This document shows, one piece after another, positions 1 to 64,000 of a stretch of DNA of 64,000 nucleotides (position 1 is its first letter; the number at the start of each line of letters is the position of its first letter). This DNA comes from Isoetes taiwanensis (taxonomy: Eukaryota > Streptophyta > Lycopodiopsida > Isoetales > Isoetaceae). Where the stretch lies: NCBI GenBank assembly GCA_021234155.1, contig JAJEKV010000002.1:36433107-36497106 (forward strand), read 5' to 3'. The position numbers were made by a program, and so were the translations under genes. The notes beneath the pieces were generated by a model, which did not search any database, had not been told where the DNA came from, and saw nothing but the letters and a program-made list of their open reading frames with translations.

Positions 1-280
1 TATTTTTTCCATATCAATTTTAGGATATCTTACCATGTGGTTGTGCAGGCTCGGGTTGCTTAGTAATCGATATGTTTCCCCAAGAATTGATAATAGTGTC
101 CACTTAAGATAACCTCATGCACTCCAAGTTTTTGACCCCGTCCATCTTTGTATGAATCTTCAAGTGTGCATTTGGGTTTTTGCACTTGAGGATGTAAAAG
201 TTCACCACACCCTCTGAATTGTTTTTCACTGAAAAATTGTTACCTACCTCAACCAATTACTGATCCATTCCTTAGCTCGT

Positions 281-1456
281 TCAAGAGTCTCCTTTCTTCT
301 CAACTCCTGGTTTTAAGTCAGTTACCTCCCACATTCCAAATCTATCTGTATTGATGCACGAGTCCCAATTCCGATCCATAAAAAACAAACGAAAACATAA
401 AAGGCATCTATGAGTAAGCCCGTTTGGTCTACTCCTGCTAACAGGTCTAATACAGTAAATCTTCTTAGTGCCCTTGAGTGTTTCGATTTCATATTCCTTC
501 ATGTTTGCCACAACAGCAGGTTCAATTTCCCAAAAATATCTTCTGATCTCATCTATTTCATCAACTGGTAGACTGCTGAAATATGTATACAGAGATTTTA
601 CAATATCATTAGCATGCCTCAGTTGTGCACCATTGGGTTTGAGCTGTTCTTTACTTAGCAGCCTTTTGATAACAGCACCTGCACATCATGTTTACATTTA
701 CCATGAGCAGTGGCAAAGTAGTTCCACATTACAGTCTTGTCATCATAGTGTAATACCTGCCTAAGAAAAAAAAGGGCTTTCCAGCCATCACTCCATACCT
801 AATGCTTCTTATACTCTATTCCCTGTTTCCAAAGCCATGCAACATGCTTTTGTAGGCAGTGCTCTACAAATAATAAGTCATGCACTTTATCATCAGAAAT
901 GTAAAAGTGAGTCTATTTGATAATCTTCCTACCATTGTTGAGTCTATTCCTGATCAGCTCTAACCTTGTGTTCCTTTTTTCTTCTTTGGACAGTCTTCAT
1001 CTATCTGCACAGGAACATGAATATCGGCACTCTTGTCATGTCTTGTCTATATGTTATGTGAACGAGTATAGAAACTTGGTCTGTATGCCAGTGCATTGAC
1101 TGAGGCTCATTTTGGATCTTGATGCTATAATTTTCTGCAAAGTCAATAATAGATATAATTATATCTTCTGGAAATGACGACACGCACTGCTTAAACTGAT
1201 TGGCTGCCAATGTGTTGTGTAATTATGTGGAACAAACTCTGATATTACCTTCTTCACATCCTCTTGAAACTCTTTGGAACTTCTTTCTTTCTGTACTAAC
1301 CTTTAAGACAGGTTTGTACCTAAAGGCCTTTCTTAGATCCCTGAATTCTCTGTCTTGATCCACAGGTTGCTTTTCAAATGTCTTCCAACTAACTAGTAGT
1401 GAATTCATGCCATCCATTTCTTGTGGACATTTTTTAGTTTTATCCAACCCAATCAA
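281..1456 (-). pseudogene. Decayed gene of an unnamed repetitive plant family (C-terminal part)
   Basis: On the minus strand, pieces in shifting frames read as one protein. From about 1456 to 1223 there is a lead-in with a W-K-T-F motif. From 1210 to 1001 comes FPEDIIISIIDFAENYSIK followed by QSMHWHTDQVSILVHITYR. Around 900-780 there is ISDDKVHDLLFVEHC and then WSDG, and around 720-281 MWNYFATAHGK, a stretch beginning LLSKEQLKPNGAQLRHA, and a tail with WEVTDLKPG. Stops and frameshifts separate the blocks. The order resembles a repetitive, probably transposon-borne family that I recognise from plant and some animal genomes but cannot name; its ASP/HIS-rich blocks suggest an enzyme, but no function is claimed. 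A fragment of apparently the same family's N-terminal half lies at 38510-39078. Confidence 0.6.
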
Positions 1457-2696
1457 ACTAGGCTAAATTTGGTTTTTTCTTCTTCATAAATAAAAATTAG
1501 ATTCAATTCGGCTCTATCTTCTTCATAAATAACAAAGAAATATGCAATATGGAGATCTAAAATTTGATATTGTGCAAAATATTTCATCTTGATATGTGAG
1601 TCAAGATTTCTTACTTTTTCAATCCTCCATCAGTATGTTCTATGCAGATATGCAAAACTCTAAGAAACTGTTGTTCTTTTCCCTCTAGCTAATATAGATC
1701 ACATTGAAAGGAAAGGATAGATGACGCCAATTTGGTTAATCCATAGCATGGTAGGTTATCAAGTAATCTAGCTCTTCTAAGAGGTTGCTGTCGCAGTGCC
1801 ACTGTCGTTGAAGAGAGAGATGAAAAGGGCCACGTTGAAGAAAAGCCCTAGCATTGTACAGTTTTTCTTCTTAATTTTAGACTAAAAGGCCTTTTTTAAT
1901 TTTCGATGTTGGGAACGTAGTTTGGAATGCCTTTAAATGTTTGAACGCCATTCTAATAGACAACAGTTTCAGAATAGGAACAAACATTCCCAGAACTTGC
2001 CACCTCTCGGAACGTGTTCGGAATCAGAATGGCATTCAGAACGCCATTTCCAATAGCCATGCCTCAGACTCTGCTTCTCATTTAAAAAAGAAAAGAAAAT
2101 AGATGAAGCCATACCTCAGACACTGTCAGTTTAATCTGCAACCATAATCACCCAAAATAGTTTAATGCTAAACTCTAGTAACACAAAGGTTTTTGAATCA
2201 AAATTATCATTTGGAAAGATCTTGTGGCTTCCTTTAGCCTGCAGGCTTTCTTCATAGCGAGCTAACGGAGCTAACAAACTCTATTCCTTGTTTCAGAATT
2301 GAAATAGAAACAAAATGGTTTAACCTATTATTTATTTTTTAATGCTCCATGACAGATCTATTTGGCAAAAAGGTTTCTGGTACTCCACCACTTGTTGCTC
2401 TAGAGCATATTAATAAGGTGCATGTGGATTTTCCACCAATGTATCACGAGCGTGCTCTATGTATGAGCTGCTTGTCAATGTTGATATTCTCATTATAAGA
2501 GAATAAAAGTTTTGCATCAGAAAACTCGTCAAACAGTTTGAATGAATTTTCCAATCTTATTGCTGGCGATTATATTGATGATCGTTTTGACAATTACTTG
2601 TCTTCCGAGCAAACTAACGATTTTTCACCAAGAGAATTGTCAGAATATTCGTCAAAATAAGTGTCCGGTAGCTTTTCAGATAGTTCGTCGATATAA
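1457..2696. other. Intergenic, no gene recognised
   Basis: AT-rich sequence with no convincing coding block on either strand. A short imperfect inverted pair (GAACGCCATTCT near 1948 and its partner near 2026) hints at an old MITE, but no target duplication was found. Confidence 0.5.
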
Positions 2697-3440
2697 CCAT
2701 CAGAGACCAATATATAGCAAAATAACAGGGGATTCTAAGGGGATTTGATATGGATGTAAAAATAACAATTCCTAAAACCATAGACCATATATTCCTAAAA
2801 CAATCAAATAAGTTGTTATAAAAAAAACATAGATTCAAGATAAAAAATAATCGCATTAGCTCACTGGGTATATTGGTTAAAGTAGTCTTAACGTACGATC
2901 TGGGCCATAGGATCGACGAATCCGACGACTGTGATAGTCCAGGGTGCACCTCGTTTAGAATATGTAGCAAAATAACGGGGGGTTCCAGGGGGATTTGATA
3001 TGAATATAAAAATAACAATTCCTAAAACCATAGACCATATATCCCTAAAACAATCAAATACGTTGGTTTTAAAAAAAGGAAAAAAAAAAAAAAAAAAAAA
3101 CATAGATTCAATATAAAAAATAATCGCATTAGCTCACTGGGTATATTGGTTAAAGTCGTCTTAGTTAGGACATTGAATTACTTTGATATAGGTTCGAGTC
3201 TCTGTATTTCATATTCTAAAATCTTAGGCAAAGTCGTATAGATGTTCGATATTCTCTGAAAACCTTAGACGAAATCGTATTTTATATTTCAAAATCATAG
3301 GCGCCTTCAATGATAAATGATTATAAGCGGAACGAGAGGTGTCCAGGGTCGCAACATATGATCTGGGTCGTAGGATCGACGAATCCGACGACTGTGCTAC
3401 TCTAGGGTGCACTTCGTTTAGAATATGTAGCAAAATAACA
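2697..3440 (+). repeat. Cluster of alternating direct repeats
   Basis: Two units recur in order. Unit 1 occupies roughly 2712-2888 and again 2963-3165; the copies are nearly identical apart from a poly(A) run of about 20 at 3082-3101 in the second copy. Unit 2, about 80 bp and starting GATCTGGG, occupies 2897-2976 and 3360-3439. The alternation suggests tandem duplication of a composite retroposon. Both unit 1 copies contain the tRNA-like box described in the next entry. Confidence 0.75.
3129..3201 (+). repeat. tRNA-derived SINE-like head (pol III box A / box B)
   Basis: TTAGCTCACTGGG (3129-3141) resembles a pol III box A and GGTTCGAGTCT (3191-3201) matches a box B. The spacing of about 50 bases is wider than in a tRNA gene but tolerated in SINEs. 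The adjoining A-rich run and the repeated context support a SINE; no cloverleaf can be drawn, so this is not called a tRNA gene. The earlier copy near 2859 retains box A only. Confidence 0.45.
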
Positions 3441-4373
3441 TCAGAAATATCATCAGTGGAATCATCACTAAAATCATCAAAATATACGTTAGATAAAATG
3501 TCAGAAAAATCGTCAGGATATTCGTCACGTTGTTTTCTTTCTATTAATTGGAAGTATGATGCAAGTAGGAATATTGTATGGGAATAGCGTGCGTATACAT
3601 ATGTCTCGAGTTCGACCCTATCAATGTGTCAATATGCTCTTCTTTTTCTTTTAGATTAGGAAGGAAGAATTATTGCATGGGATACATAATATAGCAAAAA
3701 AGAGTTCTTCTTATTCTCCCTAGCTAGATGAAATCATCTCTCTCTGTGTAAGAATACTATAACGGTGTATAGCTTTCCCCTCATTATATATGTAAGCACT
3801 CTCTAACTGATATGAACTAATCTCAACTGACAATTCATAATATGTTTTAGCATATATATGCTAAAACAAATCATATCATGTGACCATAATGACAATCAGA
3901 GGCTTGCATGGCCATGTTTATTGGCCTTCAAAAAACTCAAAATTGAACTTCACACTATGATGTATATAATGCCCTTAGTTTTCCACATGGAAAATTGCCA
4001 AACAGGTGAGCATTGCTCTATTGTATCACAATTAATGACTTGGATATGAAACCAAGTTATGTGATATAGTTCTTTTCATTGGTTTGAAAGACCTCCACCG
4101 TCACTAACTGGCCAGAATAATACTATGCCGCAACTGTCAAGATTCTTGCTAATCACCAATGCCACTGAGTTAATGGATGGACTGACACAAAGTAGAAGAT
4201 TATTTTCGGCAACTATCGACCAACAAGAAGCACCGAATTGATGATAGACAACAAGATTTATATGAAATAAGGAAAGACTCCAACAAGCCTTTCAGAGAAG
4301 GGGAGGCATTAAGAAATGAGCATAGCTATAGCTTTCCCAATGTTGTCCATTTCTGTTCTAAAATTTTTGATGT
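3441..4373. other. Intergenic, no gene recognised
   Basis: AT-rich. It contains a second box-B-like string (GAGTTCGACCC near 3609) that may belong to another SINE relic, and otherwise no coding or repeat structure I can support. Confidence 0.4.
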
Positions 4374-4999
4374 TCACGTTCCTGTTCCGGCTTTTGGGTC
4401 CGCATTCCTGTTCTGGTAAGCCATGATCTCTAAAGGGTTCCAATAAGCCATGATCTCTAAAGGTTCCAATAATCCAGAAGCCTTATCGAATAAAAGCTGT
4501 ACTTTTTGACATTGATTAACATAATGCTTAACATCCCGTTTCATTTTAATGTCTAACATCCCTTATCTGAGATAAATTTTTTGCAAGAGCATGAGTTCTA
4601 TATTTATGCTATCTTGGAACAGACAATATAGTTGATGCATTGTTACGAAAGCCCTTTTGTGCTTTAATTTGTTTAGTGGTGGAGGATACGTGGAAGGGAT
4701 TGATCGAGGAAACCAAATAAGGATGGTTATTTTAGTCCACTAATTGAAGCCCTTTAGAATGGGGATGAGAGATCATTACTAATTCAAGGATTGAAGCGCT
4801 CTATTATAAAAGGATGATTGGTATTTCAAGACCCCTCCAATAGCAACTTCCGAAGCATCTGTCACAACTTGGGATTGTTTATCCATCTCAGGGATTTTCA
4901 ATACAGGAGCAATCACTGATGTTTATTTAAGCACAACAAAACTAGGTTCAACATCATCCCAAGGTGGCCAGCCGTTTCGTAATACGTTGAGAGAGGCTA
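4374..4999 (-). pseudogene. Decayed Ty3/gypsy pol fragment (RNase H and integrase zinc finger)
   Basis: Minus-strand translation of about 4970-4820 gives APVLKIPEMDKQSQVVTDASEVAIGGVL with stops nearby (QVVTDASEVAIGGVL is the start of a gypsy RNase H). Further along, 4559-4374 gives KRDVKHYVNQCQKVQ followed by SGLLEPLEI, the end of the integrase HHCC finger and its usual follow-on. The gap between them is shorter than in an intact element and full of stops, so this is a deleted relic. The Mutator-like element at 5009-7894 sits inside it, and its upstream part resumes after 7903. Confidence 0.75.
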
Positions 5000-5008
5000 T
5001 AAAGTTTA

Positions 5009-5090
5009 GGGAAAGTTCCAAATATACCCCTGAACTTAATGAGATTTCCAATTTTGCCCTTCAAATTTCCTTAATTCCAAATACACCCTT
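5009..5090 (+). repeat. MULE left terminal inverted repeat
   Basis: About 82 bp. It matches the reverse complement of 7812-7894 through conserved blocks CCAAATATACCC, TTTGCCC and TTAATTCCAAA. Confidence 0.9.
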
Positions 5091-5828
5091 CACTAAGCAA
5101 ATTAACCTATAGTCGTTAAAAATAGTTAAGGAAAAAAAAAAGGCGGCAACAGAAGAGCAGAAGAGCGTTGTCGGTGGAGAAAACTGGAATTCTTAGCCTT
5201 TGGAAGCTTCGGATTCATCAACGAATTTGCATGCAGGTAATGTGTCCTCCCCATTTCGTTTCTTTCCAAATAATTACCTGCTTGCAAGCAATCTCAGTTT
5301 TCTCCAAAATTATTTCTACAGGAACAAAAATCTCCCTTTTCAATTTCGAAATTGCATGACTGTTATCTATTCTTATATGCCTTTTTATCAAGGCATTCAT
5401 GATCTTATCAAGAAAAAAGACTCCTAATTCAGCTTCTAAAGTGTCTTTTCAATTTCGAAATTGCATCTTCTTCCATGATTAAGATCAGGGCATTCAGGAT
5501 TTTACCAAGGAAGAAGGGCCCCTAATTGAGCTTCCTTTTATTCGATCCCAGGTAAGCAGTTTGTTTCATAATTCTATTCTATTTCAGCTCTCAAAATGTT
5601 GGAATCTTTGGCAAGCACAGCCTTCATAATCCCTTTTGCATTTAACAGGGTTAATTCATGACTTATGCCTTTGAATGGCATTCTGCCATATAGAAGCTCA
5701 TACATGCACTCTGTTCCATGTTTAGCTGATTTCCCTTCTTTGATTTTCATTAGAGATGGAGATACATCACATTTTAATGATAGGTCAAAATCAATGTGTT
5801 TATATTAATGTTTGTTTCATATTGCAGT

Positions 5829-7546
5829 ATGGATTTGGAAGTGGGATTGGAGTTTGATTTCATGCAAGATCTTCATTCACATGTCAAGAATGTTTGCATT
5901 TCCTCTGCGGTAGAGCTCCGTGTTATTGCATCTGACAGGAAGAGGTACACAGTAAAGTGCAAAATTCAAGGATGCCCGTGGAAATTGCATGCTTCCCTTG
6001 TAGGTAATGGCCCTAGTTGTGCAATTAAAAAGTTATCAGGACATCATAATTGTGTTGGCACTGAGCATTTGGAAAACAAAGAGGCGACTGCAAATTGGAT
6101 AGCAACAAAGTTTGTGGAAAAGTTTTCTGATGACCAATCTTATAGCCCAATTTCAATTCTTAGTGATTTGAGGCGTGAAGATGGTATTACTGTGCCATAC
6201 AAGACATCATGGCAGGCAAAGGAATTAGCAGTAGAGAGGATCAACGGAAATCAGGAGAAAAGTTATTCCTTATTGAAAAAGTATTGTCGTGAAATATTGC
6301 GCAGCAATCCAGGCAGTGTAGTTTTGCTGATGCATGATGATGATCACAGGTTTACACGCATGTACATATCATATGCAGCATGCATTTCTGCATTTGCCAA
6401 TTGCAGGCAAGTTATAGGCTTGGATGGAACGCATCTGAAAAATAGATATTTGGGTATCTTGATGACCGCTACAGGTATAGATGCAGCTGGGCAATTGCTT
6501 CCGATTGCTTTTGGTGTTGTTATTGCTGAAAATGACAATAATTGGTTGTGATTTCTTCGAAACTTGCGTGATAGTCTTGCTGCAACAAACACTATAACCT
6601 TCTTATCTGACAGGCAAAAGGGATTGATTGAAGGTGTCTCTACTATTTTTGGAGATGTTCCTTATGCTTATTGTATGCGTCACTTATCTGAAAACATGAG
6701 GAAAGAATTCAAGAATTTGGAATTGATAAAGTTGCTTTGGAAAGCTGCTTATGCATCAACAATATCAGATTTTGATGTTGCCATATCAGAAATGCGGGCT
6801 ATGAAACCAGAACTGCTACTTGGCTTCTTAACACGGCCCAACCCATGCATTGGTCAAATACACACTTTAAGGAATCCCGCTATGACCATCTTACACCCAA
6901 CATTGCAGAATCAGTCAATTCATGGATTCTTGAAGCTAGGGAATTACCTGTTCTACCAATGATGGAGTTGATACGTTAGAAGTTGATGAAATTGTTCTTT
7001 GAATGTAGAGAACAAGCCCAGTTGACCTTACAGGCTGCCGGAGAAGCAGGATCATATATGCTTGTGGCTAGTGCAGAGCTTCAAATCAAGAATGCATATG
7101 AACGCGCTAGGCATTATCGGATTATTCCTGCCACCTATCATGAGTTTGAGATTGTGTCACAAAAGTCTAGTCACGTGGTGAACATGGAAACAAGAGTTTG
7201 CTCTTGCAATGTGTGGCAAGTAAGTGGATTACCATGCTCACATGTATTTGCCGCTATTTTATTCAAGAAAGATCGTATCCAATCATATGCAATTCACGCA
7301 TATACATTGAGAGCATATTGTGACACCTATTCTCACATTATTCACCCTCTTCTTCCAAGAGAACAGTGGCAAGAAGAAGAAGGGGATGAGAAATTGCTTG
7401 CACCAAAGACACGTAGACCTCTGGGACGCCCAAGGAAGAGAAGAATTCGGACAGAAGATAATGGCAAGGAAAAACGTCCTCTTCATTGTAGTCGTTGCAG
7501 TGAAGCAGGGCATAACCGAAAGAGTTGTCGAGAGCCGATAAGTTAA
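5829..7546 (+). pseudogene. MURA-type MULE transposase, interrupted
   Basis: The likely start is the ATG at 5829, just after a splice-acceptor-like TTTCATATTGCAG, so a 5' UTR intron is possible. Domains in order are: an N-terminal Mutator DNA-binding zinc finger (CKIQGCPWKL, then GHHNC); the MULE catalytic domain (VIGLDGTHLKNRYLG through FLSDRQKGLIEGV to AYCMRHLSENM, which supplies the DDE-type acidic residues); a SWIM finger (CSCNVWQVSGLPCSHVFA); and a CCHC knuckle (CSRCSEAGHNRKSC). Breaks are a TGA at 6549-6551 after NNWL, where the family has Trp, a frameshift near 6811, and a TAG at 6977-6979. All domains remain readable, so decay is recent. It acts in the nucleus on MULE terminal repeats; this copy is unlikely to make full-length protein. 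Confidence 0.92.
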
Positions 7547-7811
7547 TGATGTAGGATTCTGTACACCGAAGTTTGTATTCTGCAAGTCTAATCTCTGAAA
7601 ATTTGGTATGGAGAAGTATTGTTTCATTGTGCATTTCTGAAAATTTGGTTCGACAAAATATTATTTGATTCTGCATTATAAAACAATTCGCTCGTTGTCT
7701 TCGTTTTGACGATTCAATTGTGTGTTTGGAATTTCAAAAAGACTAAGAACACGATGTTTTTTTGGAATTTGTAGATTTTAGCTCTCTTAACTAGTTCGTG
7801 TAGATAGTTAG

Positions 7812-7894
7812 AAGGGGTATTTTTGGAATTAACAGAACTTGAGGGGCAAATTTGAAAATCTCATAAACTTCAAGGGTATATTTGGAATTTTCCC
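7812..7894 (-). repeat. MULE right terminal inverted repeat
   Basis: Inverted partner of 5009-5090; the outer end is followed directly by the TAAAGTTTA duplication. Confidence 0.9.
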
Positions 7895-7903
7895 TAAAGT
7901 TTA

Positions 7904-8315
7904 TCGACCTTAATGTGAACAATTCCACAAAGTTAACAATAGTTTTCTTTGTGGTGCATTCCTTCTAGTTCATGTTATAATGCACCGTAGGCCATGGAGT
8001 TGGATGCAAATGATCCTCTTCAGTGCATTTTGGAAACAAACGAACTTATCAACTCAATGCACTATGGCAACATGACCAAGAAAAATGTAAGTGAGCGCAG
8101 TATAAGACAAAGCTTTTTGGCTGGACAGGAAGGGATCTACTCTTAAAGCAATAAACGTTTCCCCAGATCCACAGGTCGCTCCATCCTGTCTTTAATTTTC
8201 TTTGCCTTAGCATATAACTTTAAGATACAACCAAACAATGGATGGACAAATAAGTTCCTTCTGCTTAGGAAGGAAATAAAATAAATTTCTAGAACAAGCA
8301 GATTCCCTAGTCAGC
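7904..8315 (-). other. Right-hand flank of the MULE: probable continuation of the gypsy relic
   Basis: Joining 4999 to 7904 (removing the MULE and one duplication) restores a minus-strand frame that runs toward the RNase H block (NVLRNGWPPWDDVEPSFVVLK). Farther right no retroviral motif could be confirmed. The stretch nearest 8316 is the 3' UTR side of the PMP22/Mpv17 gene. Confidence 0.4.
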
Positions 8316-10245
8316 TCAGGCTGGGGGACCCATTGTAGATGAAAGGTAGAAATTCCAAAATATGGAACAGCATGACATGAATGCAACCCTTGTTTGTAAC
8401 GGCAGCACGCTGCAAACATATAATACTTGTCAGTGTATGAAGTAAAAAATGACTATGATCTTATACACAATAAGTTCAGCAGGAGTCACTTTAAATGACA
8501 GACCTTAAAATGCATCCAAATATGGCTTTCATGACATGCAAGTTTTCAACTCTTGCAAGTGTCACCTTAGAAGCTGAATAATCCCGTGATTGGCAATACT
8601 TAGTGATATGTGCAACTTAGGAGTCCAGCATACTATTAGAGACTTGTATCACTAACCGACCTGTTAAATAGGGCCTACTGCCCACAAGTATGTTTGAAAC
8701 CATGCTTAATGGCACAGATAGAAAGTGCTCCAAGGTGTTTATCAGGAATATCACCTCCAATATGCATCTTGTGCTGGGTTTTTGCAATGATTAGCATCCC
8801 TGAATGTATAAACTTAATTTGCAGGTTGTTGGCAGAGTATGACTGCAAGGAGGAGATCCAAAAGCTCTGCTCAATTAGACTGTTGTTATGCCCCATACTG
8901 GTTACGCCTGCTTGTCCTTTTGCATTTACACTTGTACATGCCTAACCTCTATGGAATCTTATGCTTGTAAAATGGCAGTCCAAGATTACACAGTGCTTAA
9001 GCAGTTAACAGTCACTAACTTCTGCCCATGGAATCTAGCTCTAACGAACGTGCATAACCATGTATTTTTCGACTTTCTGATTGGAAATACCTTTTCACTG
9101 CTTTGCAACAGAATGTCACTTCAGCAAACGCATTAAGAAAGTAGAGTTGAATGAACTCTTCTCCATTTTGGACAATTCATAGCTCAAAAAAAGTGCAGAA
9201 ACTTCCCGGCCTCTGCTGACTAGGAAGCTTGACTTCATGTAGAGATTTGTATAATATGTATGTCCTTCCTGACTTTTGGATAAGATTTCATACTTCTCTA
9301 ACATTGTACTTGCAAAGAACGTATCCTTGACACAAGGCATTTCTATGTAAAATGATAAGCACAGGGAAGCCACTCACCCAAAATTTACAACACTTGCAGG
9401 AATCCAGAACTTCCAACCTGTAGACATGATTCTAGTCAGGCACGATGTCCAAATATGCACAAAAGACACAACTTGAAATCGTACCACTAACTAAAGTCGA
9501 CAGGGCCTTATCCTGATATTGCTTGGGAAGTTCATGCAGTTGGCCTTGCCACAAACTATTCCATGCAAAAACAACCAAGATAACGCATGGACCAAGAACT
9601 ACCTGATTTAGCCCAACCTGCAAGGATAAGACATTAAATTTTGAGTGCAGGAACCTACCAACTAAAATGGGATATATTCAGTAGTCTCCATACTAACCTT
9701 CAATGTGAGGTTAAGAGGACTCTTTGCCGGCAGGAAGCGATCCAATAGCTCATACCATGCATGCGATCCAGGTCCATAAAGAAGAAATCCATATGTGCCC
9801 ATTCTCAATGCCCTCGGCCAGTCGTGATCTTTACATTTTTCCAACGCCTGTTGTTAACAGATAAAATGAAGGAAATAAAAGACATGACGATGTAAACATT
9901 CCCAATAAATTACATACCTTTTTTTTACAACAGGGTGCCATGTCTTGTGCTTCAATCTGCTTCTGCCGAACCCGTCTTGCCCTAATCTGAGCTATAGTGT
10001 CTCCAAGCACGGCAAGAGAGCCCGCTGTGGCAGCTTGCTTGAGAGGAAATCTCCATGACTGCCGGGCCTTCTGATCACCCATTTCATCTTTAAATTGAGC
10101 ATGGAGCTTATGCTTGAAATGAGAGCCAAATTCTTGGCCCCAACCAAACAAACTTCCAAGCTGCATTGCTTCTTCGGATAGATAACAAGTTGTCACGGCG
10201 ACCTTGGGTTCTTCATTCTCGTATTCAACCACCGGTAAACCTAAC
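8316..10245 (-). CDS. PMP22/Mpv17 family membrane protein, five exons seen, 5' end incomplete
   Basis: Exons on the minus strand: 10245-9918, 9847-9698, 9617-9485, 9417-9378 and 8409-8316, all with GT-AG junctions and compatible phases. The product reads through SWRFPLKQAATAGSLAVLGD, HDWPRALRMGTYGFLLYGPG, HAWYELLDRFLP, LNQVVLGPCVILVVFAWNSL, GWKFWIPASVVNF and RVAFMSCCSIFWNFYLSST, ending GPPA-stop. These are the conserved hydrophobic segments of the plant Mpv17/PMP22 family: small four-helix proteins of peroxisomal, mitochondrial or plastid membranes, thought to form channels. The first seen exon begins after an acceptor (AAACAG) with no ATG before 10166, so an upstream exon is probably missing. 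Intron 4 is about 970 bp. A family Trp after NF is Gly here. No disabling lesion was found. Confidence 0.9.
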
Positions 10246-10312
10246 CTGTTTTAAGTTTAGAGGATAACGCTCACACTATCTCCCCCGATTGGGATTATTA
10301 AAAAAAAAAAAT

Positions 10313-10353
10313 GGAAACCCTTCCAAATTTCCTTAAAATCCGGAAGGGTTTCC
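10313..10353. repeat. Foldback motif GGAAACCCTTCC ... GGAAGGGTTTCC
   Basis: Inverted 12-mers at 10313-10324 and 10342-10353 form a small hairpin. The same motif pair recurs many times at 26180-26680, so it marks a dispersed repeat family. Confidence 0.7.
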
Positions 10354-10420
10354 ACGACAATATAATTTTTTTTGGGTTTCCACGCCGTAATTAATGCTTC
10401 GAATTAATTTTTACGGCTGT

Positions 10421-12173
10421 GCTTTTTTTTTCAGAAAAGGGAATTTTATTTTTTGTTCTTAGCTCATCGCTTCCTCCGGCGGTTGTCTTTGCGTTTTGGC
10501 GATTGATTTCCCTTTTCTTCCTTCTGCAAATCCTACAGCAGCAAATAGGCGGTGATCTCTTCTTTCTTCTTCAAGCTTCAGTACGGTTTTGCTTCTTGAT
10601 CCTCTTTCCTTTCTTACGTAGATCGAACATCGGCGGGGGTTATGGCGGCAAGTAGGATGAGGGAAGGAAGATATGGCATGAGTTTTTTTAGATCTTAGGT
10701 GGGCGACATCTGAGATGGTGACAAGAAGGCGGCGACTATGGCGGAATCTGGAAGCAATAACAGCAGAGATGGCGATGGCATATCGCTTGCAGATCGCTTG
10801 AGACCATCGAGTGTTTCATACAGATAAGTGTTTTGAAGTATAACCGAAGAGCTTCTAAACTAGCGGTGCATGATCTGCTATTGCAAATCGATGCTTCGGA
10901 TGCCCGTTCAAGCAAGGCGGTATGTCTTTGGCCCTCTAAAGTTCTAAAGCGGAAATGTGGTCAAAATAGAAATAGAAGAAACGGTGTATAATAACCCTTG
11001 GCAAGCATGGCGATTCTTCTAAATCTGGATGCACATCTTTGAGCCCATGAAATAAGGCTTTATGCCTTTCGAAGAAATGGCCGATTAAGCTTGTTCTTGG
11101 TGAAATGGATTGAAATGCCCTAAATGCTACTTCGAACTTCGAAATCTTTGGTTTAGACCTCTGTGATTGGCAAAGCGGCATTTTCTTAGCCACACCTAAT
11201 CGCGATATTTTCTTAGGATTCAATATTGCGGATCTTTCTTTGGATCTAAGTCTTATAGATTTCAGTTTTGGGTGATGAAGCATGGCTGAATGCCAACCGA
11301 TGTGTATCGAGAGATGCCTTATCACGGTAGATATCTTTGGCAGCAGGGAAAGCGGACCACACATATATTATTACGATGGCCGAGTTGCTCCGAAAGATCT
11401 TATGATCATATGCTTAAGGTAGGCAATGACCCATCCGTCTATTCATTTCAGGATATTTGTATCTTATGATGATGGCTTTGTGGATACAAGATGTGCTTTT
11501 GAAGCAAATTTAGCTGTATGATATATGCTGAAACCTAAGGCCAGTTAGTGTTTTATCATAAACTCTTGTTCAGGTTTGAACTTCTATTTTGATCCAAAAC
11601 TTTGATGCAAAAATAAGCTGCTAATATGCTATGATGGAAGCTTATCTTCAGTGCATTTCCATTTGCCAATGTTCCAATCAATTTGTGGCTCTTGATTATC
11701 TGTGGCAACACATAGTGCATTTCCATTTGCCAATGTTCCAATCAATTTGTGGCTCTTGATTATCTGTGGCAACACATGATTCAATTTTACATAGCGATGG
11801 CAATGACTTGCTGCATTTAACTAGCAACATTTAGTTTGAATTTGCAGAGTTTTGATGCAAGAAATGGTTACTTGTTGCCAACAAATGACGGCTCTGAATG
11901 CTAGATATTCAATCCATGGCAAGGATAGGAGCTTAGGTACTTGGAGGCGAGCTTTTTAAGGTTTGCTTCACTGATTATAAATTGTACATTGATAGGAATC
12001 GTCTTGCATATGGTGGATGTACAGAATTAGTTTATGAATCCAAAGCTTCTCAGACTTGATGCTTCTTAGCATTATTTATGCCTTCATGGGTTATTAGTTA
12101 GCAATTGCGTATCTACTAAGATTCCATGATGATAGAACAAAGAAATCTTGAACTTGAAATGCTTGAATAGTGG
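10421..12173. other. Upstream region of the Mpv17 gene; possible 5' exon on plus strand
   Basis: A T-rich, UTR-like stretch (10420-10640) precedes two ATGs. One, at 10738, opens a 29-codon frame, MAESGSNNSRDGDGISLADR and on; a frame offset reads YNRRASKLAVHDLLLQIDAS until a donor-like GTATGT near 10920. This may be the first exon of a host gene cut off by the 13-kb retrotransposon at 12179, but I do not recognise it. The minus strand also has a 142-codon open frame at 10936-11364 with no recognisable domain. The rest is AT-rich with no signal except the tandem duplication at 11650. Confidence 0.3.
11650..11777 (+). repeat. Tandem duplication, period 64 bp, two copies
   Basis: The unit beginning AGTGCATTTCCATTTGCCAA starts at 11650 and again at 11714, essentially without mismatches, indicating a recent slippage or repair duplication. 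Confidence 0.9.
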
Positions 12174-12178
12174 TTGTA

Positions 12179-13810
12179 TGTGACGTTCCAAGGGAATATA
12201 CGCCATAAATACGTATATTCCTGGACCCGTCACCATACAAGTCTACCTAGGTAGCCTTGTATGCCTTGGATAAGTGGCAAGGGGTGCATATCTAAGTTAA
12301 TTGTTTAACTTAGATAACCTTAGGATAAGGCTCATTTCCACATGGCCTTATCCTATTGGGCAACAGCCACACGGCCTCATCTTAGTGGTGCCACGTGGCA
12401 TCCCACGTGGACCCACACCTATATGAGCTCTAACCCTAACCCTAGACCCTTTTTCCTGACCCTAGCACACAGAAGCTCTCATCCCGTGCCCGAAACCCCG
12501 TTTTAGAGCACCGTTAAATCATAGTCTAGCACGAGGCGGCCGGCCCACGGAGGGTGTGTATGATCGTGGGGAGCAAGCCTTGAACCACGTCTAGGAGCAT
12601 GGAGGCGCCCGGGGGATGGGAGGAAGCGCTTACGGAGGAGGTAGGTTGAGTAGAGTTCATGTTAGTTCATCTGGAAGTTAGCACTCGGATGGGTTAGTGA
12701 TTAGTGTCTAGAGTAGAGCCACCCTAGACCCTTTGTTGAACATCTTGAACCCTAATCAAGGAACCCTAAGCGATAGTTAGATATGTATGATTAGGTTAAG
12801 ATGTTCATATGATATTGTTCATGATGATTATATGATGATGGTTGATCATGTTGTTCCTCTTGTGTTGGGAAGGGGGGTAGAGACCTAGGGCCATATGTAG
12901 TATGCTCCTAGTGTAGATCCCTTAGTTCCTATTAGTTGCGGCCTGTGCATAGGAACCCACCGGGCTATGGAAGCTATGATGTGACTCAGCACCACACAAC
13001 GGGGCTAGAGGCAAGATGGAGGGTGGATCCCTGCCGAGTGGGGGCTTGGGGGATCCCACGGTGAGCTAGGCTTATGGTGGGTCACTTAGGTGTGGGCCGA
13101 GCATGGGTCCGGCACCTCACGGGGCGATGGTGTCGCCTGCCTCTCAAGAGTTGCAAGTTTCAGCTTGGCTCTTGTTTTGGGGGTTCGGTCGGGAGTGCAG
13201 TCGTGTGTGCCCCACGATTCTCTAGCCACCCGTGGAGCCTCTAGACCCGGGGAAGGGAGATGCAACCCTTCCTACCTCGTCGGACCAGGGAGATGCAACC
13301 TGGAGTAGTCCCGATGGGTGATGCCATGGGATTGCGTATCCGGAAGGTTAGAGTCATGCCATAGCTTGATCTAGCCCATCTGCAAAGTATGCACAGGAGG
13401 GGCGGATGGAGTGGTCAACCCTAGCCATTGTCTTATGCCAGCCCGCCATTGTTATGATTGATGCTCTATCTTGAGGCCTACCCAGTCAGTCGACTTCCTT
13501 TCGAGTCGGAGCCACGGATAGGAGCTCTGAGGTTTTATGGCATATGATTATGTTCCTTGCATCTATGGATATGCGATTGAGCTACCCTTGAGTAGCATAT
13601 TGTATTGTATTGCTAGTTTACGGCGTGTTACGCTTCGGCTGTGATAGGAGCCCATAGGGAAGGGCGCCAAAGACACCTTCGTGTCCCCTTCCCTTTCTGA
13701 GGAGGATCCCGTGAGTCTTGGATAAGCGGAGGGCTGTCGCGGTTGATGAGCCGGGCCGGGGATTTCTGCCAGTGTCGGCGGGCGCCAGTATGTTTAGCGA
13801 GGGCGTCACA
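12179..13810 (+). repeat. 5' LTR of the H3-carrying chromovirus (1632 bp)
   Basis: It starts TGTGACGTTCC and ends GGGCGTCACA, so its two ends form a 7-bp inverted repeat. It aligns over its whole length with 23640-25257. Confidence 0.95.
12419..12426 (+). promoter_or_regulatory. Likely LTR TATA box (CTATATGA)
   Basis: Conserved at the same place in the 3' LTR (23875-23882), with CCTATAAAGG at the matching place in the related minus-strand LTR (53227-53236). Conservation in three LTRs supports the LTR core promoter. Confidence 0.5.
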
Positions 13811-13811
13811 A

Positions 13812-13823
13812 TGGTATCAGAGC
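13812..13823 (+). other. Primer-binding site, initiator tRNA-Met
   Basis: TGGTATCAGAGC lies one base after the LTR end. It is complementary to the 3' end of plant initiator tRNA-Met, the standard primer for reverse transcription. Confidence 0.92.
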
Positions 13824-14382
13824 CGATGTTCTTGGTTGACCAAGAACTAGCACTGACCATAACCATGAAAGTAGCCTAACAGGCCTATAGGGGTGTGAAA
13901 TAAAAATTTCCACCATAGAACCTCGAAATAAGGGAAAAAAAAATTTCTCCTAGGTAGTGGGTCCGAAATTAGGTTAAGAAGCAAATGAGTCAAATTCACC
14001 TTCTAGTAAAATTGGAGTGAAAATTATGCATCTGCATCAAATTTCACCTAAAATGGGTCAAAGAATCATGCCAATCGGAGACCTGGGTGAAAAATGGCGC
14101 AAATCTATAATTAATACTTCAAACTATTAGGAAATTTGAAATTCTTAAGGTATAATACGAATTTTAGTATATGTATTAGAAATTAAACATATATTAATAA
14201 TAAGGGTACTATGGGGTAATTAATAAGGGGGGCTAATAAGTAGGCCTATTAATGGTAGGAGAATATTCCCAGGGACCCTTCCTTTTAAATAGTGTTGCCA
14301 CCTCATTTTTCCCTCCAAACCTTTCCTCCACCTTATCTCTCTTGATCAGCCTTCGTCACCCGTTTTTCTTGGCCAGTCAAGT
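13824..14382 (+). other. Leader before the histone-like gene, with TATA-like TTTTAAAT
   Basis: About 560 bp, AT-rich in its middle. TTTTAAAT at 14283-14290 is followed by a pyrimidine-rich stretch and then the ATG at 14383, an arrangement like a stand-alone plant promoter and short 5' UTR. The TATA assignment is tentative. Confidence 0.4.
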
Positions 14383-14992
14383 ATGGCTCGCACCAAATGA
14401 CTGACTAGGAAGTTCGTGGCGACCCACGCTCGATGGCGCAGTAGCGGTGGGATGCCATCTGAAGAAAATCCGGAGCACCTCAGGCCTAAGAAGGGGAAGA
14501 GGAGTTTCCCTCCCGGCGGCCGGCAACCTATCACGATCTTTGAGGCGCCCTAGCGGCAAAGGCTCTTCGGCCGCGGGCACCTGGGAACCCCGCGGAGTCC
14601 CGCCACTTTGGGCCCTCACGGACCACGGAGGAGGTAGAGGGAGCAGGTAGAAGAGCAGTTGAAGAGCGGTGTGGAAGAGGCGGGTCCTTCAGTGCCCAAG
14701 AAGAAGGGCAAGGAGAAAGTTGCGGAGTGGCCGGAAGAGAGGGCTGCGAGGAAGAAGAGGGAGCGTGAGCGGGAGCTGAGGGAGCAGGAGAGAAGGACCA
14801 AGAGGAGGAACGATCGGCCCCGGAGGACCGTAGTAATTGAAGAGCCTTCCCGGCATGAGGAAGACGAGGTGGAAGAAGGGGAGGCTTAATGAAGGAAGAG
14901 GGAGGAGGAGGACGCTGACCCAAGGCCACCTTATCCAAAGTGGGTCCGAGCCACCTAAGGTGGTTAAGAAGAAGGTATGACGATCCTTCGCC
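14383..14992 (+). pseudogene. Degenerate N-terminal part of the captured histone H3-like gene
   Basis: The ATG at 14383 opens with MARTK, the invariant start of histone H3 and many CENH3 proteins; a TGA at 14398-14400 replaces the next codon, after which the frame continues LTRKFVATHARWRSSGG. The same frame, broken by TAGs near 14548 and 14635, goes on into a Lys/Arg/Glu-rich block (14659-14889: KKKGKEKVAEWPEER, then KKRERERELREQERRTKRRN, then an acidic run) ending TAA. A frameshift then leads to the histone-fold frame at 14993. If it was once one gene, its N-terminal extension was about 270 residues, far longer than the tail of any standard H3. The assignment as one gene is inferred from the MARTK start and position. 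Confidence 0.65.
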
Positions 14993-15472
14993 TTGAAGGA
15001 GGACCGCCTCTACCAACGCCGCCTTAAGGCGTATCAACAATACCTCCGTCAGTGGACGAGGTATAATGATTGGTACTGCCGGCAGAACGTCCAACGCACC
15101 GTGGAGGGGGGCCGGCCACCAAAGAAGCAGCCCAAGCCACCGCCGCCACGACCCGAGAAGCCAAAGAAGGTCCACCATGGGCCTAACTCCCCGCACGCCC
15201 GAGTTTTTCGGGAGATTAAGCACTTCCAACAGTGCACTAATCTCCTGATTAGGAAGGCACCATTTGAGCGGCTCATGCGGGAAGTGATGCAGGAGTTCGT
15301 CACCGACTATCGGGTGACGTCGCTAACAACTAGGGTGTTGCAGGTAGCTGCGGAAGCAGAGCTCACCCAGCTGTTCGAAGAAGGAAACCTCTGCGCAATC
15401 CATGCGAAGAGGGTGACCCTGATGCCCAAGGATATACACCTGGCGCGTCGCATCCGCAAGGAACGCCCTTGA
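14993..15472 (+). CDS. Histone H3-fold protein inside an LTR retrotransposon
   Basis: An open frame of 159 codons. Residues 1-67 are basic and Pro-rich ([20 protein letters not shown]). Residues 68-159 are a complete histone H3 fold aligning without gaps to canonical H3: alpha-[21 protein letters not shown], alpha-1 [11 protein letters not shown], loop 1 VTDYRV, alpha-2 [19 protein letters not shown], then [14 protein letters not shown] and [10 protein letters not shown] at the C-terminus. Loop 1 has canonical H3 length, not the longer CENH3 loop, although HFQ and APF in the alpha-N region recall plant CENH3. In H3 numbering, K56 is Gln, S57 is Cys and K79 is Val, while K64, C110, H113, K115 and K122 are kept. 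It should form an H3-H4 dimer in the nucleus if expressed. No ATG opens this frame (first codon TTG), so expression of this copy probably needs the broken upstream start. There are no introns. The call as an H3 family member is firm; its subtype is not. Confidence 0.93.
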
Positions 15473-15522
15473 GGATGCAAATTTTGTGTAAAATAGTGTA
15501 ATTATTAAGTTTTTTCCCTATA

Positions 15523-15528
15523 AATAAA
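15523..15528 (+). terminator. Poly(A) signal AATAAA after the histone-like gene
   Basis: Lies about 50 bp after the stop codon within a T-rich/A-rich stretch, fitting 3' end formation of a separate histone-cargo transcript. Confidence 0.45.
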
Positions 15529-15684
15529 AAAAAAATTTGTTGCAAACTGACCTTAAAATCTGTAGGAAAATGTGTTAAGTAGCTCAAAATTTACTTTAGT
15601 TTTGACCATTAAAATTGGGATGTTCAAAGAAAACTTAATTAGTTAAATATTCTAGCTTAATTAGTTGAAAAATTGGAAAAATTG

Positions 15685-15970
15685 GCGAAACCGGGTCGCG
15701 TTGCGCAAAACCCCTCTGCGCCCGCGACGCAGAGCCATTCTGCGCGACGCCACCCGATTTCGGCACTTTGTCATTAATTGATGTCCAAATTGAGTAATAT
15801 AAGTTGTTAGTTAGGTTAGAAGCACGCTAGAGAGTCATGTTAGGATCTTTAAATTCCCTGAAACTCTTCATAAAAGTAGAAATAACCCGAAATCAGGTCG
15901 CGTCGCGCAAAACCCATCTGCGCCCGCGACGCAGGGCCATTTTGCGCAACGCCACCCGATTTCGCCCAAA
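15685..15970 (+). repeat. Two GC-rich direct repeats of about 80 bp
   Basis: Copies at about 15685-15768 and 15886-15970 share GGGTCGCG, TGCGCCCGCGACGCAG and ACGCCACCCGATTTCG. The surroundings are AT-rich, so these stand out as CpG islands. Each unit has near-inverted halves (GCGCAAAA and TTTTGCGCAACGCC). Function unknown; a regulatory or insulator-like role between the two cargo genes is possible. Confidence 0.8.
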
Positions 15971-16138
15971 TTTGCCCAGATTGACCAATTTTGATCCAAC
16001 AAACTGTCATGTAGTGTTTCTTGCTTTGCTTTGCTTAGAATTGCACTTCATGGTAGTTCATTTGGACATCCATGGCCATAGATTTGAGGTCTTCTCTCAT
16101 TAAGAACCCCTGTGCACAGAACCCGAGGCATTCCTAGT

Positions 16139-16149
16139 CTATAAAAAAG
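16139..16149 (+). promoter_or_regulatory. TATA box CTATAAAAAAG of the second cargo unit
   Basis: A near-consensus plant TATA box lies 110-120 bp upstream of the ATG at 16258, with a pyrimidine-rich 5' UTR-like leader between. This suggests an internal promoter. Confidence 0.6.
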
Positions 16150-16257
16150 GGCCTCATTTGTCGTTTTTCCCCCATCAGAGCTGCTCTCAGCCCCTTTGGC
16201 GATTTTCTAGTCCTTTGCTCATTCCCATCAACCATTTTTCATAGCCATCTTTGCTCA

Positions 16258-17007
16258 ATGGCGCCATCAAGCTTTGTTAGATGGTACAATGACTCCAATC
16301 ACATCCGTGAATTCCCTGCTGAGCAAGCCTTTCATGTCTTTGATCATCTCTTTGATCTTCATACCACCTTAACCAGAACTCCTTACTACACTGACATCAT
16401 CTGTCAATATGATCAGCACATTCTACCCTGGGAAGTTAGCTTGCCACCTAGGGGAGGGAAATGGGTTTCCTTAGACACTCTTACCCAAGCCATAGGTAGG
16501 GGATCCAGGGGCAAGAGTAGGCTGTGGGATAGAACCAGAAACATGCCGGACTACATAACCTGTAAGCATCATAGGCATAGGTACGTCTCAAACCAAGCAG
16601 CTTTAGCCTTATTCATGCGATGCAGGCGATCAACCAACCAGGGGAGCCGTCAATTCAACCTTTGGATTTGGCCCCACTCAATACTCGGACGGCTCAGATA
16701 GGCATTCACGAGATCGAGACTGCGGAGTATGAATATCACGGCTCCACATGAAAACACGTGTTGCGGATTGAGCGGGGATTATGAAGAGGAAGAGGAAGAG
16801 AAAGTTGGGGAAATGAGGGAGGCAAGAAGGATGGAGAAGCATTTGGCTCGGCAATGGGGAGGTACTAAAGGCGAGACTTCGAGCATAATAGGTATCTCGC
16901 GGCCCTCACCCCTGATCATCGGCCAGCGAGGAGTACATATTAAGCCACGATATCCTCAACCTTCCTTATTGTCGGGAAGAGGGCCTCCGGGATGGATGAG
17001 CTCCTAG
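16258..17007 (+). pseudogene. Second cargo gene, N-terminal part, unknown function, frameshifted
   Basis: A clean start (CAATGGCGCC) opens MAPSSFVRWYNDSNHIREFP, continuing 147 codons to 16701. A frameshift near 16620 (after ALFM) moves the natural reading into another frame (QPLDLAPLNTRTAQIGIHEI), and a further shift near 16755 leads to an acidic then basic stretch (DYEEEEEEKVGEMREARR). There is no gag, nucleic-acid-binding or histone motif I recognise. Composition (many His, Trp, Tyr) suggests a folded globular domain. It lies between the H3-like gene and gag and may be joined to 17209-17805 in an intact copy. Confidence 0.55.
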
Positions 17008-17208
17008 GCCTAATGGCACAAGAGCAGGCGGTGACTTCATCGACTACTCCTACCAAGAGATCCCAAGGGAAATAGCCGCGACGACACTCCTACGGCGAGG
17101 GAAACTATGTCCGGACATTCAAAGCGCACCAACGGATAAAGCGCGGATGTTCCAACGGCGGCAACCCGGACATTCCGGAAGAGGAATTCCGGGGAGATCC
17201 AAAGCAGG

Positions 17209-17805
17209 TTGTACAAGCCGGGAAGAGGCCCAAGCTCAAGCCGACCGGTGCGCTCCATGAGCGTACGTGAAGCATCTAGCAGCATTAATCTGGAGAACGC
17301 AGCAACAATGTGGAGGGACCACGAAGATCTTACAGCAATAGATGTCTTCGGCGAGGCAGCTCGCAGGAGAGGCACGGGAGCCACGGGGCCACACAGGGGT
17401 AAATCACTCAGATACTATCTTCCGGCCCTTAGCCAAGGACAGATGATAGTCTTTCACAAGGAGTTCAGCCCAAGGGGTGAGGAATCAGTGGCGCTCCTTA
17501 TAGCACTTACAGGTTTTGGGCAGCATGCCAAGATAGATTTCGGAATGGACCATGTTATACTCTTCAAGAGATCCGTAGCCCTTCATGCCCTCGACTTCGC
17601 AAGGGGCCACCTCAGGGATGCGCACTTGGCAGTAGTGGCGGCAACGGCACCAGAACTTCCGGCACCACAGATGGCAAGAGCTTTGGAGGGAGGATCGGCG
17701 GCAAGAATCCTACGGAACGTCGGCAAGGGCATAGGATTCAAGAACGTCAAGAACTTCTTCAAGTCTATGAAGCGACATCGTCGATGGGAAAACTTGTTTT
17801 GTTAA
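17209..17805 (+). CDS. Second cargo gene, C-terminal ORF, unknown function
   Basis: An open frame of 198 codons. A Ser/Arg-rich start is followed by LTAIDVFGEAARRR, GKSLRYYLPALSQGQMIVFH, RGEESVALLIALTGFG, and an Ala/Leu-rich helix region (SVALHALDFARGHLRDAHLA). It closes with a strongly basic tail FKNVKNFFKSMKRHRRWENL. I do not recognise a family. The basic C-terminus would suit binding to nucleic acid or histones. The first codon of the frame need not be the true start because the preceding 200 bp still looks coding in another frame. Proximity to the H3-like gene and absence from ordinary gypsy elements mark it as cargo. Confidence 0.5.
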   Translation: MYKPGRGPSSSRPVRSMSVREASSSINLENAATMWRDHEDLTAIDVFGEAARRRGTGATGPHRGKSLRYYLPALSQGQMIVFHKEFSPRGEESVALLIALTGFGQHAKIDFGMDHVILFKRSVALHALDFARGHLRDAHLAVVAATAPELPAPQMARALEGGSAARILRNVGKGIGFKNVKNFFKSMKRHRRWENLFC

Positions 17806-18016
17806 TTAATTAAAGTGTATTGTAACTCTCTTTTCACTATTATCATGTAATTCATCAAATGTATTTCTATATATTAATTAATGTCTTACCATGATCTTGA
17901 CTTGTAAGTGGAATTTTCATATGATTTCTTTTGTATCTAACAACAATTCAATTTTGAGCAAGAACAATTAGTGTGTAACTTAAATAACAAGCATTGATGA
18001 TTAATCCTTGCAGCAA
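17806..18016 (+). other. AT-rich, intron-like segment before gag
   Basis: About 210 bp of AT-rich sequence directly after the cargo stop ends with a branch-site-like TGATTAAT and CCTTGCAG acceptor at about 18002-18016, immediately before gag. It could let a spliced LTR transcript skip the 4.3-kb cargo and place gag near the cap. Donor not identified. Confidence 0.35.
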
Positions 18017-18111
18017 GGAACACAGGCTCAGGTTCTCAAGGCCAAGGCCGACACCACCAGTGGGTACCCAGAAACCTATTTGGACGTGATCAAGATGACA
18101 ACAACGGCGAT

Positions 18112-19238
18112 ATGGCGTCCGGAAGCAATCAACGCAAAGGCTTCGTCCGGATGAGGAACCCGGATGCATCGGCTGATCCACCGGCCACCCCATTGATGAA
18201 TGCCCAAGAATATGCACTGCTCCACCACCACCTCCACCGCTACCTCGGCAAGGCATCGAGAAGGTCCCACAGCAGAGGGGCGGGACAATCAAGGGAATGT
18301 CGGAGAAAAAGGTAAGGAGTCCAACACCACCTAGCTCCAAACTCCCCCATCGGACACTTCAGGCAGGTCATGACCGGTTCTAGCTGAAAAGTGAGTCCCT
18401 CACTAGGCAAGGGAAGGAAGATGATTATTATCAAAGAAAGTTGGCGAAGCTTATGAGCAATGTGTGGAAGACTAGGAAGTTGGGTCACCGTGGAAGGACA
18501 AAGGCCGTGGTATGGAGGCGTGAAGCCCGGCTTGACGAGATGGAAGAGTTCGGCAACTCTTATGGCATGAAGGATAAGGATATAGGGAAGGTTGTTACTG
18601 ACAAACTTGATAGGAGCAAACTAGAATCGGGTGGAAAGGCTATGCTAAGTCCAACAAGCTCAAAAAGGAACGATTCTTGATTCAAGACCTTCAAAGAAGG
18701 CTTTTCAGACATTATGTGCCTAGGTCACATACTAGCAGGCCAAATCCAGCTTCTATAGATTGAACGAGGGTACATTGTCGGTTGCAAAGTATCTGAGGGA
18801 ATTTATGTGCGACTTAGACTCCATGTTCTGGAGTGTCGGAAAAACAAAGCAAAAAACTTACATTGAGGGATTGAACAAAGAATATCAAAAGGCTAGTCCG
18901 AGAGCAATCAACCCTAAGTCGATGCATGCGTTTGGAATAAAGCCATAAGTTTGGAAGAAGCTCCAGCAACGCCAGGTGAGAGACAATCGGCCTTCAAAGG
19001 AAAGTCAACGGTGCAGTATCAAGGGCAACAACGAGTAAGCAATCAAGAAATCACGCCATCGAGGCCAAGACATGGAAGAGCTCGAGGTAAGAACTTTGGG
19101 GACCGTAAAGCCGCAGAATGCATCAGAGGGGCAGATGTTAAAGCGTATTCTAGGCGGCCGGACGAAAAGAGAAGAGACAGGAATGTATTGAGAAGAAGCT
19201 TTGTATCAGTGCTTCTAGCCGAGGCACAGAACCCATGA
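18112..19238 (+). pseudogene. gag, heavily degenerate
   Basis: It starts MASGSNQRKGFVRMRNPDAS and continues in pieces across several frames. Retrotransposon gag features are RFLIQDLQRRLFRHYVPRS (about 18672-18735), EGTLSVAKYLREFMCDL (18763-18820) and KTYIEGLNKEYQKA (18850-18895), then a basic Gln/Arg region. No intact CCHC knuckle is visible. In an intact copy it would form virus-like particles in the cytoplasm. Confidence 0.7.
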
Positions 19239-20759
19239 TTGCCTATTCGTCATGCAGCAAAGCCTTGGCGAGCTTATGGATTGGGATTCACCAATGAATG
19301 CGAGAAGAAGGCGACCAGCATGAGGCCCGGGACTTTATAGATGGTGAGTGCCATATCTGTGCAAACATTGAGTCGATGACATTGAAAAGTCGATCCAACA
19401 GGTCATTGCGGTTGAGGGATCATAGATAGCAGTCCATATCTAGTATTGATAGATACGGTAGCTCTCATAACTTTGCCTCTCCTAGGCTGGCTGCCCTAAT
19501 GAAGAACAAAGTATTGAAGTCTAAGCCAAGGCCAGTTTGCTATGGCAAAACGGCGCCATTATCACACTAAGGGGAGGAGGATCACATTGACATAGACCTT
19601 AGTGGAAGTAAGTGGCGATGGGGGCAGGGTTATGGAGATTGGAAGGTATGACCTTATAGTAGGAATGGAGTTCCTAAAACCAAATAAAAAGCCATGATCG
19701 ATTGCGACGCAAATGAAGTCGCCATGACAGCACCGGACGGCACCAAATTCATAGTGAGAGGTAAGAAGACAGCTTCTTCTATGCAATGTATTTCTTTGAA
19801 GCAGCTAAGGAAAAATATAGAAAGAAATAAGGTGGATTACATTTTGAGATTGGAGGCAATTGAGCCCAATAAGCAGGATGGAAACGATCAAAAGGGAAAG
19901 CAGTTGCCCAAGCCAGTAGCAAGGCTTATTTCTGAATTCAAGGATGTATTTCCGGATGAAATCCGGCAGCTACCACCTTATAGGGGTGTGGAGTGTGAGA
20001 TCACATTGGCACCAGATGCTAAGCCTACCAGCAAGGCACCATACAGGATGAGCACACCAGAGTTGATTGAGCTCAAGAAGCAACTCCAAGAATTGCTTGA
20101 ACTTGGTTTTATTAGAGCAAGTGTGTCTCCTTTTGGAGCACCCATACTCTTCGTGAAGAAGAAAGATGGCAGCTTAAGAATGTGCATAGACTATCGCCAG
20201 CTCAACAAGCAGACGATAAAGAACAAGTATGCATTGCCAAGGGCAGATGATTTAATGGACCAGCTCCAGGGAGCAAAGGTATTCTCTAAGATTGATTTGA
20301 GGTCAGGGTACCACCAAATAAGAATAAAAGAAGAGGATATCCATAAGACCGCATTCAGAACGCGGTATGGTCACTTTGAGTTCTGATAATGCCCTTTGGA
20401 TTGTCGAATGCTCCAGCAACTTTTATCTCGCCTCATGAGCGGCGTCTTGAGGGGATTTTCTAGATGAGTTTGTCATTGTCTTCTTGACGACATTCTAGTC
20501 TACAACAAAGTCCATTGAAGATCATAGTCAGCATTTGAGAAGGGTGTTAGAAAAGTTGAGGCGGCATCGTTTGTATGGAAAAGCTCTCCAAATGCCACTT
20601 TGCTACTTGAAAGAGTGGAGTACTTGGGCCATGTCATATCGGTGGAAGGGATCTCCACCGACCCCATAAAGATCGGGCGCGAGAGTAGATTGGCCAGCTC
20701 CAAAGAATGTAGCGGAAGTAAGAAGCTTTCTAGGTCTGGCGGGGTTATTCTGAAAGTTC
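19239..20759 (+). pseudogene. Protease and reverse transcriptase, interrupted
   Basis: The protease end is visible as YDLIVGMEFL near 19650. A 230-codon open stretch from 19694 covers the RT N-terminal half: [75 protein letters not shown] and [20 protein letters not shown], up to a TGA at 20384-20386. Beyond it the catalytic LDDILVYN block (about 20485-20510) and EYLGHVISVEGISTDP (20620-20665) lie in different frames. RT copies element RNA to DNA; this copy cannot. Confidence 0.92.
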
Positions 20760-21605
20760 GTGAAGGACTTCGCTAAGTGGGCGTCCCCCTTGACGGACCT
20801 CACTAAGAGTGTTAAGGTGAAAGATTGGAGAACACATTGGTTAGAAAATGTTCAAGCTTCATTTGAAAAGCTTAAGGAGGCCTTAACAACAGCACCAGTG
20901 CTAGTTCTGCCAGATCCAGACAAGGACAAGATAGTAGCAACAGATGCAAGTAAGATAGCAACAGGTGGAGTCCTTATGCAAGAAGGAAGAGTAATAGCTT
21001 ATGATTCCAAGAAGTTGAACGACACCGAGCAGCGCTATCCAACCCATGATCAGGAACTTCTAGCTATTGTCAGGGCTCTTCGTATTTGGAGGCATTATTT
21101 GCTTGGGAGGAAGTTTCAGTTAGATACTGATCACCAGAGCCTCCAATACATCTTTACCCAACCACTCCTGAATCTAAGACAAAGGAGGTGGATGGAATTC
21201 CTAGAAGAGTATGACTTTGAGATTGCTTATAAGCCAGGTAAGTTGAATGTGGTTGCGGATGCCCCTTCTAGAAGACCCCTTGAGACGAGAACACATTGTA
21301 ATGCTATATCAACTCTTTCGAGTGGGTATGGCAAGAAAATTGAGGAGACTCTACCATCTGATGGTGATTTCAAGGAGGTATGGGAAAGCCTCTCTAGAGA
21401 GGCTAGAACAGATAAGGAACGAGAAGCCTTCAAGCATTATAAGAAGGAAGGCAACTTGTTGTATCATAAGCATAAGTTGTGTGTGCCCGAATCATCAGGG
21501 GTAAGGAAGCTAATTCTCCATGACACACACAACAGCCCAATAGCAGGGCATGCAGGGTTTATGAAGACCTACTTCAAGATTCGAAGTAGCTACTTCGCCG
21601 AATGA
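20760..21605 (+). CDS. RNase H and integrase zinc-finger segment of pol, open
   Basis: A 281-codon open stretch. It contains the RT connection (ASPLTDLTKSVK), the RNase H start VATDASKIATGGVLMQEG, AYDSKKLNDTEQRYPTHDQE, LLGRKFQLDTDHQSLQYIFT, RWMEFLEEYDFEIAYKPG, and NVVADAPSRRP, where ADALSR is usual. The integrase finger start follows, HDTHNSPIAGHAGFMKTYFK. It ends at a frameshift at 21605. It is part of one polyprotein and not a separate gene. Confidence 0.9.
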   Translation: MKDFAKWASPLTDLTKSVKVKDWRTHWLENVQASFEKLKEALTTAPVLVLPDPDKDKIVATDASKIATGGVLMQEGRVIAYDSKKLNDTEQRYPTHDQELLAIVRALRIWRHYLLGRKFQLDTDHQSLQYIFTQPLLNLRQRRWMEFLEEYDFEIAYKPGKLNVVADAPSRRPLETRTHCNAISTLSSGYGKKIEETLPSDGDFKEVWESLSREARTDKEREAFKHYKKEGNLLYHKHKLCVPESSGVRKLILHDTHNSPIAGHAGFMKTYFKIRSSYFAE

Positions 21606-22200
21606 AGAAGCAGATAGCAAGATATATTCGCGAGTGTCAGTTGTGCCAGCAAACCAAAGTGGAGCAGCTTCGAATTCCAGGTGCCTTGGAACCTCTAGCA
21701 GTGCCGAATGCGAAGTGGGAAGTAGTAAGTATGGATTTTATCACATGACTTCCCAAGACTCTTCGAGGCAAAGATGCATTGATGGTCGTAGTAGACAAAT
21801 TATCTAAGATGGCACATTTTGTGCCTTGTAGAACTACCGACACAAAGATTAGATAACGCCAAGCTATTTGTGAAGGAGATTTTTTTAGGCTCCATGGCAT
21901 GCCTCGGGAGATAATATCGGATAGAGATTCCAAGTTTATGAGTGCTTTTTGGCAGGACCTCTTCAGCACCATTCAGACGAAGCTCTCCATGAGCACGGCA
22001 TATCATCCCCAAACAGATGGTCGAACGGAGAGGACTTAATCAATCATTGAAGATATGCTTAGAAGCTTTGTGTGGAATAGCATCAAGTGGGATGAGTACA
22101 TCCACTTGGTGGAATTCGGCCTACAACGAGGCCAAACAAGAGTCATCCCGATGTCTCCTTTCATGGTAAATTACGGGTACCCAACCTTTAACCCCTACAC
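21601..22200 (+). pseudogene. Integrase catalytic core with stop codons
   Basis: In the frame from 21603 the CQLCQQTKVEQLRIPGALEP finger end is followed by the DDE core: first Asp in SMDFIT, second in [17 protein letters not shown], and the Glu in SIIEDMLRSF after [13 protein letters not shown]. In-frame stops are TGA after DFIT (21746), TAA near 21854 and TAA near 22036. All three are one-step changes from sense codons, so decay is by point mutation. Confidence 0.9.
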
Positions 22201-22790
22201 TTGGCACAATCCCGTCGAAGGTTGAAGTGTCCCAAACAGATGCTAGGAGATATGCAGCGCTTGGTGGAAGAAGTGAGAGGTTACCTCCTAGCAGCAAGAA
22301 GCCGGCGTAAGAGTGTAGCCCACAAGCACAGGACCGTAAGAGAGTTCAAAGTAGGCGATAGCGCAGGGTTGAAGATCAAGGTCAAGCAAGCTAAGCTTGG
22401 GATTGGGAGTTGCAAGAAGCTTGCCCCTAGATGGGCTGGTCCGCTCAAGATTTTGGAGAGAGGGCTCCCCAAGCCTACAAGTTGGATCTCCCCCCATCTC
22501 AAAGTTCACAAGGTTTTCCACGTAAGTTTATTGAAAAGGCACAATCCTAATCCTGATGAAGTTTTTGGATACTCCAACCTTGTTGGAAATGACGGAAGAG
22601 CAAGTGGAAATTGTGCCCGAAGTTACTTCTTGATAAGTCATTCAAGAAGACTAGGAGGTCTCGATTCCTCCAAAGATTTGGTCAAGTGGAAGCACTTGCC
22701 CGTGGAAGACGCGACATGGGTATCAAGGTGACTTGGAGAAGCAATACCTGCAGTTTATGAAGGAGTTTGATGGGCGAGTCGCCTCCCGAA
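22201..22790 (+). pseudogene. Integrase C-terminus and chromodomain
   Basis: It reads REFKVGD, KKLAPRWAGPLKILERG, and HLKVHKVFHVSLLKRHNP, the usual end of gypsy integrase. A chromodomain comes at about 22640-22735, best seen as LVKWKHLPVEDATWVSR, with its preceding strand in another frame. In chromoviruses this module binds methylated H3 or other chromatin marks and steers integration. Frameshifts break it here, but its identity is clear. Confidence 0.8.
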
Positions 22791-23630
22791 TTTGGTCAAT
22801 TCCATTCGCCAAAGAGGTTAGCTTAGTATGCTTCTTAGTTAGCCTCTAGCTCGCGTGTATTCTAGTTAGTGGAATACATATGCCGTAATCTTGGAACATG
22901 TGGGCGGCGATGGGATAAGCCTTTAAGGCTCCCTAGGCAACATGCACCAGAGGGTGCGCATGACCACCAGGGCCGCGCGAGAGAGAAGGAAAGGCATGGT
23001 GCGCATGATGGGACACCTACCGGATGCTCCCTATGCCACGCATGTGGGGATCGCACACCCGCCATAGGGGGTCATGGTGAAGGTCAAAGCGATCATAAAA
23101 TGATGGGATCGTGAGACGCCCCAGCTTAAAACCCTTGGGGCATGATGCACTAGGGGTACTCGCACCGGTAACCGAACAAGGTAGCACTTGATCATGGGCA
23201 TGATGGGATCATCTTAAATAGTCCTTAAGCTCAAACCGAAAGGGCCATGATCGAAAGTGCAAGGTATGGTAAGGGGGTGGTCCCCAAAACCACAAACTTA
23301 TTAATTAAACTAACGTAATGTGCTCCATGTGCAAGCAAGTGAGAAGCAAAAATTTCGAGGTGGGGTGCATTACTTAGAAGATGGGGAAACCATAATTTAG
23401 ATTATGAACCCTAATAACTCTTATAAATAATGTTTTGAATTATTGTAAGAAGTAACCTTTGTTAAGGCTATATAATTTTGTATAAGTACAAATATAGCCT
23501 AAATTTTAACATTTAACTTTAATAGGAGTTGATCGCTTAAATTAAACTTAAGTGTATGATCTTATGTGTTTTTGCAGGATAGATAGGTTTCCGCCACCTT
23601 AGCGCAATGCCGAGGACAAAGATCGCCCTA
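22791..23630 (+). other. 3' untranslated region with a motif repeated every ~100 bp
   Basis: Variants of GGCGATGATGGGATC recur near 22906, 23002, 23098 and 23198. The minus-strand family member has the same motif in the same region (53909, 54013, 54115, 54213) at 98-104 bp spacing. No ORF. Conservation between diverged copies suggests a functional RNA or DNA element. Confidence 0.7.
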
Positions 23631-23639
23631 AGGGGAGAA
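23631..23639 (+). other. Polypurine tract (AGGGGAGAA)
   Basis: Directly precedes the 3' LTR and would prime plus-strand DNA synthesis. It matches CCTAAGGGGGAGAA in the second family member. Confidence 0.8.
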
Positions 23640-25257
23640 TGATGTCAAGGAATATACTTTATAAACACGATATTCCTCGACTGTGCCACCATACAAGTCT
23701 ACCTAGGTAGCCTTGTATGCCTTGGATAAGTGGCAGGGGGTGCATATCTAAGTTAATTGTTTAACTTAGATAACCTTAGGATAAGGCTCATTTCCACATG
23801 GCCTTATCCTATTGGGCAACAAAACACACGGCTCATCTTAGTGGTGCCACATGGCATCCCACGTGGACCCACACCTATATGAGCTCTAACCCTAATCCTA
23901 GACCCTTTTTCCCCTCTCCAGCACTGAAGCCATCCACGTGTCCAAACCCCCTTCGAAAGCACCGCTCGTTATAGTTCAGCTCGAGCAAAGAGCTCCCCTC
24001 GGAGGGTGTGTATGATCGAGAGGGAGCAAGCCTTCAACCACGCCTAGGAGCATGGAGACGCCAGGATGGAGGAAGCGCTCGAGGAGGTAGGTTGAGTAGA
24101 GTTCATGTTAGTTCATCCGAAGTTAGCACTCAGATGGGTTAGTGATTCGTGGTCTAGAGTAGAGCCACCCTAGACTTGTTGAATATCTTGAACCCTAATC
24201 AAGAAACCCTAACCATAGTTAGATATGTATGATTAGGTTAAGATGTTCATATGATATTGTTCATGATGATTATGTGATGATGGTTGATCATGTTGTTCCT
24301 CTTGTGTTGGGAAGGGGGGTAGAGACCTAGGGCCATATGTAGTATGCTCCTAGTGTAGATCCCTTTAGTTCCTATTAGTTGCGGCCCGTGCATAGGAACC
24401 CACCGGCTATGGAAGCTATGATGTGACCCAGCACCACACAACGGGCTAGAGGCAAGATGGAGGGTGGATCCCCGCCGAAAAGGGGGGCTTCTGGGATCCC
24501 ACAAAGAGCTAGGCTTATGGCCTGGCCACTCTGCAGGGCCGAGCATGGGTCCCACACCCCCGGGCGATGGTGTCGCCTCGCCTCAAGAGTTGCAAGTTTC
24601 AGCCTGGCTCTTGTTTTGGGGGTTCAATGGCACGAATCGCAGGTCGCCACGATTCTCTTAGCCACCGTGGAGCCTCTAGACCCTCGAAGGGGAGATGCAA
24701 CCTTCCTACCCCGGGCCGGACCACCGGAGATGCAACTTGGAGTAGTCCCATGGGTGATGCCATGGGATTGCGTGATCCCAAGGTTAGAGTCATGCCATAG
24801 CTTGATCTAGCCCATCCGGCAGTATGCACAAAGAGGGGCGGATGGAGTGGTCAACCCTAGCCATTGTCTTATGCCAGCCCCGCCATTGTTATGATTCGGT
24901 TCGGCCATCTTGAGGCCTACCCAAAGAAGTCGACTTCCTTTCGAAATGGAGCCACCGGTAGGAGCTCTCAGGTTTTATGGCATATGATTATGTTCCTTGC
25001 ATCTATGGAGGAAGCGATTGAGCTACCCCGCCAGGTAGCATATTGTATTGTATTGCTAGTTCTCGACGGTTACGCCCGCCGTGATAGGAGCCCATAGGGG
25101 AGGGGCGCTAAAGACACCTTTCAGAGTTCTTCCCAAGACTACTACGGAGGATCCCCAGAGTGCGGGATAGATGGAAGGCATCAGGCGGTTGATGAGCCTG
25201 GACGGGGATTTCCTCGCCGACCGTTCACGGGCCAGATGTTTAGCAAAGGAGCGCACA
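23640..25257 (+). repeat. 3' LTR of the H3-carrying chromovirus (1618 bp)
   Basis: Aligns throughout with 12179-13810 but with frequent small differences, indicating an old insertion. It ends GCGCACA and is followed by the TTGTA target duplication. Confidence 0.93.
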
Positions 25258-25262
25258 TTGTA

Positions 25263-25720
25263 GCTATAGCTTGAATAAATATTTGTTCTATGGCTATTTG
25301 TCTCATTTAAACATACTTAGACTAGGAATTTGGAAGATGTCCACCTAGCAATACTTTTAGGCATTTGATTTAGCTTTCCGATGCCTGATGTTTCAATGCA
25401 AACAGAGGTAAGGTCTATTAGATATGGCCATTTCCCCAATCTGATGTTAGTTCAGAAAAAAGAAACTATTTGTCTTGTTTAGACAAAGTTAGACTACGAT
25501 TTTGAAAAAGGGTCGCCTAGCACTAATTTTAGGCATTTGATTAAGCTCTATAACGCTTGTTGTTTCAAGGCAAACAGAGATACGGTCTAGTAGATATGGT
25601 AATTTTTACAATCTGTTGTAAATGACATCAATAGAAAGATACCTTACACCGTAGATATGGTAATTTTTACAATCTGTTGTAAATGACATCAATAGAAAGA
25701 TACCTTACACTGACATTCCC
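25263..25720 (+). repeat. Diverged ~175-bp repeats followed by a 61-bp tandem duplication
   Basis: Two diverged copies begin near 25293 and 25466, sharing TTTTAGGCATTTGATT and GATATGG. A unit of 61 bp starting GTAGATATGGTAATTTTTAC is then exactly duplicated at about 25590 and 25651. Confidence 0.8.
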
Positions 25721-25936
25721 TTACATTGTAGAATGAAAGTTGCTAGCCAATTCTGCATTATAAATTATCTTGGTTATCATGTGTTACAACACTATTTTCT
25801 CTCTCCTCTCATTTCTCTGAGTTGGCTACAATCCTTATATGCCTTTTAGGATTGCATATGTGTTTCTTTGTTTTTTCATCCCCTAGCCAAAGTAACATTG
25901 GAACTTGTTGATTGTAAATGTTGTTTGTTCGGCTCG

Positions 25937-25976
25937 GATCTAGATGCTCGAATCTAGATGCTCGAATCTAGATGCT
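25937..25976 (+). repeat. 14-bp tandem repeat, three copies
   Basis: GAATCTAGATGCTC repeated; the first copy has one change. Confidence 0.85.
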
Positions 25977-26084
25977 ACACTTTCATTGTCATGTTGGGGG
26001 TGTTTAGCTTGGCGCTTTTACATCCCTTGTGTGTTTCCTCTTATAAAATTACATGATTGCATGTATCCTCTTATACAATTATGT

Positions 26085-26147
26085 GATAACAAGAAAACTA
26101 GAAATGATAACAAGAAAACTAGAAATGATAACAAGAAAACTAGAAAT
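26085..26147 (+). repeat. 21-bp tandem repeat, three exact copies
   Basis: Unit GATAACAAGAAAACTAGAAA plus T. As 21 is a multiple of three it keeps a frame open (NKKTRND), but there is no sign that it is translated. Confidence 0.9.
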
Positions 26148-26179
26148 TTGTTCCCCTTACAATGTTTTTGATGAAACGT

Positions 26180-26746
26180 GGAAACCCTTCCTATTTTCCC
26201 CCATTTGTGGAAACCCTTCCTATTTTCCCATGGGTTTGGAATATAGGAAGGGTTTCCATTTGAATTAAAATTTAAATTCTTGAGTGTCGTGCATATTTAT
26301 GAGCGTGCATGAGCGTGCACCATTAATGGCGGCGCAGTGCGGTTAAGGGCGGCGCCTTTGAAAAAAAAAAAAATGGAAACCCTTACCATTTTCCGAGGAA
26401 ACCCTTCCGATTTTCAAATTGGAAACCCTTCCAATTTTCCATTAAAACTAGGAAGGGTTTCCATGGAAACCCTTCCTATTTTCCATGGAAAATTGGAAGG
26501 GTTTCCATGGAATTTTGGAAGGGTTTCCATGGGAGCCCAACCCAAATAGGGAGTACTTAGAACCATCGGGATAAAAATATGACAAAATTAAAATTCTGGT
26601 ATTCAACCTCCTATTTTCCATGGAAAATTGGAAGGGTTTCCATGGAATTTTGGAAGGGTTTCCATGGGAGCCCAACCCAAATAGGGAGTACTTTTAGAAC
26701 CATCTGGATAAAAATATGACAAAATTAAAATTCGTATTCAACCTAC
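26180..26746. repeat. Array of GGAAACCCTTCC foldback motifs with ~135-bp duplication
   Basis: GGAAACCCTTCC and its reverse complement occur about a dozen times, separated by ATTTTCC-type spacers that are themselves complementary, so the region can fold many ways. A unit of about 135 bp (from CTATTTTCCATGG through CTCCCTATTTGGG-type sequence to ATTCAACCT) is directly repeated at about 26475 and 26610. Related to the hairpin at 10313. Confidence 0.85.
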
Positions 26747-26759
26747 TATCTCAAGCATG

Positions 26760-27650
26760 TGACAAAGACTGCATAATCTCTCATGACGGGATTCCCCGCC
26801 TCCATCCGCATTCCCAAACCCGCCTCACCTCCGAGATGGTGGGACCCCGCCCTTATTGCAAAATAGCTCTCCTCGCTTGGTAGAGATGTGTGCCTTCAAC
26901 ACCGGGGCCATGTTCGCTTAATTTAATTAACCTCAAGGTGGTAGTGCTCGCTTTGGGATTTGCAAGAGTGGGCTTATCCTTACGCAGAGGTAGCAAAGCG
27001 CCATTCAAATGCACCTCCTCGCCCGCTGATATCCCGACATATCCATAATTTGTTGATAGTCTATGGACCATCTTGCTAACCATTCCCTACAATGCTCCCC
27101 GCCTATACTTCTTCGCACGCTGTGGCCCTTGTGCCAATAACAGAGTCCGAGGAGGAAGACGCTTGTGCATCCATTCTCGCCAACCTTATGGAAATACGCA
27201 AGGTGCTCACAAGATAGCGTATGTCAAGCAGGGCCAAAAGCCAATCTCATACAAAGAAAATCGGATAAGGCAATCGTGGTCCTTGACGCCTAGGTCAGAG
27301 GTCGAAAGCCTTCGCACACTCTCTAGCTTATCCTAAGTACCCTTGCTAACCGCTATTCCCTGCACTTACCCCAGACAAAGAATATCGTTCCACGAAGTGC
27401 TCTGAATGTGGTGTTTTTATGCGTCCAATCGCAGATCTATTCTCAGAATAGCCTATTCTCGCATTGCATACAGGGCTTTCTATCCCACGCTGACCCTTCT
27501 TTCTACACAGTCATCCCATAGCATGTTAGCAGAGAAATCGATTCCCAGATACTTAAAGGTCCTTACAACTTCCATCCTTTGTCCTCTGTAATAGAAGTCC
27601 GGGACATCATGCTGCGCAAACAGGAGCTTAATTGGCTTAAGGGAAATGTT
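26760..27650 (-). pseudogene. Decayed LINE reverse transcriptase C-terminal region
   Basis: On the minus strand, 27640-27480 reads KLLFAQHDVPDFYYRGQRME then VVRTFKYLGIDFSANMLWDD and a KALYAMRE block. This is the post-catalytic part of LINE RTs, where F-K-Y-L-G is the hallmark. Downstream (toward 26760) the frames are broken, with one open 76-codon piece at 27083-26853. No poly(A) tail or target duplication was located. Confidence 0.75.
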
Positions 27651-27729
27651 TCTACTTTGGAGTGGTTATTTGTGGCTTTATTTGTGCTTTTTGCAAAGGT
27701 GCGTTTTTGGAAACCCACGAGACAGGTTC

Positions 27730-28569
27730 TGTTAGTTATTTGTTCATGTAAATCTTTTACAGGGTTGAAGCAAGACTAGCAGAAACTAATAGCAGGGTTG
27801 AAACTAAGAGCATGCAGACAGTAGAACATGTTAAAGCATAACTTAGAACTCTCTCTCTCTCTCTCTCTGCATACGTGGTTATCTACATATCTTAAGGTTA
27901 ACTTAATTGAAGATTACAATGGTTGAAGATTGTGATGGCATCATGAAGACTAGCTTCAAGTTTTTTAAGGGGAGTTAATATATTCTACAATAGTTCCATT
28001 GTTTGAAGGTTTTTGGGTCAATGATTTAAAGTGCAGAGACCAACCATTATGACTGTGGGATATTTCGAACCAAGCCGTTTTTGTGCACAAAGACTGTGGG
28101 ATATTTCGAGGCCACCGAAATCCAAACTTAGAACTATTATCCATGCTAAACCTACGGAGAAGATAATAAATATGATCGGCAGCAATGCAAAAAGACCCAC
28201 CAGACTGTAGATTGTATTAACGGAAGAGGTTCGAAGCAGTGAAGTTCTGGTTTGGTCGAGGAAAACTTTAGCTACAGTGTTTTATGCAATCCCGTAGCTA
28301 CAGTATTATTGTGCATTAATTTCTATGATTTAAGCTAATGGTTGAAATGCTTGTTGTATTGCAAGGGATCAGGGACCATATTGTGGCTCTCTTGCTTGCA
28401 TGAATCTCTATAGGAAATTCATGATAAATTTCAACTTATGCTTGAAGTGTTGAAGTGTAGATCATAGATTGATAAAAATATAATTTGACTTGAAGTGTCA
28501 AGTTGATTGCCACAACTTGAAGGTTGAATTTTTGAGTTGAAAAATTCTAGTAGACTTATATTCTCTACA
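27730..28569 (+). repeat. copia 5' LTR (840 bp)
   Basis: Begins TGTTAGTT, ends CTCTACA. It contains a (CT) microsatellite near 27851 that is longer than in the partner LTR. Confidence 0.95.
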
Positions 28570-28570
28570 T

Positions 28571-28582
28571 TGGTATCAGAGC
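28571..28582 (+). other. copia primer-binding site
   Basis: TGGTATCAGAGC, complementary to initiator tRNA-Met; repeated at 35954-35965 after the second LTR. Confidence 0.92.
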
Positions 28583-28601
28583 CAAGTTGGCTTAAGTCAT
28601 A

Positions 28602-30869
28602 ATGTCTACTAGATTTGCAGCAAATTTGTTGAACCAAATTGAAGTATTTAAGGGGGACACTGGATTCCAAGTCTGGAAGGAGTCTATTAAGTCTGTCCTA
28701 GAATTTGAACATTTGTGGCATCTTGTAGATGGCGGCCAAGCAACTGTTTCAGCCAGTTCTGGAAGTACAAGCCCTGCAGTTAGCTCTAGCAATCCAGGAG
28801 GAGGGACTGGAGCTCCACAAGGTTCTGGAGTTGTTACTGTAACAGATGACACCAAGATTATGGAAGCTCAGCAGATAATTTTAAGCAAAGTAGGTACTGC
28901 TCGGAAGCTGAGATTAAGAGGGATGAAACCTCATGAAATGTGGCAGTATCTTATAAGTCAGTATGAGGTAAAAAGTTCTTCTCAAATAGATCTATTGGAA
29001 AAACAACTAAAAAAGCTGAAATTATTTGAGAAAGATGAGCTAACAGATTTTTTGGAGAAGTTTGATTCAATTGTGGCAGATCTTGAAGGAGCTGGGAATG
29101 TTCTTAGTGAGCAATATCAAATATTGGCACTACCTAGGGCTGTCTCTCACAACACTCAGCTTGCAACATTGGTAAGAAATGTAGCCACCTCAAAGGAACA
29201 TGCCTTGAGGATGATTCGTACAGAATTTGAACAGTCAAAGGGTATGCTTGAGGATGATCAATCTCCAGAGGTATTGTTTGCAAGAAAACAGAAAAGAGGA
29301 GGTGGTTCCAGCTTTGCTAAAGAGAGATTAGGGCCCTGCTATACTTGTAATCAATATGGACATTTGAAAAATGAATGTCCAAGTGGAGATAAGCAATTTA
29401 AATGCTTTAATTGTGATGGTAAAGGCCACATATCTGCAAATTGCCCAAGCCCAAAGGGTATTGGAGGAAGAGGCAGGGGTCGAGGAAGAACACAAAGAGG
29501 AAGGGGACGTTTTAAAGAAAGTGCCAGCCTGAATATTATAGAAGATACCATTGAAGAAAACTCTGATGACATTGAGGTAAAAGATGTGTTAAATGTTTTT
29601 GAGTTCTCTGCTAAAGATAATAACAAATTTCTCATTATAGATTCAGGAGCAGAAAAGTCAGTAGTGCATGATGTCAAGACTTTAAAAGAATGTAAAAAAG
29701 AGAATGGCCAAGTGCAGCTTGGAGATGGTGGAGTGCAGAAAATTAGGGACTCTGGAATATTAGAATTATTTGATTTGAATGGAAAAAGTGTGTTACTTAA
29801 AGAAGTGTTGTGTGTACCAACACTTGTCAGAAATTTAATTTCAGTGTGCCAACTTGTGGATCTTGGTTACAAGGTTGTTTTTGAGAAGCTTGAATGCAAA
29901 ATATTTTTCAATAATATTTTGAAATTCATTGGAAGAAGAGTAGGAAATTTGTTTGGTTTTCACAAAGACCATACATTATCTATCAACATTGTTGAATGTG
30001 TTTCAAAAACAACTTGGCACAATAGGTTATGTCACACTCATTCATCAAATATTGATCTGCTCATTAAAAGCAAGCTTATAACAGCAAAAATAGATGAAGA
30101 GAAAAAACTTTGTGGAGGTTGCCAGCTTGGCAAGCAGTCAAGGCTCGTATTTAAAACAAAAAGCAAGAGAGCAAAAAGGGTGTTGGAGTTGATCCACACA
30201 GATCTGTGTGGACCCATTAATATCACAGGAATAGAAGGTCATAGATATTTTATGACATTCATAGATGATTTTAGCAGAAGAACAAGATGTTATCTGTTAA
30301 AAATAAAAGATCAAGCATTTGAAGCCTTAAAACTATTTGTGGCTGAAGTTGAACTAGAGATAGATAGAAAAATTAAATGCATAAGATCAGACAGAGGAGG
30401 AGAATACTTGTCAAAGGAATTCAAATGGTTTTGTGCTAACCGTGGCATTAAAAGACAGTTGACTTGCAGGTATTCTCCTCAGCAAAATGGAGTAGCTGAA
30501 AGGAAAAACAGGACTTTGCTAAATGATGTTCGATCTATGCTATCAGGTCTGCCAAATTTTTTATGGAGTGAGGCTTTGAAGACAGCAGTGCATGTTCAAA
30601 ACATGTTGCCATCTGTAAGTACTAAAGGTACAATTCCTGAGATGTTGTGGTCAGGGAAAACTCCACTCTATGAAAATTTAAAGTCATTTGGTTGTTTGAG
30701 TTTTGTTCATATTCCTGAAGAAATTAGAAAAAAACTTGATGACCGTGCATACATTGCATATATGGTAGGTTATAATCTGCATTCAAAGGCCTATAGGTTG
30801 TATGATCCTACTCATAGGAAAATCTTAATCAGTAGAGATGTAGTGTTCAATGAAAACAAGTTTTATTGA
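28602..30869 (+). CDS. copia gag-protease-integrase polyprotein, first 755 codons
   Basis: The ATG at 28602 follows the primer site by 20 bp. Gag occupies residues 1 to about 240. Two CCHC knuckles follow, CYTCNQYGHLKNEC (about 246-259) and CFNCDGKGHISANC (about 268-281), then a Gly/Arg-rich stretch. The protease active site IIDSGAEKSVV is near residue 346. The integrase finger has WHNRLCHTH (near 471) with CGGCQLGKQ (near 503). The catalytic triad is in HTDLCGPI (near 532), IRSDRGGEY (near 595) and NGVAERKNRT (near 632). A TGA at 30867-30869 after NENKFY ends it before RT; copia elements normally read through as one ORF, so this is a premature stop. Confidence 0.95.
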   Translation: MSTRFAANLLNQIEVFKGDTGFQVWKESIKSVLEFEHLWHLVDGGQATVSASSGSTSPAVSSSNPGGGTGAPQGSGVVTVTDDTKIMEAQQIILSKVGTARKLRLRGMKPHEMWQYLISQYEVKSSSQIDLLEKQLKKLKLFEKDELTDFLEKFDSIVADLEGAGNVLSEQYQILALPRAVSHNTQLATLVRNVATSKEHALRMIRTEFEQSKGMLEDDQSPEVLFARKQKRGGGSSFAKERLGPCYTCNQYGHLKNECPSGDKQFKCFNCDGKGHISANCPSPKGIGGRGRGRGRTQRGRGRFKESASLNIIEDTIEENSDDIEVKDVLNVFEFSAKDNNKFLIIDSGAEKSVVHDVKTLKECKKENGQVQLGDGGVQKIRDSGILELFDLNGKSVLLKEVLCVPTLVRNLISVCQLVDLGYKVVFEKLECKIFFNNILKFIGRRVGNLFGFHKDHTLSINIVECVSKTTWHNRLCHTHSSNIDLLIKSKLITAKIDEEKKLCGGCQLGKQSRLVFKTKSKRAKRVLELIHTDLCGPINITGIEGHRYFMTFIDDFSRRTRCYLLKIKDQAFEALKLFVAEVELEIDRKIKCIRSDRGGEYLSKEFKWFCANRGIKRQLTCRYSPQQNGVAERKNRTLLNDVRSMLSGLPNFLWSEALKTAVHVQNMLPSVSTKGTIPEMLWSGKTPLYENLKSFGCLSFVHIPEEIRKKLDDRAYIAYMVGYNLHSKAYRLYDPTHRKILISRDVVFNENKFY

Positions 30870-31493
30870 GCTATTCCAAATGTCAATGATGAGGATGTAA
30901 TTAAGACTAATCAAGCTAACTCTGTTGCAAAGGAAATAGTTGAGCATACTGCTCAGACTGAAACAAAATTGCAGGATACAAGTAATGCCATTGACAGTGA
31001 TAATGAAGATGGAGATGATGATAACATTGAGGTACAAGATACACAAAGCCTATCAAAGTTTGAACCTGCAATGGAACCTGTATTATCTGAAGCAGGGGCA
31101 ACAGAACCTATGCTGATTGAACCTGCAACAGAACCTGCAGTATCTGAAGATGAGACAGCAGAGCTTGAACAGGCTGAACCTTTAGAAAAGCCAAAAAGAA
31201 AGGCCAGAAGAACTGAGGCTCAGATTTTGGCTGATGAAAGCAAAGTTGAACTAAAAATGCATGGCAGCACTGAAGCAGGTAGAAGTAAGAGGCATCATGG
31301 CAGCAAAGGTGAAATTCACTCTGTATTTGATATTCTTGTGTTGGAAACTGATAAGTTGCCAAATAATTTTGAAGAAGCTATTAACAGTAAGGATTCTGAA
31401 AACTGGAAAAAAGCTATGGAGGACGATATGCTATCCTTCAAAAGGACAGAAACCTATACTGTAGTTGATAGACCATCAGGTAAAAATGTTGTA
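30870..31493 (+). pseudogene. copia pol, linker and start of RT
   Basis: The same polyprotein continues with an acidic, Glu/Pro-rich linker (30969-31200), then NNFEEAINSKDSENWKKAME and TYTVVDRPSGKNVV, the conserved run-up to copia RT. The 2.2-kb insertion interrupts it directly after this motif. Confidence 0.85.
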
Positions 31494-31495
31494 AC

Positions 31496-33740
31496 TGTAA
31501 CGGACCTAGGATCTTGAGGTACATTATGGAATTATTTTTCTAAAGGATGCAAAGGAATATTAATCAAAATATCACGTCGTATATGTAGAGATTATACGGA
31601 CGGAATATTGGTGGTTAAAAATAGATATAAGTACAGAGAAAAGCATTTGGAAAAAGATCGATTGCAGAGGGATTGCTGAAGGAGCGAATTGCGTGCAGAG
31701 CTTTGGGAGCGTGTTGGAGCGCAGAAGAAGCAAGCGAGATTCCAGGTGGGGATCAAGCCTTACACCTGGGGTTTTCTAGCGTAGCAAAATTGTGTTGATA
31801 CAGTAGGATTGTCCTAGAACTTGGCATGGATTTAGAGTAAATTGTAAGTGCGTGGATATGAATTAACTTGCATGATTGTATATGAAAACATTTTATGATT
31901 GCATACTGTAAGCTTGCAAAAAGTATCGCAGATCTAATGATTTATAGGACGTAAACTATGACAGAAGTCATTGGAATAGCTTAGATTAGAACCGTGGAAT
32001 GGAAAAGTATGGCAGGAATCAGTTAAGACGATAAAAGTTTCTCTTGCATGCTGCCGTTTGCATAGCATGAACCTGATGAACTGTAATGATCAGAAATCAT
32101 GAAAAGTTACATGAAAATGGATTAGAATTAAAGTGATGAGTCCAGAACTGGGCAGTATTTTTCTTGTATGCTGCTGGAATAACGGCATGATCTTGCCGAT
32201 TTGGCATGCCACAAAAGCATGTGAATCGCCCTGGAATGGGCCGATTTGGGCCTTAGAGAGGCCGAAATGGAGAAAGGATACAGAATTAGGAGGATTGGAT
32301 TAAGATCTGGCTGGGAATGACATGATCTTGGTGGCCCGGAACTGGCCTGTAACCATCAGATTTGCACCATAAACTGGCCGAAATGGCAAGAAATCTTCCT
32401 TGCCAGCAAAATCGGGAGGCTTTGCGGGATTTCCATGAGAATTCGATGGCCGGAGGCCGGAATTTGGAGCTGCAGCCGAGTTCGTCCCTGTTAACGTAGT
32501 TAGGTTTAGGTTAGAAATAACGAAAATGTTAACAATTAAAGTTTGTTAGTAAGGTAGCAATAAAATAAGGTTAGAGGTTAAAGCTAAGGCTAAAGTTAAA
32601 TTAAAATATTAAGGTTAGTTTGGAGCAAAGAGTTGGGCTCGGAGAATTATTAAAGATTGAGGCTTAATTTAAGGAGGGTTATGCTAATGGTTATAAGCTA
32701 TTTATAATTACGACATGAGTAGTCTAACAAGCTAGCTAGTTATAATTTAAAACCCTTTGGAATTAGTAAAATTAAGAGGGGTAAAAATACAAGGTACAAG
32801 TGTTGTGTATGGGGAAATTGGTAACGGAAGCATAATGACAATTATAACGTTAGGGATTAAACCATTATTAAAATCTTAAAATATAGCTGGTAACCTTGTT
32901 GTTAGGGAACAATGGGAAGATGGTAGATGTTTATCTTTTATTTAATGGTGATAGCCGCATCTTGCATTATTGAGGTTATTATAATTATAGAGTTATGATT
33001 TGGCTTTCTCTTGCTATATGAAGTGTGTATTAGGGAATTACTTGATGTGAGCTTGTTAAGGCATGTGTATGATGATATCTGTGATGTAATTCTTTGATAT
33101 AGACCTCTGGGGCCGGAGTCTAGGTGCGATGGTCTAGACTCGCGGTATTGCACAGTGCTATGTAAATGGTAATATTTGAACATCGGGCGTTGGTACCGTA
33201 TGGTACAACGTCATGCACAGTAAGTGGTCCTCCAATGCTGGACGCAGCGTGGATGGGTGTGTACACACGTGGTTACCCCGCCTCTATGTCACTGGCCTGA
33301 TCAGCCGAGTTGACCTTGCTCAGACCCAGAGGAATATTGGTTGCAATGTTGATGCTATGGTTGCTTGGCTAGTGTATATGTGGTTTTTAATGCTGGAATC
33401 AAGTTGCAATGGTTGTGCTTAGCATAATTATGCATTGTGTTTATGTTGGTTGGACTAGTAACTTGGATTGCAGGGGCGAGGTTACGGTAAGGCTACTCTA
33501 TTGTTCTAAGTAATGCTTTGTGATTATTAATGCTAGATATGACCTAGATTCCCCAATCCCCACTTAGTCCGTGTGACTAACCCCGTGGTTAAATGGTGTA
33601 AACAGAAGTGCGAGATGCTCCGGAAAGTAGCCAAGCTGCAGAAAGGCGAGAGTAGGAGTGTGTGGATTGCTAGACCATATATTTGCTTAATATTCTTATT
33701 ATCATTATGGATTGGCTTAAAACTATAATTATTTTTAAAC
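31496..33740. mobile_element. Unclassified ~2.2-kb insertion in the copia RT
   Basis: RT motifs end at GKNVV (31490) and resume at KWIFRIK (33744), so the DNA between is inserted. It starts TGTAACGGACC, as an LTR might, but its right end (ATTTTTAAAC) does not give a CA terminus. Candidate duplications GTAAC and TAAAC are imperfect. No coding domain was found. A solo LTR with a damaged end or a non-autonomous element are both possible. Confidence 0.6.
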
Positions 33741-34590
33741 TTGAAATGGATTTTTAGGATAAAGCCATGCATTGATGGATTGACTAAGAAATTCAAGGCA
33801 AGACTTGTAGCACAAGGATTTACTCAGAAGAAAGGTTTAGATTTTGATGAAACATTCTCTCCATTGAGAATGTTGCTAGCCATTGCCAACTCATGTGACA
33901 TGGAAATTCATCATATGGATGTAAGTACTGCATTTCTTAATGCAAAGTTGGAAGAAGAGATATATTTAAAACCTGCACCTGGATTTGAGGAAAAAGAAGG
34001 TAAAGTTTGGAAATTACATAGGGCAATCTATGGTTTGAGGCAAGCACCACGAGAATGGTATAAATGCATGGACAATTACCTTTTAGAGCAAGAGTTTGAG
34101 AAGCTGAAATATGATGGAAATTTGTACAGGTATAAGAATGGGAAGAATTGGTGTATTATAGCTCTATATGTTGATGATAATATCTGGTTGCAAATGACAA
34201 AGGTATATTGGTTCATTGTAAACAATTGCTCAACAAACGTTTCCAAATGACAGATTTGGGTGAGCTTAAGAGATTTCTTGGTATTGAAGTTAATAGAGAC
34301 AGAAAAAATAAGCTGCTAACTTTGAGCCAGCCAACTCATATTTTAAATATGTTGAAGAAATTTAACATGAGTGACTGCAATATAGCACAGACACCCTTGG
34401 TTCCAGGGCACAAAATTTCTGCTCATATGTGTCCAAAAACAGAAAAAGAGAAAAAACAAATGGAGAACACACCCTACAGATCACTAATTGGGTGCTTGGC
34501 TTATCTAGCTAATTGCACAAGACCAGATATTGCCTTTGGGGTAAACATCTTAAGCAGGTACAACCATAACCCTGGTTTAGAACATTGGAC
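33741..34590 (+). pseudogene. copia reverse transcriptase, frameshifted
   Basis: WIFRIK, KARLVAQGFTQKKGLDFDET, MDVSTAFLNAKLEEEIYLKP, IYGLRQAPREWYKCMDNYL and the catalytic YVDD (about 34168) are in one frame. A frameshift just after YVDD moves to HCKQLLNKRFQMTDLGELKR, PYRSLIGCLAYLANCTRPDI, and a second shift near 34585 leads into RNase H. Confidence 0.93.
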
Positions 34591-35151
34591 AGCAGGATTC
34601 TGAGATATCTAAAAGGGACTTTGAATATTGGCATTATGTATAACTTAAATGAGTTGCAATTAAAAGCCTATTGTGACTCTGATTGGGCTGGGGATTTAGA
34701 CCAAAGGAAGTCAACTTCAGGATATGTTGTGCTATTAGGAGGTGCCCCTGTAGCTTGGAAATGCAAAAAGCAAGGAAGCATAGCTCTTTCTAGTGCAGAG
34801 GCAGAATACAATGCTGCAGCTCTATTGACTAAAGAAGTAGTATGGGAAAGAAGATTGTTGACTGAATTAGGTGTAGAACAGACTGAACCTACTGTTATTT
34901 TTTGTGATAACACAAGCTGTATAGCCATGTCAAAAAATCCTGTTTTACATGAAAGATGTAAGCATATAGAGATGGAACTTCATTTTATACGAGATATGGT
35001 TGAAAAGCATCTGGTTCATCTTACTTATATTAATACAGTTGATCAAATGGCAGATCTCTTAACCAAAGCATTGTCACTTGGAAGGTTTCAGACTTTGAGA
35101 AAAGCAGTCCAATATAATGGCAAGGAAGATTACATGAAGGGGGAATGTTAG
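34585..35151 (+). CDS. copia RNase H, C-terminal segment of pol
   Basis: RILRYLKGTLNIGIMYNLNE, YCDSDWAGDLDQRKSTSGYV, SIALSSAEAEYNAAALLTKE, FCDNTSCIAMSKNPVLHERC and DQMADLLTKAL follow the normal copia RNase H order with the catalytic acidic residues in place. It ends TAG at 35149-35151, overlapping the polypurine tract and the first bases of the LTR. Confidence 0.92.
   Translation: MDSRILRYLKGTLNIGIMYNLNELQLKAYCDSDWAGDLDQRKSTSGYVVLLGGAPVAWKCKKQGSIALSSAEAEYNAAALLTKEVVWERRLLTELGVEQTEPTVIFCDNTSCIAMSKNPVLHERCKHIEMELHFIRDMVEKHLVHLTYINTVDQMADLLTKALSLGRFQTLRKAVQYNGKEDYMKGEC
35136..35145 (+). other. copia polypurine tract (GAAGGGGGAA)
   Basis: Immediately upstream of the second LTR; primes plus-strand synthesis. 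Confidence 0.9.
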
Positions 35152-35952
35152 TTATTTGTTCATGTAAATCTTTTACAGGGTTGAAGCAAGACTAGCAGAA
35201 ACTAATAGCAGGGTTGAAACTAAGAGCATGCAGACAGTAGAACATGTTAAAGCACAACTTAGAACTCTCTCTCTCTGCATATGTGGTTATCTACATATCT
35301 TAAGGTTGAAGATTGTGATGGCATCATGAAGACTAGCTTCAAGTTTTTTAAGGGGAGTTAATATATTCTACAATAGTTCCATTGTTCGAAGGTTTTTGGG
35401 TCAATGATTTAAAGTGCAGAGACCAACCATTATGACTGTGGGATATTTCGAACCAAGCCGTTTTCGTGCACAAAGACTGTGGGATATTTCGAGGCCACCG
35501 AAATCCAAACTTAGAACTATTATCCATGCTAAACCGACGGAGAAGATAATAAATATGATCGGCAGCAATGCAAAAAGACCCACCAGACTGTAGATTGTAT
35601 TAACGGAAGAGGTTTGAAGCAGTGAAGTTCTGGTTTGGTCGAGGAAAACTTTAGCTACAGTGTTTTATGCAATCCCGTAGCTACAGTATTATTGTGCATT
35701 AATTTCTATGATTTAAGCTAATGGTTGAAATGCTTGTTGTATTGCAAGGGATTAGGGACCATATTGTGGCTCTCTTGCTTGCATGAATCTCTATAGGAAA
35801 TTCATGATAAATTTCAACTTATGCTTGAAGTGTTGAAGTGTAGATCATAGATTGATAAAAATATAATTTGACTTGAAGTGTCAAGTTGATTGCCACAGCT
35901 TGAAGGTTGAATTTTTGAGTTGAAAAATTCTAGTAGACTTATATTCTCTACA
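35146..35952 (+). repeat. copia second LTR (807 bp), shared by two internal units
   Basis: Near-identical to 27730-28569. It is followed by a primer site and gag start, so it serves as 3' LTR of one unit and 5' LTR of the next. Confidence 0.95.
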
Positions 35953-36978
35953 TTGGTATCAGAGCCAAGTTGGCTTAAGTCATAATGTCTACTAGATTTG
36001 CAGCAAATTTGTTGAACCAAATTGAAGTATTTAAGGGGGACACTGGATTCCAGCTTTGCTAAAGAGAGATTAGGGCCCTGCTATACTTGTAATCAATATG
36101 GACATTTGAAAAATGAATGTCCAAGTGGAGGTAAGCAATTTAAATGCTTTAATTGTGATGGTAAAGGCCACATATCTGCAAATTGCCCAAGCCCAAAGGG
36201 TATTGGAGGAAGAGGCAGGGGTCGAGGAAGAACACAAGGAGGAAGGGGACGTTTTAAAGAAAGTGCCAGCCTGAATATTATAGAAGATACCATTGAAGAA
36301 AACTCTGATGACATTGAGGTAAAAGATGTGTTAAATGTTTTTGAGTTCTCTGCTAAAGATAATAACAAATTTCTCATTATAGATTCAGGAGCAGAAAAGT
36401 CAGTAGTGCATGATGTCAAGATTTTAAAAGAATGTAAAAAAGAGAATGGCCAAGTGCAGCTTGGAGATGGTGGAGTGCAGAAAATTAGGGACTCTGGAAT
36501 ATTAGAATTATTTGATTTGAATGGAAAAAGTGTGTTACTTAAAGAAGTGTTGTGTGTACCAACACTTGTCAGAAATTTAATTTCAGTGTGCCAACTTGTG
36601 GATCTTGGTTACAAGGTTGTTTTTGAGAAGCTTGAATGCAAAATATTTTTCAATAATATTTTGAAATTCATTGGAAGAAGAGTAGGAAATATGTTTGGTT
36701 TTCACAAAGACCATACATTATCTATCAACATTGTTGAATGTGTTTCAAAAACAACTTGGCACAATAGGTTATGTCACACTCATTCATCAAATATTGATCT
36801 GCTCATTAAAAGCAAGCTTATAACAGCAAAAATAGATGAAGAGAAAAAACTTTGTGGAGGTTGCCAGCTTGGCAAGCAGTCAAGGCTTGTATTTAAAACA
36901 AAAGCTAAGAGAGCAAAAAGGGTGTTGGAGTTGATCCACATAGATCTGTGTGGACCCATTAATATCACAGGAATAGAG
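35953..36978 (+). pseudogene. Truncated second copia internal region (gag-protease-integrase finger)
   Basis: It repeats the primer site, the gag start (MSTRFAANLLNQIEVFKGDT) and then jumps to FAKERLGPCYTCNQYGH, so about 640 bp of gag is missing. The join falls at the short shared string TTCCA. It then matches unit 1 through protease and the integrase finger with only scattered substitutions, and stops abruptly at 36978 within GPINITGIE. It has no RT and no third LTR. Confidence 0.95.
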
Positions 36979-38179
36979 TTTTCCTCCCCGATCCTGTTCT
37001 GCCGTTCTTGTCGGCCATAGCTTCTGTTGCAGGACACCGTAGAATCGTTCGCTCCATAGCGGCCTAATCTTTGAGGGGCAGAACAGATCTGGGCAGCTGC
37101 TGCCGACCCAAGCAGCCGCTGTCGCTGCTCCTATTTTCAGCAGGCATTCCCACTGCATTCACATGTTCGGTAGCAACAAGGCTAAAATCCAGATAGCAGA
37201 AAGCTGAAATCATCCACACGATTGTGCAAAAAATCCTTCACAGAATCCATTTCGAATTGAGCTAGTGATGGCTAATCACTAGAAGTGGTGAAACGAATTC
37301 ACACCTGCTCAAAATTTGAGGAACCACCTTCATGAACGATTTTTGCATGTCGTTTCTTACTTTGGTAAGGACGGTTCGTATTTAGCCTTTGCTTCTTTTA
37401 GAGGATTTTGCACAGGTCTGCAGGATGCAGTGTCGGAAATCTCTCAAAATTCTAATGGCCGTTGATCTGGCACAATACCGAGAATATTCGCGAGATCAAT
37501 GGTAGGGAATAAAAGTTGAATGTGACGCCATAATACTTTCGTAAACTGTCATTTCCACGAATATTCCTTAAATGTTTATTTGGGTAATTTTAGATTTATG
37601 GATGTTGGTGGTGGCGCTTACATCGCCGCCACAAATCCCCTGCAGCGGCTGGCCATTTCTGTGTTTGTGCAGAGGGAGAGCTTCTTACCATAGCTGTCGG
37701 CCTCAGAATCGCAGGCCATAGCCTCAGAGCGTCAACAAGCAGGGGCGGAGAAAATGGCAGGGTCTTGAGCCTTGAAGAAGCAGAGGCGGAATTGTTTCGA
37801 AGCAGAACTGTTTCGAGACATCTAAGACATGTTCAATGCAATCTATGGCGTCGAAGACCTTCAAATCCCCTTGCTGAAATAGTGGCGAATCCTCCTGAAT
37901 GGTCTTGGCAGATTTAAAGAAGGGATGGGCTACGCTTGAGTGAGATTGAAGCGATTAAGGCAGATTGAAGCAAGATTCACGGCCAGAAAACAAGGCCAAA
38001 ATTTCCACCAAACGTCGGTTTACATTTGGTAGTCGGCCGGATTTCGGAGTTTCTGGCCAGTAAATTGGCAGGCGGCGACGCCGCTCGAGCCGACGCCTAA
38101 TGCCGCTCCCGGCGGCGCCGTCTACCAGTTTACCAGCCAGAAACCCCTCAATCCGACTGGTTACCTAGCACCTGCACTC
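36979..38179. other. Unassigned sequence after the truncated copia unit
   Basis: Mixed AT and GC-rich sequence (a CpG-rich patch near 38070-38130). No coding domain recognised. The abrupt start suggests a deletion or rearrangement breakpoint at 36978/36979. Confidence 0.4.
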
Positions 38180-38480
38180 GCCGAGGATTGACCAATCTAT
38201 CCTACCATGAACACTCACCGAGGATTGACTAATCTATCCTATGGTAGGTAGGTAGGTAGATAGATAATATTTTTACCTTATTCCGGGCAGCGTCCATGAT
38301 ATGACTAATCTATCCTACCATGAACACTCACCGAGGATTGACTAATCTATGCTATCATTTTGCAACACATCTGCCATGCATCATAATCCTGCAACACGTC
38401 TACCATATACATTATATATTACATCATCTGGCAACACATCTGCCATGCATCATATATTACATCATCATGCATCACATCTA
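38180..38480 (+). repeat. Local repeats: CCGAGGATTGAC units, a GGTA/GATA microsatellite and CAACACATCTGCCATGCATC units
   Basis: ACTCACCGAGGATTGAC recurs near 38183, 38213 and 38325 with TAATCTATCCTACCATGAAC between. A TAGG/TAGA tetranucleotide run lies at 38243-38267. CAACACATCTGCCATGCATC recurs at about 38363 and 38432. Confidence 0.75.
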
Positions 38481-38509
38481 TCGCATGAATTATATTGATT
38501 GTAAATAGC

Positions 38510-39078
38510 TCATCATCAAAGGCAGTCCCATCATATTTTTCACCATCTGCAACCTGTAATACATGCATCATACAAATTGCATTCTCATCATAGATATTAT
38601 GCTTGCATTCACTATGCCATCTGAAATGCACAACAATATATTGGATGTATCTGCTCATAATACAATCACCACAACATAGAGTGATGCAAATTGAATTGTG
38701 TACCTGTGTCTCCTCGAGATAATGAGCAACATGATGTTCACGTATTCCCTGATCAAGCCTTCTTGACCTCACATCCTTTACATTTGGAGAAATTCATGTG
38801 TTCTGTTTCCAGATATTTTGTATAGTCTGGACAACCATTTTATTTATAACACCAAATCTTCGAGCCCTAATGTAATGTATCCATTTGCCAGCAGTTTGTG
38901 AACTAATCTCTTCTCTTTTCTTCTTTGCCAATGTAAAATTTCTGGGATGAACACCTAAAACTTTGCCCCTTCTTCTGTCACTAATCAGTGTAGTTTTCTC
39001 GGAAGTAACAGACATGGCAAGCCATGTTCTTTTGGTTGCTAAACTATCATTTGAATTTGATAGCTTAACATATTGCAT
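38510..39078 (-). pseudogene. Decayed gene of the unnamed repetitive family (N-terminal part)
   Basis: Minus-strand pieces read KVLGVHPRNFTLAKKKREEI, then MVVQTIQNIWKQNT, then (after a frameshift near 38775) VKDVRSRRLDQGIREHHVAH and YLEETQVH. I take this as the N-terminal half of the family whose C-terminal half is at 281-1456, from the order these blocks have in members I recall. The following 38510-38690 may be intron or decayed. The function is unknown. Confidence 0.5.
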
Positions 39079-40287
39079 TGTATCCCTGATGTTTTTGCTT
39101 CTAGATTCTTCATCTCTTTACCAATCACGTCCTCCATTGTCCTATCTCTTAGGAAATCAAGCAAAACATGTCATCCTTCTCATATGTTTTTTTGGAATTT
39201 GAATTGAGTCTCAGAATAAATCCTTCCCATCTGTTTGTTTGGAATTTGAATTGAGTCACCGAATCTAAATCTAGCAGTTATTATACTATTTTTGGCACTT
39301 ACTATAATATTCTTGGCAATCATTACGCTCAAGGCACAATTTGGTGCTAGCCTCGCACCACAAAAGGGGGGGACAGGGGGGACATACCAAGTGATCCACT
39401 ACAACGTGCTTTGACCCCTCTAGTAAGTCAATTATATTTAATGCCAGGTCATGCACAGATATAACAAGGATTTTCTTTTTGAAATTTTGAATTTCAAAAA
39501 GATATAACAAGGATCTTAGAAGCTTTGGAACTCTACAAAAGTATGCTTTTTATAGGCCTTCACCTGCAGAACTGTCACTCTCTGCATACCTCGTCTAGTT
39601 GCAGGAACTGACAATAAGGTACAAAAGGTCTGATGTTTTTTTTTTTTTTTTTTTTTTTTTAAGGGGTGAGGGAGAGGGGAAAGCAAAATTAAGTTTTATT
39701 GTGAGGAATGACAAACGGTCCGAGTGAATTGACAATGCCTCATACCAATATGCACTCAAAGAAATAACAACAAACAACAACAGGACAGCAAAAAAGGACG
39801 TATGCATTCAACTGAAATAACCTTCTTTGAACATTGGGTTTTGTCCTCTTATGTTTAACATAGTGCAAAGGTCAACTCATATCGTATATCTCATTCATTG
39901 TATTTTGTAAAATGTCCTTTCTACTCTATTACATAATAGCAAATGCTACATAGTAACAAATCTAAATGAGATGGAAACTTATATTTATATACAATCTCTT
40001 GAAAAAAATGTTGGATCTTCTAAAAAGGGTAATAAATCCACTACATTTAAGGAAGTATTGTAGGACACTTTCACCAACAAAGGACGCAAAGAAGTGCTAG
40101 CAAATGAAAAGCTTTGCAGCACCTTTATGTGCCAAATTGGACAAAGTTGTGCAATTGACATTTTCCAAGGCCATGCCATAGCATGGAACTTGATTGGGCA
40201 TATATTTCAATTCTTATATAATTGACATTAGCTTTTACACCTTACTTAGAAGTAGCATTCATTGGTTTGCCGCTTATGGAATGAGCT
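39079..40287. other. Intergenic, 3' side of the Old Yellow Enzyme-like gene
   Basis: AT-rich, with a T25 run at 39636-39660 that may mark a minus-strand retroposon tail. No gene recognised. Confidence 0.5.
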
Positions 40288-41968
<1,681 letters not shown>

Positions 41969-42286
41969 TCCTGTGATCCCCTTTTCCTCCCCTCCCCCTT
42001 CATTATATGCTACGCTTGGTCCAACCTCTAGTATTTCGCCACGTCTTCGTATTTCTTGGCCACATATTTTCGTTGACTTCCATTTAGTTAGTTGCACTTA
42101 CAATAACACACAATATCACAGTTGGGTCGCTGCTATTTCCGGTGGTGCATTCTCAGGCATCCACGTCGCCCCTGCCGATTTCAAGGAATCCTATTTCCAT
42201 TCTTCATGCTTCAGCACCGGCTGCACAGGTAAGAAATCGTAGCAAATTTTGATCATACTAACCGGATCTTGCGCTCCCCAACTGTG

Positions 42287-42398
42287 ATATTGTAAGGGTA
42301 GCACAATTGGTCCTGGATTCCCGGTTTGCAGCTCCCGGCTACGCCGGTCGCTGCCAAACCGGGAATCCAGTCCCAATTGTGCTACCCTTATACAATAT
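42287..42398. repeat. Long hairpin, ~54-bp arms with almost no loop
   Basis: Left arm TTGTAAGGGTAGCACAATTG and on to CCCGGTTTGCAG is mirrored by CTGCCAAACCGGGAATCC to CAATTGTGCTACCC. A few mismatches. It resembles a foldback MITE or a young hairpin-RNA locus; it lies about 320 bp upstream of the Old Yellow Enzyme start. Confidence 0.9.
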
Positions 42399-42399
42399 A

Positions 42400-45300
42400 T
42401 TGCCTAGATTCCAGTTAGGCCAAGATTCCATTACGGCCCTGTCACTTATGTTTTTCTATTCTAACTTCCATGCTAATTTCCAGACTCACGATTCCACTAT
42501 AGCTCCGCCAGTCTTCCTAAGAACATTGATTCGCTTATGTGGCAGATCTTAGAAGGTGGTAACAGAAACTCCCGGGTGATCTTACTGGGAGTTCAATCAC
42601 AGATTTTGGATGCCACATCATAATTTCTTGGACTGTAGTGGAATGCCAAACTCATGATTTCTTGCTACCATGGAGCTCTCAGGCTTCTCCACCTCTGATC
42701 TTCCACCAGAGTGGAATCTGGGCCTTATTTCACTGTGCCGGAAGTTCTTACCCAGGCGAATTGCAAAAGTCCACAATAGCATTGTTTCTAAGTTTTGAGA
42801 TTCCATTATAGCCCGGCAGTTCCTAATGTGGCAGCAATTATCACAAACTTTACTTCCGGGCAAGATCCCTTGGGAGTTTGTTGTCCCTTTGACAAAAACC
42901 TGGATGTATGCTGAAGAATTGACAGAGTAGGATTCGAATAGTGGGGCTGGAACTTAGGGCGGAAGATCGCAGCTCAAAAGCTAATAGATGGCCATTCAGT
43001 GGAATCTGGGCCTATATATTTTTCATACAGGAAGCATTACATGTGGTTCATTAAATTGTCCCACTTATAGGACACCAAGTCCAAATCTTGTTTTATGGCT
43101 AAATCTTGGTCCTAATTTAGAATATGCCATCTAAGACTAAATCCTCACCGTCATAATTGAAATACAAACAATACAAAAATACGCTTAAAAGAATGTCTGA
43201 ATACAAGCTTAATGTAATTTCCACATCAAAAAACAATGGTATAAACTATTACACAGGCTGCTCTTGAGGATTTGAACCTGAATAATACCAATGAGCATCA
43301 AACAACAAACCAAGGTACCGTTCTATAATAAACTTGTACATCAAGCTAAACAATTAGAACAAGTGGTATTCCAGTATGGACAGTCAATTGGATCTGATTT
43401 GGTCTTGCCTGTTGATCATGGTGTATGCACTAGAATTGTGTTACAGATAGAGCTCCGCAAAACCTGCGCAACAAGCGAGGGGCACAAAACACAAAAGATC
43501 TATTAAAGAGGGGCAAGCCGATGAAGATCCTGTGTAGAGAAGCAAAGGGGAAAGCTCCCCAAAACTTGGGTAAGCAACAAGCGAAGGGCAAAGATCCCCA
43601 AAACCTGCTGCAAAGGTCAGAGCCAAAAGCATCTAATCTAATAGGCACTCAGAGCTTTTAGTCTAGCCTTTGCAAACGAGCTATGGCTTGCAGTGGCATT
43701 AAAATCTAAAACTATGAATGCAAAAGCTTCATTTCCATAGAAGCTTCCGCATCAACAATAGCAACACAATCTATAACAACGGCCTGCAACAATAAAAAAC
43801 AACTCAAATCTTGAAACTTTCAACCATGTGATGGTGGGCATAACCTAAGAAAGGACAAAGAGGACCCAACACCGCTGCCCCTATGCAACTGCAAAATACA
43901 GAGGCATCCAGTTTAGTATCACCAAAAAATGCCAGTTGCCTGCCACGATCTGCCAAACCTTGCTCATACTTGCCAAAATAATTCTTGAAATGTACCAACA
44001 ATACAAAAATGCCTTGATCCTACCTTCCAAGTGCACAATGGCTTCCAGTCCATAAAACCCAAAAATAGCAACTTCCAAGTCCATACGATTTCCAAACTCT
44101 AGAAATTGAATGGTTTTGCCTTTGTGGCAGTTTTATTGAGAAAACTAGGTATCAACGAGAATTATACTGAGGGTGGGTTGGGAGATTTTATAGAGGCCAT
44201 GCCGCAGTCTAGCGTGTTCCTATGAAGATCTCACCTTCATGTGAACAATTAATGTATCATCAGTTTTGAGCGCTCGGGTTTTAGATCTGATTTTCTCACT
44301 TCGTGTCTCCACTGGCTCAAATTTGTGTTGGAGGATGTAGATATGCTCAAATTGGCTTAGGTTAGTTTCAGGTCTCGGTTTTTATGGAAACGAGGCAAGT
44401 TCAGGGATGATGTAACCTTGCAAGAAATGTTCAGGTCTGTTTCCATGCCCCTTTTGTTGTTTGGGTCTCATGGCAAATTTGGTCTTCGTGGATGTTTAAA
44501 ATCTATCTATCTACCACCTATCTATCTTCAAAGAGCTGCTCTGGAACGCCACATATACAATCGGAAGGTGGTAAACACGGAGGAGATGCCTTTCAAAACT
44601 TGCCTACGGTTATGGGTCCACAACTCCTTAGAGTCTGTTGGAAGGAGAAACGAGGCATTTGATTCTCTAGATGGAACGTATAGAAATAGGGGTGCATACA
44701 GGTGCACAACAATGAGGATCACAATTGCCTGAAATAATATTCAGACACGTGCTTCCTAGGTAAGATTTAGAATACCAGTGCTTTAGAGCTAGTAAAGATA
44801 ACATACTATAAAAAACTAGATTAATCCCATGCTTGACAGGGGTTTACAACAATACCAATTAATGCATTTGTCCATGAAGAAGCGCAAAACGATTGCGTGC
44901 GTGTATACAGCCCCAGACTTGAGATAGCCAGATAGACTCGAGAAAAAGAGAAACAAGGCCAATGCTGCCAATTAGGAGTTATTGAATATGAGTGTCACAC
45001 TTTTCAGAACTGCTCAGCATTTGCAACTATCTGGGCATGATATGTCAGGTTGACGACACTTTATTAACCACTACATGTGATGTTGTACACGCCTTCAGTA
45101 GGGGCACTAGATATATTCAAGAGGTACTAGACATAGAGCTCAATTGTGTCCCTCATCACTACACTGACATGTACAAATGTACAATTCATCAACAAGCTTA
45201 TTACTACTACTCATTTTTCTTGGAATTCTTTTGAAGCGGGATTTTTTAATCCTAGATCGTAATAGGCCGGATGTTGTTTGTTTGTTTGTTTGTTTGAGTC

Positions 45301-46464
45301 ACATAGGCCATTTGATCTCCGTAAACGATAAAAGCCCATTCAATTTAATTCAAATCAATCCAATTCTATCATATGGGCATCAGAGCATAAGGCAGAAATA
45401 TAGGTTGAAATTCTACATGTTGAAGAACGTCTTGCATAGTTCGATTTGTCACAACCCATTATTATGCAGGCAATTCATTGTCAAACATTGGGCATAATAA
45501 TGAGTCTATAACCCCATACGTTTGGAACCAAATAAATGTTTATGGTGGCCTTCATCGTTATGATAAATTTCTTGTATGATTATACAATATGTTATTATGA
45601 ATTTGGAGAAGTTTAATCTTCTTACCCATTGAGATATGATATTCTTCAAAGGTACATATTCATTCTTATCTTATCTTATCTTTATCTTCACGTTGTAAAC
45701 TAAACATCCTAGCCTCTAATAGGAAGTCATGACCGCAGGGGTATGGGTTATGATATTAATATCCTCATTGCGATAGAAGGCATTGCATGGCCAAACAGCG
45801 CAGTTACCTGCTTACTGTGCAGTTTTTACTGATCTTTGAGCTTGTTCCAATGCAGAAGCTACTTCGATTTGTTTTTTCTTCACTTCTTTAGATGCAGTTT
45901 CGAAGCAAAACTTGATCAGTACACGAGTTTTGACTTCTTGGTAGAGAACCGCATAAGGGGTATACAAACCTCTGAAGACCAAGTGGCATCTATGTTTACA
46001 GCCCATCGAGTAGACTCGAACCTTGCAGATATTGAACACTGACTTCTTTCTGTCAGGAAAATTTCCCAAAAGAATTTGCTTGCTTTTCAGGCGAGTACAA
46101 AACAAAAATATACAGCTCACCAGATGGGGTGGAGATCACTACAACTATGGATTCAGATGCACCTTTGTAGATTGGACAAAGAGGACTGACAGTTGGCTTG
46201 AAGGAGTGAACCTAGACATCAGCCCTCAATGCTCTATGTACAATTTGCTGCAAAAGAACTGACTATTTTGGTAGAACATTCTTGTCCCACATTCTAGACC
46301 AAACCAATGCATGCTTCGCCTCTAGGGCTCTTAGTTTCCATTGTGACAAATTGGAGCAAACTGAAATGGTTGAGTATCAGAGGGGAAATCATTAAGCAAA
46401 AAACAATTCAAATCCTTTTAAGGGGCAGATACAATCATTTCGACTGTGCAGTTATTGATTGCAA
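42400..46464. other. Intergenic, no gene recognised
   Basis: AT-rich. A local patch at 43440-43620 repeats short GCAACAAGCGA/CCCCAAAACCTG-type strings. The longest open frame (44418-44732, plus, 104 codons) has no recognisable motif. A TTTG microsatellite lies at 45278-45296. Confidence 0.45.
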
Positions 46465-46590
46465 GTTGTGTAGGGATAGAGAAGCAAGGGCTCCCTTTTT
46501 GCAAAATCTTTAGGGGCCTTGCGATCGGTGGTAGTCGAGAGGGTGTCTGTTGATTTTGCAGAAAGGGAGCCCTTGCTTTCCTTTCTCTAC
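46465..46590. repeat. Inverted repeat, ~38-bp arms
   Basis: GCAAGGGCTCCCTTTTTGCA in the left arm (46465-46508) pairs with TGCAGAAAGGGAGCCCTTGC in the right (46552-46590), with a 43-bp spacer. Likely a MITE relic. Confidence 0.85.
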
Positions 46591-47959
46591 AAAATGGAAA
46601 CTGGGGAGCGAAGAAAATTGCTTGTCGCATTTGAATTGGCATTGAATCAACCTATTCTTCACCGGTTCAGTGGAATCACTGCCCCTGACTTCCATTCTGC
46701 AGTATCGATCGATGCCATGTATAATCATCATAATCATTCCGGATCTAACAGTGACCCAGTTTTGTTTTGTCATACCATATTCCAAAATTCCACTAGTGGA
46801 ATCACTACAACTACAATATTAATATCTTAAGCCCAACCACACATCGCCAAATAACTCCTCTAAGTAAATTTCTTTAATCCTACGCAAATTTAACGCCTCT
46901 AAGCAAATTCCCAGTGCAAACAAAACTTATGATCCTTTTTTCACAACAATCTTATTTTATGGCTGTCACATCTTTATAATACATCCTATTGGGCTCTATG
47001 TTATAAATAAGACATGTCTTAAAAAAATTAGCTTTCCAATATAAGACACGTCTTATTGATATAAGACGTGTCTTACATTCACATGTTTCAGTTAACAAGG
47101 TAAATAACATGAAATGCAAAATCACAAGTAAGATTACAAAGAAGATGGGCAAATTGCAAAGATCGCAAAATTGAGAATATACAACATCACAAATTGCAAA
47201 GATTACAAAAGAAAATGAGATTACAAATACAAACTAAAATTTCTTATAATTGCGAACTGATAGAAAAATGAATAATTTCAAGGAAGTAAGGGAAATCAGC
47301 CTGCTACAGTGGCTTGCAAATTTTAAACAAACTAAAGCAAATTGAAATTTTAAAACAAACTAAAATTTAAAAGCACACTGAAATTTTAAGGAAGTCGGCC
47401 TGCTACAGCTTTGACCAAAGTGTCAACTTGCTACATTGTCTTGCAAATTTTGACCAGAACTTTCGACCAGAGTCGAATCCATAGCAAGCTTCGGCCTTCA
47501 GACGAACTTCGGCTCGCAAGTTTCGAACTTGATTTCGGCCTGCAACGCCCCTCTCAGATTTTGCCCTTTATATTTCGGCCTACCTGCCTTTAGTATTTGC
47601 CTTTTGACATAAAAATAAGCGTTTTGATGCTTCGATTCCAGTCTGTTCTAGGCGATTCTAGTCTCGATTACAATGCAACGATTCTTCTCCAGCTTCATTT
47701 TTGCAACATCCTAAGTTTTCGACAAAGAAGGGCTCTGATTGGTTAGGTTTTGTTGTCTTATTTTATGTCCGGGGTTTCCCCCGAAAGAAAATAAGACTCC
47801 AAAGTTTTTAGGGTCTCCATATGCGACATGTCTTAAAAGTTTTAGTAGAAAAACTAGCATGTCTTATATGTTTATTTGTCCAATTAAATCTTCATACATA
47901 TAAGACAACAATGTCATGGAAAAAGGGTTTCTAAATATCACAAAATATTCCTAGATGTA
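46591..47959. other. Intergenic with short palindromes and degenerate repeats
   Basis: Three palindromes of the form AAGACRYGTCTT lie at 47009-47020, 47043-47054 and 47063-47074, with partial copies near 47829 and 47860. A degenerate unit containing GCCTGCTACAG recurs at 47299 and 47399. No gene recognised. Confidence 0.5.
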
Positions 47960-48074
47960 TGGGGGAATGTCACTTGGGACTCCTTTCTGGTGTGAACGGT
48001 GGGTCCCGCGACCGGCAGTTGCCGGGAGCGGCTCGCCGGCCCACCAGAAAGGGAGACCAAGTGACGTTCCCCCA
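47960..48074. repeat. GC-rich hairpin, ~45-bp arms
   Basis: GGGGGAATGTCACTTGG at the left end pairs with CCAAGTGACGTTCCCCC at the right, and CCTTTCTGGTG with CACCAGAAAGG inside. The core is GC-rich. A MITE-type foldback is likely. Confidence 0.85.
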
Positions 48075-51000
48075 CAATATAGAAACAGAGAAGATTTTTT
48101 TTCTTCCCCTTTCTCCTCTGGCTTCGTGGAGGCGCCAAAGGCGGCTGCCTCGTCCTCCGGCAAGCTTATCTTCTGGGAATGATGGCGCTGGCTCCATATA
48201 AGCATTTTCAAAGGCATTTTTTTTTTTGTTAAATCTTGCAGTTGTGGAGGCTTTTGTAGCGTTCGAAGCTCCGATTCTTGTTGCCTACCAGTTTTTCTTT
48301 GGTATAACCGAATTTAAAGCAGAAATATATGCTAAAGAACATGTGTTTGTGACATTGAGCGGCTATGGAGATGGCAAGGAAGAAGCAGTGCTATTACGCT
48401 AGTTTTAGCGAGTTTCCATTTGCTAGTGAGTCTTGATTTGCTGCACTTTCTACTTTTTCTAGTGTGCTCAGATGCTAGTTATTTCGATCTTTCTAGTTTT
48501 CTACACCGACTGCTCAGCGGGCCAGATCTTCAGCATGGGTGGTACACTAAGTAAGCCTGCAAGTACTCTAAGCGGAATGGTTTGCTTCTCAAGCGAAATA
48601 TTCTATTTTGTGTAAAATGCTCTGTTCTCGAAGTGACGTATTTTGTAAGCTAAATAGTTTGCTTTGATTTTTCTAAGTTAAATGCTCTGTTAAAGGGCTT
48701 TGCTTTTTGTGAAGTTGAAGCTCTGCTTTGCATGTTTGTGCAGTACTTATGATAATGTGCCAACACGAGAAGCTCCAGCCATAGCCATATCCTCTTTGGA
48801 TCTGTCCAAAGTAGTCTCCTACTGTTCCACCCTTAGATCTTGTCCCATACCATCCGATCCCATACCATCCTTTATCGTTCCTTTTATGGCCATTCCGAGA
48901 CCATCTATGCCCAATCTTTGATTCCGGTGGCTTTCTGGTCTCCTAGAAGCTTAATTCGTCTTACTTGATCTATTTATTCATTTCTTCCTTCATCTAAGAT
49001 TCCATTTTGAGTTCTCAAATTTGGATCCTTGAATAAGGTTTCTCATTTGTTAATAACAGTGCTTTTGAATATAGCGGTGTCAGCCTTTGTTCTGATCAAC
49101 ATTTGTTTTAATCTCTAAAACGTTTGTGAAGTTTGTATTTAACTGCAAATTCAACTGTTTAACTAAAAATTCAACAAAGCTGATAAAACAACTTAAAATA
49201 AACGTAAAGTACATGTAGGCTACGTTCTGCTCCCATATTGAATATGGTGTTGAAACATGGCATATTTTCAAACTCGAAAAGCCGTGTAAAATTGTTAGCC
49301 ATTTAAGTTTTAAGGAGAAAGTCTAGTAACAATTGTTAAATGTTTATAAAAATGTAGAGTAAAAAATCTGGAATGTTTTCTAGAATGAAAGGTAAAATAT
49401 AGAATCAACAGTAAAAAATTCGGATTATTAAGTGATAAAAACTTGCAGAATGCAAGTAAAAAGTTTTGTATTCAGATTTCAAAACGTTTTACAGTGAAAA
49501 AAACAAACATCAAGAGAACTTTTAAGTTTCACTTCCAAGAATTTTCTTCACAATTTCAGACACACCGAGAGAAGAACCACCTTAAGCCATTACACCCTTA
49601 CTAGTTGTACAACCTTCAAGAACCTGAAAAGCAAACAAAAGGTTAGTGAAGTTAAAAAAAAAAACACTAAAAACCATAAAGAAAGGTAGTTACCTGTTGC
49701 ATGTCGGACATTCTCGCAAAAAGCTACACAAAACACAAGCTACAGCCAAAAGAAGGCGTTGAATGTCACCCAGACCTATAGATCTTGAAAAATATGTGAA
49801 TCTCATGTCGAAATAAAGCATGCAAGCCATGATCTTGCATTCCTTACCTCTAGACCACATAAACCAAGCCGTAGACTAGCAGTGCCGTAGCCGGAACAAA
49901 AAGAACAGTCGAAACAGAAAATAACAAGAAACTGAGGCAGAACTGAGGCCTAATGCATGAAAATGTGCAAGAAGCTATGGCGCAACTCCTACAAAAATAA
50001 GAACCTAAAGAGTAAGTTGCTACTGTGCAAGCGCCATCGCCGAACTTAATCTGGCAGAGCCTCCGGCATTGCAATAGGGAAAAAAGGAAGTCCAAATGAG
50101 CTGTCGAATTGTTTTATACGCGCGTCGGCACACTTTCCAGTCCAGATTGTTGCCCAAAAGGGCTTTCCCTCATACGTAAAGTTTGGTTAGGGTCCATTCT
50201 GGTCGCCACGTGCCGTACATTCTTTTCAGGAATGTCTAGTTCCAATTTTTTGGTTGCATTCTCGGATCTCACCTGCATTTTAAGATCTTTACTTGCACTG
50301 TAAAGACATGCTGCTATTACTTGCATTCTGTTTTACATTCTAGTTTCTTGATTTTACTAGCTGGGGAATTGAACCCCAGTGAACCATAGCCTAGCAATAG
50401 ATCAGAAAAGAGGATTAAACTTTGGGGCCTTCTTCAAACAGGAGTACATGTCATCTACTACCTCTGCTTCATTGCCCTGGCTTTGCTTTGCTTCTTGATT
50501 CCTTCATGGCAGATATTTTATGCCCTCCATAAGTCGAAAGGCATAGTATAACACTGATAGTCCGCTACAGATTAAACTGAAACAGTATACTGCAAAAGAA
50601 AAGCTTACAAAAAATTTTCACAAAGACGGGCCTTCGATAGCAAGCATGGCCTAGCTCTGATTCAGAAGCCAAGAGATCTTTCATACTGCCAGATCCCAGT
50701 TAAAACACGAAAATAAAGGAATCCAGATATATTTTCGCCTAAAGATCATGGGGCTAGATGCGCAACAGGGCTAAATCCAGAAGAAAATATGGGAAAAGGA
50801 AGCACCTGTAGGTAAAGAAAGAAGCGACAGAAGATCGCCAGGGAAGTATGCTTGATTCGATCTTTAACCTAAATAACAACAAAAAACCAATGTAAAGAAC
50901 TAGAAACGAACTACATCAAGCTACAGCGCCTCCTGCAAAATGATACATCGCCTTCATGGTGCCATGGCCATGGCCGGAAAAGAACTACTGCGAAGAAAAG

Positions 51001-51591
51001 AAAGCAAAAAAACTTCAAAAGAAAGCAAAGAAAGAAAGCAGGAGCAAGGTGCCATCGCAGAAGAAGGGCGCCATCGCAGGAGCAGGAGGAGGGCGCCAGC
51101 AGGGCGCCATCGCCATAGCCGGAGCTGCCGAAGCTGCCAGAATAGACCCTAACATAAACTTTACGTTGCAACAATGTCTGTTAGCATTCTTCGGTAGTAG
51201 TCACCCACGCCCGTCGACGCTTGCCACGGCGTGGCTTCCACGCCGGAATGTCCCCTAAAGGGACATTCTTGTATACAAGATAGGCCAGTTAAACCTGCAG
51301 AATTAGACATAGTGGAATCAGGGTACCCATTATCTCGGAATGGAATTCCATATATAGGAATGTTTGGGTAAGGATTCGGCCTGAAAAATTGGTCGACGCT
51401 ACACCCGACGCTACGGAGGCCAATTTTCTCGCCTAATCCTAACACTGAACATTCGCGGTGACGGAAATTTGTGGTGGGCCATTTTCGCGACCGCTCACCG
51501 CTTCACCGTTTCATCGCTCACTTGTCAATCGCTCAATCGCTTCATCGCTCATCGCTCATTTTGGTCAACCGAACCCCGCTATGGCGCCGGG
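48075..51591. other. Intergenic, no gene recognised
   Basis: AT-rich, scattered low-complexity. GCGCCATCGC-type microrepeats occur at 51046-51120 and a short palindrome (TGTCCCCTAAAGGGACA) near 51249. Open frames here are short and overlap on both strands without family motifs. Confidence 0.45.
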
Positions 51592-51850
51592 CTATGGCGC
51601 CAGGCTTCTACATGTTGCATGCACCGGTTCTTCCCCTTTTCTTACACGGCTTGGCCTGCTCATTCCTTTGATCCCATTTTCATACACATCGCCATAGATT
51701 TGGAGAGTTTTTGGTGGATCTTGCATCTTCTATGGTGCCAGGCCTCTAGGCATGTTGCATGTGCCGGTTCTTCCACTTTTCTTACACGGCTTGGCCTGCT
51801 CGTTCCTTTGATCCCATTTTCATACAGAGCGCCACAGATTTGGAGAGTTC
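51592..51850 (+). repeat. ~120-bp direct duplication beside the retrotransposon insertion
   Basis: Copies at about 51592-51711 and 51731-51850 share CTTACACGGCTTGGCCTGCT and TTTGATCCCATTTTCATACA. The second copy ends exactly at the LTR of the minus-strand gypsy element. Confidence 0.85.
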
Positions 51851-53465
51851 TGTGACGCTCCCTGCTAAATATACGGCGCCCGGCCGTACACTCGGCAGGA
51901 AATCCCCCATCCGGTCCTTCAACCGCATGGGCCCTCCGTCTATCCCACACTCTGAGAGGATCCTAGTGCGGGAAGGGGACACGAAGGTGTCTTGCGTGCC
52001 CTTCCCCTAAGGGCTCCTATCATAGCGGAAGCATAAACAACGTCAGAACTAGCAATAACAATACAACATACTACCTCGAAGGGTAGTCCATCACATATCC
52101 ACAAATGCAGTGAAGATAATCATAAACCACAAAACACGATAGCTCCTACCCAGGCTCAGACTCGTAAGGAGGATGACTGACCGGCTGGGCCTCAAGATAG
52201 AGCAGACCGAGTCATGGCAATGGCGAGGGCTGGCATAAGACAACGGCTAGGGTTGACCACTCCATCCGCCCCTCCTGTGCATACTTTGCAGATGGGCTAA
52301 ATCAGGCTCTGGCGTGACTCTAGCCTTCCGGATACGCAATCCCATGGCATCACCCATCGGGACTACTCCAGGTTGCATCTCCCTGGTCCGATGAGGCAGG
52401 GAGGGTTGCATCTCCCTTCCTGTGGTCTAGAGGTTCCGTATGCCTAGAGAATCGTGGACGACACACGATTCGCACCCGACTTAACCCCCAAAATGAGAGC
52501 CAAGCCAACACTTGCAGCTCGAGGCGAGGGCGACACCATTGCCCCAGAGGTGCCTGGACCCATGCTCGCCCACACCTAAGTGACCCACCATAAGTCTAGC
52601 CCACTATGGGATCCCCCGGCCCCCACTCTGCAGGATCCTCCCTCCACATTCCCTCTAGCCCCGTTATGTGATGCTGAGTCACATCATAACCTCGATAGCC
52701 TGGTGGGCTCCTATGCACAGGCCGCAACTAATAGGAACTAAGGGATCTAATCTAGGAGCATACTACATATGGCTCTAGGTCTCTACCCCCCTTCCCAATA
52801 CAAGAGGAGCAAACATGATCAACCATCATCACATAGCATCATAACATGATAATCATCATAAGAACATCTTAACCTAATCATACATATCTAACTTATAGTT
52901 AGGGTTCTTTGATTAGGGTTTAAGATGTTGATTAGGGTTCTAGGATGGCTCTACTCTAGATACGAAACACTAACCCATCCGAGTGCTAACTTCCGTGATG
53001 GACTACTAAGAGCACTACTCCACATACCGCCCCAAGCACTCCCTCCCAACTCCTGGTGTCTCCATGATCTTCAAGGTGTTCGAGGTAGCTCCCACTCCCC
53101 TGATGCGCCACGCCTGGGTTGCCACGCTATGTCGTACACAAGATGGTTCTCGAAACGGAGTTTCGAGCGCGAAGAAGGTTCCTAGACCGTTGGAGCCAGA
53201 AAAGAGGCCTAGGGTTAGGGTTTAGGCCTTTATAGGTTAGGGTTCACATGTTATGCCACATGGCTCCAATAGGGGAAGTCCGGTGGCGGGTGCCCACAGG
53301 TTAAGGCCACGGAAATGGTCTTAACCTAAGGTTGGCTAAGTTATATGAATAACTTAGTCATGCCCCTAGCCACTTTCTAAGGCATACAAGGCTACATAGG
53401 TAGACTTGTATGGTGATTGGTCCGTGAATATAATGATTTATAGCGATATTCCCCCGAACGTCACA
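51851..53465 (-). repeat. 3' LTR of the second chromovirus (1615 bp)
   Basis: On the minus strand it begins TGTGACGTTCGGGGGAATAT and ends GGGAGCGTCACA, homologous over its length to the LTRs at 12179 and 23640 but clearly diverged, so they are different insertions of one family. TATA-like CCTATAAAGG at 53236-53227. Confidence 0.93.
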
Positions 53466-54300
53466 TTCTCCCCCTTAGGACAATGCTGTCCTCAGCATTG
53501 TGCTAAGGTGACGAACCTATCCTATTCCTGCAAAACAACAAGATACATGCAAAGAGAAACTTACTATTGCATTAATATATAGCATAGGCTATATTTATGT
53601 CTATACAAAATTTATATAGCCTTAACAATAGTAATGTCATAATAAGTCAAAACATTATCACACATAATATTAGGGTTCATAATTTCAAGTCTAAATTATG
53701 CTTCCCTCCTCCACGTAATGCGCCCGGGTACTCCCCTATGCTCGTCCTGCACAAATAGCACATTACGTTAGTTTAGTTAATAATTGTGGTTTTAGGGGAC
53801 CACCCCCCTTACCTACCTCCTCGAGCCGAACTACTAGCTCGAGGTTACCCTACTACCTTGCACTCGATCATGGCCCTTTCGGATTTGAGCTTAAGGACCA
53901 TTTAAGATGATCCTATCATCGCCATGATCAAGTGCTACCTTGTACTTCTGCTACCCTAAGGAGTACCCCTAGTGCATCATGCCCTAAGGGTTTTAAGCTA
54001 GGAACGCCTCACGATCCCATCATCGCCAAGATGATCACTTTTAACCTTCACCATGACCCTCCTACGGCCAGTGTGTGCGGTTCTCGCATCGCTGCATAGA
54101 GAGCATCCGATCGATGTCCCATCATCGCCCACCATGCCTCATTCTCACTCACATGACCCTAATGGTCATGCACACCTTTGGTGCGTGTTGGCCTAGAGAA
54201 TGCCTTAAAGGCGATCCCATCATCGCCATTATCACGTTTAAGATTCCCGCACATGCACTCTACTAACTAGAATACATGAGCCGTAACTTAAGGCTAACTA
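53466..54300 (-). other. Polypurine tract and 3' UTR with the ~100-bp spaced motif
   Basis: The polypurine tract is at 53466-53479. GATCCCATCATCGCC variants lie at 53909, 54013, 54115 and 54213 (spacing 104, 102 and 98). No coding sequence seen. Confidence 0.75.
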
Positions 54301-55700
54301 AGAAACATACTAAGCTAACCTCCCGGCAAGTCAAGGCCGACAAATCGTAGACGATCACCATCAAACTCCTTCCTAAACTCTGGGTATTGCTTCTCCAAAT
54401 CCTGCTTCAATACCCATGTCGCGTCTTCCACGGGCAAGTGCTTCCACTTGACCAAATACTAGAGGAATTGAGATCACCTAGTCTTCTTGAATGATTTATC
54501 AAGGCGTAATTCAGTCACAATTTCAACTTGTTCCTCCGTCCTTTCCAACAAAGTTGGAGTATCCAAAACCTCATCAAGGTTAGGATCGTGCCTTTTGAAT
54601 AAACTCACATGGAAGACCTTAAGGTGGGCCAAGAGATCCAACTTGCAGGCTTGAGAGCCTACTCTTCTCCAAGATCTTGAACGGACCGGCCCACCTAGGG
54701 GCGCGCTTCTTACAATTGCCGATGCGAAGCTTCTTTCCCTTGCTTAACCTTTACTTGAGCCAACTTTATCTGTCACAACAAAACAACTCTCGAGGAGTTT
54801 TATGTGTATCTGCTAGACTCTTCAGATGTGCCCATGCTGTTGAAGATATTCTCACACTTCTAACAAAAGCTACTGCATATATGCTGTTGTTGTTGAGAAA
54901 CTTCCACCTAGGGCACTAGATTATGCCACATAACTAGGGTCAAGCATTGATAACTGTGACTGATCATGGAGGAGACATCTTCGATGACTCTTGCTTCATA
55001 TTATTGTACGTAATTGACCAGGTGGATGTACTCGGCCCATTTGGATTACTTGTTCCAATCATAGTTTCTCAACATGCTCTCCAAAATTGTGTTGGTGCGG
55101 TCCCTTTGCCGATTTGACTGCAAATGACAAGCAAAACTCATCAACAAGTTGGTGCAGCTCGTGTTGAAGAAGTCTTGCTAAACGTCGCTAAAGAACTTCG
55201 GATCTCTTTTGGTGATGATCGACCTGTGCATTCCATGCAGCCTAAAAGAACTCTTAAGTAGACCACACGGCTAGATCCAAAGCGGTGGTGTCTATTGGCA
55301 AGTATGTGCCCTTTTGATAAGCTATATACCACAACCATCAATGCTTCAAGCTTCTTGTTGTCCTTGGAAGGCCTGCTATGAAAACCATGCTGACGACTTC
55401 CCACTTGGCGTGTGGCACCGCCCAAGGTTCCAAAACTCATGGAATTCGAAATTGTTCCGCCCTTGTCCGCTGGCTCCACTGACATTCTTGGATATATCTG
55501 ATTATCTGCTTCTTCATACCCGGCCAGACGTAGCTACTTCTAATCTTGAAGTAGGCCTTTATAATTTTGCATGGCCGGAAATAGGGCTATTATGCGTGTC
55601 ATGGAAGATTGTTCTTACTTCTTATACTTTGGGTACACATGATTGTTCTTTGCTATTAGAGATTACCTTCCTTTTTAAAATATTTGAAGGTTTCTCTTTC
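54301..55700 (-). pseudogene. Integrase and chromodomain, degenerate
   Basis: Minus-strand fragments: HDTHNSPISGHA (finger) near 55600; a broken DDE core with ITKRDPKFFS near 55190 and ILESMLRNY near 55080; the C-terminus APRWAGPFKILE near 54680; and chromodomain remnants at about 54480-54400 next to the match for WKHLPVEDATWV in shifted frames. Dozens of stops and shifts. Confidence 0.8.
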
Positions 55701-56695
55701 TTAATCCGTCCTTGCACTCTTGCAAAGACTAGCCCATTATGTGCTTGAACTCCCTGTTGGGGAAGATGGCTTCTTCTATCTTCTTGCTGAATTCGCTTGC
55801 CGAAGTGGAGATGGCATTGCAAATTGCTGCTTCAAATGCTTGCCAATGAGTGGCGACGTCTTAACATCTCCACGGCTGCATGCTCTTCCATTGATTTGTT
55901 GTAGATCACGATGTCGTCGAAGAGAATTGATGAAGAAATCATGCAAGGAATCTTCGAAGATGTCGTCCTCAAATGCATACAAGTTGGTGGAGCATTCCAT
56001 AGACTCAAGGGCATCACTGTGAAGTGATAGTGCCCATACCAAGTTCTGGGCGGAGTCTTATAATTATCTTCCCCTTCATCCTTATTTGTCGATTGCCCGA
56101 GCTTAAGTCGATTTTGTAGAAGAATCCTCGCTTCTTGGGGCTGATCCATTATGTCGCTGTTTGTTGAGCTGCCCATGGTTGATATACATCTTTAGACTTC
56201 CATCTTGGCCGAAAGGATCCCCAAGTCGATCAACTCCTACAAACCGCTTCTTGAGCTCGCTAGCTCGGAAGTGTTGATTCTATAAAGAGCCTTTGCCGAT
56301 CGGCTCCGCCCCGCAAGCAAGAGTGATTTCCCACTTATGCCTCTATAGAGCAAAAGCTCTCAAATTTCACCTGGAGATATATCATGGGACTTCTTGATTA
56401 ACTTAGAAATTGGCCGAGGCAACTGTTTCGAAGTAGCATCTTCCTTCTTACTCTTGTAGTCGGGGTCGACAACTTGTAGCTTATGTACGACCTCATTCCT
56501 CATGATGTACTTAAGTAATTGCTTTACTGACATGCGTTGTACGATTGGAATTACTTCCTAAACTTAAATTATAAGAAACTTGCTCTTTGGTGCTGGGATA
56601 AGTATCTCTTGCTTATGATAATCAATTATTGCCTTAGCCCGCTTTAATATTGTTGTTTGGGGTCTGGGTTCGGGAACTCCTGCAAGACAGCCCTC
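55701..56695 (-). pseudogene. Protease end, RT and RNase H remnants
   Basis: RT is seen as YGHYHFTVMPLSLWNAPPT and the catalytic FDDIVIYNKSMEEH (56040-55890), with KQLPRPISKLIKK near 56420. Protease-linked AKAIIDYHKQEILIPAPKSK lies at about 56640-56570. The following RNase H is largely unreadable. Interrupted at 56695 by the Tat-type LTR. Confidence 0.8.
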
Positions 56696-57158
56696 TGTGA
56701 GGACCCTTGGATCTAACAGGAGAATCCGGAGGACTATGTCACGCGAGATTTGCAAGAAAAGAACAAGAAGAAGAAAACAGAACAAAAGAGAACAATCAGA
56801 GGAAAATGATAAGCTTCCTTGATATCAATGATGAACATATATGAGCTCTCGCAATCGAGAGAAGACTGAAGAGAGACAAGACTCAAAACTCATCTAAACT
56901 CATGTGCTAGCTCTACTCATATATATAGTACAATGGCCTTTGGCCCAATATAGACACTCTGACTGATCTCGGTGCGGTGACGGGTCATCACTTGTCGCGG
57001 GGCGCTTGGTAGCGCACTCCGTGCTTTGATCAAGCGGGTCCGCCGCTTGGTCTTTTGTCGGGCTTTGACGGCTGACCCGCGGCCTGCCTGCGGGATCCTT
57101 GAGCTTGACCTGGTCCGTCAGATGATGAATAGTCCCAACTCAGAGGTACAGACTAACA
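56696..57158 (-). repeat. 3' LTR of the Tat/Athila-type element (463 bp)
   Basis: On the minus strand it begins TGTTAGTC after a GGTGGGGGAAG purine tract and ends GGGTCCTCACA. The partner LTR is outside the window, so boundaries rest on terminal sequence and polypurine tract. Confidence 0.85.
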
Positions 57159-57169
57159 CTTCCCCCACC

Positions 57170-60100
57170 AAATGACACCCACCAAGAAAAGGAGGAAGTG
57201 CTTCCGAGGGGCTGAAACCGCCAGCCGGAAAGTGATCCTCACGAATGAGGCTCCGCCCATTATGGTAATGAGCAATGAGGTCCCGGGCGGTTTGAAGAGC
57301 GCCGTGGGTGTTGAGCCCTAGGGCGTGATGGGCCTCAATGAGGAAGTGAGAGCGCACCATGTCTTCCGTGGCAAAGCATGGGCGTCAAGGAACAAACCGC
57401 ACTCCATGAGAAGGCAGTTTTGGAGACCGGAAGGCACCGACGCCGGCATTCGGATTGCAAAGGAAAGATTGACGATGCCGATTTAAAGAGCCGAAAGCAG
57501 ATGCATTTGAGAGCAAAGACGTAAAACCAGCCTTTGACGGTGGACCAAGGGTCCCGGTGAGGTGGCAAAGATTCTCGCAAGAAGGTATCAAGACCATGCA
57601 AGGCATCGCAGTTTTGCCAACCACGCCATTACCGATATAAATCCAATTTTCAGTAGTGTCCAAAGTGGCATTATCCTCCCAATTGAGCTGCCTCGACAAA
57701 TCGGGGATCCCACCGAGATCCGTGGAGATCCGAGGCGAGTCGACCCAAAGATGGCCATCCATGACCTTCGGCCCAAAAGGGAAGACGCCAAATAAGAAAG
57801 GAACCGTATGGGAGGGGCCCTAAGGAAGCATATGGAGAGGGAAGCATGCCCGCAGCGTGGGTTGCAGAGCCATGTCCCTAAATGCTTGAACAAGATTTTG
57901 ATCAAGAGCACTACACCAATGGTCCCATTCTCAAGTAGAGAGTAATTGATAGACAGAGGATTGACCCATCCCATGGGGACGGTCTTGCTTTCCGTAAGGC
58001 CACGGAGTTGATTGTAGCGCGTCGTCGCATATAAATCTGAAAGCAAACTCAAGATCATCGTGGTGCCCAGATTTTTGTTTACCTATTCCAACGCTTCGAC
58101 CGCCACAGAGGTAAGTGCCGAGCCGCCTGTGCATGTACCCCTGCTCAAAAGTCCGAGACCGAAAGCAGATCCTTGAAATATTTGTTGGTTGGTGATAACA
58201 ACCAAGCAAAGAAGGAGTTGCCTCTAAAACACGATGGGCCTCATCCCGAATTTATCATGGGAATCCGCCGTAGAAGTCATGAAAACATAAGCCATGGGGT
58301 CAACAACTCTAAGATGACTAATTCAGATCTTCAACCGTAAGCTGATCAAAGACTAAGAGTGCACAAAATAAACCCTTGTCTTCTATAGAAAGATCCGCCA
58401 GATCCGGCCACACTTTTGAGTGGTCGCTGATGAACATTGCCATTGGCCGCACCACTTTCAAAAGAAAGAGGTGCCGCCGGCCACCACATAGTCAAGATAG
58501 CCGGAAGGAGTAGAGAAGTCCACCGGGATGTTTGTAGCAATGTCAAGATATCCCTCCCGTTTGTTTTGGGCTTCCTCGCCAGATTGAACCGCTTGCTGAG
58601 CTGATGTTCAAGGTCACGGATCCGATGTTCCTTTCTAACAAAAGACGGACTGATCACGGACCCGCTTACCGTGAAGCGTGGGCATGTGAAGAAGATTGCC
58701 CAGAGTATTGAGGCTGCGTGGCAATCTCCGCCCATCGATGACCTTTTGTTTCGAGCCTCCAAAAGCCGAAATCCGAGGGACGTTAACTGATTGGTCAGCC
58801 GCGGAAAGCCGAGCTTCAGGGAGGTGAGTCGAAAGGCCACGCCAAGAGGTTTTGAACTTGAGTGATGTAATTGTCACAAAGCTCGAAAGTACAAGGTGTC
58901 TAGCTTAGCAATGTCTTTCTCCTTTTCACCCAGAGGGTATCTTTGGACTTGTTCTGCTCCAATAAGTCCCTAATTTGGGTTTGGAGCCGAGCCCGCTGAT
59001 CCGTAAGTAGGCTGGTCTGATCCCCGAAAGCACTTGTGAGATCTATACGGCCCGTAATAGAGCCGCGGTTTTTTCTTGGAAGTTGGGCCTCCAAAGTTTG
59101 AACATGGGCAAAGGGCAGCTTGAAGGTCTCTTTGAACAAAGATCGAAGCCTCCAGGACGCCTCAACACCACCATGAGAGCCTCCTCGATGCATGTAGCCG
59201 CATGGCACGCTTAAACATCTTGCCGAATTGGTACAAGAGCCGCCGAGGATGGGAGGTGCAGGCCCCGCTGCTGCCTTTGTCCGAGATTGTTGAGAGGCAT
59301 GACGGAATGGGAAGGCGGGCCTCGTGAGGTGGAAGAGGATACAAGAATACGCGTGGTCCGGGTGGTGAACATGATCGTGGGAAGTCCGGGCATGAAGGTA
59401 CGTACCGTTGGGTTTGACGGAAATGCGAGAGCCGAAAGGGAGGTATGGGAAGTGGAAGGGCTCACAAGAACAGAAGATAATGACGAATGAGGGCCTCAAG
59501 ATGGCCTCCCACGGAAATTTCGAGACAGAGGAGGGAGTAGCCCCGATGCGGCCTACTTTTGAAGAAGGCGGTAGAATAAGAGCCGTGGCCAATCAACATG
59601 GAGAGTGGAGGGATGGCAAAGTTGATGACCATATTATAAAATGGCTTATTGATGTGGGTGTTCTTAATGGAATGCCCAAGCAATTTTCGCCACGTAAACT
59701 TCACAAAAGTCTCATGTGGTTTGGCAATATTTGTGAGGCGATGCCGGTTGGCTTGATAAGCAAGAGCCCAAATCGAAAGGACGCCCATGTCCCGTAGAAG
59801 CAGCCCAAGAGACGTAAGGTTTTTGCAAAGGGATGCTAATACCCCGTAAATCAAATGCCGAAAGTAAGTAAAATGGTGGTGCCATCGACCACCGTAGCAA
59901 ATCCTTCCGGCCGCTGACGATGTGAGCTGGCGAACCGGCCGCAAATTGGCGCCGATTTGGGGCCGGAGCTCCATTTGTGAAAATTCGTAAAGCTTGTATG
60001 CCCGCAACTTCCGACTCGACCAACAAGGGCCTCTCGAAGGTGGGCCGAAAAAGACACGCACCAAAAAGAGTCGCATCCCTTGGAGCGTAAGCTTGAAGTG

Positions 60101-61200
60101 TAGTAAGTTTGGAGGCAGCCATGGCAAAGAGCCGCCTAACGTAAGGAACCGCTTTGAAGAAGGCGAGAGCGAGAGAACGTAAGACAAAGGCGCCAGATAG
60201 ACGAAAAGGTTTTAGGGCGCCGCAAATGTAGGTGAAGGGGCATGATGAGGGCTAACCTTCCACCGCTGATGATGCCGTGGCTTACGCATGCATGGTGGGC
60301 AATTGAAAGGCAAAATTTGGCTAAGTCCCCAAATGGTAAAGGGAGAAGCAATGAACGGTGGGCGATGAGACGTAAGTGAATGATCGGATGTGACAGTGGC
60401 AAAAGGACACACATTAATGTTCGACGGGCGTGAAAAGAAGGAATGTCATTTAATGCCGGCAACGCGGCGGGATATCATTAAAACGAATGTGTCGGCGGTA
60501 CCATGGCTAGATATGCGGGCGGAGAAAAGATTCCCCATTTAGTAACAAAGCCTTGCATTGCAAACCACGCTGGCTAATTTTTGATTGGTCCACGCCGACA
60601 GGGAGTTCCTCGGTTGGCTATATAAGAGAAGCAGAGGTTGAAGCGAGACACCCGATGGCGCCAAGATGTTCTGCCGGGCCGGTTTGCATGACAAATGCAC
60701 TATGCCTTCCAACCGCCTCGAGTGGATTACGGCAAAATGGACTGCCTCGACCTTCGGCGGTGCCACAATCGCGGCATTGTTATGGATCGGTGGTGTGCCG
60801 CATGGCTGAGCATGCCGATCCCCACACCAACGGATGGAGGTGATTCCCGCACCGCTACTGACCCCGAGCAATAACCGGGTACCACATCCTCGGATATCAC
60901 CTCCGCCCAACCCCGAGTAGAGGGTTTTTCTTCTTAGGACTTAGTAGATAGGGCTCGAGCCCGCTTTTTGTATATAGGGCGCGCCTATAGCGAAATAGCC
61001 GGCCGCGCCCCACATTTTGTAAAAAATTCCACCTATAATATAAATATGCCAATCGGTTTAGTCACTATCTCGTTGTGTTTGTGTCCGAAACAAAGATCCA
61101 TTTGTTGATTTTCACTTTCTCGTGGTATGAAATGTTTTGAGGCTTAAAGCCATTAACCGCTGTAGGTAATGGAGTTCCATCTAATTCAGAAAACGGGGGT
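57170..61200 (-). pseudogene. Extra ORF region between pol and 3' LTR, unknown product
   Basis: About 4 kb. The longest minus-strand frames are 60187-59462 (241 codons), 59592-58900 (230 codons) and 58840-58346 (164 codons), overlapping in different frames as one damaged gene would. Part of the second looks coiled-coil (QTSLLTDQRARLQTQIRDLL). Some Athila/Tat elements carry an additional gene here (env-like, or an antisense ORF), but I see no signal peptide, transmembrane segment or known domain. On the plus strand 59408-59797 is open too (129 codons), so an antisense gene cannot be excluded. Confidence 0.45.
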
Positions 61201-62400
61201 GAAACCACTTGAACTATTTGATAAGGGCCAAGCCATCAAACTTTAGTTTACCCTAAAACTTTTGTACCGAGAATCATAAAGAAGAACCAAATCTCCTTCT
61301 TTGAATGTTTTTGTCTTCAAACGCTTGTCATGTAAAGATTTTTGCAACCGCTGTCCATGAAGAACACGAATATAAGCATCCCTTCTAAGTTCATCCAACT
61401 GCTCCAATTGATAAACCCGCTTCTTTGAGTGCAAAGAAAGGGATTATGGGCGGTAGCCGCTTGAAAACGGAGAGTTAGGAGAATGTACTCAAAAGGCATG
61501 AGAGCTTCTTGACCATAAACCAATTTGAAAGGAGGTGACCAAGAGCTATTTTGAAACAAGTATTGTAAGCCCAAAGAACAAGAGGGAAGTTTGTTTTGCC
61601 ACCGCTCAGGCGAAGCGCCACAAATTTTCTTGAGAATGGTGACCGTAGTTTTGTTGGTGCTTTCAGCCAAACCGCTCCCTTGAGGATAGTAAGGTGTGCT
61701 CTTGTGATGATGTATCGAGATAATCCGCCAGCCCTTTGATGGTATGATTGATAAAATGGACACCACGACACCACCCACCAGCCCGCGGGGCAGCCAAAAC
61801 GCTGATGATTTGTTGATAGATGACCTTGGCGGTGCCGGGCCGCAAAGATTGTCCGGAAGTGCAAAGCTTCCGCCCATTTGGTAGCATAGTCGCGGAGAAC
61901 TGTAATGTAGCGGCACGGTGTGCCGCAAGCAAGCGGATCAATGGGTCCCACAAAATCCATCCCCCATTTGCCGAAGGGAAGGGCGCATGACCGGCGCCAA
62001 TGGAAGAGCCGCCACGGGTCGCGGGTCGCCCCACACGCCGGCAAGCATCACATGTGCGGGCGCGGGCGAGAGCGCCTTTGAAGAGCGGGGCCAAAAATAA
62101 CCAGCAAGAAGGATTTTGGCGCGTCGTGGTGTCACCATGAAAAATGACTACCACCGAGCCCTTCATGGGCTTCTCGAACAATATCCGGGACCTCATGAGG
62201 GAGAACACGTCATCGGGCGATGGTATCCTTACCCTTTTGTAAAGATGGCCCGCAACCATGGTGTAGTCACCACCTCGGGGAGAAATTGATGTCGACGGGA
62301 TTGTCGCTGGCCGAGAGAGCGGGCGCCCCTCGTGGAAGAGCTCGCGAGAAGATATCACTGAAAGTCATGGAACCAATGAGGTGTTGCCGCGACCGTAAAG
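61201..62400 (-). pseudogene. Integrase of the Tat/Athila-type element, degenerate
   Basis: Minus-strand pieces: the finger end CDACRRVGRPATRGG; the core start FGKWGMDFVGPIDPLA with the first Asp; YITVLRDYATKWAEALHFRT; STPYYPQGSGLAESTNKTTV with the catalytic Glu; SPPFKLVYGQEALMPFEYIL; and the C-terminal LHDKRLKTKTFKEGDLVLLY at about 61320-61270. Several frameshifts. Confidence 0.88.
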
Positions 62401-64000
62401 AGTTGAGCCGCCGAAAGGCGCCCGAGACTCCAAAGGAGGGATCATCCGTGGTGGATGCGGAAAGATAATCCGACAACATGAGATTTGCCGCCTTTGTGAA
62501 CAATTTCAAAAGGTGCAAATTCCTGGTGTATGAGGACCCAACGAGCAATGCGCCCGTGGGCGGGATTTGTTGATCAAATAAAGAAGTGCCCGGTGGTCAA
62601 CAAAGAATTTGATCCGACCGCCCAAAAGATAATGACGGAAGCGCTGGACGCAGTAAAATTAAACCCAAGGCTTCTCCCTGCGGGCGTAGTAGTTGCGCCG
62701 CCAGAATTGAGTTTCCTACCGGGCGAAGGTTTGGTTTGTCAAGGCAGCGATCATATTATTCTTGAGAAAGAACAGCCCAATAGCAAAGGCCGGTGACATC
62801 GACATGAACATGAAAGGGCTTGTCCCATTGAGGAGGAACAAGAACCGGGCCCGAAAAGCAAGAGCTTCAACTATTGAAAGCAAAGATCCGCCTGGAATTC
62901 CAAGCCCGTGTGGATTCATCACCCGTGAGTTTATGAATGGACTCCGCAATGGTCGCAGTCCGTGAATGAAAGTGGAGTAATAATTGACCTTACCCAAGAA
63001 AGAGCGTGTTTCCTTGATATTGGCCGGTGCTTGAGCCTTGAGCACACAAACTGATTTTGGCAGATCCGTGGTGATACCGCTTTGTCACCACATGTCCCAA
63101 CAAACACCCGGCGACGCAAAAGGTGCATTTCTCGATTGAGACTAATGCCTGACTCATCACATTTCAAAAGACGAAGTTCCAATTTATCCAAATGGTCAGC
63201 CATGGAACCAGAGGCGAGAAGTCATCTTGAAAAATTTGCAAGAAGGGATTTTCCTTCATAAAATCATGAAAAAACCGAGAGCATGATACGCTGAAACGTG
63301 GATGGAGAGTTTGATAATCCAAAAGGAACCACCTTGTAGGCAAAAGTGACTTCCACCGGGTGGTGAAAGTAGTCTTGAGTTGATCGATTCTTTGATTGAG
63401 ATCCGATTGTAGCCGAAAAACCATCCATGAAGGAGTACATCTCATGTCCAAAGAACCTCTTCCGTAACCCGGTCCGTGGAAGGAAGTGGAAAATTATCAC
63501 GCCCGCGGGCCCGATTGAGTTTTCGGTAGTCCACGCAAACGCCGATTTTACCATTGTGTTTGAGTGCAATGACGATGGGGCTCACCCATTCGTAATGTTT
63601 GACCTCATAGATCAAACCCGCAGCAAGGAGTTTGTCAATTTCCGCCTTGACGCCATCACGCGTAATTGGGGTTGAGCCGGTGCATCGCCGCTATAATCGG
63701 ACGTGCATCGAATTTGGTAGGAATGGTGAGTTCCCCCAAGGTTTTGTTGATCCCCAAGATCTCGTAGCTCCGTGCGAAAAATGTGTTTGAACTTTTGAAG
63801 AGCGTGGACGCCCCCTGTTACGATAGGGTGTCTCAAGATTTGGCAAAGAATGCGACAGTCGATTGTTGCCTACGCCCACAATCTCGACTTCGTGAGTCCG
63901 GAATATGGGGATAACTTCCGCGGTCCCGACAATATGAGCAGGAGGTTGAAGCATAACAGATGCGGGCACTCAAGCGGGTGAAAAGAGAGGTTGCTGAGTT
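62401..64000 (-). pseudogene. RNase H and reverse transcriptase, degenerate, continues past the window
   Basis: RT pieces on the minus strand: ALKHNGKIGVCVDYRKLNRA (about 63580-63520), MYSFMDGFS (near 63440), FAYKVVPFGLSNSPSTFQRI (near 63330) and the catalytic FQDDFS (near 63220). NIKETRSFLGKVNYYSTFIH (near 63020) marks the connection, and DHRALLYLINK (about 62600) the RNase H. Frames shift repeatedly. The terminal part to 64000 is the protease-RT linker with no motif I could confirm. Confidence 0.88.

Follow-up and report, generated by a model that had tools for sequence, protein, structure and literature searches.

A Ty3/gypsy retrotransposon family of Isoetes taiwanensis carries an H3-type histone gene with a conserved fold

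The closest described system to the one reported here comes from the fungus Pyrenophora tritici-repentis, where a hAT DNA transposon, published in 2013 (PMC3538342), carries an H3-like gene named H3L. According to the parts of that paper used here, the element has terminal inverted repeats and is present in 26 near-identical copies in one fungal genome, and H3L matches neither H3 nor CenH3 completely. ESTs were reported for it, which by analogy may be taken as a precedent for the expression of a transposon-borne H3-like gene. The authors considered that the H3L genes may have undergone drift and raised altered chromatin as a possible effect. Other mobile elements and viruses offer partial parallels. 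Neumann et al. (2019; PMC6317226) described extra open reading frames (eORFs) of at least 250 codons in 3,372 Ty3/gypsy elements; these eORFs are heterogeneous, highly divergent and thought to come from many sources, and the plant mobile domain, Transposase_28 and Athila ORF-1 are among those named. No histone is named there as cargo in the sections drawn on, and the word "histone" occurs once in the main text, in connection with chromodomain binding. Ty3/gypsy elements of Phalaenopsis have a functional m6A RNA demethylase domain, and the accompanying screen of 121 angiosperm genomes gave 15 extra domains in LTR elements (PMC9289625); the section on this screen, whose full chart is in the supplement, names no histone among them. 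The maize LTR element Bs1 carries host gene sequence, with no Bs1 segment having a full-length ORF in the text available, and "histone" does not occur in the main text (PMC13317346). Among viruses, the bracovirus histone H4 (CpBV-H4/CvBV-H4) joins host nucleosomes (PMC5423620; reviewed in PMC9145170), and single viral H3 histones, such as that of xenomavirus, are also described in the consulted part of the review, in whose main text the word "retrotransposon" does not appear. Across the open-access literature, covered through titles, the beginnings of abstracts and chosen passages and excluding subscription papers and supplements, we found no histone-carrying LTR retrotransposon.

In this work we have analysed a 64,000-nucleotide stretch of Isoetes taiwanensis DNA (the window), in which a member of a chromovirus-type Ty3/gypsy retrotransposon family, here called F1, carries a gene for an H3-type histone. 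Like the hAT element described in the accessible sections of PMC3538342, it is a mobile element with an H3-like gene and a second ORF of unknown function; unlike it, it is an LTR element and not a DNA transposon, and neither divergent families nor dN/dS figure in that account. As the two are unrelated in kind, the fungal transposon is a parallel case and not the same family. We excluded the identity of our element with an H3L-type hAT transposon, because it has LTRs and a gypsy pol, and a Pfam scan of ten pieces of the window gave no match to a hAT family. The likeness to the eORFs of plant Ty3/gypsy elements, as far as these are described in the part of PMC6317226 used, lies in an extra forward gene upstream of gag-pol: the H3 frame of F1, open over 360-436 codons in all 20 copies fetched by H3 score, is longer than the 250 codons used there. 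Those eORFs are highly divergent, whereas the H3 fold of F1 is strongly conserved. The Phalaenopsis elements, from what the consulted text says of them, share the Ty3/gypsy lineage and an extra ORF with a captured gene of host type, but this gene is for an RNA demethylase and not a histone. Bs1, by the available account, likewise has host gene sequence within an LTR element, whereas in F1 selection has preserved a full gene across many copies. Going by the passages on viral histones, xenomavirus H3 was also captured and keeps the fold behind a longer and divergent N-terminal tail, though in a DNA virus, and the bracovirus histone is H4, not H3, in a wasp polydnavirus and not a retrotransposon. 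Thus, within the literature covered, H3-like genes in mobile elements are already known from one published case in another element class (PMC3538342); the new points are the LTR element, the several divergent groups and the measured selection.

The layout of the window copy is given in Table 1. A first-pass annotation had described an element with 1.6-kb LTRs and a perfect TTGTA duplication, and both proved correct; the LTRs, 1.6 kb long, are 86.3% identical over 1,604 aligned columns. The primer-binding site, TGGTATCAGAGC, is presumably of the tRNA-Met type, and the H3 gene begins about 570 bases 3' of it. In the window and the fetched copies, Pfam and blastn place gag, reverse transcriptase (RT), RNase H and integrase in gypsy order, and the Retrotrans_gag domain is present in copy L012. 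A chromodomain follows integrase with E 2.9e-8 in L058, a piece from the related group F2 described below, and with only E 0.008, below Pfam's cut-off, in the window copy; in L058 only one of the three cage aromatics was seen by eye in comparison with HP1. A short way 5' of the element, at 11650-11777, there is an exact tandem duplication of a 64-base unit. Elsewhere in the window we observed MuDR/MULE transposase pieces at 5784-7546 (Pfam, first piece only), a large copia-type element accompanied by an incomplete repeat of its region (28596-35151 and 36016-37020; a long gag-integrase frame with RT and RNase H pieces, judged by eye from the frames), and, on the minus strand at 41260-42097, exon-like pieces of an FMN oxidoreductase of the Oxidored_FMN family with 12-oxophytodienoate reductases among its PDB matches.

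Table 1. Features of the F1 element copy in the window.
Feature	Position	Strand	Remarks
Target-site duplication TTGTA (left)	12174-12178	.	sequence
5' LTR (TGTGACG...CGTCACA)	12179-13810	+	outer edges taken from sequence
Primer-binding site TGGTATCAGAGC	13812-13823	+	
TATA-like box TTTAAATA	14284-14291	+	99 bp before H3 start; candidate internal core promoter
H3 gene of the F1 element, with MARTK start, charged linker and H3 fold	14383-15472	+	decayed copy
H3 alpha-N and histone-fold region	15194-15469	+	
First hairpin, about 77 nt, in spacer between H3 and ORF2	15686-15762	+	z -7.7
Second hairpin, in spacer between H3 and ORF2	15888-15964	+	91% identical to the first; z -5.6
TATA-like box TATAAA	16140-16145	+	118 bp before ORF2 start
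ORF2, second extra gene	16258-17805	+	decayed in window
gag region, in broken pieces	18112-19238	+	blastn to 17 of 20 copies; start from the first-pass annotation
pol: protease end and reverse transcriptase piece	19688-20386	+	Pfam RVT_1 E 9e-13
pol: RNase H and integrase zinc domain	20754-21605	+	Pfam RT_RNaseH E 7e-35
pol: integrase C-terminal part with chromodomain end	22192-22731	+	SH3_Tf2-1 E 8e-7, Chromo E 0.008, both below Pfam's cut-off
3' LTR	23635-25257	+	pairwise comparison with 5' LTR
Target-site duplication TTGTA (right)	25258-25262	.	sequence

The complete H3 fold that had been claimed for the window is real. By sequence similarity it is far beyond chance, the stretch 14981-15469 matching PDB H3.1 with E 4.4e-32 and the H3 region scoring 109 bits against Pfam PF00125, whose cut-off is 26.4. 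The H3-type MARTK start reported upstream is also present, at 14383, but it is not a separate feature: it is the start of the same gene as the fold. This gene is decayed in the window, with several in-frame stops (four within the aligned pieces) and at least one frameshift, and in 16 of the 20 fetched copies a single frame runs from MART to the fold.

Is this gene a regular part of the family? The genome searched is 1.66 Gb, and the H3 part, used as a protein query, yielded at least 10,988 preliminary candidates, of which the 150 that were scored are 82-100% identical. We fetched 20 copies, selected by H3 score, and in all 20 the H3 gene is accompanied by the leader. Upstream LTR sequence is present in 19 (as one alignment in 18, that of L016 covering about two thirds, and split in L021), and ORF2 sequence likewise in 19; 17 copies have the gag region and 16 have RT, and in these same copies ORF2, gag and pol often have stops. 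Selection by H3 score biases both the openness of these 20 copies and their low dN/dS. A search with RT found 81 places, at least 22 of which have an H3 match within 15 kb upstream on the same strand. Twenty of the remaining 59 were inspected: 13 hold H3 in the right orientation, mostly decayed, and seven do not. In these seven, L033 has H3 on the other strand only, the piece of L040 stops in the leader before H3, L034 has unrelated sequence ahead of the spacer and L045-L048 have no family sequence; a leader joined directly to the spacer was seen in none of the 20 inspected sites. At L046:88-1005, where H3 would be expected upstream of a related RT, there is an open frame of 306 codons. The third search, with LTR DNA, gave 40 places, at least 14 with an H3 match at a stereotyped distance, either 1,152-1,222 bp downstream (eight, 5' LTR) or 6,931-9,218 bp upstream (six, 3' LTR). 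The position between primer-binding site and gag noted in the first-pass annotation is thus a fixed place in LTR-bearing copies, and its proposal that H3 is cargo of the family agrees with these counts. The proposal was to fall if the fold lay in this copy only, and H3 is found in many. Two of the 14 places are one element, L012, in which LTRs that are 99% identical (98.3% over 889 bases) surround an intact H3 frame and RT; an H3-bearing copy has therefore moved recently. Directly before the 5' LTR of L012, at L012:1-481, lies a second H3 fold fragment (93%), and from its sequence the element seems to have inserted in, or to adjoin, the H3 gene of another copy.

Two other explanations were set aside. 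A stray histone pseudogene in one copy is ruled out by the many copies and by the selection on the fold described next. A general artefact of histone amplification is excluded by H4, our sole control, which is not amplified: the search gave 69 candidates and 43 matches, with 16 full-length genes, none in a frame above 176 codons.

The first-pass annotation had named a dN/dS below 1 on the fold between copies as support for its proposal, and this is what we observed. In the 20 H3-selected copies and the window, the median pairwise dN/dS (NG86) is 0.05 for the fold and 0.12 for the whole H3 gene; in the same 21 rows it is 0.10 for RT, 0.18 for ORF2, 0.14 for gag and 0.20 for pol. The copies sampled through RT gave a fold median of 0.087 (45 pairs, 10 copies, stops excluded), with 0.25 for the tail and 0.34 for the linker, values which are rough because dS exceeds 1 in this set. 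From these substitution ratios it is clear that the fold was held under purifying selection while the family was active, and we consider H3 almost certainly to be a selectively maintained gene of the element. Could it instead be a passenger, a histone retrocopy picked up by accident that is now in decay? The copy in the window is broken, and of the 10 usable RT-sampled folds seven have stops, two more (L035 and L050) are split between frames and L031 alone is open throughout; the fungal H3L, moreover, is described as possibly drifting in the sections of PMC3538342 used. Against this stand a fold dN/dS of 0.05-0.09, the intact frame in a young copy, and the recurrence of the gene at the same place in many copies and in three groups, and we regard chance capture as scarcely credible.

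The predicted F1 protein, at 351-371 codons on the scale of L012 (20 copies), is longer than core H3. It consists of H3 tail residues 1-9, a linker of about 245 mostly charged residues and the H3 fold. Past residue 9 the tail is replaced relative to H3, and a full H3 tail is not present. Within the fold, R72, C110, H113, A114, D123 and L126 are kept in all 21 rows, R63, R83 and R116 in 20 and R69 in 19; we take these to be the residues of H3-H3 and DNA/nucleosome contacts. Residues 87-90, presumably the chaperone motif of H3, are altered, as are Y99 (E in 20 of the 21 rows) and K56, and judged from the residues concerned these changes could weaken binding to H4 or to chaperones. An AlphaFold model of the fold region has helices in the expected pattern at medium confidence (pLDDT 61). 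With a 363-residue query, 2,259 proteins were found at E <= 0.001; the 120 listed matches cover only 32-53% of the query, so that none of these is a full-length known relative of the F1 protein. One match, P0121, was examined in full and is a tandem H3 annotation, and residues 1-278 of L012 had no protein match at E <= 0.001. It may be asked whether such a basic histone-fold protein acts outside host nucleosomes altogether, condensing the RNA or cDNA of the element in particles in the manner of a nucleocapsid. The highly charged linker and the retention of the H3 gene alongside gag and pol would fit. However, the gag of copy L024 has a readable CCHC motif of the typical kind, by which the nucleocapsid job looks filled, and packaging would not need such conservation of the residues for H3-H3 and nucleosome contact. 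We think this role rather improbable.

F1 does not stand alone. A canonical plant H3 query found 15 host-like genes (96-98%) and then at least 135 places at 71-86%, with frames of up to 567 codons. Five copies from a second group, F2, were inspected and encode a protein of about 410 residues (409-410 codons), made of a different N-terminal domain and a near-canonical H3 end. In the F2 copy L051 this H3 end scores 141 bits in Pfam, which also gives a weak B3-domain match for the copy; the N-terminal domain itself (L051:392-1180; also in F3) has no Pfam match. A search with this domain yielded 4,130 candidates, and for 90 of the 145 scored the frame has 405 codons or more, a length sufficient to include the H3 end. 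Related pol was found in three of four F2 copies checked downstream (36-83% in pieces); in L051 there is none within 4.6 kb after ORF2. F3, with two copies, is 40-42% identical to F2. The H3 part is the best conserved region of F2, with a pooled pN/pS of 0.037 (10 pairs from five copies, biased as these were found through H3). By sequence comparison, which covered the H3 genes and, for F2, the downstream pol, F1 is one of several related groups of elements, and those of F2 and F3 have the H3 fold fused to another N-terminal domain. On a single capture for F1 and F2 the tree, whose bootstrap had not converged, gives a p-AU of 0.40, which decides neither way. The last residue is P instead of A in all 28 rows, a shared change which hints at one capture for both.

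The comparison of the three groups bears on two further explanations. The first is that the free ARTKQTARK tail lures away or recruits the enzymes and readers that act on host histone tails, such as those of K4 or K9 methylation, and that the fold is only its anchor. Such a tail is found in 12 of 16 aligned F1 copies; in the 16 rows with an in-frame start MARTKQT is invariant and K9 is kept, although S10 is not and later residues vary. Yet the five F2 and two F3 copies inspected have no free MARTKQT tail and still keep the H3 part, and in the RT-sampled copies the dN/dS of the tail is above that of the fold (0.25 vs 0.09). Tail mimicry as the main function seems to us unlikely, though not far-fetched. 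The second is that a captured CENH3 brings the element to centromeres. The tree does not place the F1 fold, and a clade of F1 with CENH3 is not rejected (p-AU 0.50, with two CENH3 rows); the motif REIKHFQxCTNLLI looks CENH3-like by eye. The host CENH3 was not found in a genome search that was flooded by H3. CENH3 has a longer loop 1 than H3, but loop 1 of F1 (residues 72-93) has 22 positions, the length of H3, in the four rows measured, and F2 and F3 are near-canonical H3. We regard centromere targeting as a very improbable explanation.

Three features of F1 were absent from the first-pass annotation: ORF2 as a second extra gene, a TATA-like box 5' of H3 and another 5' of ORF2, and two hairpins. 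ORF2 has 507 codons in copy L012 (L012:4484-6004) and no Pfam or PDB match, and a single-sequence AlphaFold prediction reached a pLDDT of 33; a distant relative follows ORF1 of the F2 copy L051 (22.5%, E 6e-10). The box TTTAAATA occurs at -94 to -100 of the H3 start in all 19 rows with a recognisable start (18 of the 20 copies and the window), and its conservation score is matched by three of 534 eight-base windows. Similarly, TATAAA stands 110-119 bp 5' of ORF2 in 16 of the 17 rows in which the start of ORF2 can be recognised, a score matched by three of 553 windows. Two fetched copies without a recognisable H3 start and four without an ORF2 start were left out of these counts. The position and conservation of the boxes suggest separate internal promoters in F1; the up to 200 bp that precede ORF1 in the seven copies of F2 and F3 contain no TATA-like box. 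The hairpins between H3 and ORF2 are near-perfect, about 77 nt each and 202 bp apart. Altogether nine of the 21 elements contain 15 hairpins, among which inspection by eye showed some paired changes, and a terminator, an insulator or an RNA signal is possible.

Why should a retrotransposon keep a histone gene? Our main reading, to which we give a probability of roughly 0.6, is that the regular gene set of the element includes an H3-type histone with the nucleosome role and use outlined here. The H3 protein would be made from its own internal promoter and would pair with host H4. Through the retained H3-H3 and DNA contacts it would then enter nucleosomes, a step which, judged from the conserved residues, we favour slightly. 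The long N-terminal part would be carried along as an effector or tether. In this way the DNA of the element, or chosen host chromatin, might obtain the element's own chromatin identity, which would help integration or escape from silencing; this use is put forward tentatively. Put more broadly, and held with a shade more doubt, perhaps a retrotransposon lineage makes its own nucleosome component, H3 variants with custom N-terminal extensions that work with host H4, and so marks its copies or its landing sites with a chromatin identity, beyond reading host marks through a chromodomain.

If elements of this kind do make their own nucleosome component, then, counting H3L of the fungal hAT transposon, mobile elements would have acquired H3 on two or more occasions. 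The divergent groups, with their differing N-terminal parts, conserved fold and high copy number, make the question of selection answerable. In a practical sense, work with H3-tail antibodies and searches for H3 genes in such hosts may be confounded by copies of the element. Retrotransposons are both silenced and targeted via nucleosomes, and an element with its own conserved H3 would be a direct test of the manipulation of nucleosomes by selfish DNA.
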